In this document: one piece after another, positions 1 to 64,000 of the stretch
Position numbering within the stretch: position 1 is the first letter of the stretch
Layout of the letters: each line of letters starts with the position of its first letter
Assembly (NCBI GenBank): GCA_026874595.1
Contig: CM049320.1
Coordinates: forward strand, 32,210,214 to 32,274,213
Direction of reading: 5' to 3'
Length of the DNA: 64,000 nt
DNA from: Sipunculus nudus
Lineage: Eukaryota > Annelida > Sipuncula > Golfingiida > Sipunculidae
Notes under the pieces: generated by a model
The model's input: the letters and a program-made list of their open reading frames with translations, nothing else
What the model was told of the DNA's origin: nothing
The model's database searches: none
Program-made: the position numbers and the translations under genes

Positions 1-799
1 TATGATATTCGTTTCATAAAATGTATTTGTAGTCAGGTCAGTTGGAGGCTATTGTACTTGAACAATGAAAATTTATATTTTGTGTTACAGATGTCCCTTT
101 TATTGTGTGAAGCAGTCTTACATGTGTCTGTGTGGTGCTAGCATTGTCCACTGCCGTGAGAGACGCGCGAGCTGGCCCGGCCCACGCAGGGGGTCTGACG
201 TGTAAACACAGCGCTCATACCAATCTGGAACTTTTTTAGGCGGGTCGCGCTGGATTTTTTTACACACTGATAATGGCAATAGAGCAAGAGTGTGTACTTA
301 CATACGCAGTAATGGAATATGTGTCAAAGACATTTCAAATTAATATTAACTAATATTGTAGGTTATTTCTATGCAATTAGATTCGGAACTTTCGGCCCGA
401 GGTTTTTAACTAAATAAACTTATGTTCTGCTCTGTTCTATTTACCTTTTATTAGAAAACAAACGTTCCCCTTATTTTCATAATATACTTTTTAACATTGA
501 TTCTTAAGAACACATTAAAATTAAAGTGCTCTTTGATTCATTTCTTTAAGTCGACACGCATATGCATTTATTCTTATCAGTCTAAAAATTAGACTTATTT
601 TACATATATATTTATACTTTTGTTAAAATCACCTTGTAGGAAAATTACAGTTTCAGGATATCATTGAATCCTGCTTTATTTTTTATGACTAGACGTTTTA
701 CAAATAATAAGAAAAATATGCCAAGTGCTATTAACAAGTTAAATTTTCACTCGCTGGGTCATTACAATGAGTTTCCTTGCCATTGTATGTTATTTAAGA

Positions 800-1145
800 T
801 CACTTTTTTTATTTTTCGCAGTCTCTGAGCTCGTGTGTTGCTTTATATCATTAGGATTTCATGTAGCTTATAAAATGTTTTTCTTTTCTTGTTATATTTT
901 GAAAGTCCCTCTCACTAAATAACTAGCAGTGACAATCACCGATTTCTTTTAACACGTCTTAATAAATTTCTTCAAGTTACGTTTTTGCTGTATTTGCTCG
1001 TGTGTGGGTTTTCATATATCATTAGAACTTTAGGTAGCTGATAAGCTAATTTTTTTTGTTGTCATTTACAGTTCCCCATCACTAAATAAATGCCAGTGAC
1101 ACTCACCGAATTCTTCAAACCCGTCTCAATAAATTTGTAAGTTTT
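800..1145. repeat. Tandem doublet, period about 168 bp
   Basis: Two diverged copies share GCTCGTGTGT, TATATCATTAG, CACTAAATAA, CAGTGACA.TCACCGA and the CTTAATAAATTTC-type end. No ORF. Confidence 0.6.
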
Positions 1146-1314
1146 TATTTTCTTTCTTAAAAGTATTAGGCAAAATACTCTTGACCCTATTTGAACGAAA
1201 CATTGTACAGGCGTGTCTTATGACCCATTAAATTTAATGCGGATGCAAAAAAGGGAGCAGGTCTAGTAGGATTCCTTGTCTTTACCTGATGTGTAAGCTC
1301 TTCAGAGCAGAGTT

Positions 1315-1480
1315 GGTTCCAAAAGTACTCGTACTAATAGTACTCGTACTTATGAGTTCTTTTTTGAGTACTCAGTTCTCGTACTCGAGTACTTTAAAAA
1401 GCGCCAAAGTACTCGTACTTTTACTCAAGTACTTTAAAAGTACTCGGTACTCATATGAGTAAATCACAAGTACTTTGGGT
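1315..1480. repeat. AGTACTCGTACT-rich repeat, copy 1
   Basis: Dense array of the self-complementary AGTACT with CTCGTACTCGAGTACTTT variants. A related stretch in the same orientation lies at 3015-3105. It resembles subterminal repeats of some DNA transposons, but no transposase lies between. Confidence 0.6.
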
Positions 1481-3014
1481 ATTTCATATATCATTAAAAT
1501 TTCTAAATACCTTTAATCTCAATTTATAATATTAATAATAGTATTATAGTATATTATAGTAATCCATATCTGTTACTATAACTGAAACTATTATAGCATT
1601 TTCGCATCGATAACTACTTCTATTACTATAACATGGCTTCTATTACTTATACTATTATATCTATTTAATCAAAAAAAATATAAATAAATTGAACTATTTT
1701 ATCATTAATACATTCATACAATTCATGTTACATGTGTACAGTATTATATATTTCCAGCAAGGTAAGAACAACCTGTTCATCATAACATAAACTCACCAGT
1801 GCCCCGGGGCCTCGACTAACCATGCATGAATTGATTTATATATGAAACTAAATGTGATTGTAGGTTTAGCAGATTTTCAGTGGGAATTGTAGTCTTCGAT
1901 GAGCTCAATACACAGTCTGTGGCACAACTAAGACTCAACTGTTGACTGTCAACTAATTAACCCAGAGAAAGCTGTGATTATCAGACCAAACACCCCTTAG
2001 CTACTACAAGATAGGCTGTGGCATCACATTCTACTATCGGCTGACAATAACTTGTCCAACATACTGTGTAAGCACACAAAGGACTTCTCCAATGTTCAAT
2101 GACCAAGCCTACTTAGTGAATGAACAAAGAGAACCAGGAGTTAACCTTAAGCCAAAGTCTTCTGTCCAGTGCCCAATGAACCATGAAACCACCCAGCATT
2201 ATCTAATTCCACTACACTGGGCCCATTACTGTGATCTATCAACCTAATCAAAATAACACTCTATTCATCAGATGTGTAAGCCAAGGATAGAAATATCTTT
2301 TCTATCAGTAGTAATAATACTTTTACTAACTTTGAAAACCTGTAATACTCTATTAATATTATGTATTACTATCGCCTCATTCCTTGTTGCTGTGCCACTG
2401 AGGTAACATGTTAATACTCATAAATTATTACACATGATGAATGACATAGTCGGTCTGTCAGATATGTTGTTTTAATCTATTTGCACATATACCGGTTGCC
2501 ATTAAATATCTTTATTAGGCTACAGCCACATATTATTCATAAATCGTTATTATATAAATAACAACATATGTTTATTATTATTACTGTTATCATTATTGTT
2601 ATCATTGTTATTGTTATATGATCACATTTGGTTATCACATGGATATATGCTTTTTACAATGTCAGTGAGATGTCATTTAACAATATAACTTTTATATATT
2701 ATTTTTATATTTTTAATTTGCATAATACAACATTAAGTAAATTGCATATCCTGTCCGGGCTTAGAAATATATTTTTGAGAAACCAGGAGACCAGATGTTT
2801 CTTCAATGCAAACCGACTGTTATAATAAGTTTGATATATTTAAAATGTATATGACCAGTTTACATGCCCTAGAGTTTGCATTTCATCTCAGTATTATGAT
2901 TAAGCATAAGACAACATTGTATATATTTTTATTTTGTCCTGGGTTTTCATTAATAAAAATATATTTAACTTTGTGAGTATATATTAAATTTGATAACCTG
3001 ATTAAACAAGTTTT

Positions 3015-3105
3015 GTTACAAAAAGTACTCATTAAGTACATTTCGAGTACTCGGAACTCGTACTCGAGTATTTTTGTAAAAAGTGCAAAAGTACTTTTAA
3101 AAGAC
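3015..3105. repeat. AGTACTCGTACT-rich repeat, copy 2
   Basis: Shares AAAAAGTACTC, GGAACTCGTACTCGAGTA and AAAAAGTGCAAAAGTACTTTT with 1315-1480. The 1.5 kb between the two copies contains only AT-rich sequence and no convincing gene. Confidence 0.6.
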
Positions 3106-3710
3106 CCGATAAACTTTCATCTATATCATATTTAGAGATAACCTAAACAAGAAACACGCGTTTTGAACACGATGGTGAGGATATAACTCACAAAATGGCT
3201 GAATTGAATTGTCACAACGATTTATTATTCATGAGGTTGTCTGTTTTGCTAAAGGTTGTTACTGATACATTCATATGAGGTTGAAGGGTTGTTTACATAG
3301 GTAAACCATGACAAAACAAATTACAAAGAGAGGAAGGTGTTTTCTGTGGCTTACGTGCACCGTTTCAGGTTAATTTAAATTTACATGATAAAAAGTACCA
3401 ACTTGAGAGGTACTTTCAAAATGGTAGTGTACGGTAGATTACACTCATTCTCTTAGGCGGTCAATATTGAGCATTACTAACAATAATTTCAAGGAAGAAT
3501 TTTGTTCGTCGCGATTTGGTTCTGATTTGGTTCTGATCGGCAAAATGGTTCAAGTAAGTCTGCCACATAGTTTGCATAAACATTTAAGTTGATTAAACTT
3601 ATTTATGGAACAAACTATAATTCTCAAGGCGTGCCAAAACACTTTACGGCCTAGGTTATTTGCCCGGTGGACCAAACATTCTTACATTTCGTGTTTAAAA
3701 ATTTTGTTAT

Positions 3711-3860
3711 GATGACAAATTGTTCAGGGGTAAACACTGGGCCGATCCCGGAATCGAACCCATGTCTGTGGCGCACAAGTCCAGCGTACCCACCGCTTCG
3801 CTAGCAAAGCATCTTTTACTAGCGAGACAGTTCGGTCCACTTTTATGTCGCCCCGTAACA
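3711..3860 (-). mobile_element. tRNA-derived SINE module, copy 1
   Basis: On the minus strand an A-box-like TAGCGAAGCGGTGGG (3803-3789) is followed at normal spacing by a perfect B box, GGTTCGATTCC (3760-3750), i.e. an internal RNA polymerase III promoter. The sequence does not fold into a full tRNA as far as I can see, so it is a tRNA-derived repeat and not a tRNA gene. A second, more diverged copy lies at 3985-4132. Confidence 0.65.
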
Positions 3861-3984
3861 CACCCCCTCTTGAGAGCGTTCTGCTATCAGAACAAGACTA
3901 ATTATCCCAGGTGTCAAACTTTGGTGAGATTATTCCCTAGGCCACAAATGTTACCGTCTAGTCGGACGAGCCCCAATTGAGTAC

Positions 3985-4132
3985 GATGACAAATTTTCAG
4001 GGGAAAACACTGGGCCGATCCCGGATTCAACCACGTCAGTGGCGCACAAGTCCAGTGTACCAACTGCTTTGCTAGCAAAGCAAGCTTTACCAGCGAGACA
4101 GTTCGGTCCGCTTTCCTGTCGCCCCATAACAA
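3985..4132 (-). mobile_element. tRNA-derived SINE module, copy 2
   Basis: Same orientation and length as the module at 3711-3860, offset 274 bp. The B box is damaged (GGTTGAATCC). Both modules share TTCAGGGGWAAACACTGGGC and the GCGAGACAGTTCGGTCC stretch. The pair plus the 125-bp linker looks like a local tandem duplication or dimer. Confidence 0.6.
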
Positions 4133-5205
4133 TGTAAGAGGTCCTACACCATTACCAATATGGTCAGTGCTTACAAGAACTGGAACCACTTAATACATTT
4201 ATGAAATCACCATTCTACATTTATTCTTTAACATAGATAATTATTATCGTCTATTACTTCTTCTTCACTAATGCACAAGTCTCAGTCATAATATAAAATT
4301 CCTAACATCAAGTGTGAAAGAGTCAAACGCAAAATGAGAGAAAGTTTCTTGGTGCTCTAGGAATGTCTACCAGAAATTTAGTCAGCGGCTGGTCAATGAA
4401 CATGTGGCAGACCCCTTGTCGATTCCTGATTGTGTTAATTAACTTAGGCTATAGATGCAGCTTTGTATATACCTTACATCGGATGAGCAGGTCGATTAAA
4501 ATCGTTATATAAGGACTCGTTTCGCAGGAGGTTCTGGGTAAAGCGTGAAAAATATGCCTACGTGCCACTTGAGTTTAATGGCAACAATTCCATATCCTTC
4601 CGATTTCCAAAGGACCATAACCCAAGACCATCAAATGTCTTTTTACTTGATGCGTCTACCCTCCAGCTGCATGGATCTTGCTTATATTAACACGAATTCC
4701 GAAATACGGTATAAATACCAGCTTGAGATAAAAGCACTCGCTGTCGGGGAAGAATAAAGGCGTCATAATATCCCAGGATCCAATCTGTTATTGCAGAGAA
4801 TGCCGGCCATGCATTTGGTTTAGCTAGACATGGCAAAATTCAGATTTGAGTTCAATCTTTATATATAAGTATACAACCTTTTATACTCTCCGATGTCGGC
4901 CATGACATGGTAAATACAGGTTGTACAGTCTTAACAGTCTTAACACATACACATACACGGGTACAAGAGTCTGCCAAGGCATTGCAGTGAAAACTTTTTT
5001 ACAGGCGAACATGAGACTGTGGACAAACACCGCACCAAGGACAAAACTGACCGGTCAGCTACAAACGAAGCATAATACAAATAACATCATAATACCTGTA
5101 TTATCTTATATATATACACCCGAACCGATATTACTGGTTAATGAACGGATCTCTAAAGGAAGTCTCACAGCATATATAAAGTGTCATATATAAGCATATA
5201 TAAAG

Positions 5206-5236
5206 TATATAGATATATATATATATATGTAGCCAC

Positions 5237-5274
<38 letters not shown>

Positions 5275-5345
5275 GTGAAACCTGTCTAAAGCGGACAGTC
5301 AAGGGACTTAATAGTGAGGTGTCCTTGTTAGGCAGGTTGACCTTG
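5206..5345. repeat. (TA)n tract and adjoining hairpin repeat
   Basis: TA-rich tracts at 5206-5270 are followed by GTGAAACCTGTCTAAAGCGG (from 5275) ending in GGCAGGTTGACC (5332-5343), whose AACCTGTC and GGCAGGTT arms can pair. From memory, this CTGTCTAAA..GGACA type of sequence is common in animal intergenic DNA as part of a short inverted-repeat element; not checked. Confidence 0.5.
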
Positions 5346-6587
5346 GTTGATAACTCAGGAATTATAAATAAAGACAACGAACAGCTGCAAGAAAGTGTTA
5401 ATTGTATTATATCAGGTTTCATGTAGATGTACAGCATATTCATGCACACATCATGCATTCAATAGTCATGTACAAACTGTGATTATTTTACTTATATCAA
5501 GTAGTAAACAATATGAGGAGAAAGGTCTCCGTAAAAACAACGTTCATAAATTCTTCTGCAAGTGCGCGTACGCTCTTTTTCGTAGATTCACTCAGTCAAA
5601 TAAGCTCGACTTTTTCAGATAGCGTAAGCTCCCGCCTGAAGTACGCGTGGTGCTACCTTGCGGTATTGTCTAAACTATCCTGTTCAGCTGCCCCAATGCG
5701 ATAATCTCAAAGATAATGACGACATCGATAATGTGAAGATTGTAAATGCTACGAACCTTGGAACATTCGTTTTTTATAGGTGAATGTAGTTTTAGTCTTA
5801 AATAAACTTTCTTTAATGATGGTTGTTTGGTTTGATTTGCTTTGATGTTGATGACGCCCGAGATTAAACGAACCCCGAGGAGCATGTGCATTGCGGCACG
5901 ATACGCGTAACTACGGAGCGACACATGGTTGACACTCAGCAGATCACGTGTGAGATGTATTGAGCAAAACTAATTATTTATATCAAACAGCCTGCTACAA
6001 AAAAGTGGCTGGTTTACAGTTAGATATTGCGTGAGTAAATCAGGGACGCACGGGTAATCGGCAGCCGTTTAATCATTTTAATGACCCCGCGGTCGGGCGA
6101 ATAATATGCAGCCTTCCAACGTGTGAATGATCAACCATGAAAAAAAGACTGGAAGATTACCGCTTTACCCTTGCTGTGTTTATCTTATGAGCACATCACA
6201 CCGTGACATGAACACCTACACGCATTTAGGTAACAAATGGGCATTGCTCAATCCTTTGTGTTCAAGTCCCGCGAACAACAGTAACGGTGGCCTGATGTTG
6301 TTTCGTTCACACAGAAATAAAAGGTTTACGCAACATAAATGTGCAGTGAGGTGTAGCTAGACTTGCAAAATCTATTTCACTTATGTGGCTGCATGTGTAT
6401 ATGGTTGCAAACATTAATCAATTAAAGCACTAAATTAGGTCCGTTCACATTTGCTGGGAGGATTAATCTGTGCCCGTTTGTACTCGTTCAATGTGGAATT
6501 GCTGAGACATATTATATATGCAAGAGATGTGCCTATAATACAAATGATGTTCCAATGTTTCTACTTCAGAAGATTTTTAATATATAT

Positions 6588-6740
6588 TAAGGTCTCAAAC
6601 TGCTCCGAAAGATTGTTAAACGTTGTTCCGTTTTCCGCAATATAACCTAAATTATGCTCTTGTACTACTTTACATGTACAATTTATGCAAGCTAATATAT
6701 TCCCAACAACGTGAAGAATAAACACACATTTCTCAAACCT
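6588..6740. repeat. Dispersed repeat, copy 1
   Basis: Shares GGTCTCAAACTGCTCC, GCTCTTGTACTACTT, ACATGTACAATTTAT and GAAGAAT.A.CACA with 46785-46925 in the same orientation. Confidence 0.6.
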
Positions 6741-7149
6741 GATTCAAATTTTAAAGACATATGAATTATTGTATTTATAAACTTCACTATATTTTATATT
6801 TCACAGCCATTTATGGTTCAAAATAGTCCATTTTTTACGTATGAATTTGTAAACCTATTTTCTTAATTTTTTTTTCAATTTTTGCATATTTGTAATGGAG
6901 AGCCATCTATCTGTGAAAATTAATTGTACAGTAACTTTACAATTTTCAAACTGGAATATTCAACAAACTCATTAATTTGAAAATTACTCCTGAAATTAAA
7001 TTAAGTCTTGTAAATATTTTACTAGGCCGTTTGACAACTCCGTCATATTCACACTGTCACGAAATTTTTTATTAATCTTTTTTTTTATTTCTCGTGTTAG
7101 CTATATCTTTGTATGTGTTGAAAGTAGGCCAAGGTCGCCAATCAAGTTT

Positions 7150-7700
7150 TTTTAACATGAGACAAGAGAGGAATGTATTGCAGTCACAGAGGACACCACT
7201 TGGTGGTTTGCCGTTGTAGCAGGGGAATATAGATGAGCCTAAGTAGCAAAGCAATCCAAGGCTTTGTATAAGATATATAGATATAGATGAGACTCTTTGG
7301 TAGAAAGTTATTTTAGGGGCCGCCTACTAAATTCCCTCTTCAGTTTCCAGAAGTCTGCGTTCCGCCAGTTAGGATTCGGTGCCGCCAGGTGGCTATCAAG
7401 TGCCGCTAGTCGGGGAGCCCATTCCGCCAGTCAGGGGCTAGAATTGGCTAACCTGTGCATGTTGGTATACCCTACGTTAAGGTGTAGAACACAACTGCCG
7501 TTCGACCTGTACACGTTGGTAAAGCAAGCGCTAGTGTGCGTTTAATGACATTTTAAGCAATTAAGAGTCCATCCTTAGTTTGTAACAAGAGAACTTTGAA
7601 AGGCCCAGAGCTTCTCTTTAAGTTGCATTGGTACACGGCTTGGGTATTGGTACTCTGAAGTGGTGGCTCTGGCAACTGAATTTTAAATTGTCAGGTGAGG
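7150..7700 (+). mobile_element. Ty3/gypsy-type LTR (LTR 1)
   Basis: LTR-like sequence shared with 28279-28985. Both have an ACATGAGACA-like start, then GATGAGCCTAAGTAGCAAAG, a cluster of about 20-bp CCGCCAGT-type subrepeats, GAGAACTTTGAA, ACGGCTTGGGTATTGGTACT and TGGCAACTGAATT. It is followed directly by the leader and integrase of the same element, which fits a 5' LTR. The borders are inferred from the similarity between copies. A clean TG...CA pair and target-site duplication were not found for this copy. Confidence 0.6.
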
Positions 7701-8885
7701 CTTAACACCACCATTCATTGTTTTATCTCCCAGATTTAGAAGACATTCGGCAACGTGTCGTCGAGTTGTGCCGTTTCGAACGGATTTCCTAGGTTTTGAT
7801 GTTCTGTAAACTCAGTCGGGTCAGGTATCGTGTCCGTCAGTTAGTCCGTGTTCTTTCACGGTAGGTTTAAGGGTAGCATAAGGTGCAGTCGCGTTATCAC
7901 TCGGGTCGAGACGGGTCTTTTGTCGTATATAACGTAGTTATAACTTAGGATCGTGCGTCCCCGCTACGCCACCTCTTATCACTATGTACCTGTTGAAAGA
8001 GGTCATAGACGGTGGTAAGGCGATGGGCTATACAGGAAAAGATTTACAGAAGTTTTTTTTTTTCAGAGCCAGGTTGCTTAGGTTAGACAGTAAGCCGCGA
8101 AGGAACGAAATGAGCTTGTGAGCACGAGTTAGATTTACGCAATAGAGTGCGGGAGAAGCATGCCTGGGCTCGTAAGCACGAGTTAGAGATACAGAATTGA
8201 GAGCGGGGGGCTCGCAGGCATGAGATAGAATTAGCGAGGTGTGGGGTCGCGTCGCGTAAGCAAGTAATATACTAGGCTGCACATGTTCATTCTCCGGCAG
8301 TACAGATCCTTTGAGATGGGCACTCGCAAGAGGCAAATCCCAAAGTTGCCTCAGCAGAAGAATCCCAGGTAATGAAACGTAAGCTAGGCAGGGGACGCGT
8401 GAACTATCCGTGCCACAACATGGATGCAGATTGTTACCCGTTTCACGTAAGAATGGCGACTCCGTGCGCGATACGTTTACGAAAAGTATAGGCATATCTT
8501 CTAGGGAGTGGTGGTACCGACTGCTCTGTGAGACCACGTGATGACGTTAGGCCATAAGACCATGCATTCAGGTCATAAGGGTATTTAACATAAGTATGAA
8601 AGAATACGTAGCCAGGTTTTCTTTAAGGTAATGTATCGGGAGTCGTACAATTATTGTAAGACGTGTGACATGTGTCAGCGTACGATACCAAATGGTAGGG
8701 TTAGGACCGTTCCCATAGGTAAACTTTAAAAACGTAAATCCAAGAACCGTTCTATCGCATGGCCGCAGAACTGATCGGACTAATATAGCCTGCATCGGAT
8801 TATTCACGGTTATGCACTACCCATTCGTTGGCCTGAGGCTGTGACAAAGCAGAACGTAGAGACGGTTACGGAAGCACTGGTACTA
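7700..8885 (+). mobile_element. Ty3/gypsy internal region, leader plus 5' half of integrase (decayed)
   Basis: Leader sequence (8100-8280) includes about three degenerate 50-bp subrepeats with CACGAGTTAGA and then GTGTGGGGTCGCGTCGCGTAA, which recurs at about 47840. Most of gag and pol is missing. From about 8590 the plus strand encodes an integrase zinc-finger remnant (YCKTCDMCQRTIPNGR) and then the start of the catalytic core, with several stops and frame changes. The integrase reading stops exactly at the CA/TA tract at 8887, and the matching 3' half is found at 21249. A dead element. Confidence 0.75.
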
Positions 8886-8886
8886 G

Positions 8887-8920
<34 letters not shown>

Positions 8921-8921
8921 C
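8887..8921. repeat. (CA)n(TA)n microsatellite at the break in the integrase
   Basis: A CA run followed by a TA run. It lies at the position where the uninterrupted copy at 48180 has only a short TATATATACACGCAGG tract, so it marks the left edge of the candidate 12.3 kb insertion. Confidence 0.95.
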
Positions 8922-8927
8922 TTATAA

Positions 8928-9290
8928 ATGCAACCATGGGGGGACCACGACTATCAGGGGACCGGATCAATTTCATTATTTCCAGTTCAAAGTAATTGCA
9001 AATTGCTCCATTATCAATTAATTATACATAAAAGTATTATTATTTTTTTAATTTTTCTCAATTTCTTATTTACGTAAGTGACGTATATTTTTTCGGTCCC
9101 CCGATAGTCATCGTGCTTTTTCACATAAAATTGCAACTTCAGGAGACCGATTCCGGTCCCCATATAGTCGTTTTTCATATTACGTCCCAGAGTTTATTTT
9201 AGTTTTCATATGGACAATTAATCGAATCCAGGATGTAACCCTTAGTTTGTGTTCTTGGTAAAATTATCTAAACTAATAATATACAACACA
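8928..9290. repeat. GGGGACC/GATAGT repeat family, left copy
   Basis: Contains TGCAACCATGGGGGGACC, ACTATCAGGGGACCGG and, on the other strand, TTCGGTCCCCCGATAGTCAT. The same motifs, inverted, form the repeat at 20345-21185. AT-rich between motifs. Confidence 0.55.
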
Positions 9291-9560
9291 TTTACCATCG
9301 GGAGACCAAAAGAACTATCGGGGGACCATATATCATATACGATTAACTATCAGGGGACCACCACACTACCAGTAGACCATATATCATAAAAGATTAACGA
9401 TCAGGGGACCACCATACTCCTAGGAGACTATATCACATAAACGGTGAACAATTAGGGGACAAATACGCCATCGGATAAACCATTTATACTATACAAGGTG
9501 AACTATCCGGGAACCAACATAATACCATATTTATCATATTAAATAAAAGGTGAACTATTG
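9290..9560. repeat. Minisatellite, period about 52-58 bp
   Basis: About five units of the form CTATCAGGGGACCACCA, a middle with TAGGAGACCATATATCAT, and an end like AAAAGGTGAA. Units diverge to the right. Confidence 0.7.
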
Positions 9561-9884
9561 TTTTGAGGACTGTTGTGTCATTCCCTGATCGCTCGGCCCC
9601 TATCGCTTAATGTTGGGTCTGGAGATCGTCCGCTAGTCGATTTATATAACAAAAAAAAAACAACAAGAAACGAATGTGTCATTTCCCATTTCTTATTATT
9701 AGGCATAAATGCTATTTTTCTTCATATAACAATAATTTTGTAGTTACTGTCATGTTTGTCATTATAGATGCTATTTTGCTTACGTTTGTTTCGGTTGAAA
9801 AAGAAGGGAAGTGGCTTTGAGCCAGAGAGCCATGTGTTTATTTGCGTCCTTGGGTTAATTATCTATCTTTATATCTGATACGAT

Positions 9885-10420
9885 GATTACACTGTTCATA
9901 ACATGACTATTTTTTGTTCCCCATCACTTATCACTGCTCATTACATAAATTATTTTTTGTTACCCATCACTAATCCCTGTTTATTACATGAATTAATAAT
10001 TTTATTACCCATCACTTATTTATGTTCATTATACTTACCTGATTAATTTTAGCTACCCAACACATATAACTGTTTATTACATGAATTATTTTTTGTTACC
10101 CATCAATTATCACTGCTCATTACACTGCTCATAACATGAATATATTTTTGTTATCCATCACTTATCAATGTTCATTACACTGTTCTGAATAATTTTTGTT
10201 AACCATCATTTATCAATGTTCATTACACTGTTAATTACATGAATAATTTTGTTAACCATCACTTATTAATATTCATTTCACTGCCCATTACATGAATATT
10301 TTTTTGGTTCGATCGCTTATCACTGTTCATTACCCGATGTTTTTGTTACCCCTCACTTATCACTGTGCATTAAATTAATAATTTTATTTGTTACCCTTCA
10401 TTTATCATTACTAGTATTAA
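9885..10420. repeat. Degenerate minisatellite, period about 50-60 bp
   Basis: Roughly ten units built from TTTTTGTTACCCATCACTTA, TCACTGTTCATTACA and TGAATAAT. No coding potential. Confidence 0.75.
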
Positions 10421-12570
10421 TGAAAATGCAGAGGATAAAAAGCTCAAATTGCAGATAATAATATTGGCTCAGGGACCCTTTTATTACGTATGCTACAGGT
10501 CCCTCACCACAGTCATCCGACACTGAGGGTTTAATATACTAGTATATGCCTATTTTTTATTAGGTAAAGCTATAACTGACACGACCCCTTTCAGTGATCC
10601 CGAAAATGGTCTGATCGTCAGTCCGGGATTTTACTGTTAATTGTCAATGGTGTGTTTGTCTGGAGTCAGGTCGGCTTAATCCAGCTAGTGGACAGGACTG
10701 TATATGTTTATTACGACAATTAATGTAAGCGAAATGTTGAAATCTTTACTCAAAATTATAAATATTATCAACAACATACGGGAAAATTTCTGCTTACTTT
10801 GTAAACATGTGTAGTACTTCTATGGAAAAAAAGTTATGACTAATGACCTTTTCTTGTTTAAATCCACATAATTATAGGTTAAACGACTACTGTGTCTTGT
10901 TAAACACCGCATTCCCACTGCAGTGTACAGCAATGTAGTGTTATTGTCTGTAGTGAATCAGGCTGTCAACAAGGATGCTTGGTTTGGTGACCGGCAACCT
11001 GTGAGGTCAGCTGCTAGCCAGCAGAAAGCAAGCCAGTGACACTTGGCCCCAGGGCAGCTTGTCAAGTGGCTTGCTGGGTACCGGTATTCGGGTAGGGTCT
11101 GTCTAGATAATATTTCAGTCCGTCAGTGTGTACGTGTACAACTAGCAACATTAAAAACTACTGCAAACTAATGAAATATAAACACTCATAAACATTTCAA
11201 ATGTCATGCATTTTTCATGAATATTTGAACATTTCTATAATTTTATAACTTATCAGTAAATAAATCTGTATAATTGATTCTTCACAATTCCTGAGAATTT
11301 TACAAACCATTTTCTAAACCAAAATGTTTGCCATATTATAATTTCTGCATATTTATTCCATTATGCTGATAAAATATGTTAAACGACAATTACTAAAGGG
11401 AAACTTTTTAAGTTAGTCTCTGAAAATTTAATTACACGTTCAGCATATGGTACAACAACAGATCAATTGGATATTGAGTCATGGTGTCATTTTAATGAGC
11501 GTCATATTTGTAAGTGAGACCTTCCATCCACTGGAAAAGTACGTTTGAATTATACAGGAACGGAATATAAATAAATAATGAAGAAACAAATAAAGGGAGC
11601 AGCAGGAAAATTGGCTTGTGGTCCAACACAATTCCACAGAATATCTAAAAATTCAATTAGAACTTTGAGAGATGTCGGGAGGATATAAAAACAGAATGGG
11701 TTTTTATATACCATTAGCAGCTGCGAGTAAGTTTATTATGGTTAAGCATGTCATGTATTACAAAAGCACTGGCATCACCGCAATGACGTCATAATGATAG
11801 AAGTATAAAAGAAATGCGTTGACCTGGCGCCTTTTTCCTTTTTTTTTTTTTTTTTGGTATATACAAAACAGGGTATCTGTCCGCGAGTGAGATCCTGAAA
11901 ATAACGGAATATTCTTGAGACGATACATGTTGTATGAAATCGATAGGCGGTCCAATATGCATCCCACTTTTCTTCTAAAATGTATTTGTTGTAAATATCT
12001 CCATAGGTTTTCTGTAATTTTCACTGAAATGTTGTTGAAGGGTGTGCAATGGGTCAAGGAACAATATCTTATTTTCTATGGTTCATCTGTTAAGATTAAG
12101 TTTGTAAGAGGATACAAATCCATGCGCTGGCAGAGATATGGGCTCTATGAGTGCTCTCTAGTTTTGGTATATGCGTCTATCCTTTTGAAGTATAACTCCG
12201 TCTGGTCAAGCAATGGTGAATTACTGTACTCTACCGAGCATTTCGAGGTACTATGTTGCAAGATTTTTCTTTGAATTAAATATCTTTATACATATATTGA
12301 CCCTTTTTTTTTATTATAATCACATTTGAATTAAAACGGACAAAGCTCCATGAGAAAAAATAGCCCCATCAGTTGTTGCTATTGATTGTATGAGTTGGGA
12401 GACGATATAAAAAATTGACTTGGCCTAATACAAGGATATTTACTTACCGCGATGCATGAAAAGAAATTACTCATTGTAGCGATCGGATACGTATACCGAT
12501 CAGGCACGAAGTATACGCATCACGCACGATAGATATTTGTATCCATGACTATAAAGGTCATATACATAAG
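10421..12570. other. No gene or repeat recognised
   Basis: AT-rich sequence with only short ORFs and a T17 run near 11838. The ORFs at about 11758-12274 overlap on both strands and have no recognisable motif. Confidence 0.5.
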
Positions 12571-12574
12571 ATAT

Positions 12575-12795
12575 TACCCGCACACGGACCACGCATCACA
12601 CTTACAATATATGTATATATGGGTTCCTGGCTTTATAGGATTGCACATTATGCGTAAAAGTCTATGAATCAAGCATACTCCGACATGTATATAGATTTAG
12701 GGTGCGTGATCCGTGTGCGTGGGGTATGGTGCGTAGAATGTCATGCGTAAGATGTACAAACCTGGGTTCCTGGTTTAATCTGCGCATTATACGTG
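12575..12795. repeat. Local inverted and direct repeats
   Basis: CGCACACGGACCACGC (about 12580) is the near-complement of GCGTGATCCGTGTGCG (about 12704). In addition, GGGTTCCTGG plus a GCRCATTATRCGT end occurs twice in direct orientation (about 12620 and 12767). Confidence 0.5.
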
Positions 12796-14059
12796 AGCAA
12801 GTAGTTAAATATAATAGACCATCTTCCAGTACTAGGTTACATTCAGCGCAAGGTTCTAAGAAACAGTCGGAGAGGATGCAGTGTTTATTCACATTCTGAC
12901 CTTTTTTTCAAGGCTAAAAATGAAATACAAGAAAACAAATATCCTGAGTTTACAATCTGCTGTAACTTTCGACATGACTAAAACTCAAAAGGTTGATTAC
13001 TCATGTGTTTCAATAAAAAGGAAATATGAACTACCCAGAAAGAGTAAACATTTCGTGTCATATCTGTTCACATTGAGTGTGAAACATCCCAAACTGTGAA
13101 CTTTTGTTTTACAGCAGTTTGCAAGATTGTAACCAAGTTACCATAAGTAAATGCCATGGAGGCTGGCCAGCAGCACATTTCCCCGACGTTTGATTCTGTT
13201 TTATCTTGTTCATGATAAAAATGTCCGAGGTTTATATGTGTTTGCTAAGATATAAATGTCTAACCCTGCATTTTTGTAAAATATACATACAGCTATGAAT
13301 TGAAACTTTACTGCATGTATAAAGTCAATAAAAGATTATGCTCGGAAAAGATGAGGGGATTGGTTAAGAGGGGGCGGGGGGCTGAACTCGGAAGGGAATG
13401 TAGCCCTTTCGGGACAGTTACTCCAGATAATTGACTTTTTGAGTACTCAGTGGAGGATGTCATTGTCACTGAAATTTACTACACGGGTTTTTTTATATAG
13501 TATATAGTTCTCAACCATGATGAGGATCATCTGATATGACTTGATTAAACCGGACCCTGCTTAATTTCGCTTATTCCTATCAACAGTTATGTAAATCTGT
13601 GAAACATGTCTGTACAACATCTTCGAAATGAACGTGATTAAGCCCATCTGAGTCCAGAAACATACACTCGCTTAACTCTGTACAAGTCTTGACCTCCGTA
13701 CCGGACACTGAAGCGGTAATTAATTGTTGACTTTATGCAGAATGGATCTTGAAACGTTGAAATCTGGTAAGTACAACTGTGTACTCTTAGCTTTAATCAC
13801 ACCTGTAGCTTATACCCTCTCGATAAGCTTCATTTCAACGACACATCTGATCCTTGCGTTTCAGAAAAAAAAAGTGTCAGTGACCATTTGGTGCCCTGAA
13901 AAGCAAAACAAAATTCTGCAGCAAGCATTAAGTTATCTGGTGTATAATATTTTAATAATCAGTCCATTTTGGATATCAGTCATCATACCCAAGTATTCTT
14001 ACCGCTTTAAAAAGAAAATTGATCCAATGATTCCTGAGAAAATTATAAAGATCAAGCAT

Positions 14060-14760
14060 ATTCTTGTTGAGATATCAGGTGCCAAAGAAAATTGCCCATT
14101 GTGCCCTGGTGGCCATATTGGAATTCAGACAGACCTGTAATTCGATAGGGATATTATCCTTATAGGTACCAATCATCCTTGTGAATTTGGGAAAGCTGAA
14201 GTATAATGTTATTTAGTTATCGCGTGCGAAAGAAAATCAGCGATTGGGCTGGGGCGGCCATATTGGAATTCTGAGAGGTCTGTAATTTGATAGGTCTGGA
14301 GCCCCATACGTACCAATCATCCCTGTGAATTTGGGAAAGCTGAAGTATGTTATTTTTGAGTTATCGCGCACGAAAGAATATCAGTGATTGGGCTGTGGGG
14401 GCCATATTGGTATTCCGACAGGTCTGTAATTCCACAGGTCTGGTGCCGTTGTATGTACCAATCATCCTTGTGAATTTAGGAAAGCTTAAGTATGCTGTTG
14501 TTGAGTGATCGCACGGGAAAGAAAATCAGCGATTGGGCTGTGGCGACTATATTGGAATTCGACAAGTCTGTAATTCAATAGGTCTGGAGCCCTCTTATGT
14601 ACCAATGATCCCTGTGATTTTTGGAAAGCTGAAGAATGTTGTTGTTGAGTTATCGCGCGCGTAAGAAAGTGTCGCTGACGGAAGGACAGAAGTACGGAAA
14701 GACGGAAGGATGGACTAACACGGTGATCACTATAGGGCACCGCTTGTCAAGCGGGGCCCA
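14060..14760. repeat. Tandem repeat, period about 145 bp, with hairpin tail
   Basis: About 4.5 units with GGCCATATTGGAATTC, TGTAATTC.ATAGG, ACCAATCATCCTTGTGAATT, GGGAAAGCTGAAGTA and GAGTTATCGCGC. The array ends in GACGGAAGGA-type 8-10 bp subrepeats and the hairpin GGGCACCGCTTG/CAAGCGGGGCCC (14735-14759). Confidence 0.75.
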
Positions 14761-17700
14761 AATTATCAATACATACAAGTTAGACGTGCAAACATGCAAC
14801 TGTTTAATTACATAGTTGTCGTCTTTAGTTAATTAATTTATAACCCTGAAGTTCATGATCACATATATCAAGATTCAGTCATTTATTCGGAATAATATAA
14901 AATAATGTTAAGTCAATATTATTTGCCCCTTTTTGAAAATAAGGTTGGGAGAATTTTATCGGGTTATTTGGGTGTTAACCAAAAGGCGGTGTTATAAGGA
15001 GAATTTTGTTCAATGGTGGTGGTGGTGTGTGTGTGGGGGGGGGGGGGCTGGGGGTGTTACATATCGCGAAAAACATTAACCCCATGATCGAGCTTTTTGT
15101 CAGACATGTAAACAAGACCTTTTGGGTGCATTTTGTTGCCCAAAATAGAAATTTTACAAGATTATTATGGTACATGCAAGATGGGTATGTGTCATTGTAT
15201 AAACTAATCTTAACTTTCCTATATCCTCTTTGGTTTAGTACGGTTTAATCTAGATCTGATTTATTCATAAATTGAGTAAAGACTGATTGAATGACTTATC
15301 TGGCCGCTGCTCTTTGCAAAATTACCGTACCAGTAGATGTGTTTATAGGCGACAAGATGAAACAAGCACCGGGAATGTTGAATACAGGTATTAATTTACG
15401 TGACGCAGCAGGAGACTATATAGAGTGACAGGTGAGTTCACGCACTCACAGAATTCTCGACTGAAGTTCGAGGGAATGAATAATCCGTCCACGCCCTTCG
15501 AGAGACAGTTAAGACAGCTCTTCTTTCCAAATTGCTCATACCGTATTTTACGTAATAAGCCCCCCCCCCCCCTCCCCTCCGGATTTGCGAGATCACTTTA
15601 AGAAAACTAAGGGATGATCCATCCTAACCTCACTTTTCTCCCTAACCAATATAACATATGGCAACGTAATGCTTTCATTTCTCCCCGCCAAGCTTAAAAG
15701 TAACCGCCAGTTTTTATTCCATCTCCGTTAGGCTTTATCATCTAATATAATGATAATATTAGTTACACACAACAGAATCAGTGTTCAAGTGTGTCATAGA
15801 TAATATTGAATGTGTCCGTGACTGTGTCCGTGATGGCCGACCCTGCAGGTGGCCATGCAGATCGGGGGACTTGAATTCAGGTACGTATGATGATGTATTT
15901 TGCAATGAAATATATATACCTACCGTATTTGCTCGTGTTCAGGACGATAAATTTTATCCTAAAATATTTGGCAAAATGGCAAAGAAGGGCGGTCGTCTTA
16001 TATACGGGTACAAGTTTTTCAGCGTCCTCAGGGCCGCCAAGGATCAGCAATATTACGTCGGTCGAACTGGATGCCGTGAATATCGGTGATCATGTCCGTA
16101 TGGTGGTAATATACACTCAATATAGATCATTATAATGCTTTTTTTTTTGTTTGAATTTATCGTTTATACATCAATCTACATGTGCACATTGTTGAATAAT
16201 TGGTTAGAAAAGGTTTGCCTTTGCCGCATTGACACAGGGATTTTAACTGAATCAATATATGAAAGCCCTTTGGACTGTAGAGCCAGTTATTTTCCGCGAT
16301 CGCGGACGGAATCGCGGAACTGACAGACCGAAACGGAATTCCCAGTCCTGAAAATATATGTTTTAATGTTTTTTTTTGCCAAAAATATCTCGGCGATTCA
16401 CGTGAAACATGTATGCAGTGATATAATTGCCGATGCCGCTGACAGCGCGCTGGGGTTACCCATGTACTCAAAATCCCAGAGCCCTGGGTTTATTCGTGTG
16501 TATACAGCGCTCGCACAATGGTTGCTGGGAACTTGCCTACTTGGCTTAATGCCATCCAGTAGCACGTAATATGCATATTAAAACAAGGATGTTTTTTCAT
16601 ATGGTGCCGTATTTACCGCGTAAAATGTTCACGAGTCCAGTGAAGCGGACGCTGTCAGCTGGCTTGCACACTGACATACCCGGAGACTCGCACACGGCAC
16701 TTCAATAACAAGACAGTAAGTAGCACGTTATAATTATAAATATGAAGCGGCCTTTCCTCAGGTGACGCGAAATTCAATGTTTGTCAAGCTTGTATTATTA
16801 GACTACGTCAAGAAATGAATGTATTATAACGGGTCAACAAAGTTCAAGAAAGGTACCGTGTTTCCGCGGGATATAAATATGACGATTTTTCTCACAATTT
16901 TAAAACAAACCCCCGGATTTGGTGCGTATACGCACTGAAGTTAATATAATACGCTTGAGTCTGAGGGCCAGTATTTCAGCTTTTTTTAAATGTTTGCATG
17001 TAATATCATGCACAATGAAGGACAAAAAGGACAATTATTGGCGATGCCATTCCATGTCATACATCGGCTCAGCTGTCAAAGGTATTTGCGCAAGGTGACT
17101 GACATAATCGGGGTACCGACGTCCCGTATTATATTTTTCATCTTTCAAATAAATACTGTTTTACATACTTTTTTATGAACATTTTATATATTCTACTTCC
17201 TTATTAGGCGGTGACTTTTATTAAAGAGTTGATTTATTACCATCCTTATTTTTCCTCTTCGAACTGCAGTCATTCATACAATTCTCTCATACAACACAAA
17301 ATAAAATCGTCTGCAAATCGGTATCACTTGGATAAGTTATTATTTTTCAAAACTTCCCACAACCATCGCTAAAAGATCGTTGGTTTTTCTGAATTGTCCT
17401 GAATGTGCTGTGAAGTCAAAGACATGTACACAAGCCGCAGTGTTAAATTAGAGGATCGTAACGCACATTGGAAATTGTCAGATGTGGGGTTGGGGGTGGG
17501 GTGGGGCGCTTATTAGTACATAAAATATTTGAAAATATACATATATACATAGAATAAATATATTGATGACGAGGAGGCGGCACCTGGAGATATATCTATG
17601 TATGTGGTGCGGATATGCATAAATCTGACATAGTGAGATTCTTTTACATAGTCAGTTTCTGTTATTTAATGTTTGATATTATTAGATCAATAATATCTTC

Positions 17701-18000
17701 TTATCTAAGATTCTTCAGTTACTGGATACAAATTCGAAACTTTTTTTCCATGTCACCACGAATCTTACATATCATTTTATCAAATATCACGAACCAAACT
17801 TGTTTCCCGTAAAAGTGATATTTAATATTAATGATGAACTAAAATCAACATATGATGACAACTTTGAGATACTTGCAAATGAATAATCACTTTCATTGAA
17901 TGTCATTACATATTTTTACTTTATTGTTGTTTAGTTATCCACAGAACCAGGATATACTTGTTTGACTGTCCTCTCCTGGACAGCTAGGCAATCGTTGTGC
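14761..18000. other. No gene recognised; scattered TACCGTATTT motifs
   Basis: Low-complexity C and G tracts (15034, 15559) and ACCGTATTT-like sequence at about 15540, 15921, 16606 and 16856. These may be fragments of one dispersed repeat; the stretch 15921-16008 starts TACCGTATTT and ends ATACGGGTA. ORFs at 15781-16569 overlap these repeats and show no protein motif. Confidence 0.4.
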
Positions 18001-18005
18001 CAAAT

Positions 18006-18099
18006 ACCAATCTGTAGATACAATACATGTATGCATTTACGTACATATAATACATAAATATTAATGTATACATGCAAACACATAAATTTACAGATTGGT
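18006..18099. repeat. Small foldback sequence
   Basis: ACCAATCTGTA and its exact complement TACAGATTGGT flank a 72-bp AT-rich centre with ATACATGTATGCAT and GTATACATGCAAA, able to form a long hairpin. Confidence 0.5.
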
Positions 18100-19539
18100 C
18101 AAAATTTTATGGCAGAGCTAGCTATGGGCATATTTTCTGACAATTTCACTTTTGTCTTTTAATTTTTAGAGGATGCATGTTGTTCTAGCTGAACGTTCGC
18201 TTAACGTAAATGGGCCCAATCCGCACATGTAGATGTATTTATAAGAAAAAAAGAATAAGAAAAAACATGTGCTCAGATAAACTTGCAATATAGTGCCACC
18301 ACCACAAGCGTAATATGACTAAATCACCTGGCAACGATGAACAAACCATTCCAGAAATCAGATTAACACAGTGTCATAGGTTTATAATATCATTTTGATT
18401 AGAACCTTTTAAATGCGAAATGTTAATTTTCTGGGATTACTTTTTTTCAAATGATAGGAAACACATTCATAGGCAGCACATTGAAACGAAGTATGTTGTA
18501 TCAGAGCCTTTTATTTGCTAGAGTGTGTTTTATTTAGTTGCACATGCATCACGTTTTGTCCTTGATTTATCCACCAAAAATGAACATAGGAAAAAATATA
18601 TAAGGAGGGTGTTGATAATCGGCAGCCTCAACACGCGTATATGAAAATTAATGAAATATTTAATGAAATAATGATGATCTAACCCTTCTTAAAGAAGCCC
18701 TTCATTGTTGTCCGACTTTCACTCAACATGATGCCATGATTCTGTTAGAATTTTATTTGCAATTTGACATATTTTTCTTCCTTAATTTAGGCTCATATTT
18801 GCTGATGACGCTCACTTAGACGTACCAAGATCGTTGTATCTATAAGCGTGAACTGTCGAGATACGGCAAGGATTCTTTGAGTAGTAATCAGTGCATATAG
18901 ACATTTTAAAAGCCAATCTGTTATTTAATAAATATCCAATTCACTCTCTCCAGACTTATCACGCAGATTTTGGACGGACAGACACTGCTGATACCGTCAT
19001 ACGACCCGTCTATGAGATGGGCGTATAACAGTATTAAATACATACTTTTTTTGTAAAGTAAAAACAAAAACAAACTAAATATAGTTGAATTTGCAAGCAA
19101 TCTCAAGGTATCCCTGCAGAGAGTCAGGAAACAGTAATCTGCTCATAAGTTTTTAAATTGCTTAGAGACATTGGGTACGTTTAATTATATTCTTACAAAA
19201 CATATGGGAAATATGGTCAGTTGTAGGTTAACCAAATGCTGCACATATGTGATTGATCCAGGCCAGCATGCAAACATTTCTGAACTCAGTTTAGTATGAA
19301 TAATATTAAGAACTAACCTTGTGAAACTGAAGCTGTAGGCATAATGATAGAACTAGCAGTCTTCAGATGATGTATAATATGAGCTGAAAATGGACTGTTA
19401 AAGCTTATTGAGCAGTGGGTCCAAGTAGTTGTAATATGTCTGTAGTACACCAGTAACTGTGATTTGATGAAAAGTACTGACATATATGGTGTCCAGGAGT
19501 GTTCTGTCAATGTAGTGTTTTTTTTTAATTAAATGTGAA

Positions 19540-20240
19540 TATTTGCATCTTTAAGGAAATGACCTAATTTACATGCACAGATTGACCCAAAAGTTAATCA
19601 ACTTGTAAGAACGGTACTTTCAAGGTATTTACAGAGTTTGGTACAAATCACATATATGCTTGGTTATGTCTCAAGCATGAGCGCAAAGAAAACGGCCCGT
19701 TAAGCGAATTAGAATAATTAAGCTGTATAGAGACAACTCTTGAAATCTAATCAGGTCTTGCCTTTTACTTGGTAGGTACACGTATAAAGTTTCCGCCTGA
19801 TTAGCCCCGCAGAACTTGACTTATCAAGGTGGCAAGATAATACATGTGGGAAGGTAATTAATATGCAAAATAGGTATACTTAAGCAAATAAGGCATACAT
19901 ACGCAAATGAGATCATTAGTTTTCATTAGAATCTGGTCCTCAATGAAAAAGTGCTGCATACATGTAATGGAAAGATTTGAGAATTTGGTAAAATTAAAAA
20001 TTTACACATGGCTGTTTTACATAATTATGCAAATGCCCTACTTAATATGCACAGATTGACCCCAAAAGTTAATCAACTCAGAGGGGTACGCTCAAGGTAT
20101 CTACAAAATTTTGTACACATCACAATAACGGTCATGTCGAAAGCGCGATCGCAAAGAAAACTGCTCGTTAAGCTAATTAGCATAATTAAGCTGTAGAGAC
20201 AACTCTGAAAATCTAATCAGGTCTTGCCTCTTACTGATTC
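19540..20240. repeat. Direct repeat, period about 473 bp
   Basis: Two copies of about 200 bp share GCACAGATTGACC, AAAAGTTAATCAACT, TCAAGGTAT.TACA, GCTGTA.AGAGACAACTCT and AAATCTAATCAGGTCTTGCC. Confidence 0.75.
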
Positions 20241-20344
20241 AGTAAACATATGAAATTACAGCCTAAACGGACCAGAAGAATTTGAAATATTGTGGTCGCA
20301 AAAAGTGTCGGGATTCTTAAAAATAAAAATCGATACAATTTATT

Positions 20345-21185
20345 ACAGTTTCTCAGTCGGCGGTCTCCCGATTGTCGGTTATATACAAATAAAAATAGCA
20401 ATTATGCAAACGGTGCTTGAACTTTAACCTTCCCAAAAATCGTATATTTACTGTTCTCAGTATTTTTAGGTAAGATACTCGACAAAAGTCACAAAATAAA
20501 CCTGTCTATCAGTTTAATAATATTATAAATATGGTCACATGGATAATATCACAAAGAGAGCGGGACCAGTGGAAACAAATAAAAAATATCATAAAAAGGA
20601 GGAGACAACTGTAAGTTGTTGCAAGTTGTCTTCTGAAACTTAATTACCACGGACCTTTGCAGAATAATTAAGAGATATTGTGAATTTTGCGAAAAATACT
20701 ATCGGGGACCACTGTTCGGTCCACCGATAGTATTCGGTCCCCGTAAGTCGGTTGTATGCAAATAAAATCAGCTAAAATCCTAACGGTGGCTTTAACAACG
20801 ATTTTTGAAAATCTACAATTTAATATTTCTGAAATATTTTTCAGGGTTAACTTGTTAAAAGTCACAAAACAAAACCAATATATCGATTTTTCAAATAAGT
20901 TATATGGTTACAAAGAAAATATCACAAAGACAAAAAAGGACTATCATGGGACCAACGGAAAAAAAGAAAACTTTCATCATAATGGGAAGACAAATGGGAC
21001 TTCTTTCATTTAATTCATATAACTGTATGTTGTCCTTGCAGGCATGATGACCAGGGAGAATTACAAAATGCATCTCAAATAATGTATAAAAGTTTAAAAA
21101 AACTATCGGGGGACCGCTGTTCGGTCTCCCGATAGTCTTTGGTCCCCCGTTAGTCGGTGTTTTATCCCCCGATGGTCGCAATAAT
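20345..21185. repeat. Tandem repeat, period about 373-406 bp, GGGGACC/GATAGT type
   Basis: Anchors AGTCGGT at about 20373, 20746 and 21152. Each unit carries an internal inverted pair, for example ACTATCGGGGACC then GGTCCACCGATAGT (20699-20732) and ACTATCGGGGGACC then GGTCTCCCGATAGT (21103-21136). Related to 8928-9290 in opposite orientation. Confidence 0.75.
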
Positions 21186-21188
21186 AGA

Positions 21189-21194
21189 AATATA

Positions 21195-21247
<53 letters not shown>
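21189..21247. repeat. (TA)n microsatellite at the right edge of the candidate insertion
   Basis: About 27 TA units. They end exactly at CGCAGGTAGGT, the point where the integrase sequence resumes. Confidence 0.95.
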
Positions 21248-21248
<1 letters not shown>

Positions 21249-21249
<1 letters not shown>

Positions 21250-22180
21250 GCAGGTAGGTAAAGCGTCCGACATTCTTACTGACATTGGGAGTCGATTTAC
21301 CCATGAACTCCTGCGTGAGATTAACAGCTTGCCATCTATAGAAGCACTACACAACAACACCTCACGAGCCGATGTGCAGCGAGATGGTGGAGCGGTTCAA
21401 TGTAGCTTTTCCTGAAGGAGATGGTTTATAAGCGCCCCAAAGATTGGGTTCAGTGCGTCAATGCTGTATCGCGAAGTTCCACAGGAAAGCATGATGAGTT
21501 GCTTAACGGGCGGTCGGTTTGAGGTCCTTTGCGGTTATTGACAAAGGAGGGCACTGGTGCAGAGGTTAAAACCACATATTAATACGTGTTGACCTTACAG
21601 AATGGTTAAGTGACACGTGCGCCGTCGCAAGTGAAGCATCAGAAAGGCTGAATTTCTAGAGAAGCATTATCATGATAGAGGCATGCGGTTGTGCGATATC
21701 AAAACTGGTGATCATTTTTTCTTGTTGTTTCTGGCCGACTGCACAAACTATTTGTGCAATGGAAAGAGTCATATCCGGTTTTGGGAAGGTCAGTGACCAG
21801 GAAAACCGAGTTAAGGTCAATAGGAAAGTGAAAACCTCTTTATTAATCTGCTCAAGCAGTATCGTACTAAACCAGAGCCGCAACACATTCTCGCTGCCGT
21901 GAATGAATAAACACGTGAAGAGGGTAAATCCTGTATTTGGGCTATCGTGGGACAAAGATCAAAGGGTTAAAGCTAACGGTGAGGGACTTTTTTTCCCCAA
22001 GCTCAGTTCCGTACAACGTACAAAAGCATTCGATTCGGTCTCATAAAAAATTAGAGCAGGCTACTCTAACGTATACGACGTATGAGTCGGACCAACATTT
22101 TGTGTAGAAAACACATTAATTTGTAATATGTTTATTTAAGAGGGAAGTGTGTCATTAAGTGTGCCATTAAACACTGAAGG
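21249..22180 (+). mobile_element. Ty3/gypsy integrase 3' half and C-terminus (decayed)
   Basis: Plus-strand remnant of the integrase core and C-terminal domain. Recognisable blocks are ASDILTDIGSRFT (core, second catalytic Asp region), SEMVERFNV (catalytic Glu region), RPKDW and YREVPQES, then the C-terminal part ending with a VKVNRKVKT-like stretch near 21835. Multiple stops and frameshifts are present. It continues the element whose 5' half is at 7.15-8.885 kb and is the paralogue of 48.18-48.9 kb. The expected 3' LTR is absent, and the sequence passes into the shared block at about 22190. Confidence 0.75.
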
Positions 22181-24628
22181 GGAGTGTTTTGTTATTCACT
22201 AGCTTAATTTGCATTGAGCGTGACCAGTTCAACTAGCAAGGTACTTTTAAATGGGAACTCAACTGCACTTAACACTAATTATGTTAAGCTGGCAATCACT
22301 AACAATCTAATCAATATAGGGGTTTCCATGTTATTTTTATGCATTTTCTATGAATCTTCATCCTCTCGATCGGTTCATATAAGCATATGTTTATGGTCAA
22401 CGAAATCATTCATGTAACTTTCAACACATTTTTACAAATGTATTTATCTAGGCTTCCTGAAATATTCAGTGTCACATGGGACAGTTATTTTGCATGATAT
22501 AAATTGCATGTATAAAATTGTTTCCTTGTCACTTAGGCCGAGAAACTGGCAGAGTGCCCCCTTACTAATAAAATAATGTTGGTTATTCTACATGACACAG
22601 GCATAACGATCGGCGACGTTAAATGGCATTTGTACTAATTGCCATGCTTCAGCATGTGATTTATTTTTAAAAACATAAACCCACCTATTACATTAAATTG
22701 CATAACCTGTGCTTCTGTGGCTGCGATAACTCCTTCGCGAGTAAATGTAAAAGTTCCCAGAATACAAGGAATAATATGTGGGATGACCCCGTTAATGAAA
22801 AAGTTACAGAAAATGATGGTTTACCGGCGAATTGCTTGGAGAAGTCGAGTGGTAATACTGTCAAGTATCATAGGGTGAAACATTTTGGGTCCTGCGTTTT
22901 TATATTTTTTTATGTTTATTTTGATACGATAGGGCACTTATTTTGAATGAGGTCATAAATTTTCATATAAAGGCATTTTTTGTTTGCTTTGTCCCTTAAT
23001 GTTTCGTTGCAAAATACTGTAAGAAATGCCATGTTTTTTTTTCTCAATCAGTTATATGGGTATTTGCAACAGAGACAACAATAGTTAGCAGTATAATATG
23101 ACAGAAGTAGTATTAATAACAGGAATTTGATCTCATGCTAAGTGTGGTGTAAAACAAATATAGTCCGAGTAAATTGGCGACGATTGTACACTTTTCGGGC
23201 TAAATACCAATGCTATGACGAAACTAATCAGATAGACTGCTGACTTCTTTATTTGGCAATGTCTGAATATTTTCGATAATTTGAATGTCCACTAGAAATA
23301 AAATGAAGTAGCTAACATAAAGCGCTATAACTGGGGTGACAACAGTAAATATTTCGGCAATAGTGTTAAAAAGATGTATGTCCACAGAACAGATAAACGT
23401 CACCCGGCCTGCACATAATGAGCAGAGAAAGGAAAGATATTAGAACAACTATATGTATGCAATCGCCAAAAAGATTTATGGAAGCCAAACAAAGCCCTAC
23501 CCCCATACCCTTACCCACGTTCAGAACTGGGCAATTTGCGGGTATCGGCTACGGAGTGTGCGAACTTGGGAATAACATAAATGTCAAAAATAAATATAAA
23601 GTACCAATTTGTGATTTAGGACAATCGTTGTGCTCATATTTCTTTTCCTTCAATGTGCCATAATGGAGATCTAGCACACAGAAAATGACTTAGGAAACAA
23701 AAAAAAGCAAAACATTTGAATTCGTTTGCACCATGGTGACCTCAGAAGGTTCAATTACCAACAATAACCCCTTCCATATAAACAATTAAAAATATCATCA
23801 AATCGGGGAGAAGGAAGCTTGTTTTTATTACCCTGTATAATAATAGACCCAACGCTGCTACAATGAAGAATGCTGCCCGCTTCCCAGATTACCTTAATTT
23901 TTATACAGGATAACCCTTTCAGTCAAATATAACTGACCTGCCACACAGCTTGGTTGGACAATGCAGTTTATAGAATCTTGAAAAGTACAATAACAATATA
24001 ATAAGTATTGCATATTCACATATACTTATGACATGCTAGGTAGTGCACAGTTCGTTCACGAGAAGTACAGGATTAAAGGGAAGATCAAATGTAACATGAC
24101 ATACAAAATAGCATTAATACAATGGGCGGGGTGTTCAGGTGATTATTTGAACATTTTAGAACGACTTTAATGAGGAGAAATTTCTCTGTGAGTCACACAA
24201 TGTGTTTCACAATGTAGGGATAATAATTTATAAATTTTTCAAATAGTCGGTCCGAGGTTCGGGTGATATAATTTTTGACATGGACATTGCCAGGTCATTG
24301 AAATCATATATATTCAAAAACTGGATAATGCCAGCTCTCTCGACCTAGATTATATCGAAATACCCAAACATGATTAACAACTAAAATTGATTATATACTA
24401 CTTTCCTTTCCATGAATTTGTTTGTTTCTCTGTTAAGCTAAAAATTGAAGTGACTTTGTCCATAAGATATACATGTACTTTTGGATTTTAGGAATTATAG
24501 ATCAATGTAATGTGTGTTTTATAATAATGTGTTTTAATCCTAGTAATATAATCCCCCCTGATGCATTATATAGAGCACAGAATAAAATTTCCACAATTTG
24601 CATCCAGGTATCTTGTTTCTGGGTCACG

Positions 24629-25629
24629 TCAGCTGCTGGTTGTTTTGACTGCGACAAGCATTACATTTGTATAAACATCCTTAGCATGACATGGGTGACC
24701 GTCATTCCTACTTTCTCGTTCCACAGCAGCCAGCATATCATCAAGCAAATCTTCTCTCAAATCCTTAGGCACCAGATCCAGTGCAGGATGTATACCTTTT
24801 AATACAGCTGCAGTCCAAACATTTTTCATGAACATTCAATTTATACTTCATCGAATATTATCAATATTAAATCAGAATGTTTCATAAATATTTGAAGTCT
24901 CTTCAGATATTAAGAAAAAAAATATATAACTGCATGAGTAGATTTAGCATGTTGTTATTTATACTAAAAGGGAAAATGCGTATTTATTTTAAACAATATT
25001 GTATTTTATGAAAACCAATCTGTTTAAGTAAATTTAACAAATTTTACATGAAAAAAAAAAGTTTAGTATACCTCTGGTCATTGGCATCTCAAGAAGAAAC
25101 ACTTCGTAATGCATGACGTCAAATCCATGCCTCAGGACCATTTCCTTGAATACATTGTTTTTTGTAAGCCAGGGCACCCCTTTCGCCTTTGACGGGTCCA
25201 TACTCGCTATAATCCATTGCGGTATAACATGTTCTAATTCCTGAAATTTCAAGCATAATCTATACAATCTATGGTTCATTTAGTAACAGTGGATGAGAGT
25301 GATAATCAAACGAATGATATATTCATCTTCAAGTGAGATGTAAGTTAATAATGCTAATAATTGTTGAGTGCTGTCATTCCGTTACCTCAACGCTTATCCA
25401 CTTCTTCCATCGAGGGCATCCTATAATCGTTTTCAAAATAGCAGCCAGGTAACGGTAGGGTTGATAAAACAAAGGGAACGATAACATGACCCTTCCACCT
25501 GGTTCAATGAGCCAGTTGATGTTATCAAGAGCACATTCCATGTCACGAACCCAATGAAGCACGAAAAAGGAGGTGGCATAGGAAAATTAAGATTTGTACG
25601 TGGAGCTGTCTTTTAGGTTACGATCCTGA

Positions 25630-25686
<57 letters not shown>

Positions 25687-25699
25687 TATAGTCATTTTA

Positions 25700-25730
<31 letters not shown>

Positions 25731-27300
25731 TACGGGAAGAGAGAGAGAGAGAAAGAGAGAGGGATGGATGTGGTTGGAACGCATCCATCGAATCTCAGAG
25801 CCTAAGCTTTTCTTACAAGGCTGCACGATAAGTCCTCTATTATTTTCATTATTCCATCTACGGAACATCATATACATTTTCTAGACACTAACATCTGCTT
25901 GTTTCACAGAAATGTCAAATACTCCTGTCCCATCATTCATACCTAGAATGTAATAACAATATATATAATTTCTTGGGTTGAGAGTAGTTATATACTAAAA
26001 TTTGTCGGAGACGCCACAGTATCCTTGGACATGACATACAACCTTGTTCTGAAGCATATATTGACATTTTAATAGGCCATGATTACAAGGGTCAAGTTCA
26101 GAGTTTTTAACTTGTCCAATAACCTATTTATAATAAAATGTGTATCTTAATTGATTAAATGTTATGGAACATTTCAAAAGTTATAGGGTTCATAAAAATT
26201 GTATAATTTTAATAATCAGCTAATTTGATCTTGAAGAAAAATGTCAAGGTCGCTAGTTTTCAAACCTGTTCATATTTTTTATATAAAAAATGGTGTGTCT
26301 TATTTGATTCGCACTACTTCAACAGTTATTTGGTTCACCAAAACTTGTACATTTTTTCACATTAGACCTTAAATACCAAGGTCAAGTTCAGAAGTTTTCA
26401 AGCATATACAAGATCTTAGTGGAATTAATTTGTGTGTGTATTGTTGAGAAGAATATCCAGTACACGAAATTATGAATTTCAGCATTATCCTATATTTCGG
26501 TAGATTTGACCTTAAAGATCAAAGTCAGTTGTCAGCTGATTTTGTAAAGAATTAACCTTGACTTTCTATTAGCCATCTTTCAATTTTTATTTCAGAAAAT
26601 TACTTCCCTTAAGAAATATTGTTTGTTTTTCATTAAATATTGAAATATTCTAGGTAAAGGCCACTCTCATAATAAGGTCATGGCCCAAATCATAGCAGAC
26701 TTCATTATCTGAAACATATCTGTGCATTTGTAGAATAAAGTTGCGCCACAAATACCAAGCGTAGGACAAACCTATCAAAGGTCATCAGCGAAAAGGGTTA
26801 TCGAACCAATCCATTCAGACCTTCTTTGGAAAAATACCATTTGTTCGTGTCAAGGTCACTATCGTATTGAAGGCAATTACCCCATTGTAAACAGTTTTCA
26901 TCCTCTCATTAACATCTATGCACATGATAAGTTTCATATAGATCAGTGAGCTTTTTTCTGTTGTCTCGTTCGCAAGAAACCGTGCTAAAACCATAGTATC
27001 TCAGGCTTCCTGTCTGGGAATAGACTAATTACCAACCTGTATATCCATTCGTTCAGCCAAAATACGATCGGCCTTGTACCTCTGTCTGACGTATTTTATC
27101 ATGGGTTCGCTCACATCCACTGCGGTGACATGGCAGTTAAACTTCTGCTGCAGGTAAGAGCTTGTCTCTCCTGTCCCACAGCCGATATCAATCACGTGGT
27201 CATCCGGGCTTATATCTGTGATATACCTGTCTATGGCGAATCTTCCGAATTCCTTCTGATGCGTGTTTCCGGCAAGGTAAGCCGTTGGTGGACGCTGCAT
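24629..27300 (-). pseudogene. JHAMT-like class I SAM-dependent methyltransferase, copy A (four exons, one nonsense codon)
   Basis: Minus-strand spliced gene. Exon 1 is 27300-27037 (ATG, 88 codons), exon 2 is 25625-25386 (80 codons), exon 3 is 25240-25072 and exon 4 is 24807-24629 (ends TGA). Every junction has GT/AG and the phases match (0, 0, 1), giving 283 codons, a normal size for JHAMT-like methyltransferases. Residues seen: motif I DIGCGTGE and VDVSEPM in exon 1 (SAM binding), then ATSFFVLHWVRD and the motif-III-like WLIEPGGRVMLSF in exon 2. Exons 3-4 form the variable C-terminal half. Family members methylate small carboxylic acids in the cytosol; the substrate here cannot be told. Codon 13 of exon 2 (25587-25589) is TAA where copy B has TAC (Tyr). 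No AG that would keep the exon lies between this stop and the HWV motif, so normal splicing would include the stop. It is a recent pseudogene, or an allele or assembly error. Intron 1 carries long AAT runs. Family call firm; exact family member uncertain. Confidence 0.8.
25630..25730. repeat. (AAT)n microsatellite in methyltransferase copy A intron 1
   Basis: Two AAT runs starting 5 nt from the exon 2 acceptor; on the gene strand they provide a T/A-rich tract just upstream of TTTCAG. Followed by a GA-rich tract at 25738-25762. Confidence 0.9.
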
Positions 27301-27699
27301 GGCTCTGGAACTACATGGACACAACAGAGTTTAGACACGTAACACCATTCCTGGAATTCTTTGTCTTTTATGTATATTATAATCATAATCAAGTAGACAT
27401 CATTCATACATGTGACCTTATATATGATCACGGTTTATTACATAAAATGGGAAATGATTGCCCATAAATCTTAAATCAATGTGATGCCACCTTCTAACCT
27501 ATGAGCAATTTAAAGTTTGGTGAATAAAACGAGTGATTTTCAAGAGCATTTGTTCTTTTGATTTTTTCGAGGGTTTAATGAACATGGATGGCCATCAAAC
27601 AAAATTTCCGACCTGAAAAAAAAAGAACACAAGGATGACAATTGTTTTGCAACAAGAGAGGCCAACTTGGTTAATGTATGTTTTTTCCATCATAGATTA

Positions 27700-28180
27700 A
27701 CGTAACCCTTCGGGCACAAATGCGCACATTGCGCATTGCAATTGCAGCTAAATTAGTCCATGGCACTTGCTGTACTGTGTGTTACTTTGACTATAAGTTG
27801 ATACCGCGATATTTCTAATACCTGTCCTGCCTGGTTGACCTCTGGCAACAAATACATACACTACGTCAATAGCAGCTGAAATTGCAATCGCAAAATCATA
27901 GCCCCATGTGTAGCAGGTGACAGCAACTCGCTACCACAAAGGTCTGTTTGTTACTCTGCGACAGTCAAATGCTACCGCGCATATGGCTTTGAGTGATCCT
28001 GTCCGAGCGACTTCTGGCAGCAAAGACTTAGAATACGTCAATAGTTGCAGAAATTGCAATTTCATAGCCCCCATGGGTAGCAATGACAGCCACTTGCTAC
28101 TGCGCAGGTCTGATTTGCTGCCGCGCATCTGCGCATTTCAGGCGGTCGGTGCCTGATGTTAGCAAGACGAGTGGATGCAG
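27700..28180. repeat. Tandem repeat, period about 177 bp
   Basis: CCTGTCC starts near 27821 and 27998. Both copies have TACGTCAATAG, GAAATTGCAAT, ATAGCCCCATG and GACAGC.ACT.GCTAC. Part of a third copy lies at 27700-27800. Confidence 0.65.
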
Positions 28181-28278
28181 ATTGCGCGTTGTGCAGGGCT
28201 ATGGTCAATGGTAGCAAAGGATCCAAGGAATAAGTCTTGAAAACCGATAGTTCCTGCATCTATGCGGTCGGGGTTATT

Positions 28279-28985
28279 TGTCATGAGACAGGAGGGAAAT
28301 CCCGAGCGGTCACCGAAGGCGCCGCTTTGAGGTATAACATTGTAGTAGGAGCATGATTTCCAGCCTATTTAGTATGAAGCGCGCTTTGAATAAAGATGAG
28401 CCTAAGTAGCAAAGCAATCCCAGGCTTTGAATTAAACTTTTAAATAAATGAAGAGCCTCCAGTATAAAAGTGTATTTAATGGAGGCGATTTAGTATTCGG
28501 TGTCCAGAAGTCAGACATAGGTTTCGGTGCAGGCAGTTGAGGTTCAGTGCTGCTAGTTGGGGTTTAGTCCATCAGTTGAAATCCAGTACTGATGTTGAGT
28601 TTCAGTGCTGCCAGTTGAGTTCTAGTGCTACCGGTTGGGGTTCAGAGCTGCCAGTTTGGGTTCAATGCCGCCAGTCGACGATCCATTGCCGCCAGTCGGG
28701 TATCCAGTTCCGCAAGTCAAGGGCAAGTATTGTCTAACCCGTGCACGAAAGTATAGCTAGCGTTGGAGTGTAGAACACAGCTGGCGTTTGCCCTGTGCAC
28801 GATAGTAAAACCAGCGTTAGGATGCATTTTACGGCATCTTGAGTAATTAAAACTCTATCCTTATTATGTAATATGAGAACTTTGAAGTGCCCCTAGCCCC
28901 TCTTTAAGTAGCTTTCGCATACGGCTTGGGTATTGGTACTCTGAAGTGTCGGGTGAACCCTGGCAACTGAATTCTGCAATGTCAG
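28279..28985 (+). mobile_element. Ty3/gypsy LTR (LTR 2)
   Basis: The longest of the three related LTRs. It starts TGTCATGAGACAGG and shares ordered blocks with LTR 1 up to TGGCAACTGAATTCTGCAATGTCA. The middle (about 28525-28730) is an array of about ten degenerate 20-bp units of the GGGTTCAGTGCCGCCAGT type. It is followed by a gag region in the same orientation, so it reads as the 5' LTR of a separate gypsy insertion lying just downstream of the methyltransferase copy. Confidence 0.7.
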
Positions 28986-30110
28986 GAGTAAGAGTTAGAG
29001 CGAGGTTGGGGGTAAGCAAGCAGCAGATGAGGATGCACGTGTTCAGTTACAGGCAGTAAAGTTGCCGCCTTTGATTAATCGATCGATAGGATCGATGCAT
29101 ATCAGGAGAGATTCGAGAGAATGGCAGTGAGTCAAGAGTATCCGCGAGATAGCTTGGCATTCCACATCAGTACATTCCACCTCAGGGCAGATCTATGAAT
29201 ATTTTTCGCTGCTGTCTACAGCGGATGCGTCATGATTCGAAAGTCTAAAATTATCCCCATGAAGAGTTCTATGATTATAGAGGATGGATAGCGCGGATCA
29301 TGTAGGTCGAGTGTGCAGGAGTTTGTGTAATGCTTAGTCAAATTACATGTAGGCTTTTTGGGATCCCTGGACAATTGGATGGATTGTCAGGAACAGAAAA
29401 GGATTCTCTCAGGGACTTATTGCTCAGAGAGCAATTTGTTAATTGCTGCAGCATGTAGCTAGTAGTTTTCTTAAAGGAGAAAAAGTGTAGCTCTATAAGC
29501 CAAATATCCGCTTTAGCAGAACGTTTCACAGTAAAGAATTTGCGGTTAAAGTAGACTAACTTACAGTGCAAAAACGTGACCAGTCGCTGGGACCAGAGGT
29601 AAAGGAGGGTGAGGGAAGATTTGGCGTTCGAAGCCCAATGTTTTTAATGTGGCGGAGTAGGTCACAAAATAGCGGTTTGTACTAAGCTCGATGTTGGTCA
29701 GAGTTATGGCCCTGATGTATGTCAAAATTGGAAGGCTACTGCAAAGAACATGATACATACACCCAATGTAGCTCCGCTTGTAACGGGCATAGTATCGGTA
29801 AGCACAGTTAGTGATACAAGCCCATCCGATGCGATTGATGCAGATGTTAACAAATGTCGTGAGAACTCTATGTGCCATTTGATGGAAGGCTTTGCTCGGA
29901 TAGTTGATGAGCTCATAATGCTCATGTTTAGTGGGTCTTATACCGATGAGCTAGTTAGCTACGTAATGATAAACGGTTCGCGTGAAGAATACTTGACTGT
30001 TGAGAGTGAATATTTGTCATCGTTTTGGCAATCCAGAAAAAATACTTTTTTTTTTCTTGCAGGCAATTCACGGTCCAGTCGGATCACAAGCAGTTTAGTT
30101 GCCCCATGAA
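28986..30110 (+). mobile_element. Ty3/gypsy gag region (decayed)
   Basis: The leader at 28990-29115 matches the other copies. At about 29375-29560 the plus strand, over shifting frames, encodes LSGTEKDSLRDLLLREQFVN, typical of the SCAN-like part of gag in animal gypsy elements, followed by FLKE/ALAERF-like blocks. At about 29640-29700 a zinc-knuckle remnant (VGHKIAVC pattern) is seen. Frameshifts and stops interrupt it, and no protease or reverse transcriptase follows. Dead, truncated element. Confidence 0.65.
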
Positions 30111-30510
30111 GTTCAAATGCGAAAACAAACGGATATGCTGCAAAACTGTGGCCTGTTATATGTCACAGGCGAGAACTTGCTAGCACCTACGCTCCCGAAG
30201 CAGCGGAAATCTTGCGCTTTAAAAGAAGCCACTGATTTTTACGCTGCCAACTTTGACCGTTTATGATATATTTAGACACCAGATGGCGATTCGTTGACCG
30301 CTGAAGAAAACGTTCGTATGATGTGACAAGCAGCCTACCAGATGCCTGTTAAGGAACATTTGACATGGAGCCTGGCTACGCCCATAGCTGCGCTTCAAGC
30401 GCCGCTTGATGAAAGTTTATGGTCGAATTTAAATTGCTCCGTCTTCATTCTCGCATCATCGACCGATTCGATTATGACATTATGCCTTTGTTAGCATAGC
30501 CATGTATCTG
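30075..30510 (+). pseudogene. Decayed reading frame of unknown function
   Basis: One frame runs from about 30063 to about 30498 with only four stops and protein-like composition, for example ENLLAPTLPKQRKS, KEATDFYAANFDR, TPDGDSLTAEENVRMM and MPVKEHLTWSLATP. A strong acceptor-like stretch (a T-rich run, then CTTGCAG at 30056-30062) precedes it. I do not recognise the family. It lies right after the gypsy gag remnant and may be another part of that element, a different mobile element, or a dead host exon. Confidence 0.3.
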
Positions 30511-30519
30511 TTTTCTGCA

Positions 30520-32150
30520 GTTGTTACGTTTCGTATGAATTGCAGCTCACCGGCCAGGCATCCTGTGTGCCCAAGGCCCTAAGCAAATCACGTCTGGGGC
30601 AATTCTCTCTGAGCCTGTGGCCTGTTCAGACGGTTACCTGGGCGATGTGTTGTCACTCAAAACGAAACGAACATGTTTGGCTCCGTGTATTCCTTGATTG
30701 GACAAAAATACAGTGCTCCCCTCTATATGAGCTGATATATCAATCATAATTAAGTACAGTCGTTTACTTTTTGTAATAATTAATTTTCATACAATTGTTA
30801 TATTTTTTAATTGTCTTGAAGGAGGTCTGGTGGATTTGACAGAACTGTATATCTGGCAAAGCTTGCTTCCTACAGACCTGGTGGTATCTGACAAACAAGA
30901 TTATGATGCCTTAGATATTCTCACAGCTGCGAATACATATATACACATTCCTCATCTCAATTGCAATGACATACAAACACATTTGTTTAATATACACATG
31001 TTCAAATGTTATATCTGATTGTATTAAGACAATTAATTAGTACCCGGCTGTATACCACACCAACTTACCGTGTGTAATTATTACATCTATTGAGTTTTTA
31101 TACAACTTACTTCATTGTTTGTTTTTATATAATTTCAATTCTGACTTATATTGTACTAGCATAATGCTTATTTTACTTGTTTTTGTTTTATTGTGCTGCT
31201 TTTATGAAAGTCTCGTGATCATCTTGTGATGATATTATTCTTATTATATTATCTTCCCACATATGCAGTAGCTCTTAGCATATTTAATCTGGCTGACTGT
31301 GATCAATATTTTTAAAATGATTAAACTAATCAATTCAATGTGTTATTAAATCTCATATCTTGTTATGTAATTAATCTCATATTTTGTTATTTAAGCATAT
31401 ATGCAAAGTCATCCAATAATTTTTATATTCTTGTGGTTTCTGAAAATGGGAATTTTTACAAGTTTTAATAAATGAGGTATTTGATAATTGAATAACTATT
31501 TAAACAAATGCCTCACTAAGTACCTAGTTTTATAATCATAATACATAACTTTTTAATTGGTCCCTTTATACCCATTTATTCACATCCAGTGTTTATGATC
31601 ATTTGTAATATTTATGCACTTGTGATTAAGTAAAAAGTTTAAATATATATCTCGAACCATGTGTTATTGTAATTATTGTGTTTAATAAAGCAACATGCAC
31701 ACTAATATACTGTGTTGAGTTTACCAAATTATATACCAATGATACAATATAATGCTGTGCTAGGTTCAAATGTGATTGTGTGGAACAGCCCTTAGCACTA
31801 CCACCATCACAACCAGCTCTCATTGGATAAAAATCCAGCCAATTAGACACAGGCAGTACCCTAAGCCCCTGGGTTAATTAGCCCTGGCCTGCCCTCCACT
31901 TCCTATCCAGCCTACAGGTCACAAGAGATGGGGCTGATTTTGTTCACAGTTTTGGATGCTCAGAAAGGAATGTAAAAGCCCATAATTATTTTGTTTAAAA
32001 TAATAATTTCAAAATTCAAACAGTTTCTGAAACCGCAAATCAAAAGCCATCAGATGATGTAATTTAATTTAATTTTTGTTTATTTTGATTTTTTTCTGGT
32101 ATACCTACCTCTGGTGTAGCAATCTAGGATACGAGGTCATAACAAACAGT
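30520..32150. other. No gene or repeat recognised
   Basis: Very AT-rich sequence with only short ORFs and no motif I can name. Confidence 0.5.
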
Positions 32151-32169
32151 GCTTTCGATAGAGGTAGTA

Positions 32170-32420
32170 GGCCTATAGGTAAAACGCTGTGTAAAAAGCG
32201 TAGCTAGCACCTGGAATTAAGGACACCTGACAAACAGAAAGACAAACTAACAAACAGAAAAACTAAGAAAACATGTAGCAAAATCATGTCATAAAGAACA
32301 CAAAAAGGAAAAAGAGGTCCAATCTTAATAAAGTAAGGAGAAATATAACATTTCGAAGTGTTTTAATGACCTTGACCATGAACATTGACCTATTAAAAAT
32401 ACACATAGAACTTCCAGATA
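32170..32420. repeat. Isolated unit of the 300-bp satellite
   Basis: Shares GACAAACAGAAAGACAAACT, TCATAAAGAACAC, TTTCGAAGTGTTTTAATGACC and TTAAAAATACACATAGAACTT with the array at 32960-34470. Confidence 0.6.
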
Positions 32421-32518
32421 TCTTTCTTGTATAAGACAAGATAAGATAAGATAAGAAATCATATTTTTCCATTTAAGAATTAGGATGTCAAACAACTGAT
32501 TTGTGGCACAACTAAGAA

Positions 32519-32566
<48 letters not shown>

Positions 32567-32567
32567 T
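32519..32567. repeat. (AAT)n microsatellite
   Basis: About 16 AAT units, preceded by a short AGATA repeat at 32433-32455. Confidence 0.95.
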
Positions 32568-32959
32568 ATAATACTGTGTAAAAAGCATATGATTAACGAC
32601 TAGAAAACGAATTATTGCTTTATATATACTCATTAAACAAACGCACTGCGCTTAGTATGAATGAGTCCCTGAGACGTTTTGTTTTGCACATGATGGACTG
32701 TATACGACTTTCAGTTCAACCACCTGATTGCTCCAATCAGGTGATGCCGACTTCACAACAAGGTTTTAAATTTACTCAGTACCTTTAAAAATATTTTTTT
32801 AAGTCTACACCAATTATAAGTTCTGCAGTTTTCTCGTCTTTTCCAAATTTTCTTTGTTAGCGATACTCAGATTTTTCCGTCAGCAGAAATACTGAAGGTA
32901 ATCACACTTTGTACAACAGGTGTCTAACACAAAGTAAGTATTTTCTGATCAATATGAAA

Positions 32960-34470
32960 ACGTTTAAATTTTCTGAGAAAGTACATCCTATTGAACTTAC
33001 AAAGTGATTCCTGCTAAACAGTTGCCCGAAGAATGCTATATGTCAAAGGCAAGAACCAGCAAGCGGGCGAAATGGATGACAGCTGACAAACAGACAGACA
33101 TACTGAAAAACTGACACAAGGTTGTAGATAAGACTTAGTTATAAAGAAGACAAGGAGGAAGAAAATGAGCTAAAGTTTATGAAGACAGAACCAACATTGA
33201 CAGAGTTATGATGAAAATTAAATTTTGACTTTTTCAATGACCTTGACCTTTGAACTATATTGAACACTTAAAAGAGGCTTCTAGAACTTTCGATTGTCAG
33301 TCAACTTTGTAAGTTTGAAGGCGACTGCTGCAAAATTTTGGCCAACAGAGTCCGGAAATCACACCAAATAGACGATTACAGATCGAGCGCTTGCCGTAAA
33401 AGATGTTGAAACAGTCAAACGGCAAGCAACTAAATCATTTCATAGAGAACAGGAAGAGGAAGAAAATGGGCAATAGTTTGTAAAGATAAGCCATATATCC
33501 CAAAGTTACAATGGAAAAAAGATTTTGTTATTTTGAGGACCTTGAACTTTGACCTGTTATTAAATTACACATACGGCTTCCATAAATTCCAAAAACCGTT
33601 CCGACATACGATATATATAATTTACAAAGGGGTTTCCTACCAATTTTTGGCCGGTCGAATGCTATATGTAAGATGCACGAATCAGCAGGTATGCGAAATT
33701 AAAAGCAAAATGAAAACAGACAGACATACTGACAAAGTGACACAAAGTCTTAGTCATGTCATGAAGAAGACGAAGAGAAAATGAGCATATGTTTGTAAGG
33801 ATAGGACCAATATTGACGAAGATATGACGAAAAAATTATTTTGAAGTGTTTTGTTGAACTTGACCATGAACTTTGAACTATTTAGATAATTCACAAACAC
33901 CTTCTAGAAATCGTTCCAATATTTGATATGTATAAATTACATAATGATTTCTGCTATACTGTGGCCTGTAGAGTGTTTTATGTTAGAGGCAAGAACCAGC
34001 AAAGTTAGAACATCTAACAGACAGACATACTGACAAACTGACACATAGTTGTGACCAGTTGACTTAATTTCGTTATAAGGAGAACAACGAGGGGGGAAAA
34101 TGAGCTAACCTTTGTAATATCGGACCAATATTTACAAAGCTATGAGGAAATTAAAATTGTTAAGTGTTTTGAAGACCTCAACCCCAACCTTGAACTATGA
34201 CTATTTTTAAAAATACACAAACAGCTTCACGAAAACTTTCCGATAAACGATATGTATAAGTTAAAAAGTGATTCCAGTTAAACTGTGGCCTTTAGGATGC
34301 TATGTCAGAGGCATGAACCAGCAAGCAGACGAAATTGAGGACAACTAACAAGCAGACAGATATACTGACAAAGTGACACGAAGTTGAGACAAGTTGACTA
34401 GACTAAGTTTGGTTGAAGACGACGAGAAAGAAAATGAGCCAAATTTTGTGATGATAAAAGCAAAAACCTT
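32960..34470. repeat. Satellite-like tandem array, period about 300-335 bp
   Basis: Five units with anchors CAGACAGACATACTGA near 33092, 33718, 34018 and (diverged) 34352; the unit near 33400 is the most diverged. Each unit runs: GTGATTCCTGCTAAACTGTGGCC, GAATGCTATATGTCAGAGGC-like, AAGAACCAGCAAGC, CAGACATACTGACAAA, GACACAAAGTTG, AAAATGAGC, GACCAATATTGAC and AATGACCTTGACC. No ORF crosses units. Confidence 0.8.
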
Positions 34471-34499
34471 CGTTGTTCATTGAAAACCTATTGATATAT

Positions 34500-34805
34500 T
34501 TCAAGATTGTCTTACATCATACCCACTGTTGTTATTTTGTTCATATTTGACGTAAGTATTTCCTCATATGTTTCCTATGTACATAATGGAAAGTAGGTCA
34601 AAATAGCGTAATTTGCAGAAGATACTGCCCCAAACAATGTTTTCAGTCAGAACATAGTATCGTTGACAGCTACTGGTGTATTTTGTTCATATTTGGATTA
34701 CGTATTTCTCTTAAAGTTTCCTATGAACATAATGGAAAGTAGGTCAATATAGTATTTGCAGAAGTTACGGACCCAAACATAATGTTCTAAGTCAGAACAA
34801 CAAGA
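34500..34805. repeat. Tandem doublet, period about 155-160 bp
   Basis: Two copies share TATTTTGTTCATATTTG, CATAATGGAAAGTAGGTCAA, TTTGCAGAAG and AGTCAGAACA. Confidence 0.75.
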
Positions 34806-36324
34806 AAGATATTAAAATGCTAATTATAGAAGCTTGTTTTTTTTCAAATACATTACGAAATTCATTTAGGTTGAGTGTATACCAGGAATAAGGTCAAAAT
34901 GTTGTATATGTTTTATGTTACTATCAACAACTACCTAAAAATTTACCCTACTAAGCAATTTTATTTAATGTTCATACCATGCACACATAAGGATTACAAC
35001 TTCTAAATTCTAAAAATTTTAAAAAATTCGCCAAAAACTATAGCTTTTACTAAAATTGTTTTAAGACCACGTCATTCTTACACCAAAGCTTTACTGATGC
35101 CCCTCTTTTGTTACCTGTATGTCACCCTTGTTAATCTATACGGTAATTATACACGCTTGAAGTGGAACATACTGACCAGCCAGCCTGTTCTTAGCCAACA
35201 ACATAACAATAAGCAATAACGAAATAAATTTATATTGGTTTATAATAACAGATTTAAAAAAAATTAATTGGAAGGAATTTGATTGTTATGTAGTAACAGG
35301 GAATTACCTTGCAATTACTGATGTTGAAAGAAAACATTTATGGAAGGCCCAAATGTATAACAAATGACACTAAGTAGTCACCTTTGGGTATTTTTTATTT
35401 AAATTATGATTATGAAAAAAAAATCAAATAAAATTATTCCTTACTATCTAGGATTATATGTAGCAAATGAATGACAGACAAGGATGCTATTAATTATTTC
35501 CAATAAATCTTAATCAGACAAGTACTCATTTAAGATATCAGTATGTAGTACTAATGATATTAAGACTCGTGGCTGTATCAGCTGTCACATGATACTATGT
35601 ATATAATCAAAATATTACTGATTCATTTATTTTAATCAGTTCAAGTTATATTAGCTCATGTTTGTTGAACATGATTGAAGTAGCAAGCCTTTTGATATGG
35701 GTCTGTTTGAAGGGGCATCTCTAATGCCGGAAGCTTCTAGTTTTTTTTAGGATTATTACATAAGTTCAAGATTAATTTTGAGATGTGACAACTGACATTC
35801 ATGTGAAAGTAATCATTCAAATCAAATTTATTAGCTAAACTTGCCGAAGCAGTTCTTAAAACATTTGACTGACATGTGAAATTCACTGCAATCCGTCCAT
35901 TAAATTTAAAAATCTCACCAGAGCTCAGTTTCTCAATAAATACTGTATGTATTGCCTTGAAATCGGCTATGCTAATACATCCTGAAAAGTATATTCTTTA
36001 GTATGACCCTAATAGTGCCATCAACATTATATAAGCAAGTTTAAAAAGTGATTTTCTGACACGAAAGTAACATGGTGACACATTGGGTTTTCTATTTTTT
36101 TTTTCGAGACTGGTAAATAGTAGTAATCATCTACATTACGTTTCTACCATCAAGTAATGTCTTTGAATCTGTTTTTTTATTCCTATTATCCTACAAAAGT
36201 TTAACAGAATTAGCAAACAGTTTCTAAAAAAATCACTATTATTGACTGTTAGGTCATAAATGTCAAAGGTCAGGCACATCAGCTGAGCCTCGTGACCCAA
36301 GGGTCTCTTGTAATGGTACACCAA

Positions 36325-36665
36325 CATATAACATTGAAGAAATTGAAGTACATATGTATGTAGTCCCCAATTTCTTTTGACAGTCCATGATAATGAGTGT
36401 TGTGTGATTCCACACTTTCTGGACATAGTGGTTATTTCCCTGATAGTCTGTATAATCTACCTTTTCAGGTTGGAGTGGAATATAAAGGTATTTCTGGTTC
36501 TTTCATTTTGAAAATGACTAGATTTAATGGTAATTATGAATGCAGATAATATTAAAGGAATTGATGTACATGTGTATGTGGCCACATGTTATCTGTTGAC
36601 AGTCTACGACAATGAGTGTTGTGTGATCTCACACATTCTGTGACCCCCTTCTTCATGAAGCATAT
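36325..36665. repeat. Tandem doublet, period about 218 bp
   Basis: Both copies contain GAA.TTGA.GTACAT.TGTATGT, TTGACAGTC, GACAATGAGTGTTGTGTGAT and CACAC.TTCTG. Confidence 0.65.
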
Positions 36666-38117
36666 CAGCAGATAATGCTGAGCAGACTCAGTTCTTGGCA
36701 GTGTTTGACCGGGACTGCAACATTGCTTGTGACCACTGGTGCTAATCACACAAGAGTACTGGACAGAGCAGTTCACATCCAAATAAGTTACCTGACACAA
36801 TCGGATCTTTGATTACTAAACCATGGTTAAACAGAGGCATGTTTGATGTTAAGAGAAAGATAAATAGTGTATTATTATTGTGACATGTACATCTAATCTC
36901 ACATTCATCAATCCAAATGCATATTCTGAAATGTACCTAGATGTGTTTTCACCAGCCAGTTTGCATTTTATTCATACATATTACAATAACACAAATTCAA
37001 GAAAAATATAATATGGAAACACATACAGTGCAGATCAAGAATGTTCATTATAAGCTTGTGGTGTTTTCCCTACCCATAAAGTATTGAAGCCTAAAATTCT
37101 AAAAACTCATACCAGTACTACAATCACTTGGATTAAGTCATACTACAGGCACATGTATTATCTAGTAAATTTATATACATATTCTTTTAAAACTTTTCTT
37201 TTAATATTTTCTGTTATTTCATAGAACCAATTTTGCTGACCTTCATTGACTATCTAATATAAGTTGATTTATATTTTGAAAATTAAATTAACCTTTTTTT
37301 TACGATATTAATTAATTTGATAATATAATATGAGAATATAAGAAATTGTTAATATTATATTACTTAATAACTGAAACTTTGATATCAAATAATTAGATCC
37401 TGTTATGTACAAAATTAAAAGTACAAGATTTTTTACTACCAAATTTATTATGAAAGTGATTTTTTGTCTCCAGTTTGGTTCTGTCCAGAATCTTGACGTA
37501 AACAGTATTTTATTGGATATATTTATAAGGATCGGAAAACAGGACACAGCCCACATAATTTCTCTCCTGATACATACATAAAGGACTGAATTGTCAGCCT
37601 AGATACTATTAAAAAATAATATGCAATAATCATAAATAATTCCACTGGAGACAATTTTAAGAAACACTAAAAAAATCTTTTTTTATTAACTAGAAGAAAA
37701 AAGATAAAATCTATATGGAAGTTGTACTATATAATAAATTTATGTGAAATATCTATAAGAAAAAATGTACAAGTATGCATATAAATATATATCAATATTT
37801 TACAAATGACATGGTCTTTACTATGGGTTGCTTTCAAATTACATGTTTTCAAGAGTTCATACAATTATCTTATAAATGCTACTTGAAACGTCCCAAAAAC
37901 GATCATTGAGCTTTCAAAATATAAAATAACAGAATTAAAGAATCTGAGATAATTAAGATCTCCAGTATCATTAGGCTTTTTGTAAATGACAGACACAGTA
38001 TAAGAAAATTGTGTAGGTAAATGGATGATATAGGTGCTTGTTATATTATTTAAACATGTGATTGTAGTGCTAGTTTATTGCACTCTTGGCTGCGCAAGGT
38101 CTAGAATCCTCCCATCA

Positions 38118-38275
38118 GTTTAAGTAATAGTAATAGTAATAGTAATATATACTCCAGTAAAAGTAATAGTAAAAGTAATAGAAGATATAATATGGTAATA
38201 GTAATTGTAATAGTAATAGTAATATAAGAAATTGAAAGTAATAGTAAAAATAATTGTAATAGAACAACTGTAATA
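38118..38275. repeat. Degenerate (TAATAG)n simple repeat
   Basis: Long run of AGTAATAGTAATAG variants; the Ile/Thr- and Leu-rich ORFs across it are artefacts. Confidence 0.9.
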
Positions 38276-38279
38276 GACC

Positions 38280-38620
38280 CCATGTCTGGTACATGGTGGT
38301 TTGTGGAGGAAGCCGGGTTCATCCGGAGAAAACCACTGACTAAGACGGGTTACTACAGCCAACTATCAAGACAACTCTGGGGTTTGCAACCGCGTCGCCA
38401 GTGGAGAGAGCCGAGCGTTTTACCTCTTGACTGCCAAGGCCCCGAAGTTGTTCGCCGTATCGGCCTAACATTTTGCTTGTGCTTAGTCCTTTGTACCTCA
38501 ATCGTGTACACAACCCTGATGACGCCGCTTACAATCGTTTTCACGTCCATCCGAATTTGGTTTTGGTGAAATTGCACATATCTCAGGAGTGTTTGGACCT
38601 GTCAGCCTGACATTTTGCAC
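38280..38620. repeat. GC-richer dispersed repeat with a GGAGGAAGCCGG motif
   Basis: GTTTGTGGAGGAAGCCGGGT followed by CCGGAGAAAACCACTGAC resembles, from memory, a widespread animal repeat of the form GGAGGAAACCGGAG..CCGGAGAAAACC. Two partly similar stretches (CCTAACATTTTGC and CCTGACATTTTGCAC) follow. The base composition differs sharply from the flanks. No protein recognised. Confidence 0.4.
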
Positions 38621-38899
38621 GTTTATCCACCTCGAAAAACTTTGTCCAGCAAGGTGACGCTATCTACCGTTCTGTTTTCGTAGATTACATTGATGCCCTT
38701 TAAAAGGATGGTTTGATGGATCCGCCCAAGATGGTTTAAGGAGAAAAATAGAACACTCGAACATAAAAGATCGTTGGACAAGCGGTCCCCCGAAATTTTT
38801 TTGTCGTATCCTATTGTTTTGACACTGATCGGCTTTTCTACTGCACTCACTCGCTTATCTTGACACCTCATTAATTCCCGCTGGTCTTCCGTCGATCTG

Positions 38900-40855
38900 C
38901 CATACTGGCTGTGATTTTAAGAATTATTAGAACCAATAGAACTCAATATTCGGATTCTGCGCATTAAATAATTAAAAAGAAATCATGCACATAACAGCGT
39001 GTTCGAATCATAATAGCCTATACCGGTAGCCATACTGTGAAATATAGAAACCTGAATAGTCAATGAAAACGGAGACGGCATGTGTAAGTAATTTTTTCAC
39101 TAGTTCAACTATTCTAGTATGGCCAATAAAACAATTATCCGGAAACATTCTTTCAAATTAATATTTTATGTCAATGGGTGTGACTTCTGTTTGAAAGAAA
39201 CAAGTAGAAGCAAGAAATGGTTCTTTTAATGACAGGTGAGTGAAAACATAGGGGCGTGTCCATTGCGGCCTGTAATATCGTTCGCCGACCAGACATCAGA
39301 ATCATATTGTTAGTGATAAATAAACGCTGACATTTTCTCAACTTTTATTTTAAAAAATGTCACTATAGTTTATACAGTGCACTTACGTTTGATCTTAGCA
39401 CCTATTGACAGTACGTTTGCAAGGGCTAGGACATTTATTGTACATTCTATTTAAACAGTATTTATATCCTTCAGTATTTATGAACACATTTGATGCTGGA
39501 TTTGTTTTTAATTCTAGGGGTGTTAATATAATAATTCAAGGAAACAAATTATAAAATGCATAAAATATCAATAATATTGAATTGTCTCTAGCAATTCTTT
39601 ATACAATTTTATTTTATCCTAAATTGATGATACTGATAATGTTATATTCAAATATCCGAGAATTTTATTTTGTAGTAATATCGAGCGAAAAGTAACGTTA
39701 AGTTAAAAAATATGAGATATTCATTTATTCGTATAAAATTGTTTGTTTTTAATTGCCGTAATTTACCCGTACAAAAGAATAAGTGCGCTCAATAATGGTT
39801 TTGTACAAATAAACCTTGATCCGCCTGACACTTGCATTTCCAAAGATCTTCGCCAGCTTTTTCGACAACAAGATTGGAGACGCTACCTACCGTCACATCA
39901 GAGAGATTCCAAGCCTCACTTTTCAATGTTTGTGCACGGGTGAAGAGTAAATGAAGAACTGAAGAGAGAACATGGATCACCAATAAATTTGACAAAAGAA
40001 ACTCTCCTCCATGGCCAAAATCAAACCAAATATCCCATGGAGCAGAAATAGTCCCCTTATCAAGTTCTATATCCAGTAAATTACTTTTTTATTCATGCAT
40101 AATTTTCATTCATACTTCACAGTGAATTTTTTTACAGTAAGAGAGTTATTGCTAATGGGTAATAGATTCCTTATATTTAGAATGTGAATGGTAAATTATT
40201 TCTGTACTGATATTATAATTATTAAAATATCTATATTAAATATTATTATTTAAAGCCATTGTTAATTTCACAGAGCATGTCTTACATATCCATTTTTATG
40301 TCTTAGGAATATGACACCCTTCAAATAATATATTTTGCCAACATATTTTATGTTATTCAACAATCTATATAATTAACACGCAGTTGGGTGTTTTCTTGAT
40401 AATGGTTTACCTGCTTCGCTCTGATATGACTCCAGTAATTCTACCAAATATCAACAACGAGAGCCCGGCAATAAAATCCCGTGTCAAAACATGTTTATTT
40501 TGTGTTCATGTGCTAAATAAAAGCTCCACATGGTACATAAAAATGTCAGCAATGGCTGTGTGCCACATCATAGATAAGGAGCAGCGTCCGTGTACTATGT
40601 CACAGGTTGAGCCGCAGTGTTCTCTGACTTCTGACCCAAGGTCCCGAGTGACTTCCGAACTAGATGCATAATTTAGTTTGGTCATGTCACATGATCGAGC
40701 ATATATTAACCGCGACAACAAAGTCTAACACTTGTGAAAAATATGTCAACAAGATAAGAGAGGGGGTTTATATTATGTCGATGTACTCAATAGTTCAGAA
40801 CGACATAATGATGTCAATTCTATTCATTGTCGGACCTTTCGGTTTTCTTGTCAAA
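38900..40855. other. No gene or repeat recognised
   Basis: AT-rich. The short ORFs at 39743-39995 and 40384-40721 overlap on both strands and lack motifs. Confidence 0.45.
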
Positions 40856-40859
40856 TTCT

Positions 40860-41045
40860 GAAGTACTTGTATTTCAGTACAGTACCTCTGTACATGTATT
40901 TGGACTTTAGAATACTTAAAATTCCTCAGCTATGACCTCTTATATTTTGTACTTAAATACAGACCCTCTGTATTTGGGTTTGGACCTAAGTACTTTAAAA
41001 TTCCTGTATTTCGACTTGTACTAAAGTACAGACCTCTGTACTTGA
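40860..41045. repeat. Minisatellite of AAGTAC/CTGTA motifs, period about 65-75 bp
   Basis: Three units with GTACAGACCTCTGTACTTG-like palindromes, TTTGGAC.T.AGTACTT and AAAATTCC. Confidence 0.65.
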
Positions 41046-41735
41046 CCAGAGCCTGAATATGTGCGATATAAATCTTAAACCACAGACGTATGGCACCCGG
41101 TATACAAAACCGTGTCTCCTTACAACTAGTGTAAAATTGATAGAAATTTTAGGGTATAGAAATTTTCTGTGCTATATATCATTAATGAAATACATATAAA
41201 ATACATCAATAGATCAATCATTCCTTTTTTAAATGTGATTGACGTAACAAACCGCACTGAGTCATAAGACTAGGATGCGTGGCACAATTGTGACAGTCAC
41301 ATATTAGTTAGCAAATATTTATATAAAAAAGGATATGTTTCTTCCGGTATTTAGAATGCTTCAGTCTTCTCGTTGACGTTGTATTAGGAGGGTGTGTGAG
41401 ACAAGTATGGGAATTGCCTGAGGAACAGATATCAATATATTCCCGGTGATATGTCAGTTTATTTTTTTAAACAAAGTCTAAATGGCCCTGGTTCTCAACT
41501 TGTAAAACAAAGGACTCATTTAAAGATAAGGGTACAGGAAAGAACCAGGCAAGCAAAACAGCCAGTGCGAAAAATAACCCTCAGCTGAAAAGCGAAGTCA
41601 ACAACAGAACGGAAAGGAGGATATAAACAAATAATTCACGTAAACTTACTCGTAATACCTTTCAGATAAGTCAGAAATAATAGCTGTACTTGTAGTTTTT
41701 GCTGCCTCGGTTCCTCTTGGAGATCTTCCAGTCCT

Positions 41736-42131
41736 GTGACTATAATTGTAAAGCGGGTGGCTGAGACCTTCCTGTGGGACCTGTTGTCAGATGTGAAACT
41801 CTTGCCTGAATGTCACCTTCAGGTTGTGCGCGTTATCGCTGACACTGCCAGCAAAGGGAATTTGAGACGAAATCACCTGATCTGGTGTACTTTTCTCCGA
41901 CCATTAATTAACCACAATATTCAGGACTACTGGTCGGCTGGTGGTCCAGTTATCACCCTAATTTACATGGTTGTGACACTGCTTTTATTATACGTCGATC
42001 TTCACGGTCTTACCAAAAGAGCTGTCCCTTTATTGGCACAGCTGGCTGAAAGTCAACTGAGGTATAGGAATGGTGTTTTTTCTGTGGTTCGTACGTCTGT
42101 CAGGCCGACCTTACGTCTTGCCGTTCATTAG
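41736..42131 (+). other. Unassigned 131-codon ORF, possibly an exon
   Basis: The longest ORF in this stretch. A hydrophobic segment near residues 70-88 (VITLIYMVVTLLLLYVDLH) could be a membrane span. An AG follows a T-rich stretch just upstream (CTTCCAG at 41724-41730). No family recognised, no neighbouring exon found. Could be chance. Confidence 0.2.
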
Positions 42132-42134
42132 CAG

Positions 42135-43480
42135 GGCATAAATTACGGCTGGACCTAGAAATTTCTAAGTAATTATCCAAGGAGCTCAGCTAAAAATCGT
42201 TTTGGAAACCTGAAATTATGTGAGTGCGGCCTATATCCTTCGAGCTATGGGTCTTGTAATTACCCCTAAAGGAATAAAAAATGTGATACAAACCCTCCAG
42301 TATCTTGATCAATTATGCATGGATTGCCATAAATCTTTCCTTAGTTATTGACCATGATTAATTTGGTCAGTTCCAGAAAACTGGTGGCGCCACCTGTATT
42401 ATTTTTTTTAATTTTTAAGGATTTTTTATATTTTTGAGACCGTCAAATGACAGCAATCATGTCAGTAAGGCTGAATCAATTGTTCTTGAAATCCGGTATT
42501 AGCTGCTTAAGACTTGTGGTACCACTTCCATTTTTTTTTAAATTATAACGCATTTTTTTCTATATTCAAGTTCCAGCAATAATATCTTTAACGCAGTTAG
42601 CTTATATGAAATTCCTACTTAAGTACAGAGATGGCCCTCTGTCAGTGTCCTGTCTGTATGTTCACCACTTGGAAGCTGGAACAAGGCTGATTTGTAAAGG
42701 TGCATGGTACTGCCACCAGGAGGTGTGTGCACTTTGTTTATGCTTTGTCCACCGATCAGGTCTGATACAAGCTGACTGATACAGGAGTAATGGTTTTCAG
42801 GATGATATTTATACGGAAAATACCGTAATGTTTTAGGGAGTTAGGACTGTACATCATGCATGTACCAGTATATATAATTTACCAGTTATGTGAAATGGTC
42901 CCTAAATGGTTACACATCTGAATAACTTTAAGTATTGCATACTGCTACCTATTTCATTGAACACATGATACATATACAATGATTGAACATATAGTACAAG
43001 TAGTATTACACCATCATAAGATACTTATAAAGCAAAAAAATGCATTTATGAAAACATGCATAATAGGGTTGACATATTAAGTTGATGTATATTAAGAAAT
43101 AATACAGACAGGGAACATTACAAACATACTGAAAAAAAGTGTCTTTTTAGCTGATACTATTGCTTCAGCAATGGCTTTCAGTTCAATATTTATTTTTAAA
43201 TTGTTACCACTTCTGGTCCTGTATTCCTCTTTTCTCCTTCACTCTAGCTATGTTTCCTCCTTTTTTTGTTTACATACATAAAGTAGGAATTCATAAATGT
43301 ATATAAAATGTTTAAAGACTAATATTAGAATATCTAGAAGGTTTTCGTTAGTCGTGTTCATTATTAGTAAGGTTTCTTGGCATATGTTGCTAATGTTCAC
43401 ATATGGGCCTATGTCTCTCAACAATTTTAACAACAGTTAATTAATATAAAGCTGTATGTTATTTTACAGTGACAGTATAT
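42135..43480. other. No gene or repeat recognised
   Basis: AT-rich, ending in a TA-rich microsatellite at about 43481-43510, directly before the Penelope-like fragment. Confidence 0.5.
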
Positions 43481-43529
43481 TTGATATATATATATTATAT
43501 ATATATATACATACATATAATTCAGGACT

Positions 43530-44089
43530 TAAACACACTTACTTGTGTTCGACAGCTCTGTTTCGTAAGGGCACCCACGGGTCCTCACTCGTCAGGGACT
43601 CTTATTTGTAGTTGGTCAGAGGGTAACTTTTTAACAACAAACATTGTGTACCAGGCCACCGTAACACGTCTAGACAATCTGAGACAAGAAACCTACATTG
43701 GCCTTACAGAAAACACATTCAAAACACGCTTCACGGCCCACAAATCTAGCTTCAAAAACGAAAAGAGACGAAATTCCACCACATTAAGTGAATATATTTG
43801 GAAAATAAAGGACTTAAATGTGCAAAATACCATACAATGGAAGATAATCAGCAAAGCCAGAGCGTACTCCGTATTATCTAAATCATGTAACCTTTGTTTG
43901 GAGGAAAAGTACTTTATTATTCATCGCCCCTTATTATGCACTCTTAACAAAAGAAATAAAATTACAGCGACATGCAGGCACAGGTCAAAACACCTGCTGA
44001 CCAACTACAAATCCCCTGGACCAAGTATAAGGAGCCCCGATAAGACCACTCAGTGTTCCCTTAGAAAATCAATAGGTTTCCCTTATTAA
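43530..44089 (+). mobile_element. Penelope-like retroelement, 3' fragment with GIY-YIG endonuclease domain
   Basis: Open frame ending at 44089. Counting from an in-frame ATG at 43469, residues 58-61 read NIVY and 75-79 TYIGL (the GIY and YIG halves of the GIY-YIG motif), with Arg87, His91 and the typical block YIWKIKD. CNLCLEEKYFII (140-151) holds the likely metal-binding Glu, and LNKRN (159-163) closes the domain. This combination is characteristic of the endonuclease of Penelope-like elements, which nicks target DNA for insertion. The first 25 or so residues are encoded by a TA-rich microsatellite and are not real protein. The reverse-transcriptase part is not present upstream, so the copy is 5'-truncated, although the domain itself is intact. 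Confidence 0.8.
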
Positions 44090-44502
44090 TACAAAATACA
44101 TCATTTTAATTTTCTGACCACTTCCCCCTTATCCGCCCCACAATCATGTCCGTACGATGGCCATGGTTGTCTCTTCTACAAACATTTCGATAAATCATGG
44201 TAACAGCCCGTTGTTAACCATTAAGAATTCTGCAGGTGAAATTTAAACATTACCTTGGCTCTGACTCACGGCAGCAAGTTTTAATATGTATTTGTCATCA
44301 ATATTCGTGTACTTGCACCATATATCATTGTTTATTTTCATGACACGTGATGGGGCATATATATATAATGTTACCAAAATCGCCATAAATCTCGTACCTA
44401 GCGGAGAGAGTAACCTGGACTTTCATTCACTACGCTTTGGCCTTTTGAAATCAGTTCGGCAAAGTCAAAACAAAAGGCCTAAAACACCTCCAGGGGGGTC
44501 TT

Positions 44503-44721
44503 CCGGGGCTTGCCTAGAACACGGAACGCGGAACAGGGGCTAAATTAAAAATTTTACAAATCGCATATGTTGAAATCCAGTTATTACTATATATTATGTC
44601 ATGAAACATTCAACCATTTAAAAGTTATGACGCTTTTTATATTTTTGTTCCGTTCCGTAAATTAACCCGGTTCCGCGTTCCATGTTCTTTTCTTTTCCGT
44701 TTTTTTTTTGGTCAGCCCCGG
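44503..44721. mobile_element. Short terminal-inverted-repeat element (MITE-like)
   Basis: The left end starts CCGGGGCTTGCC and contains GAACACGGAACGCGGAAC. The right end, on the opposite strand, reads CCGGGGCTGACC and then GAACATGGAACGCGGAAC. The arms of about 40 bp pair around an AT-rich centre, total 219 bp, with a poly-A/T expansion in the right arm. No ORF, and no clear target-site duplication was found, so the superfamily is open. Confidence 0.65.
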
Positions 44722-46065
44722 ACTGTAGGACAATTGCCCCAAAGCTGGCACGTGTGGCAGACACTGACCATGGACAACTACCTAAACTAACCAGTCAATT
44801 TTGTACACATTGTGTTGGCTACGGGCCCTTTTAATTGATTATGATCAAATAACCATATATTGACAAATCTGCTCATTATAGTGTTACGATAATAACATAA
44901 AATGAAAAGATTTAATTTAGTATAAATCTTCAAAATTTGGCACAGGTCCCCGCCCCTTAGTAGGGGCATATCCAGGGGGGGGGGGGGTGGGGGTATGGCT
45001 TTATATTCAATTTCAGTACGTTTAACTCTGTTTTAGCCATAATTTTACGTCTATGGATAAGGAGGTTCGAATACTTATGTTCTCTTCCTGGTAACGGTGT
45101 TAAACTGTTAAAGATATTATATCGTAAAAGATAAAATAAAGTGCATGTATTTATTTAATGTTTAGTTCTTTCTCCTTGTATAACAACTTGCATATTTAAC
45201 CGAAATGATACATTGAACCATTATTGCGGGGCTACCTTTGCAATTTGAAATTCAACCAACAATCGCTAACACAGGCACAGGTCCTTTGAACGTTTATCGT
45301 TAAGCAAATGTACAATAACCAAGTGTCAGATAACGCATGCAGCTTCCCTTTCTGTAGATCTCGGACCTTTACAATCTGGACCACTTTCGAACTACTTCCT
45401 ACAATCTCTGACCGTTGTCCCGACGATCTCGAACCGCATACCCTAGGAAGTCTGCCCAAAATCTCCGAAATCTTTAAACCTAGTCTGGACTCATCAAACC
45501 GAGAGTACTAAGCGGCAATTTGAGATTCATTGTTTGAACTAAATGTTTGAGTATCAATTTACCACATACACTAAATATATAGTGTTGAATTGAATATTTA
45601 TATACATATGAATATATGCATGCACCCACACACGAGGTACGCAGAGGCTTGGTCTACCTACACGGTGACACCTGGTGGCCTCTTCATAACATGTCAACTC
45701 CGGACACATACACTTGATCAGCTACATAACCCTGAACGTCATGTTCATCTCCGCAAAGCAACATCAACAGGACCAACATCACCAGTAAGTGTATATCAAA
45801 ATAGATCTGTCGCCAGGACATAATTGCTCAATTGAGCATGAGATAACTAGGCAACTTCATAAGCTAAAGCTTTTTAATCTCTTCTCATTTTGAATTTTTT
45901 TTATATATATGGTTTCCCTTGTTTGAATATTCTCAAGAATTATTAACTTCTATGCTTGTATGGGCATAATTTTTAAAATAATGTTCCGGAACTTCAGCCT
46001 GTAACACATACATATAAGTTTACATATAGATACATACATATAGATACACACCAGAAAACCAAAAT

Positions 46066-46218
46066 ATATATATATATATATATATATACAGGGATCGTAA
46101 TATCTTGAAATCTGCACCTTTCCAACGAAAAGAGATTAATACAGGTTTGCCTTTTCCGCCGAAAAAGTGCTTAATGTTTCAATATTAACACTGTTATAAC
46201 AGAAACACAATTGTACAG

Positions 46219-46265
<47 letters not shown>
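46066..46265. repeat. Two (TA)n tracts
   Basis: TA runs at 46066-46088 and 46224-46264. Confidence 0.9.
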
Positions 46266-46266
<1 letters not shown>

Positions 46267-46784
46267 TGTCACGACAGCCTGGGGCTCGTGCATTTTGTCC
46301 AGGGGAAAATCAATACACAACCAAACCGCTGACATAAAACATACCAATCAAAACTCCTTGACCGAAAGTATCGAACACAGAAAATTTTTACTTTTATTCA
46401 AAAGTTACATGTGAATATGTTTAAAGTGATACAAATGGATACAAAAAAATATTTACTTAAATGAATAGTGCTGACGTTTCAGAGAGGGTGCTACTTAAAC
46501 AGGAAACTGCATAAGACATACAAAATACACATGGCACAGTACTAAAATGAGAGGGACTTAACCCTAGCTACACTTATATTATACATGCTTATATCAAACT
46601 GTTAAGGCTGGCTCTTACAAGAATTTTCCTATCTGGATCGGAATTGAGCTCTCAATACCGGCTCCTTTTTATCTCAGGGAAATATATAAGTATACCTATG
46701 TGCACGGGATATGATGGATATGATGCTTGGAATACATGCTAATGACAAAATTTCATTATGTTGTATGCAGAATATGAGGTATAA

Positions 46785-46925
46785 TAGGGTCTCAAACTGC
46801 TCCCAAAAATTACCAAACCTTACCTTACCTGTCGCTCTTGTACTACTTCACATGTACAATTTATTTAAACTTATATATTCTCTGCAATTTGAAGAATTAA
46901 TACACTTTGGTATTTCTTAAATCTG
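46785..46925. repeat. Dispersed repeat, copy 2
   Basis: Partner of 6588-6740, same orientation, about 140 bp. Family not recognised. Confidence 0.6.
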
Positions 46926-47194
46926 TTCGCTCGTTTTTTTTTATAGAAAAAAGAAAAAGGGTTTTCAGTGAGATACTGTCTCAATAAGATATGTACAAAT
47001 GAATTTTCATTTCATTTGTGGCGCTGTGCTCGTGGCAAGAAATTCATACCTCGGTATGTTAACCTTGAAGTCCTGGTTTGTGATGATGATTACATTTGCG
47101 AACCGCAATGGGACGCAGGGGCATTCAGGTTTTCGATGAGCTTTGACTGGTTACTATTGTTGGACGTTCGGTTGGTGTGAGGAAGACATGAAAG

Positions 47195-47525
47195 ATGAAT
47201 GAAATGTTCGTTTTAAGGCCGGGAAACTGTCCCTGTAAAAAATCGAAATATGCGTTACTTTTTGGTAGCAGAAGCGGACAAACGGGAGACCGGGAGGCCC
47301 GTACCTCCTTTTTCAGCCGCCGTAACCTTTTTTACCGTATCATACGAAGTAAGAGGTCTGAAACCCGCGCCCCATCATGGCCCCTTTTCCGAAAAAAGGT
47401 ATCTTGTATTTGGCTTTGTCATGAATCCTCCTTGGTTGAACCCCTCCCTTTCATAAAGCAAGAGTCACGTGTCGGAGCCTGGATCAAATGTTAGGCCAAA
47501 CATGCATAGATCCGCCACTGAAGGC
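47195..47525. repeat. GC-richer unclassified sequence
   Basis: Composition differs from the flanks. Two overlapping ORFs encode basic, low-information peptides. It ends ATAGATCCGCCACTGA. Probably a repeat fragment; family unknown. Confidence 0.3.
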
Positions 47526-47799
47526 AAGGGATATTCATATGCACAATAGTCTTAATTCTGCGCTGCAGGCGACCTCACAGGCAATACGGTCTTTGCCATA
47601 GGCAGTTCGGCCGTTTTCGGTGGGTTTTATCACGCAATTTATTAAACACGCAAAATTCACTCAAAATTTTGTGTACATTAAACCTTATTTATTCTCATTT
47701 CGACGTGAACACTGCGGGAACGATAATCTTAATAATGAGGTGTGGCACAGTGTCATACGCAACGCACTTTCAGAGACCATTAAGAACAAAGGTCCAGAA

Positions 47800-49100
47800 T
47801 AGAGAGCTGGAATCCCCCGAGTATTAGCTCGGGTTAGCGAAGTTTGGGGTCGCGTCACGTAAGCAAGCAGCGGAGGAGGCTGCACGGGTTTAGTTTTCAG
47901 CAGTAATGTTGCCTTCTTTTGAATAAAAGATCAATTGGATCGATGCATATCTCTCGATTTTCGACTGGCTGTTAGCTAAGTGTATCTGCGAGATAGTTTT
48001 TTTTTTTTCTTATACCAAAAGAACCGTTCTATCATGTGGCAGCAGACATCATCTGACTGATATACCCGGAATCGGATTCGGGAATCGTTATATCCTCACC
48101 TTATAGACGAGGCCACTCGTTGGCCTCAGGCCTTGCCACTGCAGACCATAGAGACGGTCACGGTAGCACTGGAACTAGTAGATATATATACACGCAGGTA
48201 GGTATACCGGCCGACATTCTCACTGACATGGGGAGTCAACTTACAACCGAACTCCTGCGTGAGGTTATCTGACTGCTTTCTGTCAAAGCGGTTGACAACA
48301 ACGCCTTACCAGCCCATTTACAAGGAGATGATGGAGCGGTTTAATGTAATGCTGAAGCTTATGCTGAAGCGGATGTTTTCATAAACCACGGCCCAATGTG
48401 TCAATCCTGTATTGCTAGGTTCCACATGAAAACACGGTGATTTCTCCCTTTGAGTTGCTGAAGAGATACTTTACCGGTTAGAGGTCTTATGAACTCCTGA
48501 ACAAGCAGGGCACAGATGCAGATGTTAAAACCATATACCAATACATGCTTGATCTAAAAGAATGGTAAAGTGACACGTGCGCCTTCGCGAGTGAGGATTT
48601 AGAAAAGGCTGAATTTCGAGACAAGCGTCTTTGCGATACAGACATGATGTTGTGCGATATTGAAAACGATAATCATGTTTTGTTGTTGCTGACTGACTGC
48701 TTAAAGCTATTCATGCAATGGAAGGGGACATATCCGGTCTTGGAAAGGTCGGTGACCTTGATTGCCGAGCTAAGGTCAATAAGAAAGTAAAAACCTTCCA
48801 TATTAATCTGCTCTAGCAGTTGCATTCTAAGCTAGAGCCGAAACACATTATCGCTACGGTGAATGAATTAACACGGGAAGAGGATAATTCTTCTATTGAG
48901 CCATCGAGGAAAGAAGATCACTGGGTTAAAGCAAGGTGAGGCTATTGTCCCCAAGCTCAGTTCAGATAACGCAAGAGCTTCTGTCTCGTACAGATTTAGA
49001 ACAGGCGACTCTAAGGAATATGAGGTATAAGTCAGACCAACATTGTGTGTATAAAACACATTTATTTGTAATATGTTTATTTAATGGGGAAGTGTGTAAT
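47800..49100 (+). mobile_element. Ty3/gypsy element copy 2: gag start fused to integrase (internal deletion)
   Basis: From 47820 to 47990 the sequence matches the leader/gag start of the elements at 8.23 and 29.0 kb (shared GATCGATGCATAT). It then jumps directly to integrase at about 48015, so most of gag and pol is deleted. The integrase core and C-terminus are continuous across 48100-48890, with the catalytic-region blocks DILTDMGSQ and GIPADI visible, but with stops and shifts. It is the uninterrupted counterpart of the split element at 8.9/21.2 kb. Confidence 0.75.
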
Positions 49101-49111
49101 AAAGCGGATCC

Positions 49112-49790
49112 TGTCGTGAAGGCATGTCTCCCCTATTTTGTTTAATTATAGGTCTTGTTATTTGGGTTCGGCGTGTTGATGAATATGACCAAACTGGTCC
49201 CAGGCATTGTATGAGACTTATAAATATAGATAAACCTTCAGGGTAGTAGGGTAATTAGGAGGGTTGCATACACACTGGGGATTCAGTGCCAAGACGCCAG
49301 ACAGCCGCCAGTGGGGACCAGCGCCACCAGTCGGAGCCCAGTGCTTCTAATTTTGATCAAGTGCTGTAAGTCGGGGGGGGGGGGGTGGAGTGCCACAATT
49401 CTCAGTTATATCCGGTGCTTCGAGTCAGGGTTCAGTGCCTCCAGTCAGGAACCAGTATTGCCAGTTCAGGACGTCTAGAGACTGTTTAATTGGACTCTGT
49501 ATATAACTGGAGTTGTTATTTTATGTTTGTTCATCCAGTTTATTAAATGTGCACTGAGCAGTAACAGGCTGTGATCCCTGTCTGGTAGTTGGTTTTGAAT
49601 TCCGTAATAATCCATCAATATATTCTTTATTGCCTTGTGTTTTGTTGTATACCTGAGTGCTTATACGATGAGTGCGCCTTAAAAGACTACACCATCTCTA
49701 CCTTACCACGTTAAGGCAAAGGCAACCGGAACAGTCACTTATTAAGGGCAGAGTTTTTCCTAGGGCACCGCTGTAGGGCAACGATTACCG
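49112..49790 (+). mobile_element. LTR-like sequence 3' of gypsy copy 2 (LTR 3)
   Basis: It begins TGTCGTGA (compare TGTCATGAG at 28279). It contains ACTGGTCCCAGGCATTGTAT, related to the other LTRs, and about 190 bp of CCGCCAGTC-type 20-bp subrepeats (49283-49475) with a G tract at 49371-49383. Sequence after about 49500 does not match LTR 1 or LTR 2, so the right border, or the family assignment of that part, is uncertain. The stretch is absent from segmental copy 1. Confidence 0.5.
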
Positions 49791-51789
49791 GGTGAAAAGT
49801 AATGTTTTGTTATTCACTAGCTTAATTTGCATAGAGCGTGACCAGCCCCAGTAGATAGGTACTTTTAAATAGGAAATGAACGGCACGTAACACTCATTCT
49901 GTTTGGCGGGCAGTCACTAACAATCCATTCAATATAGGATATTCAGTGTTCTGCATGTGCATTTTCTAAGAATCTTCATCCCCTCCACCTTTTCATATAA
50001 AACATATGTTTATGGTCAACGAAATCATTTCTGTGACCTGCAACACATTTTTGAAACTGTATTAATCTTGGCTTCCTAAAATATTCAGTGTAACATAAGA
50101 CATTTTTTTAACATGGTATAAAATTATTTCTAAAATTGATTCCTTGCCACTTACCCCGAGGACCTGCCAGAGTGCCCACTAACAAATGAAAAAATCTTGG
50201 TTATTCTACATCACACAGGCAAAACGATCAGTGACGTTATTATGCATTTGTACTGTCTGCGATGCTTTGGCAAGTGATTTACTTTTTCTTACACAAACCC
50301 TCCTATCACAATAAATAGCATTACCTGTGCTTCTATACCTGCAATAACAAGTAATGAAAAAGTTCCAAGGGTATAACCCCTTCAAGAAACACTTCCAGCA
50401 AATAATGGTATATCAGATTAGACTTGTAGACTGGACATAGACGAGTTGCTTGGAAATGTCGAGTGGCTACACTGTCAAATATCATAGGGTGAAACATTTT
50501 GCGTCATGCGTCAAAGCAGTACTTTTATATTTTGTTATTTTTATACCAGACGGTACGTATTCTGAATGAAATCATCAATTATTGAAAGGTATTTCTTTTA
50601 ATGCAATTGTAAACGGGGTGGCTGTGTTTGTTAGCTTTGTGCCTGTATGTTTCGTTCCATAATTCTGTAAGAATTACGATGTTTCTTTCCTAGTCAGTTA
50701 TAAGGGTATTTGCAACAGATACAACACTAGTAAGCAGTAGATTATTACAAAATTAGTATCGATAACAGGAACTTGAACTTATGCTAAGTGTGATGTTAAA
50801 CAAATATAATTCGAGTAAATGGGTCACGACTATACACTTTTGGGGATAAATACCAATGCTATGACGCACTTGCTCAAATAAACTTTGCAGTGAGTGGATA
50901 TCGGCTACGGGAGTGCGACTTTGGGAATAAAGTCAAGGTCAAAGATAAATATCCAGTACAAATTTGTAATCTTGGACTATTGCTGTGCTCATATTCCTTT
51001 TTTTCTTTAATTTGCCATAATGGAGATCTTACAGACAGAAAATGGCATAGGAAAGAAAAGGGTAAAATATTTGGAATCATTTGCACCATGGTATCCTTAG
51101 TAGGTCTACCTAAGAAAGATAACCCCTTCCAACTATACAATTGAAAATCTCATCAAATCAAGGAACAGAACCAGTTTTTTATCCTGTATATTACCATCTG
51201 TATCGATACAACGCTGCTACAATGAACATTCCGGCGGATTTATATTAATGTTTATACAGGATAACCCTTTCAGTCAAATATATTTGATCTGCAACACAGC
51301 TCAATTGGACAAAGAAGTTTTTAAAATCTTGTAAAATACAATACCAATATCATAAAAATTGCATATTCACTTGTAATTATGGCATACATGTTAGTGCACA
51401 GTGCGTTCACGATAAGTACATGATTAACGGGAAAATAAAATGTAAAATTAACGGGAAATAAAATGTAACATAAGACATACAAAATTGCATTAAGGGGGGG
51501 AGGGGTCCTGGTGATTATTTGATCATTTTAGAACGACACTTAATGAGTAGAAATTTCTCTTATTGTGTTTCACAATATTGAGTTTGGACATACCAAAACA
51601 TGATTAACAACTAAAATCGGTTAAATTATATTTTCCTGCACTTTTGGATAATAGCATTTATAGATCAATGTAATATTTTTCGCAAATACAATGTGTTAAT
51701 CCTTGCAAAATAATCTCTCTTGGTGCATATAAAGAGCACAGAACAAAACTTCCACCATTTGCATTCAGGTATCTCGTCTCTGGATCAGG

Positions 51790-54289
51790 TCAGTGACTGG
51801 TTGTTTTAACGGCGACAAGCATGTCACATCTGAGGACTTCCTTAGCTTTACATGGTAAACCGTCAGTCATACTTTCTTGTTCCACATCGGACATCATATC
51901 ATCAAGTAAATCTTCTCTCATTTCCTCAGGTACCAGATCGAGTGCAGGATGGAAACCTTTCACTACAGCTGCAGTGGAAAAAATTTTCATGAACATTCAA
52001 TTTATACATTATCAAATATTATCAATGTCAGACTGCTTCATAAATATTGGAAAAGCGGTCAGAAGTTGAGAAAAGAAATATAGCTGCTTGGGCACGTTTA
52101 GCATGTTGTGATCATACTAAATATAGAAAAAAATGCGTATTTATTTAAAACAATATTCTATTTTATGAAAGCCAATCTGTTTATGTAAATTTAACACAAT
52201 TTTACATGAAAAAAATAAAACAGTCTAGCATACCTCTGGTCATTGGGAACTCATGAAAGACCACTTTGTAATGCATGACGTCAAATCCATGCCTTAAGAC
52301 TATTTCCTTGAATACATTATGTTCTGTCAGCCAGGGGACCCCTTTTGCCTTTGACGGCTCAATACTCGCTAAAACCCATGGCGGTAATATATGTTCTAAT
52401 TTCTGAAATTTCAAGCATAATCTATACAGAATATGGTTCATTTATTTACACTGGATGAGAGTGATAATCAAACGAATATCTTATTATTCCGCCTGTGAGA
52501 CGTTAGTTTTATTAGATGTCGCTAATAATACTTGAGGACTGTAATAACGTTACCTCGAAGCTTATCCATTTCTTCCAACTAGGGCAACCAATAATTGTTT
52601 TCATTATAGCTGGATAGTAACGGTAGGGCTGATGATATAAAGGGAACAGTAACATCGCCCTTCCACCTGGTTTAAGGAGCCAGTTGATGTTATCAAGAGC
52701 ACATTCCATGTCACGAACCCATTGAAGCGCGTAAAATGATGTGGCATAGGAAAAGTAAGATTTGTACGTGGAGCTGTCTTGAAGGTTACGATCCGGAAAT
52801 AATATAGAAATATAGCGAGAGAGAGAGAGAGAGAGAGAAAGAGAAGAAAAGAGAGAGAGAAAGAGAAATGTCTTTGGACGTACCAATAATAATAACAATA
52901 ATAATAATATACAGGAAGGGAAAGAGAGAGAGCGCATGAGAGAGGGATGTGGTAGGAACGCACCCATCGAATCTCAGAGCCAATGATTTGCTTGCGATGC
53001 TGCAAGATAAGTCCTCTTTCCTTTTCATTATTCCACCTACGGAACATCATATACATTTTCTAGACACTAACATCTGCTTGTTTCACAGTATTGTCAAATA
53101 CTCAAACCAGAGCATGGATTTGATTGACAACATAAATTAACTCTTGGGTTAAGAGTATTTTTTAAAAATAGAATTTGTGGCATCGGAGACGCCACAGTGT
53201 CCTCGGCCAAGACATATCTCCTTGTTCTGAAGCATATATTGACATTTTACTAGGTCAGGATCACAAGAGTCAAGTTCAACAGCTTTTTTTAACTTGTCCT
53301 AACTAATTTTTAAATTGTATTATTAGGCTTATATGACCTTGAGACCCTCTTCATAATGATGGTAGAAAATTTGGTGGGTTTAATTTGATTCGCACTACTT
53401 AAACAGAAATTTTGGTTACCCAAAAATTGTACATTTTCTCACATTAGGCCTTGAATACCAAGGTCAAGTTCAGAAGTTTTCAAGCATATTCGAGATCTAA
53501 GTGGAAATAATTTGCGTGTGTATTTTTTTAGAAGAACATGCAGTACATCGAAATAATGAGCTTCACCATTATCCTCGATATCATCAGATTTTACCTTGAA
53601 GATCAAAGTCATTTGTCAGATTCATTTTTCACTAGATAGGGTATATTCAAGGTCAAGACCACTCTCATAACGTCATGGCCCAAATATAACCAGACTTTCC
53701 TTTTTCTGGCACATATCTGTAAATTTGTAGAATAAAGTTGCACAAGCCAACTCATGCGCAAGACAAACCTATTAAAAGTCATCATTCAACCGGGTTCTCG
53801 AACCTATTCATTCAGAGTTGCTCGTGAAAATTACGATTTGTGGGTGTCAAGGTCACTATCATATTGAAGGCCATGACCCCATTTCAAATAATCCTCTCAT
53901 CCACATCTAAGCGCATGTCAAGTTTGTTATAGATCCGTGAGATCGTTTTTTGTTATCTCGTTCGCAAAAAAACTGTGCTTAAACCATAGTACCTCAGGCT
54001 TCCTGTCTGGGAATAGAACTAATCACCAACCTGGATACCATTCGTTCAGCCAAAATACGATCGGTCTCGAACTTCTGCTTGACGTATTTGATCATTGGTT
54101 CGCTCACATCTACTGCCGTGAGATGGCAGTTAAACTTCTGCTGCAGGTAAAAGCTTGTCTCTCCTGTCCCACAGCCGATATCAATCACGTGATCATCCGG
54201 GCTTATATTTGTGACATACCTGTCAATGGTGGATCTTCCGAGTTCCTTCTGAGGCGTGTTTCCGGCAGGTAAGCTGGAGGACGCTGCAT
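51790..54289 (-). pseudogene. JHAMT-like class I SAM-dependent methyltransferase, copy B (frameshifts and lost acceptor)
   Basis: Paralogue of copy A about 27 kb away on the same strand. Exon 1 is 54289-54031, exon 2 is 52793-52554, exon 3 is 52402-52234 and exon 4 is 51968-51790. Exons 2-4 have exactly the lengths seen in copy A (240, 169, 179 nt) and are open. Exon 1 keeps DIGCGTGE and VDVSEPM. It is 5 nt shorter than in copy A: one codon is missing and there are two separate 1-nt deletions, near 54266 (after the start) and near 54036 (four codons before the donor). At the exon 2 acceptor, copy A reads TTTCAG before GAT while copy B reads TTTCCG, so the AG is gone. Another AG 16 nt into the exon would not restore the frame. 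In exon 3, 16 of 56 residues differ from copy A. Intron 1 carries GA-repeat tracts. Together the lesions make copy B a likely pseudogene. Confidence 0.8.
52816..52936. repeat. (GA)n and AAT tracts in methyltransferase copy B intron 1
   Basis: GAGAGA runs at 52816-52867 and 52921-52944 around a short AAT run. On the gene strand they are CT-rich and lie just upstream of the damaged exon 2 acceptor. Confidence 0.85.
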
Positions 54290-54861
54290 GGCTCTGGAGC
54301 TACATGGACACTACAGGGTTTAGACACAATACACCAATGCTGGAATTTCTTGTCTTTTATGTATATTATAATCATAGTCAGGTAGACATTATTCATATTT
54401 ATTATATATGGTCACAGTTTTATCGCATAAAATGGTAAATGATTGCCCATAAATCATAAGTCAAGGTAATGCCACCTTCTCACCTATGATCAATTTAAAC
54501 ATTGGTTAATAAAACGAGTGATTTTTAAGAGAAGTTTTTTTTTATTATTATTTCAAGAGTTTATTGAACATGGAGGGCAATTGAACAAAATGTTCCACTT
54601 TCAAGAAGAACACAAGACTGACAATTGTTTTGCAAAAAGAGACGCAACTTGAAGAATATATGTTTTCTTTCTTTCTAAGAAGTGGCAAAATTAATGTGAT
54701 ATAATATTTTTTATTTTACTTAAGTGCTATGATATTTGTATAACTTTATGGAATAAATCTTCTAAAAACATGTGTATTCAAAATGTGCTCATTCAGTAAA
54801 AAATACAGAATAAAGAACATTCATTACCATGCATTATTGAGATAACTCCTCTATCCTTAAC

Positions 54862-54873
54862 CTAAAAGTGACT
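54862..54873. repeat. Target-site duplication of the LINE, left
   Basis: CTAAAAGTGACT, identical to 60565-60576. It sits immediately before the 5' end of the element. Confidence 0.8.
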
Positions 54874-54950
54874 TCCGGTTGAGCATGGTTGACTTGTGCC
54901 TCGCACATTGGTAAGCCCGCACAAAAAAATCCGTGAACATCCTTCAAAGT

Positions 54951-55730
54951 ATGGATGAGGGGCCACACGTTAAAACTTCATCAATGAGCAAAACCGATAC
55001 TCCTGGAGGTGTCATAACCAGCTTGGAGAAATACTTATAGAAAGCTAAAACTAGCAAACATATGCCAAGTTTACCTGACAGGGGCTCACAGAGTGAATCA
55101 ACACAGAGTGAATCATTACATACACAGGCAAGTGACACCTTGACTTCTATGGTTGATGCAAAAGCTGTGTTTAAAGCTGGAAGGTATTTTTAAGGCAGCC
55201 TTACAAGATTTCAAGGACACACTACTAAATTTAGAGAATATTTAAAAAGATGTGAAAAGGATAGATAACAAGAACACAGACCTAGAAGAAAAAGTGAACG
55301 GTGTGATACAGAGTTTGGAATTCACAAATCAAACATTGCGACACTGAATATAAGAACAAACACTGTTTAGACTGAAAACAAACTCCTTAAGGAAGAAATA
55401 ACTCAACTTAAAGCAGAAGAACATGTAACAGAGCAAGAACTTTCAAAGGCTAAAACAAAACTCATGGATATGGAGCGTTACAGCCGAGAATATAATCTCA
55501 GATTACTTTGTGTTGCAGAACAAAGGGGAGAGAGTTGTAAACAAGTGGAAGCGAAGGCTATATGTGACCACACACTGGCCGATGACGCAGACATGGACAA
55601 TGTACTTTACTCAATAGAAAATGCCCACCGAACAGGTAACAGAAAGAAAGACTGCAGTCAACAGGTCTTTGACAAACAAGTAACTGAGATCATGAATCTT
55701 AAACTGAGATTCATTTCTGCCAGCATTTAA
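54951..55730 (+). pseudogene. LINE ORF1 (coiled coil plus RRM-like domain), broken
   Basis: ATG at 54951 opens a frame with an early TAG and a later frameshift near 55190. The middle is Lys/Glu-rich with heptad-like spacing (coiled coil for trimer formation in this family), for example ENKLLKEEITQLKAEEH. From 55464 an open stretch reads MERYSREYNLRLLCVAEQRGE, matching the start of the L1 ORF1p RRM-like domain (usually R/S-R-x-N-N-L-R). The C-terminal basic domain is not clearly seen before the stop at 55728-55730. ORF1p normally coats LINE RNA as a chaperone. Confidence 0.7.
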
Positions 55731-56739
55731 TTTTAGAACTAAAATGATAAGCGGGACTTTGTTATATGTGGTTGAAGGTGACCATGCATGTCAGCTCACA
55801 TACATGCAAAGCGCATGCTTGTCAGTCGAGCTTCACGACTCATAGTACACTTGTGTATATATTTTGTGATGTGGGGCTGTATTTATGTATTTTATCCAGA
55901 TCATCTTTTCAACAATTAATTTATTGTTACATTGTTTTTGTTACACAGATTTGATGAAACTAACCCTGACCACTTTTACTGTTTTTTGTTACTGGTTAGG
56001 GGATAATAGGTGAGCTGTATCCATCTTTCAAACCGAGTCTTCAATGTTTTATTTAATTATTAATTTATTAATTTTTGGTCCTTTTGTTCAGTTGAACATA
56101 TTTAATATCTAATTTCAAATCACACAGCCTTTTTGATATTAGTCAGAGAATGATGGTTAGATGGTATCGACTTTTTTACCATCTCTTAAATTAACAGGTC
56201 CCATACTTTTGTTTTTGATATTCACACAAAATGTTAAGTCACCCTTACTTCCATTAATTGGTGATTAGGACATTTGTTCAGATTGAGATATTTAGATTGT
56301 TTATTCCAGCTGCTTAAGTTACATTAATTGTAGGTGCAGGATTTTACAAGAACTAAATTTATGAATTTTTCAGAGTTGAGACAAGTGCATGAGCTTTACC
56401 TTTTGTAATATATCAGCCACACCATACACTGACTTTGAGAGGTAGAACCTACTGTGCACTGAAAGCAGGAAGCGTTTCCAGATATGTTTTTTTTCATCTC
56501 TTAAGTGTAGTGTCCTTTTACGTACCCTTATTGTTTTGTATTCATGTAATACTTTGCTGGTATGTTCCATATTTCATATGAATGTTTTTTTATGTCATGT
56601 TGACATATTGTTTCTGTGACATAATGAGAAGATTGTGTTCAATCGTTCTTTCAGTTTAATGTAGGGGTCATGAATTATGTTTCAGGTTTCAAATTAGATG
56701 GCCATTTGAAGTTAATAAATTCCAAGTAAGCAGTATTTA

Positions 56740-59700
56740 TGGGAGACACCTGTAAGATTGCTTCTGTAAATGTGAGAGGTTTGGGTAGCCATAGAAAGAG
56801 AAGGGAATTATTTTATTGGCTAAACGGGAAACCGTTTGATTTAGATTTTCTGCAGGAAACTCACAGCAACCCAGAATGTGAAAGCAGATAAAAGGCTGAA
56901 CGGGGTCATCATATTTTTTAGTAATGGTAGCAATAAAGCTAGAGGAGTCTGTATATTAGTGAAAAACAAAACTGGAATTCAAATCAAAGACAGTGTAAAA
57001 GATGAATATGGGAGATTTTTATTTCTTATATTCTAATTCCTTAATGTATAAGCAATAGAAGATGACAAACTTATTATTGCCGGAGATTTTAATGTAGTTA
57101 TAGACTCACAACTTGATAAAGATTGAGGAAATGAACATACACATGATAAAGTGAAACAGATTCTGAGACAGTGGATGGAATTAGCCCAGTTAACAGAAAT
57201 TAGGAGAGAACAACATCCATACACTTTTAAATACACCTGGAAAAGATAAAACCCCAAACCTGTGTATTGTCGCCTGGATTATTTTTAATTAGCGATTGCT
57301 TTAACAGTTACATCTCTCGCTCAGATGTCAAGCATGGTTACAAGACTGATCATTTGTTGATATCCATTAGTTTAAGTGACCAAAAAAGGGGACCTGGATA
57401 TTGGAAGCTTAACTGTTCTTTATAAGAAGATAAAAATTATATTAAAATTATAAATGAATGTATTAAATCAACAGTTCAGATTAATAAAGAAGCTGATCCA
57501 GGTCTTTTGTGGAATACACTCAAGTGTAAGATAAGAGGTGAAAGTATAGGATGCATCTAGGAAAAAGGATCGTATAGTAATAAATTATTAAATCTAGAAA
57601 GAGAATTGCAGGAAACACATTATCATTATAATGTAAAAAAGTCATGAAGATAAATCAAATGGGAAACTGCACAAAACAATCATAGGATATTTACTGAGGA
57701 AAAAACTAAGGGTGCTGTTGTAAGATGTCGAACAAAATGGTATGCAAAAGGTAATAAACAAAAAAAAAATACTTTCTCAAATTAGAAAAAAGGAACTATG
57801 ATCAGAAATATATTCTTAAATTGAAAGACCAGAGTGGTAAAATACTTTCAAATACAAGAGACATTTAATATGAACAATTTAGATTTAATGAAGTATTATA
57901 TTCATCAGCAGGCCCTGATGAAAATTATAGATCAGAATTTAATACCCAGCCTCATTTAAACTCACTTACAGAAGAAGAAAAGCACTTATCTGATAAAGAT
58001 TTTACCTCAACTGAATTTGTTACTACACTTAAATCTTTAAAGAATAACCAAACACCTGGGCCAGATGAATTCCCTGCTGAATTTTATGAAATGTTTTGGG
58101 AAGATCTAAAAGAATATTAAATAAATGCTGTTGCTTACTCTTTTAATACTGGTTCTTTACCTTTGACTATGCGGCAGGTCATTCTTTGTTTGATACCTAA
58201 GAAAGGAAAGCTTGAACACTTCTAAAAAATTGGCGCCCTCTTCATTGTTGAATACAGACTATACCATAATTGCAAAAACCATGGCTAGTAGACTTAAATC
58301 TATCCTACCCCGTACCATAAATTCGGACCAAACAAGTTTCATTAAAAATAGATATATTTGGGAAAATATAATAAAAATCACATATATATTTGCTTATGCC
58401 AGAAAACATTAAAATAAACAGCTACTTCATATAAATTGATTTTGAAAAAGCTTTCGACATTTTAGAATGGTCTCATATTCAGAATACTTTAAATCTTTTT
58501 CAATTTGGATTATTCTTTTAAAAAATGGGTTAATATTATTAATACTAATATAAGCAGTTGTGTTATAAAAAGAGGATGGGCAACTAAGTATTTCACAATT
58601 TCTCGTGGTGTAAGACAAGGTTGCCCCTTATCCACATCTGAAATATTAGCATGTAAATCAGGAATAATCCAGCTATTAAGGGAGCATATATTGGAGATAA
58701 AAAATATAAATTAATACAATAGGCAGATGATACTGCTTTAACGCTGACAGGGGGTTACCAATCTGTTAAAGAAGCTATTAAAACATTTGCACATTTCGAG
58801 AAAATATCAGGTCCTAAGGTATATTAAGATAAAACCGTATTAATGCCAATCCATGATATAATATATGAAGAGGAAAATATAGCAAAAAAAACAGGACTCT
58901 AGTGGTGCTTAGAACCGGTCAAAGTACTTGGCATATACATCCGTCCAGACTGGAGAATAATAAAGGACATAAATTACAAAAAGATCCTAAGATCTATCAT
59001 AAAAGCTCATATTTTGTCATTATTAACTTATGCCCTACAAGTTTTATCTAATCCATCAGCAGTATATATTAAAGAAATTGAATCATTACTTTACAGATTT
59101 ATTTGAGGTAAACAAGACAGAATTAAGAGAACAACGCTAGTCGCTCCAACAGAAAGAGGAGGGCTTGGTATGATACATATAAAATCAAAAATGGAAGCTT
59201 TAAAAAAATATTGGGTTAAACGATTTTTATCAGGACATTGGAGAAGGATAGAGAAATTTGGTAAATCAGCAGTTCAAGGGAATAGGTCAGTTAATATTTA
59301 AATGTAATTTAGAAAGCACAGACACAAAATACTCTGACAAAACATGTCAGCCATTTTGGAAAGAAGTGTAAAATGTATGGTGTAAATATAACTTTAATAA
59401 ATTAAATATGTGTCATGATATTTTATCACGAATATTATTCTTCAACTCTTGTGTTAAAATATATAGAGATACAGTATATGATAAACTTTTATATAATGCT
59501 TGTATGAAAAAGATCAGTGATATTATCAAAACAAGTAATCATAAATAAGTATTTATATCTTACGATGAGTTTATAAATATAACAAATGCTAAAATTAAGA
59601 AAATGCAGTATATGAGTTTAGTAGATGCAATTCCCACTATTTAGAAAAAAAAATAAAAATATGTGAACCTAGTACTATATTATGTAAAACGAAATTTGAT

Positions 59701-60097
59701 AAAGTAATGGACATGAAGAAATTTACAATCATTATATATAATGAACTTCTACTCAATATTGATACAAAACCAACAAAGATGATTGAAAAATGGAACAACG
59801 ACATGGAATGTGAATGTGAAGAAACAATATTTGAGGCTTAATAATATTAAGAAAACAACCATATCAGAAACACTAAGAATCTTTCATTTCAAACTTATGC
59901 ATAGATGTACAGCCCTTAACCAATTCTTATTTACAATCGGAAAGAAAGATAGTATTCTTTTTAAAGAATCTCTTAAAAAGATTCTTTTTAAGAATCTCTC
60001 TCTTTCTAAAAATGAGAAGGAATCCTTATTGCATCTCTTCTTTCAGTGCAGGGTAACCCAGAAAATAATGTCAGAGATGAAAAGCTGGCTTTAAGTT
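56740..60097 (+). pseudogene. LINE ORF2 (AP endonuclease and reverse transcriptase), broken
   Basis: Endonuclease blocks: ASVNVRGLG, FDLDFLQETHS and IIAGDFNVVIDS. Reverse-transcriptase blocks: NNQTPGPDEFPAEFY, LIPKKGK, IIAKTMASRLKSILP, DQTSFIKNRYIWENI, IDFEKAFD (about 58435) and SRGVRQGCPLS. The usual segment between GCPLS and EILA is shortened by several residues. In the catalytic box the Tyr codon of YADD is replaced by TAG (58720-58722), followed by ADDT. The C-terminal part (59783-60094) has FHFKLMHR and a Cys-poor HLFFQC end. Many further stops. Function in the family: target nicking and reverse transcription of the LINE RNA. Confidence 0.8.
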
Positions 60098-60564
60098 TAA
60101 ATTTTGTGATAGATGATGCTAATCTTTCTAAAAACTGTGTCATATTCAACAAAACGAATTGATCCACACTTGATATATTACTTCTATTATTCAAAAGTTT
60201 ACATATATATATGTAAATGTAAAGACATATTGCCATAAACAGGCTTAAATTAGGCAGACATATTGAGATAAACATAGCCATATTAAATAGAAACCATCAA
60301 TCAATTACTTAGAATAGTTTTTTTTTAATCATCAACTCTGTAAATATTCCACGAAACATTGATTTTATATTCTTGACCCTCTGGATTAACTGTACAAGGT
60401 TTAAAATGGTTTTGTATTTTTATGTTTGTATGCGAGTATTTTTTTGTTCATGTGATGTATTTTTTTAATGTCCAGTGAATGTACTCTTTAGTAGCCGTAG
60501 TTTGCTTTTCATGTTTGCTATACATTGTATGTGTATTTTGTTTGTTTATAATAATAAAAGAAAA

Positions 60565-60576
60565 CTAAAAGTGACT
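60565..60576. repeat. Target-site duplication of the LINE, right
   Basis: CTAAAAGTGACT directly after the A-rich 3' tail of the LINE. Confidence 0.8.
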
Positions 60577-60579
60577 ACT

Positions 60580-63500
60580 TTTAACACGGCGTCAAGACGT
60601 CTCTTCATCTTTAGTATATATAACGATGGATATTGGTATTGATATAAAACCTTTTTATATTTAAAGTAATTATTTAAAGCCATAAGAACCCCCCAGTACT
60701 TTTGCTTTAAGTGATCCGAATGTGCTTCCATAGAAAAGCCACTTTCATTATGACCCCTGTTCACCATTAAAACACACGATTCAGTTTTGCCGCAGTGTAA
60801 TTTGTTTTACATTTTCCAAAATCGGTTTTTCAACACAACATGAGTTTACTCTGTTGCGACGTGTTATTTTGCCAGGAAGGATTGGATCTAAGAGTAGCAA
60901 ATTTGGCCTATCGAAAATATGTCTAAAAGCATCTGGAATCAGTTTACTTTAAACCGGGCTAAAACAAATCGGAATATCAGGTTTCAAGTTGGCTACAGTA
61001 CACGGAAGCTTCTTTGCAAATATATCATGGAAATATGGAGTCTTCAAAAGTGTTCAATGAACAACAGATAACCTGTCCTATATTGCCCTTCCAACAAAAT
61101 AAACTATTGGACGTAGAATCTCAAATTTTGGGCCTTCATTGTTTTACTCAAATTCTCCACGCAAATGGTTAATTAATTGATCTCGAGTTTGCGTGTATGG
61201 CTTATTATATCTGAATTAGGAATGCATATATGACGATATGAGAGTATTACCGAAATATAACGGATTTTTTTAATTCATACTAGAACAAACTATATTGTGT
61301 ATGGCCTAGTTATTCATGAAATATAATCGTTTACCTTTCGGGATATAAAATCGGTTTTCATTTTGTAACGGGAACAAAACTTTAAGAATTTAAAATGCAC
61401 GACTTCTGAATTCCATTTGCACATTTGCCCTTAAGACGCACAAATAGTGGTCAGCTGTAGGTTGAAATATGATCTCAAATACTAATACTCAAATATGATA
61501 TCTCGTACCTGATCCTGATGCCTGTACTGGTTAAATTAAATTCTCCGGGTGGTTCAGCTTCTTAAAAATGACAACCTATATTTCGTTCAAAGCTAAAGAT
61601 TCGTCTGTTTAAATTGTATACGTTGTCATGATGTATGACATGGCACGCTCCTCAAGGGGGTTGTCCAGGACAAAATTTATGAAAATCTTAGCCTGGTTTC
61701 ATGCTCTATGATAATAAAGATATTGGTATTCATACTCATTCGCTAATTAAATTATACCTGGCAAGCTGAATTACAAAAACGGTCTAAATAGGAGTTCACG
61801 CATTATATTCATTAAACAACCTATTTAAGAAATAAAATTAGGTGAGACTTTTCCTCTTCCTCTAATTAATTCCGGATAGCATTATCCCCTCTCGTGTTTA
61901 CAACAGAAACATTTACTGACTGATATATGTAAACCTGTATTGGGTAACTTTAATTGGGGCCAAAAATTAGAAAACCTGAGGTATCGCAATATGTGTAATA
62001 ACTAATCATGATCCGTCTGGAATTTTATTTAATACCGAAAGAACATTTTTGTTTTCAAAAGAAGAGCTGGATTGATATATCTTATTATTGGTCGATGCAA
62101 GATATCCGATAAAATTACTAAAGGCTCGGACGTAAAACAACACGATCATCGATGACTTTGATCAGACTGGATACTTTTTTATGACTGTTACGAGATATTT
62201 ATAAAGATAGGTACCAGTTTTACAGAACTACGCCTGACTAAACCACAAAATTTGTTATAAATTTCATATATTTAGTACAAAATATTCTGTCCGAGGGAAT
62301 TCCCATATAAAGAAAATGTACGAATCCTCTGAAGGTATTTAATAATTGCTTAATGTTAACTTAATCACAAGATATGATATACCCATACATTTACTGAGGG
62401 GTTTCGTATAACGCCACAAGGCCTCGTATGATATGCTATGATTCCTTAGATTTATATGAAAAAAGATAATCCCTACATCAGTTTACTTAGTGTGATGGCT
62501 TTTGCCATATTAGCCAAGTTATGTAATAACCAATAACTTTCCAAAGACCTTTCTGTGATCAGTTAAAATTGTACTTGTAGTTGATGAAGGAAGCCAGTTC
62601 CTCTTTATTTGTATTGAATTATGCCAAACTTAAAATATATTCGGGATTATAATAGGTACTGGATAAAGTTACTTATTACATGAAAAGGAAGCTCACTGTA
62701 GGTGATGGTTGTTGTCATGTCCAGTTTGCCCATATTGCTGGGTATCATGACGTAAAACCAGCCACACGCCTGCACATTAGACAGGAAACATGTCTTTAAT
62801 GACAAGGCAGGTTTATAATCTTTACAGTTTGATATTCTAATTCGATCCTCCTCTGTTAAAATAACGATTCCCGATACTTGTGTCGATCATCGCGTGCGCT
62901 GACGAGATTAAAACGCTCGACTAAATGTAAATGTGTTTACCTACACAACCAAATGTTATATCGGTGCACCTTCTATATGCAAAGATGTGAAAGTATCGAA
63001 TATGACATCGCCGTTATGAATATGCTCTATTTATTAACTGCCATTGTAAAAAAGGGGGGAAAAATAAACGATCACCACATGTTGACGCTAAATTTGCGTT
63101 AAACCTTTTGTAAATTGACTGTCAAGCGTTCATTTAATCGTTCGTTTTCACTCCTGCCAGCGGCCGAGGGCTGCTTCAGGTGACGGAACAAATATAAGTA
63201 CATAAGTACCCAAAGTAGTAACCACGATCACAGTGACGACACTCCGTGTCATTGGTTCATTTCAACTCATTTGCATAGCCAGGACGGTACTTTTCCAAAC
63301 ATTGCCGACTAGTTACCTCGTATACAGGCGGGCAATTAATGAGGTCCTACACAAAACGCAAATTGTCGGTGTGTAAGACAATTTCGTACGATCTTCAAAC
63401 AATTCTTTGAAGATTTGCGCTGGAGGCCACGTTCATAGCCAGAAAGGAGCTGCTTTTTCCTCTGGTGGAACATTTTTTTAAATTCATGTGCTTATTATAG

Positions 63501-64000
63501 AGTATAAATCCCGCGTAATAAAATGTTGCACACAACTGCGTTTTCAGCGTTCTTGTGTTAGCTGGAATGAAACGAAACTAACCGATATATATATATGCAT
63601 TCCTTTTTTTGGTAAATTGCATTTCGAGAGGAATCACTGTTGTATATTATGGTTTGCCTATTTTATAATTAACTATATTTGAACATCAACATTCGCATGC
63701 GGCTTTACTGGACCTAAAAATAGCAGAACTCTTTTAAAACAACAAATACATAAGGAATAAGTGATAGGACTTAATTCAGATTCCCTGTTTATTATTATTT
63801 CCTATGTGTTTCACTGAGTGCATGATGTGTGGAACTAAGCCAGTGTTAACTCGGACAATCCACCCTATATCAAGATAAACTGTACCCTAACTTAAATATA
63901 TGCAACTCAGGATACCTTCACTAGCCTATTGTTGCTGTCAGTCAATAAATGGCCGACCAATCACTGACTGGTGATAGTGTTCATTCCTATAGGAACAGTT
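60580..64000. other. No gene or repeat recognised
   Basis: AT-rich sequence to the end of the window. ORFs are short (up to 74 codons) and without motifs. A coding exon could be missed. Confidence 0.45.

What the first reader, a model, noticed from the sequence alone, without database searches (positions are those of the whole stretch)
8886..21248. A gypsy integrase is split by about 12.3 kb, and an unsplit paralogue is in the same window
The integrase reading ends at 8885 and resumes at 21249 at the next codon region. The paralogue at 48.1-48.3 kb runs straight through. The two halves fit together with nothing lost but a short TA/CA tract, so the 12.3 kb between them is best explained as an insertion into segmental copy 1 after, or independent of, the duplication. 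The segment has no recognised gene and several tandem arrays. It may be a very large non-autonomous transposon or a nested structure not yet described.
Basis: partly seen in the sequence, partly recalled or inferred. Interest (0 to 1): 0.8.

Follow-up and report, generated by a model that had tools for sequence, protein, structure and literature searches.

The report
Large noncoding transposon in TA microsatellite
The 12.3 kb that splits an old retrotransposon integrase gene is one copy of a small family of large "jumping" DNA elements, without any recognised gene, that sit inside TA-repeat tracts, a habit known from plant transposons but here on much larger elements.

Summary
The integrase relic stops at 8885 and resumes at 21249, and the 48 kb paralogue has no such insert. 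The 12.3 kb is very likely a real mobile element, not an assembly join. Its left end occurs 29 times in the 1.43 Gb genome (backwards control 0). Of these, 16 pair with the same right end 5.9-14.2 kb away, mean 11.5 kb. Fifteen left ends compared are 93.6-99.8% identical. The ends form a degenerate inverted repeat with clustered CTATCGGGGGACC repeats. No coding sequence was recognised in 22 of 36 pieces scanned. All 29 left ends abut (TA)n tracts, as do both ends of the 16 paired copies. Sister segments lacking the element have (CA)n(TA)n or (TA)n at that point, so a microsatellite most likely came first. Best reading: a large non-autonomous DNA transposon that targets TA microsatellites, like plant MuTAnT and SaTar elements but much larger. 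Its transposase and superfamily are unidentified. A segment 209 kb away carries the same insert at about 98%, so the filled locus was later duplicated.

The parts
8589..8726 (+). integrase zinc-binding (H2C2) piece of the interrupted gypsy-type relic
   Evidence: Pfam PF17921, E=4.7e-6
8742..8885 (+). left half of integrase core relic
   Evidence: aligned to 48019-48172 and to sister segments L025/L026
8887..8920 (.). (CA)n then (TA)7 tract, left remnant of the target microsatellite
   Evidence: sequence; sister L025 has (CA)n(TA)n here without the element
8921..21189 (+). the inserted element: large non-autonomous DNA transposon
   Evidence: 29 genome hits to the left end, 17 to the right end at 0-2 mismatches, 16 pairs
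8921..8944 (+). left terminal inverted repeat (degenerate)
   Evidence: inverted arms 8906-8944 and 21165-21203, 79%, TA tract included; local score 45 v. maximum 25 in 300 shuffles
21165..21189 (-). right terminal inverted repeat (degenerate)
8934..9515 (.). left cluster of CTATCGGGGGACC-like subterminal repeats, both orientations
   Evidence: 9 of the 17 window matches at up to 2 mismatches
20362..21153 (.). right cluster of the same subterminal repeats
   Evidence: 6 of the 17 window matches
9886..10410 (+). internal tandem array (43-55 bp units)
14064..14668 (+). internal tandem array (144 bp units)
12803..13452 (.). internal segment missing from copies c9a and c14a
15988..18256 (.). internal segment missing from copies c6a, c9a, c13a and c14a
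   Evidence: all four; junctions of c6a, c9a, c14a
21190..21248 (.). (TA)n tract, right remnant of the target microsatellite
   Evidence: TA-flanked in the other paired copies too
21249..22159 (+). right half of the integrase relic
   Evidence: 74.6% to 48179-49104
48019..49104 (+). paralogue without the insert; AGATATATATACACGC at about 48179-48194 marks the insertion point

Best explanation
The segment is one copy of a low-copy family of large (mostly 9-14 kb) non-autonomous DNA transposons with degenerate terminal inverted repeats and clustered subterminal repeats. A transposase encoded elsewhere (not identified) is inferred to bind the ends, excise or copy the whole unit and place it into TA-microsatellite DNA. 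In the window it landed in a (CA)n(TA)n tract inside a dead gypsy-type integrase gene, splitting it. The filled locus was later duplicated to a second place on the same contig. Shown: the dispersed family with fixed ends, TA flanks, microsatellites at the unfilled sister sites, no recognised coding sequence in the pieces tested, and high identity between copies. Inferred: mobilisation in trans and the role of the subterminal repeats.
For: Fixed left end at 29 places, backwards control 0. Right end at 17 places with 0-2 mismatches; the control of this pattern gives 31 hits at its 3-mismatch limit, mismatch numbers not shown. 16 of 29 left ends have a right end in the proper orientation, 5.9-14.2 kb. 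No similarity among 9 outer left flanks, 36 pairs. TA tracts at 29 of 29 left ends (28, the last) and at that of c17d; three rows without an intact left end were dropped. TA at both ends of 15 of 15 paired copies by eye, and of the sixteenth, c15b; by script, 16 of 17 right ends have a TA run of 10 nt or more within 40 nt, and one, L060, was not found by my motif. (TA)5+ tracts cover 0.39% of the window. Sister sites L025 and L026 without the element have (CA)n(TA)n or (TA)n there. Left ends of 15 copies are 93.6-99.8% identical; c6a and c13a, on different chromosomes, match at 98.4% over 9.8 kb. 22 of 36 stop-to-stop pieces of 60+ aa had no Pfam match above cut-off, and none of six frames tested is intact in all copies.
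Against: No transposase-bearing member was found, so mobility in trans is inferred; the interiors of 13 of the 29 copies were not read. 13 of 29 left ends lack a paired right end in the pattern search. A target-site duplication cannot be read inside (TA)n. TA tracts may grow at or after insertion, or may have arisen separately in the sister segments; the 48 kb paralogue has only about (AT)4. The TIR outside the TA tract is short and imperfect. 14 of 36 pieces were not scanned, and a spliced degraded gene could be missed. One frame (11891-12271) stays open in 5 of 10 copies. Some copies share outer flanks and so are segmental duplicates, not separate insertions.
Confidence: 0.88

Rival explanations
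1. Mutator-like (MULE) element: the same reading, but specifically mobilised by a MULE transposase of this genome, with 8-11 bp duplications hidden in the TA tract.
For: MuTAnT and SaTar elements, which share the TA-microsatellite habit, are MULEs. The genome lists 131 MULE matches (150 of 252 candidates scored), about three dozen of them equal-scoring in a 607-aa open frame.
Against: None of the 131 listed MULE places lies within a family copy, judged by coordinates. No target-site duplication is readable. The 26-nt end pattern hit only family members, so no MULE with closely similar ends was seen.
Confidence: 0.4
2. Helitron/Helentron-type rolling-circle element carrying satellite-like arrays, as reported in oysters.
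For: Long noncoding element with internal tandem arrays and variable interior; such Helentrons are reported in Crassostrea (PMC7492417, seen only as a search listing with the start of its abstract).
Against: Inverted repeats at the two ends and TA tracts on both sides. No Helitron protein hit among the pieces scanned. The 3' hairpin was not tested.
Confidence: 0.06
3. Copies spread not by ordinary transposase insertion but by recombination between TA microsatellites (circular intermediates joining by homology, as proposed for SaTar elements).
For: TA flanks at every end examined and no readable target-site duplication; model proposed in PMC5907723.
Against: Conserved termini with an inverted repeat point to an end-recognising enzyme.
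Confidence: 0.1
4. Assembly artefact: unrelated DNA joined at TA microsatellites.
For: TA tracts are hard to assemble; reads were not available.
Against: The same unit with the same ends recurs at many places with differing flanks, and the window's junctions recur in the 98% segmental copy.
Confidence: 0.02

Closest known systems
MuTAnT (Medicago truncatula; PMC4486113: abstract, Results and Discussion read)
   Same: TIR DNA transposon family, mostly non-autonomous, lying inside (TA)n microsatellites; empty sites carry TA tracts
   Different: MuTAnTs are about 200 bp to over 1.6 kb with a 4.9 kb mudrA-bearing partner; here paired copies are 5.9-14.2 kb, with subterminal repeats and no partner found. 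TIR sequences were not compared
SaTar elements of guayule, rice, sorghum and citrus (PMC5907723: abstract and first part of the Discussion read)
   Same: non-autonomous elements at microsatellites, often without a readable target-site duplication
   Different: SaTars are described as small MULEs, often in non-nested arrays; the copies here are large, and end-to-end arrays were not systematically looked for
Micron (rice) and TAFT (maize)
   Same: TA-microsatellite insertion, as cited in the two papers above
   Different: known to me here only through those passages; plant elements, not compared by sequence

Membership tests
Non-autonomous TIR DNA transposon | Multiple dispersed copies with the same two ends | tested here: met
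   29 left ends, 16 of them paired with a right end
Non-autonomous TIR DNA transposon | Terminal inverted repeats | tested here: met
   39-nt arms, 79% complementary, TA tract included; without the TA tract the best local match is subterminal, score 32 v. maximum 26 in 500 shuffles, so the TIR is weak
Non-autonomous TIR DNA transposon | No transposase encoded | tested here: met
   22 of 36 pieces of the window copy scanned, no Pfam hit above cut-off; 5 pieces from other copies likewise; none of six frames intact in all copies. 14 pieces not scanned
MULE (MuTAnT/SaTar type) | Insertion in TA microsatellites | tested here: met
   29 of 29 left ends; both ends of 15 of 15 paired copies and of c15b
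MULE (MuTAnT/SaTar type) | 8-11 bp target-site duplication | tested here: inconclusive
   Flanks are TA repeats; 14 of 15 paired copies show no other direct repeat, 1 has a 186-bp one
MULE (MuTAnT/SaTar type) | mudrA-like transposase in a relative sharing the ends | tested here: inconclusive
   MULEs exist in the genome but none of the 131 listed lies in a family copy by coordinates; 13 of 29 interiors not read
Helitron/Helentron | No terminal inverted repeats; rolling-circle ends and 3' hairpin (recalled) | tested here: not met
   Inverted repeats present; hairpin not tested
LTR retrotransposon | Long direct terminal repeats | tested here: not met
   Window self-comparison shows no direct repeat linking the two ends

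The most novel reading that the evidence does not exclude
A transposon family of an unrecognised or newly microsatellite-specialised superfamily, probably in an animal, whose unknown transposase delivers 10-14 kb of noncoding DNA almost exclusively into TA microsatellites.
Probability: 0.35. Interest if true: 0.6.

Novelty: new variant of a known kind. Interest (0 to 1): 0.45.

Why it matters
In the papers read, insertion into TA microsatellites is documented for short plant elements. A family averaging 11.5 kb (16 paired copies) with no recognised gene shows the same habit for much larger cargo. If the host is an animal, as I infer from recalled repeat motifs but did not test, it would extend the habit beyond plants. 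Unfilled, filled and re-duplicated versions of one locus sit on one contig, so the order of events can be read directly. Microsatellite flanks also make such insertions easy to mistake for assembly breaks.

Tried and rejected
Transposase hunt: Pfam on 22 of 36 insert pieces and 5 pieces from copies c12a, c9b and c9c; nothing above cut-off. Open frames were listed in the whole or partial interiors of 16 of the 29 copies and of relatives c17d and c7b. Besides retroelement-like frames in c10a (not scanned), c16a and c5a, only frames of up to 166 aa were seen. PF10551 search: 131 matches, none in a family copy by coordinates. The 127-aa frame at 11891-12271 was rejected as coding: it has a stop or gap in 5 of 10 copies, with 25 synonymous v. 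61 other codon differences over the 7 copies that could be counted; no formal selection test was made. LTR and assembly-join readings were rejected as above. A long target-site duplication was rejected because only 1 of 15 paired copies shows a direct repeat beyond TA. One search gave no result for 12 of 15 pairs because of my faulty search expression and was replaced. Literature: eight answered searches (open-licence PMC papers only) listed no animal case that I recognised. Most listed papers were not opened. Two with the search words, on Drosophila Bari3 and Paramecium, were checked by passage and are not such cases; the arthropod MULE paper names TA microsatellites only in its reference list.
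Full report
Observation. The window lies on contig C15 of an unnamed 1.43 Gb genome. A gypsy-type integrase relic runs to 8885. Its zinc-binding domain is recognised at 8589-8726, and its core is aligned to the 48 kb paralogue at 8742-8914. It resumes at 21249 and matches the paralogue to 22159. The duplication goes on beyond the integrase, to 27684 against 54666. In the paralogue the two halves are joined through AGATATATATACACGC. The frame on its left reads through this tract, and the integrase continues in another frame on its right (pieces 48061-48198 and 48057-48269), so the paralogue is free of the insert but is itself a frameshifted relic. The short right-hand and paralogue pieces gave no Pfam hit, and one paralogue piece had no integrase among its hits in solved structures. 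Their identity rests on mutual similarity and a weak match to an rve-bearing frame.

The insert is a repeat family. An 801-bp query across the left junction gives 41 matches (40 of 144 candidates scored, so a lower bound). Of these, 28 begin at query base 405-410 (window 8904-8909), at 80-97% identity, so the left edge is a sharp family boundary. A query across the right junction gives 79 matches, of which 15 run from its start to base 807-853 (window 21206-21252) and stop within the TA tract. The 26-nt left-end pattern with up to 3 mismatches is found 29 times, and its backwards control 0 times. The right-end pattern is found 24 times, 17 of them with 0-2 mismatches and 7 at 3; its control gives 31 hits whose mismatch numbers are not shown, so the seven 3-mismatch rows are not counted. 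Of the 29 left ends, 16 have a right end in the proper orientation at 5.9-14.2 kb, mean 11.5 kb; 13 do not.

Anatomy. The two ends are inverted arms (8906-8944 and 21165-21203, 79%). With the TA tract their local alignment scores 45 against a maximum of 25 in 300 shuffles; without it the best alignment is subterminal, 32 against a maximum of 26 in 500. Of 17 window matches to CTATCGGGGGACC at up to 2 mismatches, 15 lie in the terminal 0.6-0.85 kb of the element, in both orientations; five shuffled windows gave 0 or 1 each. The interior has tandem arrays. It differs between copies by blocks present or absent, such as 15988-18256 and 12803-13452. Sharing of such blocks between copies suggests deletions handed on by transposition. 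Copies c6a and c13a, on C6 and C13, lack the same block and are 98.4% identical over 9.8 kb. Among 15 copies the left 640 bp are 93.6-99.8% identical, median 96.5%. Of nine outer left flanks compared, none of the 36 pairs match. A few other copies share flanks by eye: window and c15b, c17a and L034, L042 and L046, c17d and c17f. The number of independent insertions is therefore somewhat below 29.

Coding. Of 36 stop-to-stop pieces of 60 aa or more in the insert, 22 were scanned and none reached a Pfam cut-off. None of six frames followed across copies is intact in all of them. The best kept, 11891-12271, is open in 5 of 10 copies, with 25 synonymous and 61 other codon differences over 7 copies. 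Whole or partial interiors of 16 of the 29 copies hold nested retroelement-like frames but no recognised DDE transposase. The genome has many MULE transposases, about three dozen equal-scoring in a 607-aa frame, but none of the 131 listed falls within a family copy by coordinates.

Target. All 29 left ends abut alternating TA (28, the last), as does that of c17d; three fetched rows without an intact left end were dropped. Both ends do so in 15 of 15 paired copies compared by eye and in c15b. By script, 16 of 17 right ends have a TA run of 10 nt or more within 40 nt; the other, L060, was missed by my terminal motif. TA tracts of five or more units make up 0.39% of the window, the element's own included. 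The key comparison is local. Segments L025 and L026 on the same contig match the window flanks at 84-90% but lack the element. At the junction L025 has a (CA)n(TA)n tract and L026 a (TA)n tract, each beside a different 0.95-1.0 kb insertion. The window has (CA)n(TA)7 on the left and (TA)n on the right. The simplest account is that the microsatellite was in place and the element entered its TA part, although separate TA growth in the sister segments is not excluded. The 48 kb paralogue has only about (AT)4. No target-site duplication can be read inside TA. One of 15 pairs (C12:19.65 Mb) has a 186-bp direct repeat at 93.5% around the element, unexplained.

History, read from identities. The 48 kb paralogue (about 74%) split first, the L025/L026 segments (84-90%) next. 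The element then entered the window lineage, and the filled segment was copied to C15:32.43 Mb, where flanks and insert match at 97.9-98.3%.

Mechanism. A transposase supplied in trans most likely recognises the ends and inserts the unit into TA-repeat DNA. The ends, flanks and family are shown; the enzyme is inferred. Plant MULE families MuTAnT and SaTar behave alike, so a MULE partner is the leading guess, at about 0.4. The SaTar authors also proposed circular intermediates joining microsatellites by homology, which is not excluded here.

Novelty. The kind is known; the size, the lack of a recognised gene and the possible animal host make it a new variant. Eight answered literature searches listed no animal case that I recognised, with two listed papers checked by passage. 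They cover only open-licence PMC papers, most of which I did not open. The host's identity as an animal, perhaps a mollusc, is recalled from repeat motifs and untested.

Noticed in passing
L025:968-1957 and L026:1055-2000 (approx.): A different 0.95-1.0 kb insertion with hAT-like ends (TAGGGTCCTGCGCGGGGC...GCCCGCGCAGGGCCCTA; hAT label recalled) lies at almost the same integrase site in two sister segments; in L026 it is flanked by GTACATAT on both sides.
   Followed up: partly
L021/L022 (C9:2996000-3011100): Copy c9b runs into a very regular array of 1,269-bp spaced units; part of each unit resembles a segment of the transposon family, a possible transposon-derived satellite.
   Followed up: no
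L023:7740-9998 (-): A 753-aa open frame has integrase domains before reverse transcriptase and RNase H, the reverse of the usual gypsy order; resembles the Gmr1-like arrangement (recalled).
   Followed up: no
L067/L068 (C12:19.645-19.656 Mb): One copy of the transposon is flanked by a 186-bp direct repeat at 93.5%, unlike the other 14 paired copies compared.
   Followed up: partly
genome-wide, e.g. G000:C4:53097908: About three dozen equal-scoring MULE transposase matches in a 607-aa open frame suggest a recently active MULE in this genome.
   Followed up: no
window 21235-27684 and 48179-54666: Segmental duplication (74-83%) extending well past the integrase; a methyltransferase-like fragment lies at 52515-52973 (-) (below Pfam cut-off). 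More pieces of the segment match at C15:32.14-32.53 Mb.
   Followed up: partly
window 28388-29155: A third stretch similar to 7225-7695 and, in part, to 47859-47999.
   Followed up: no
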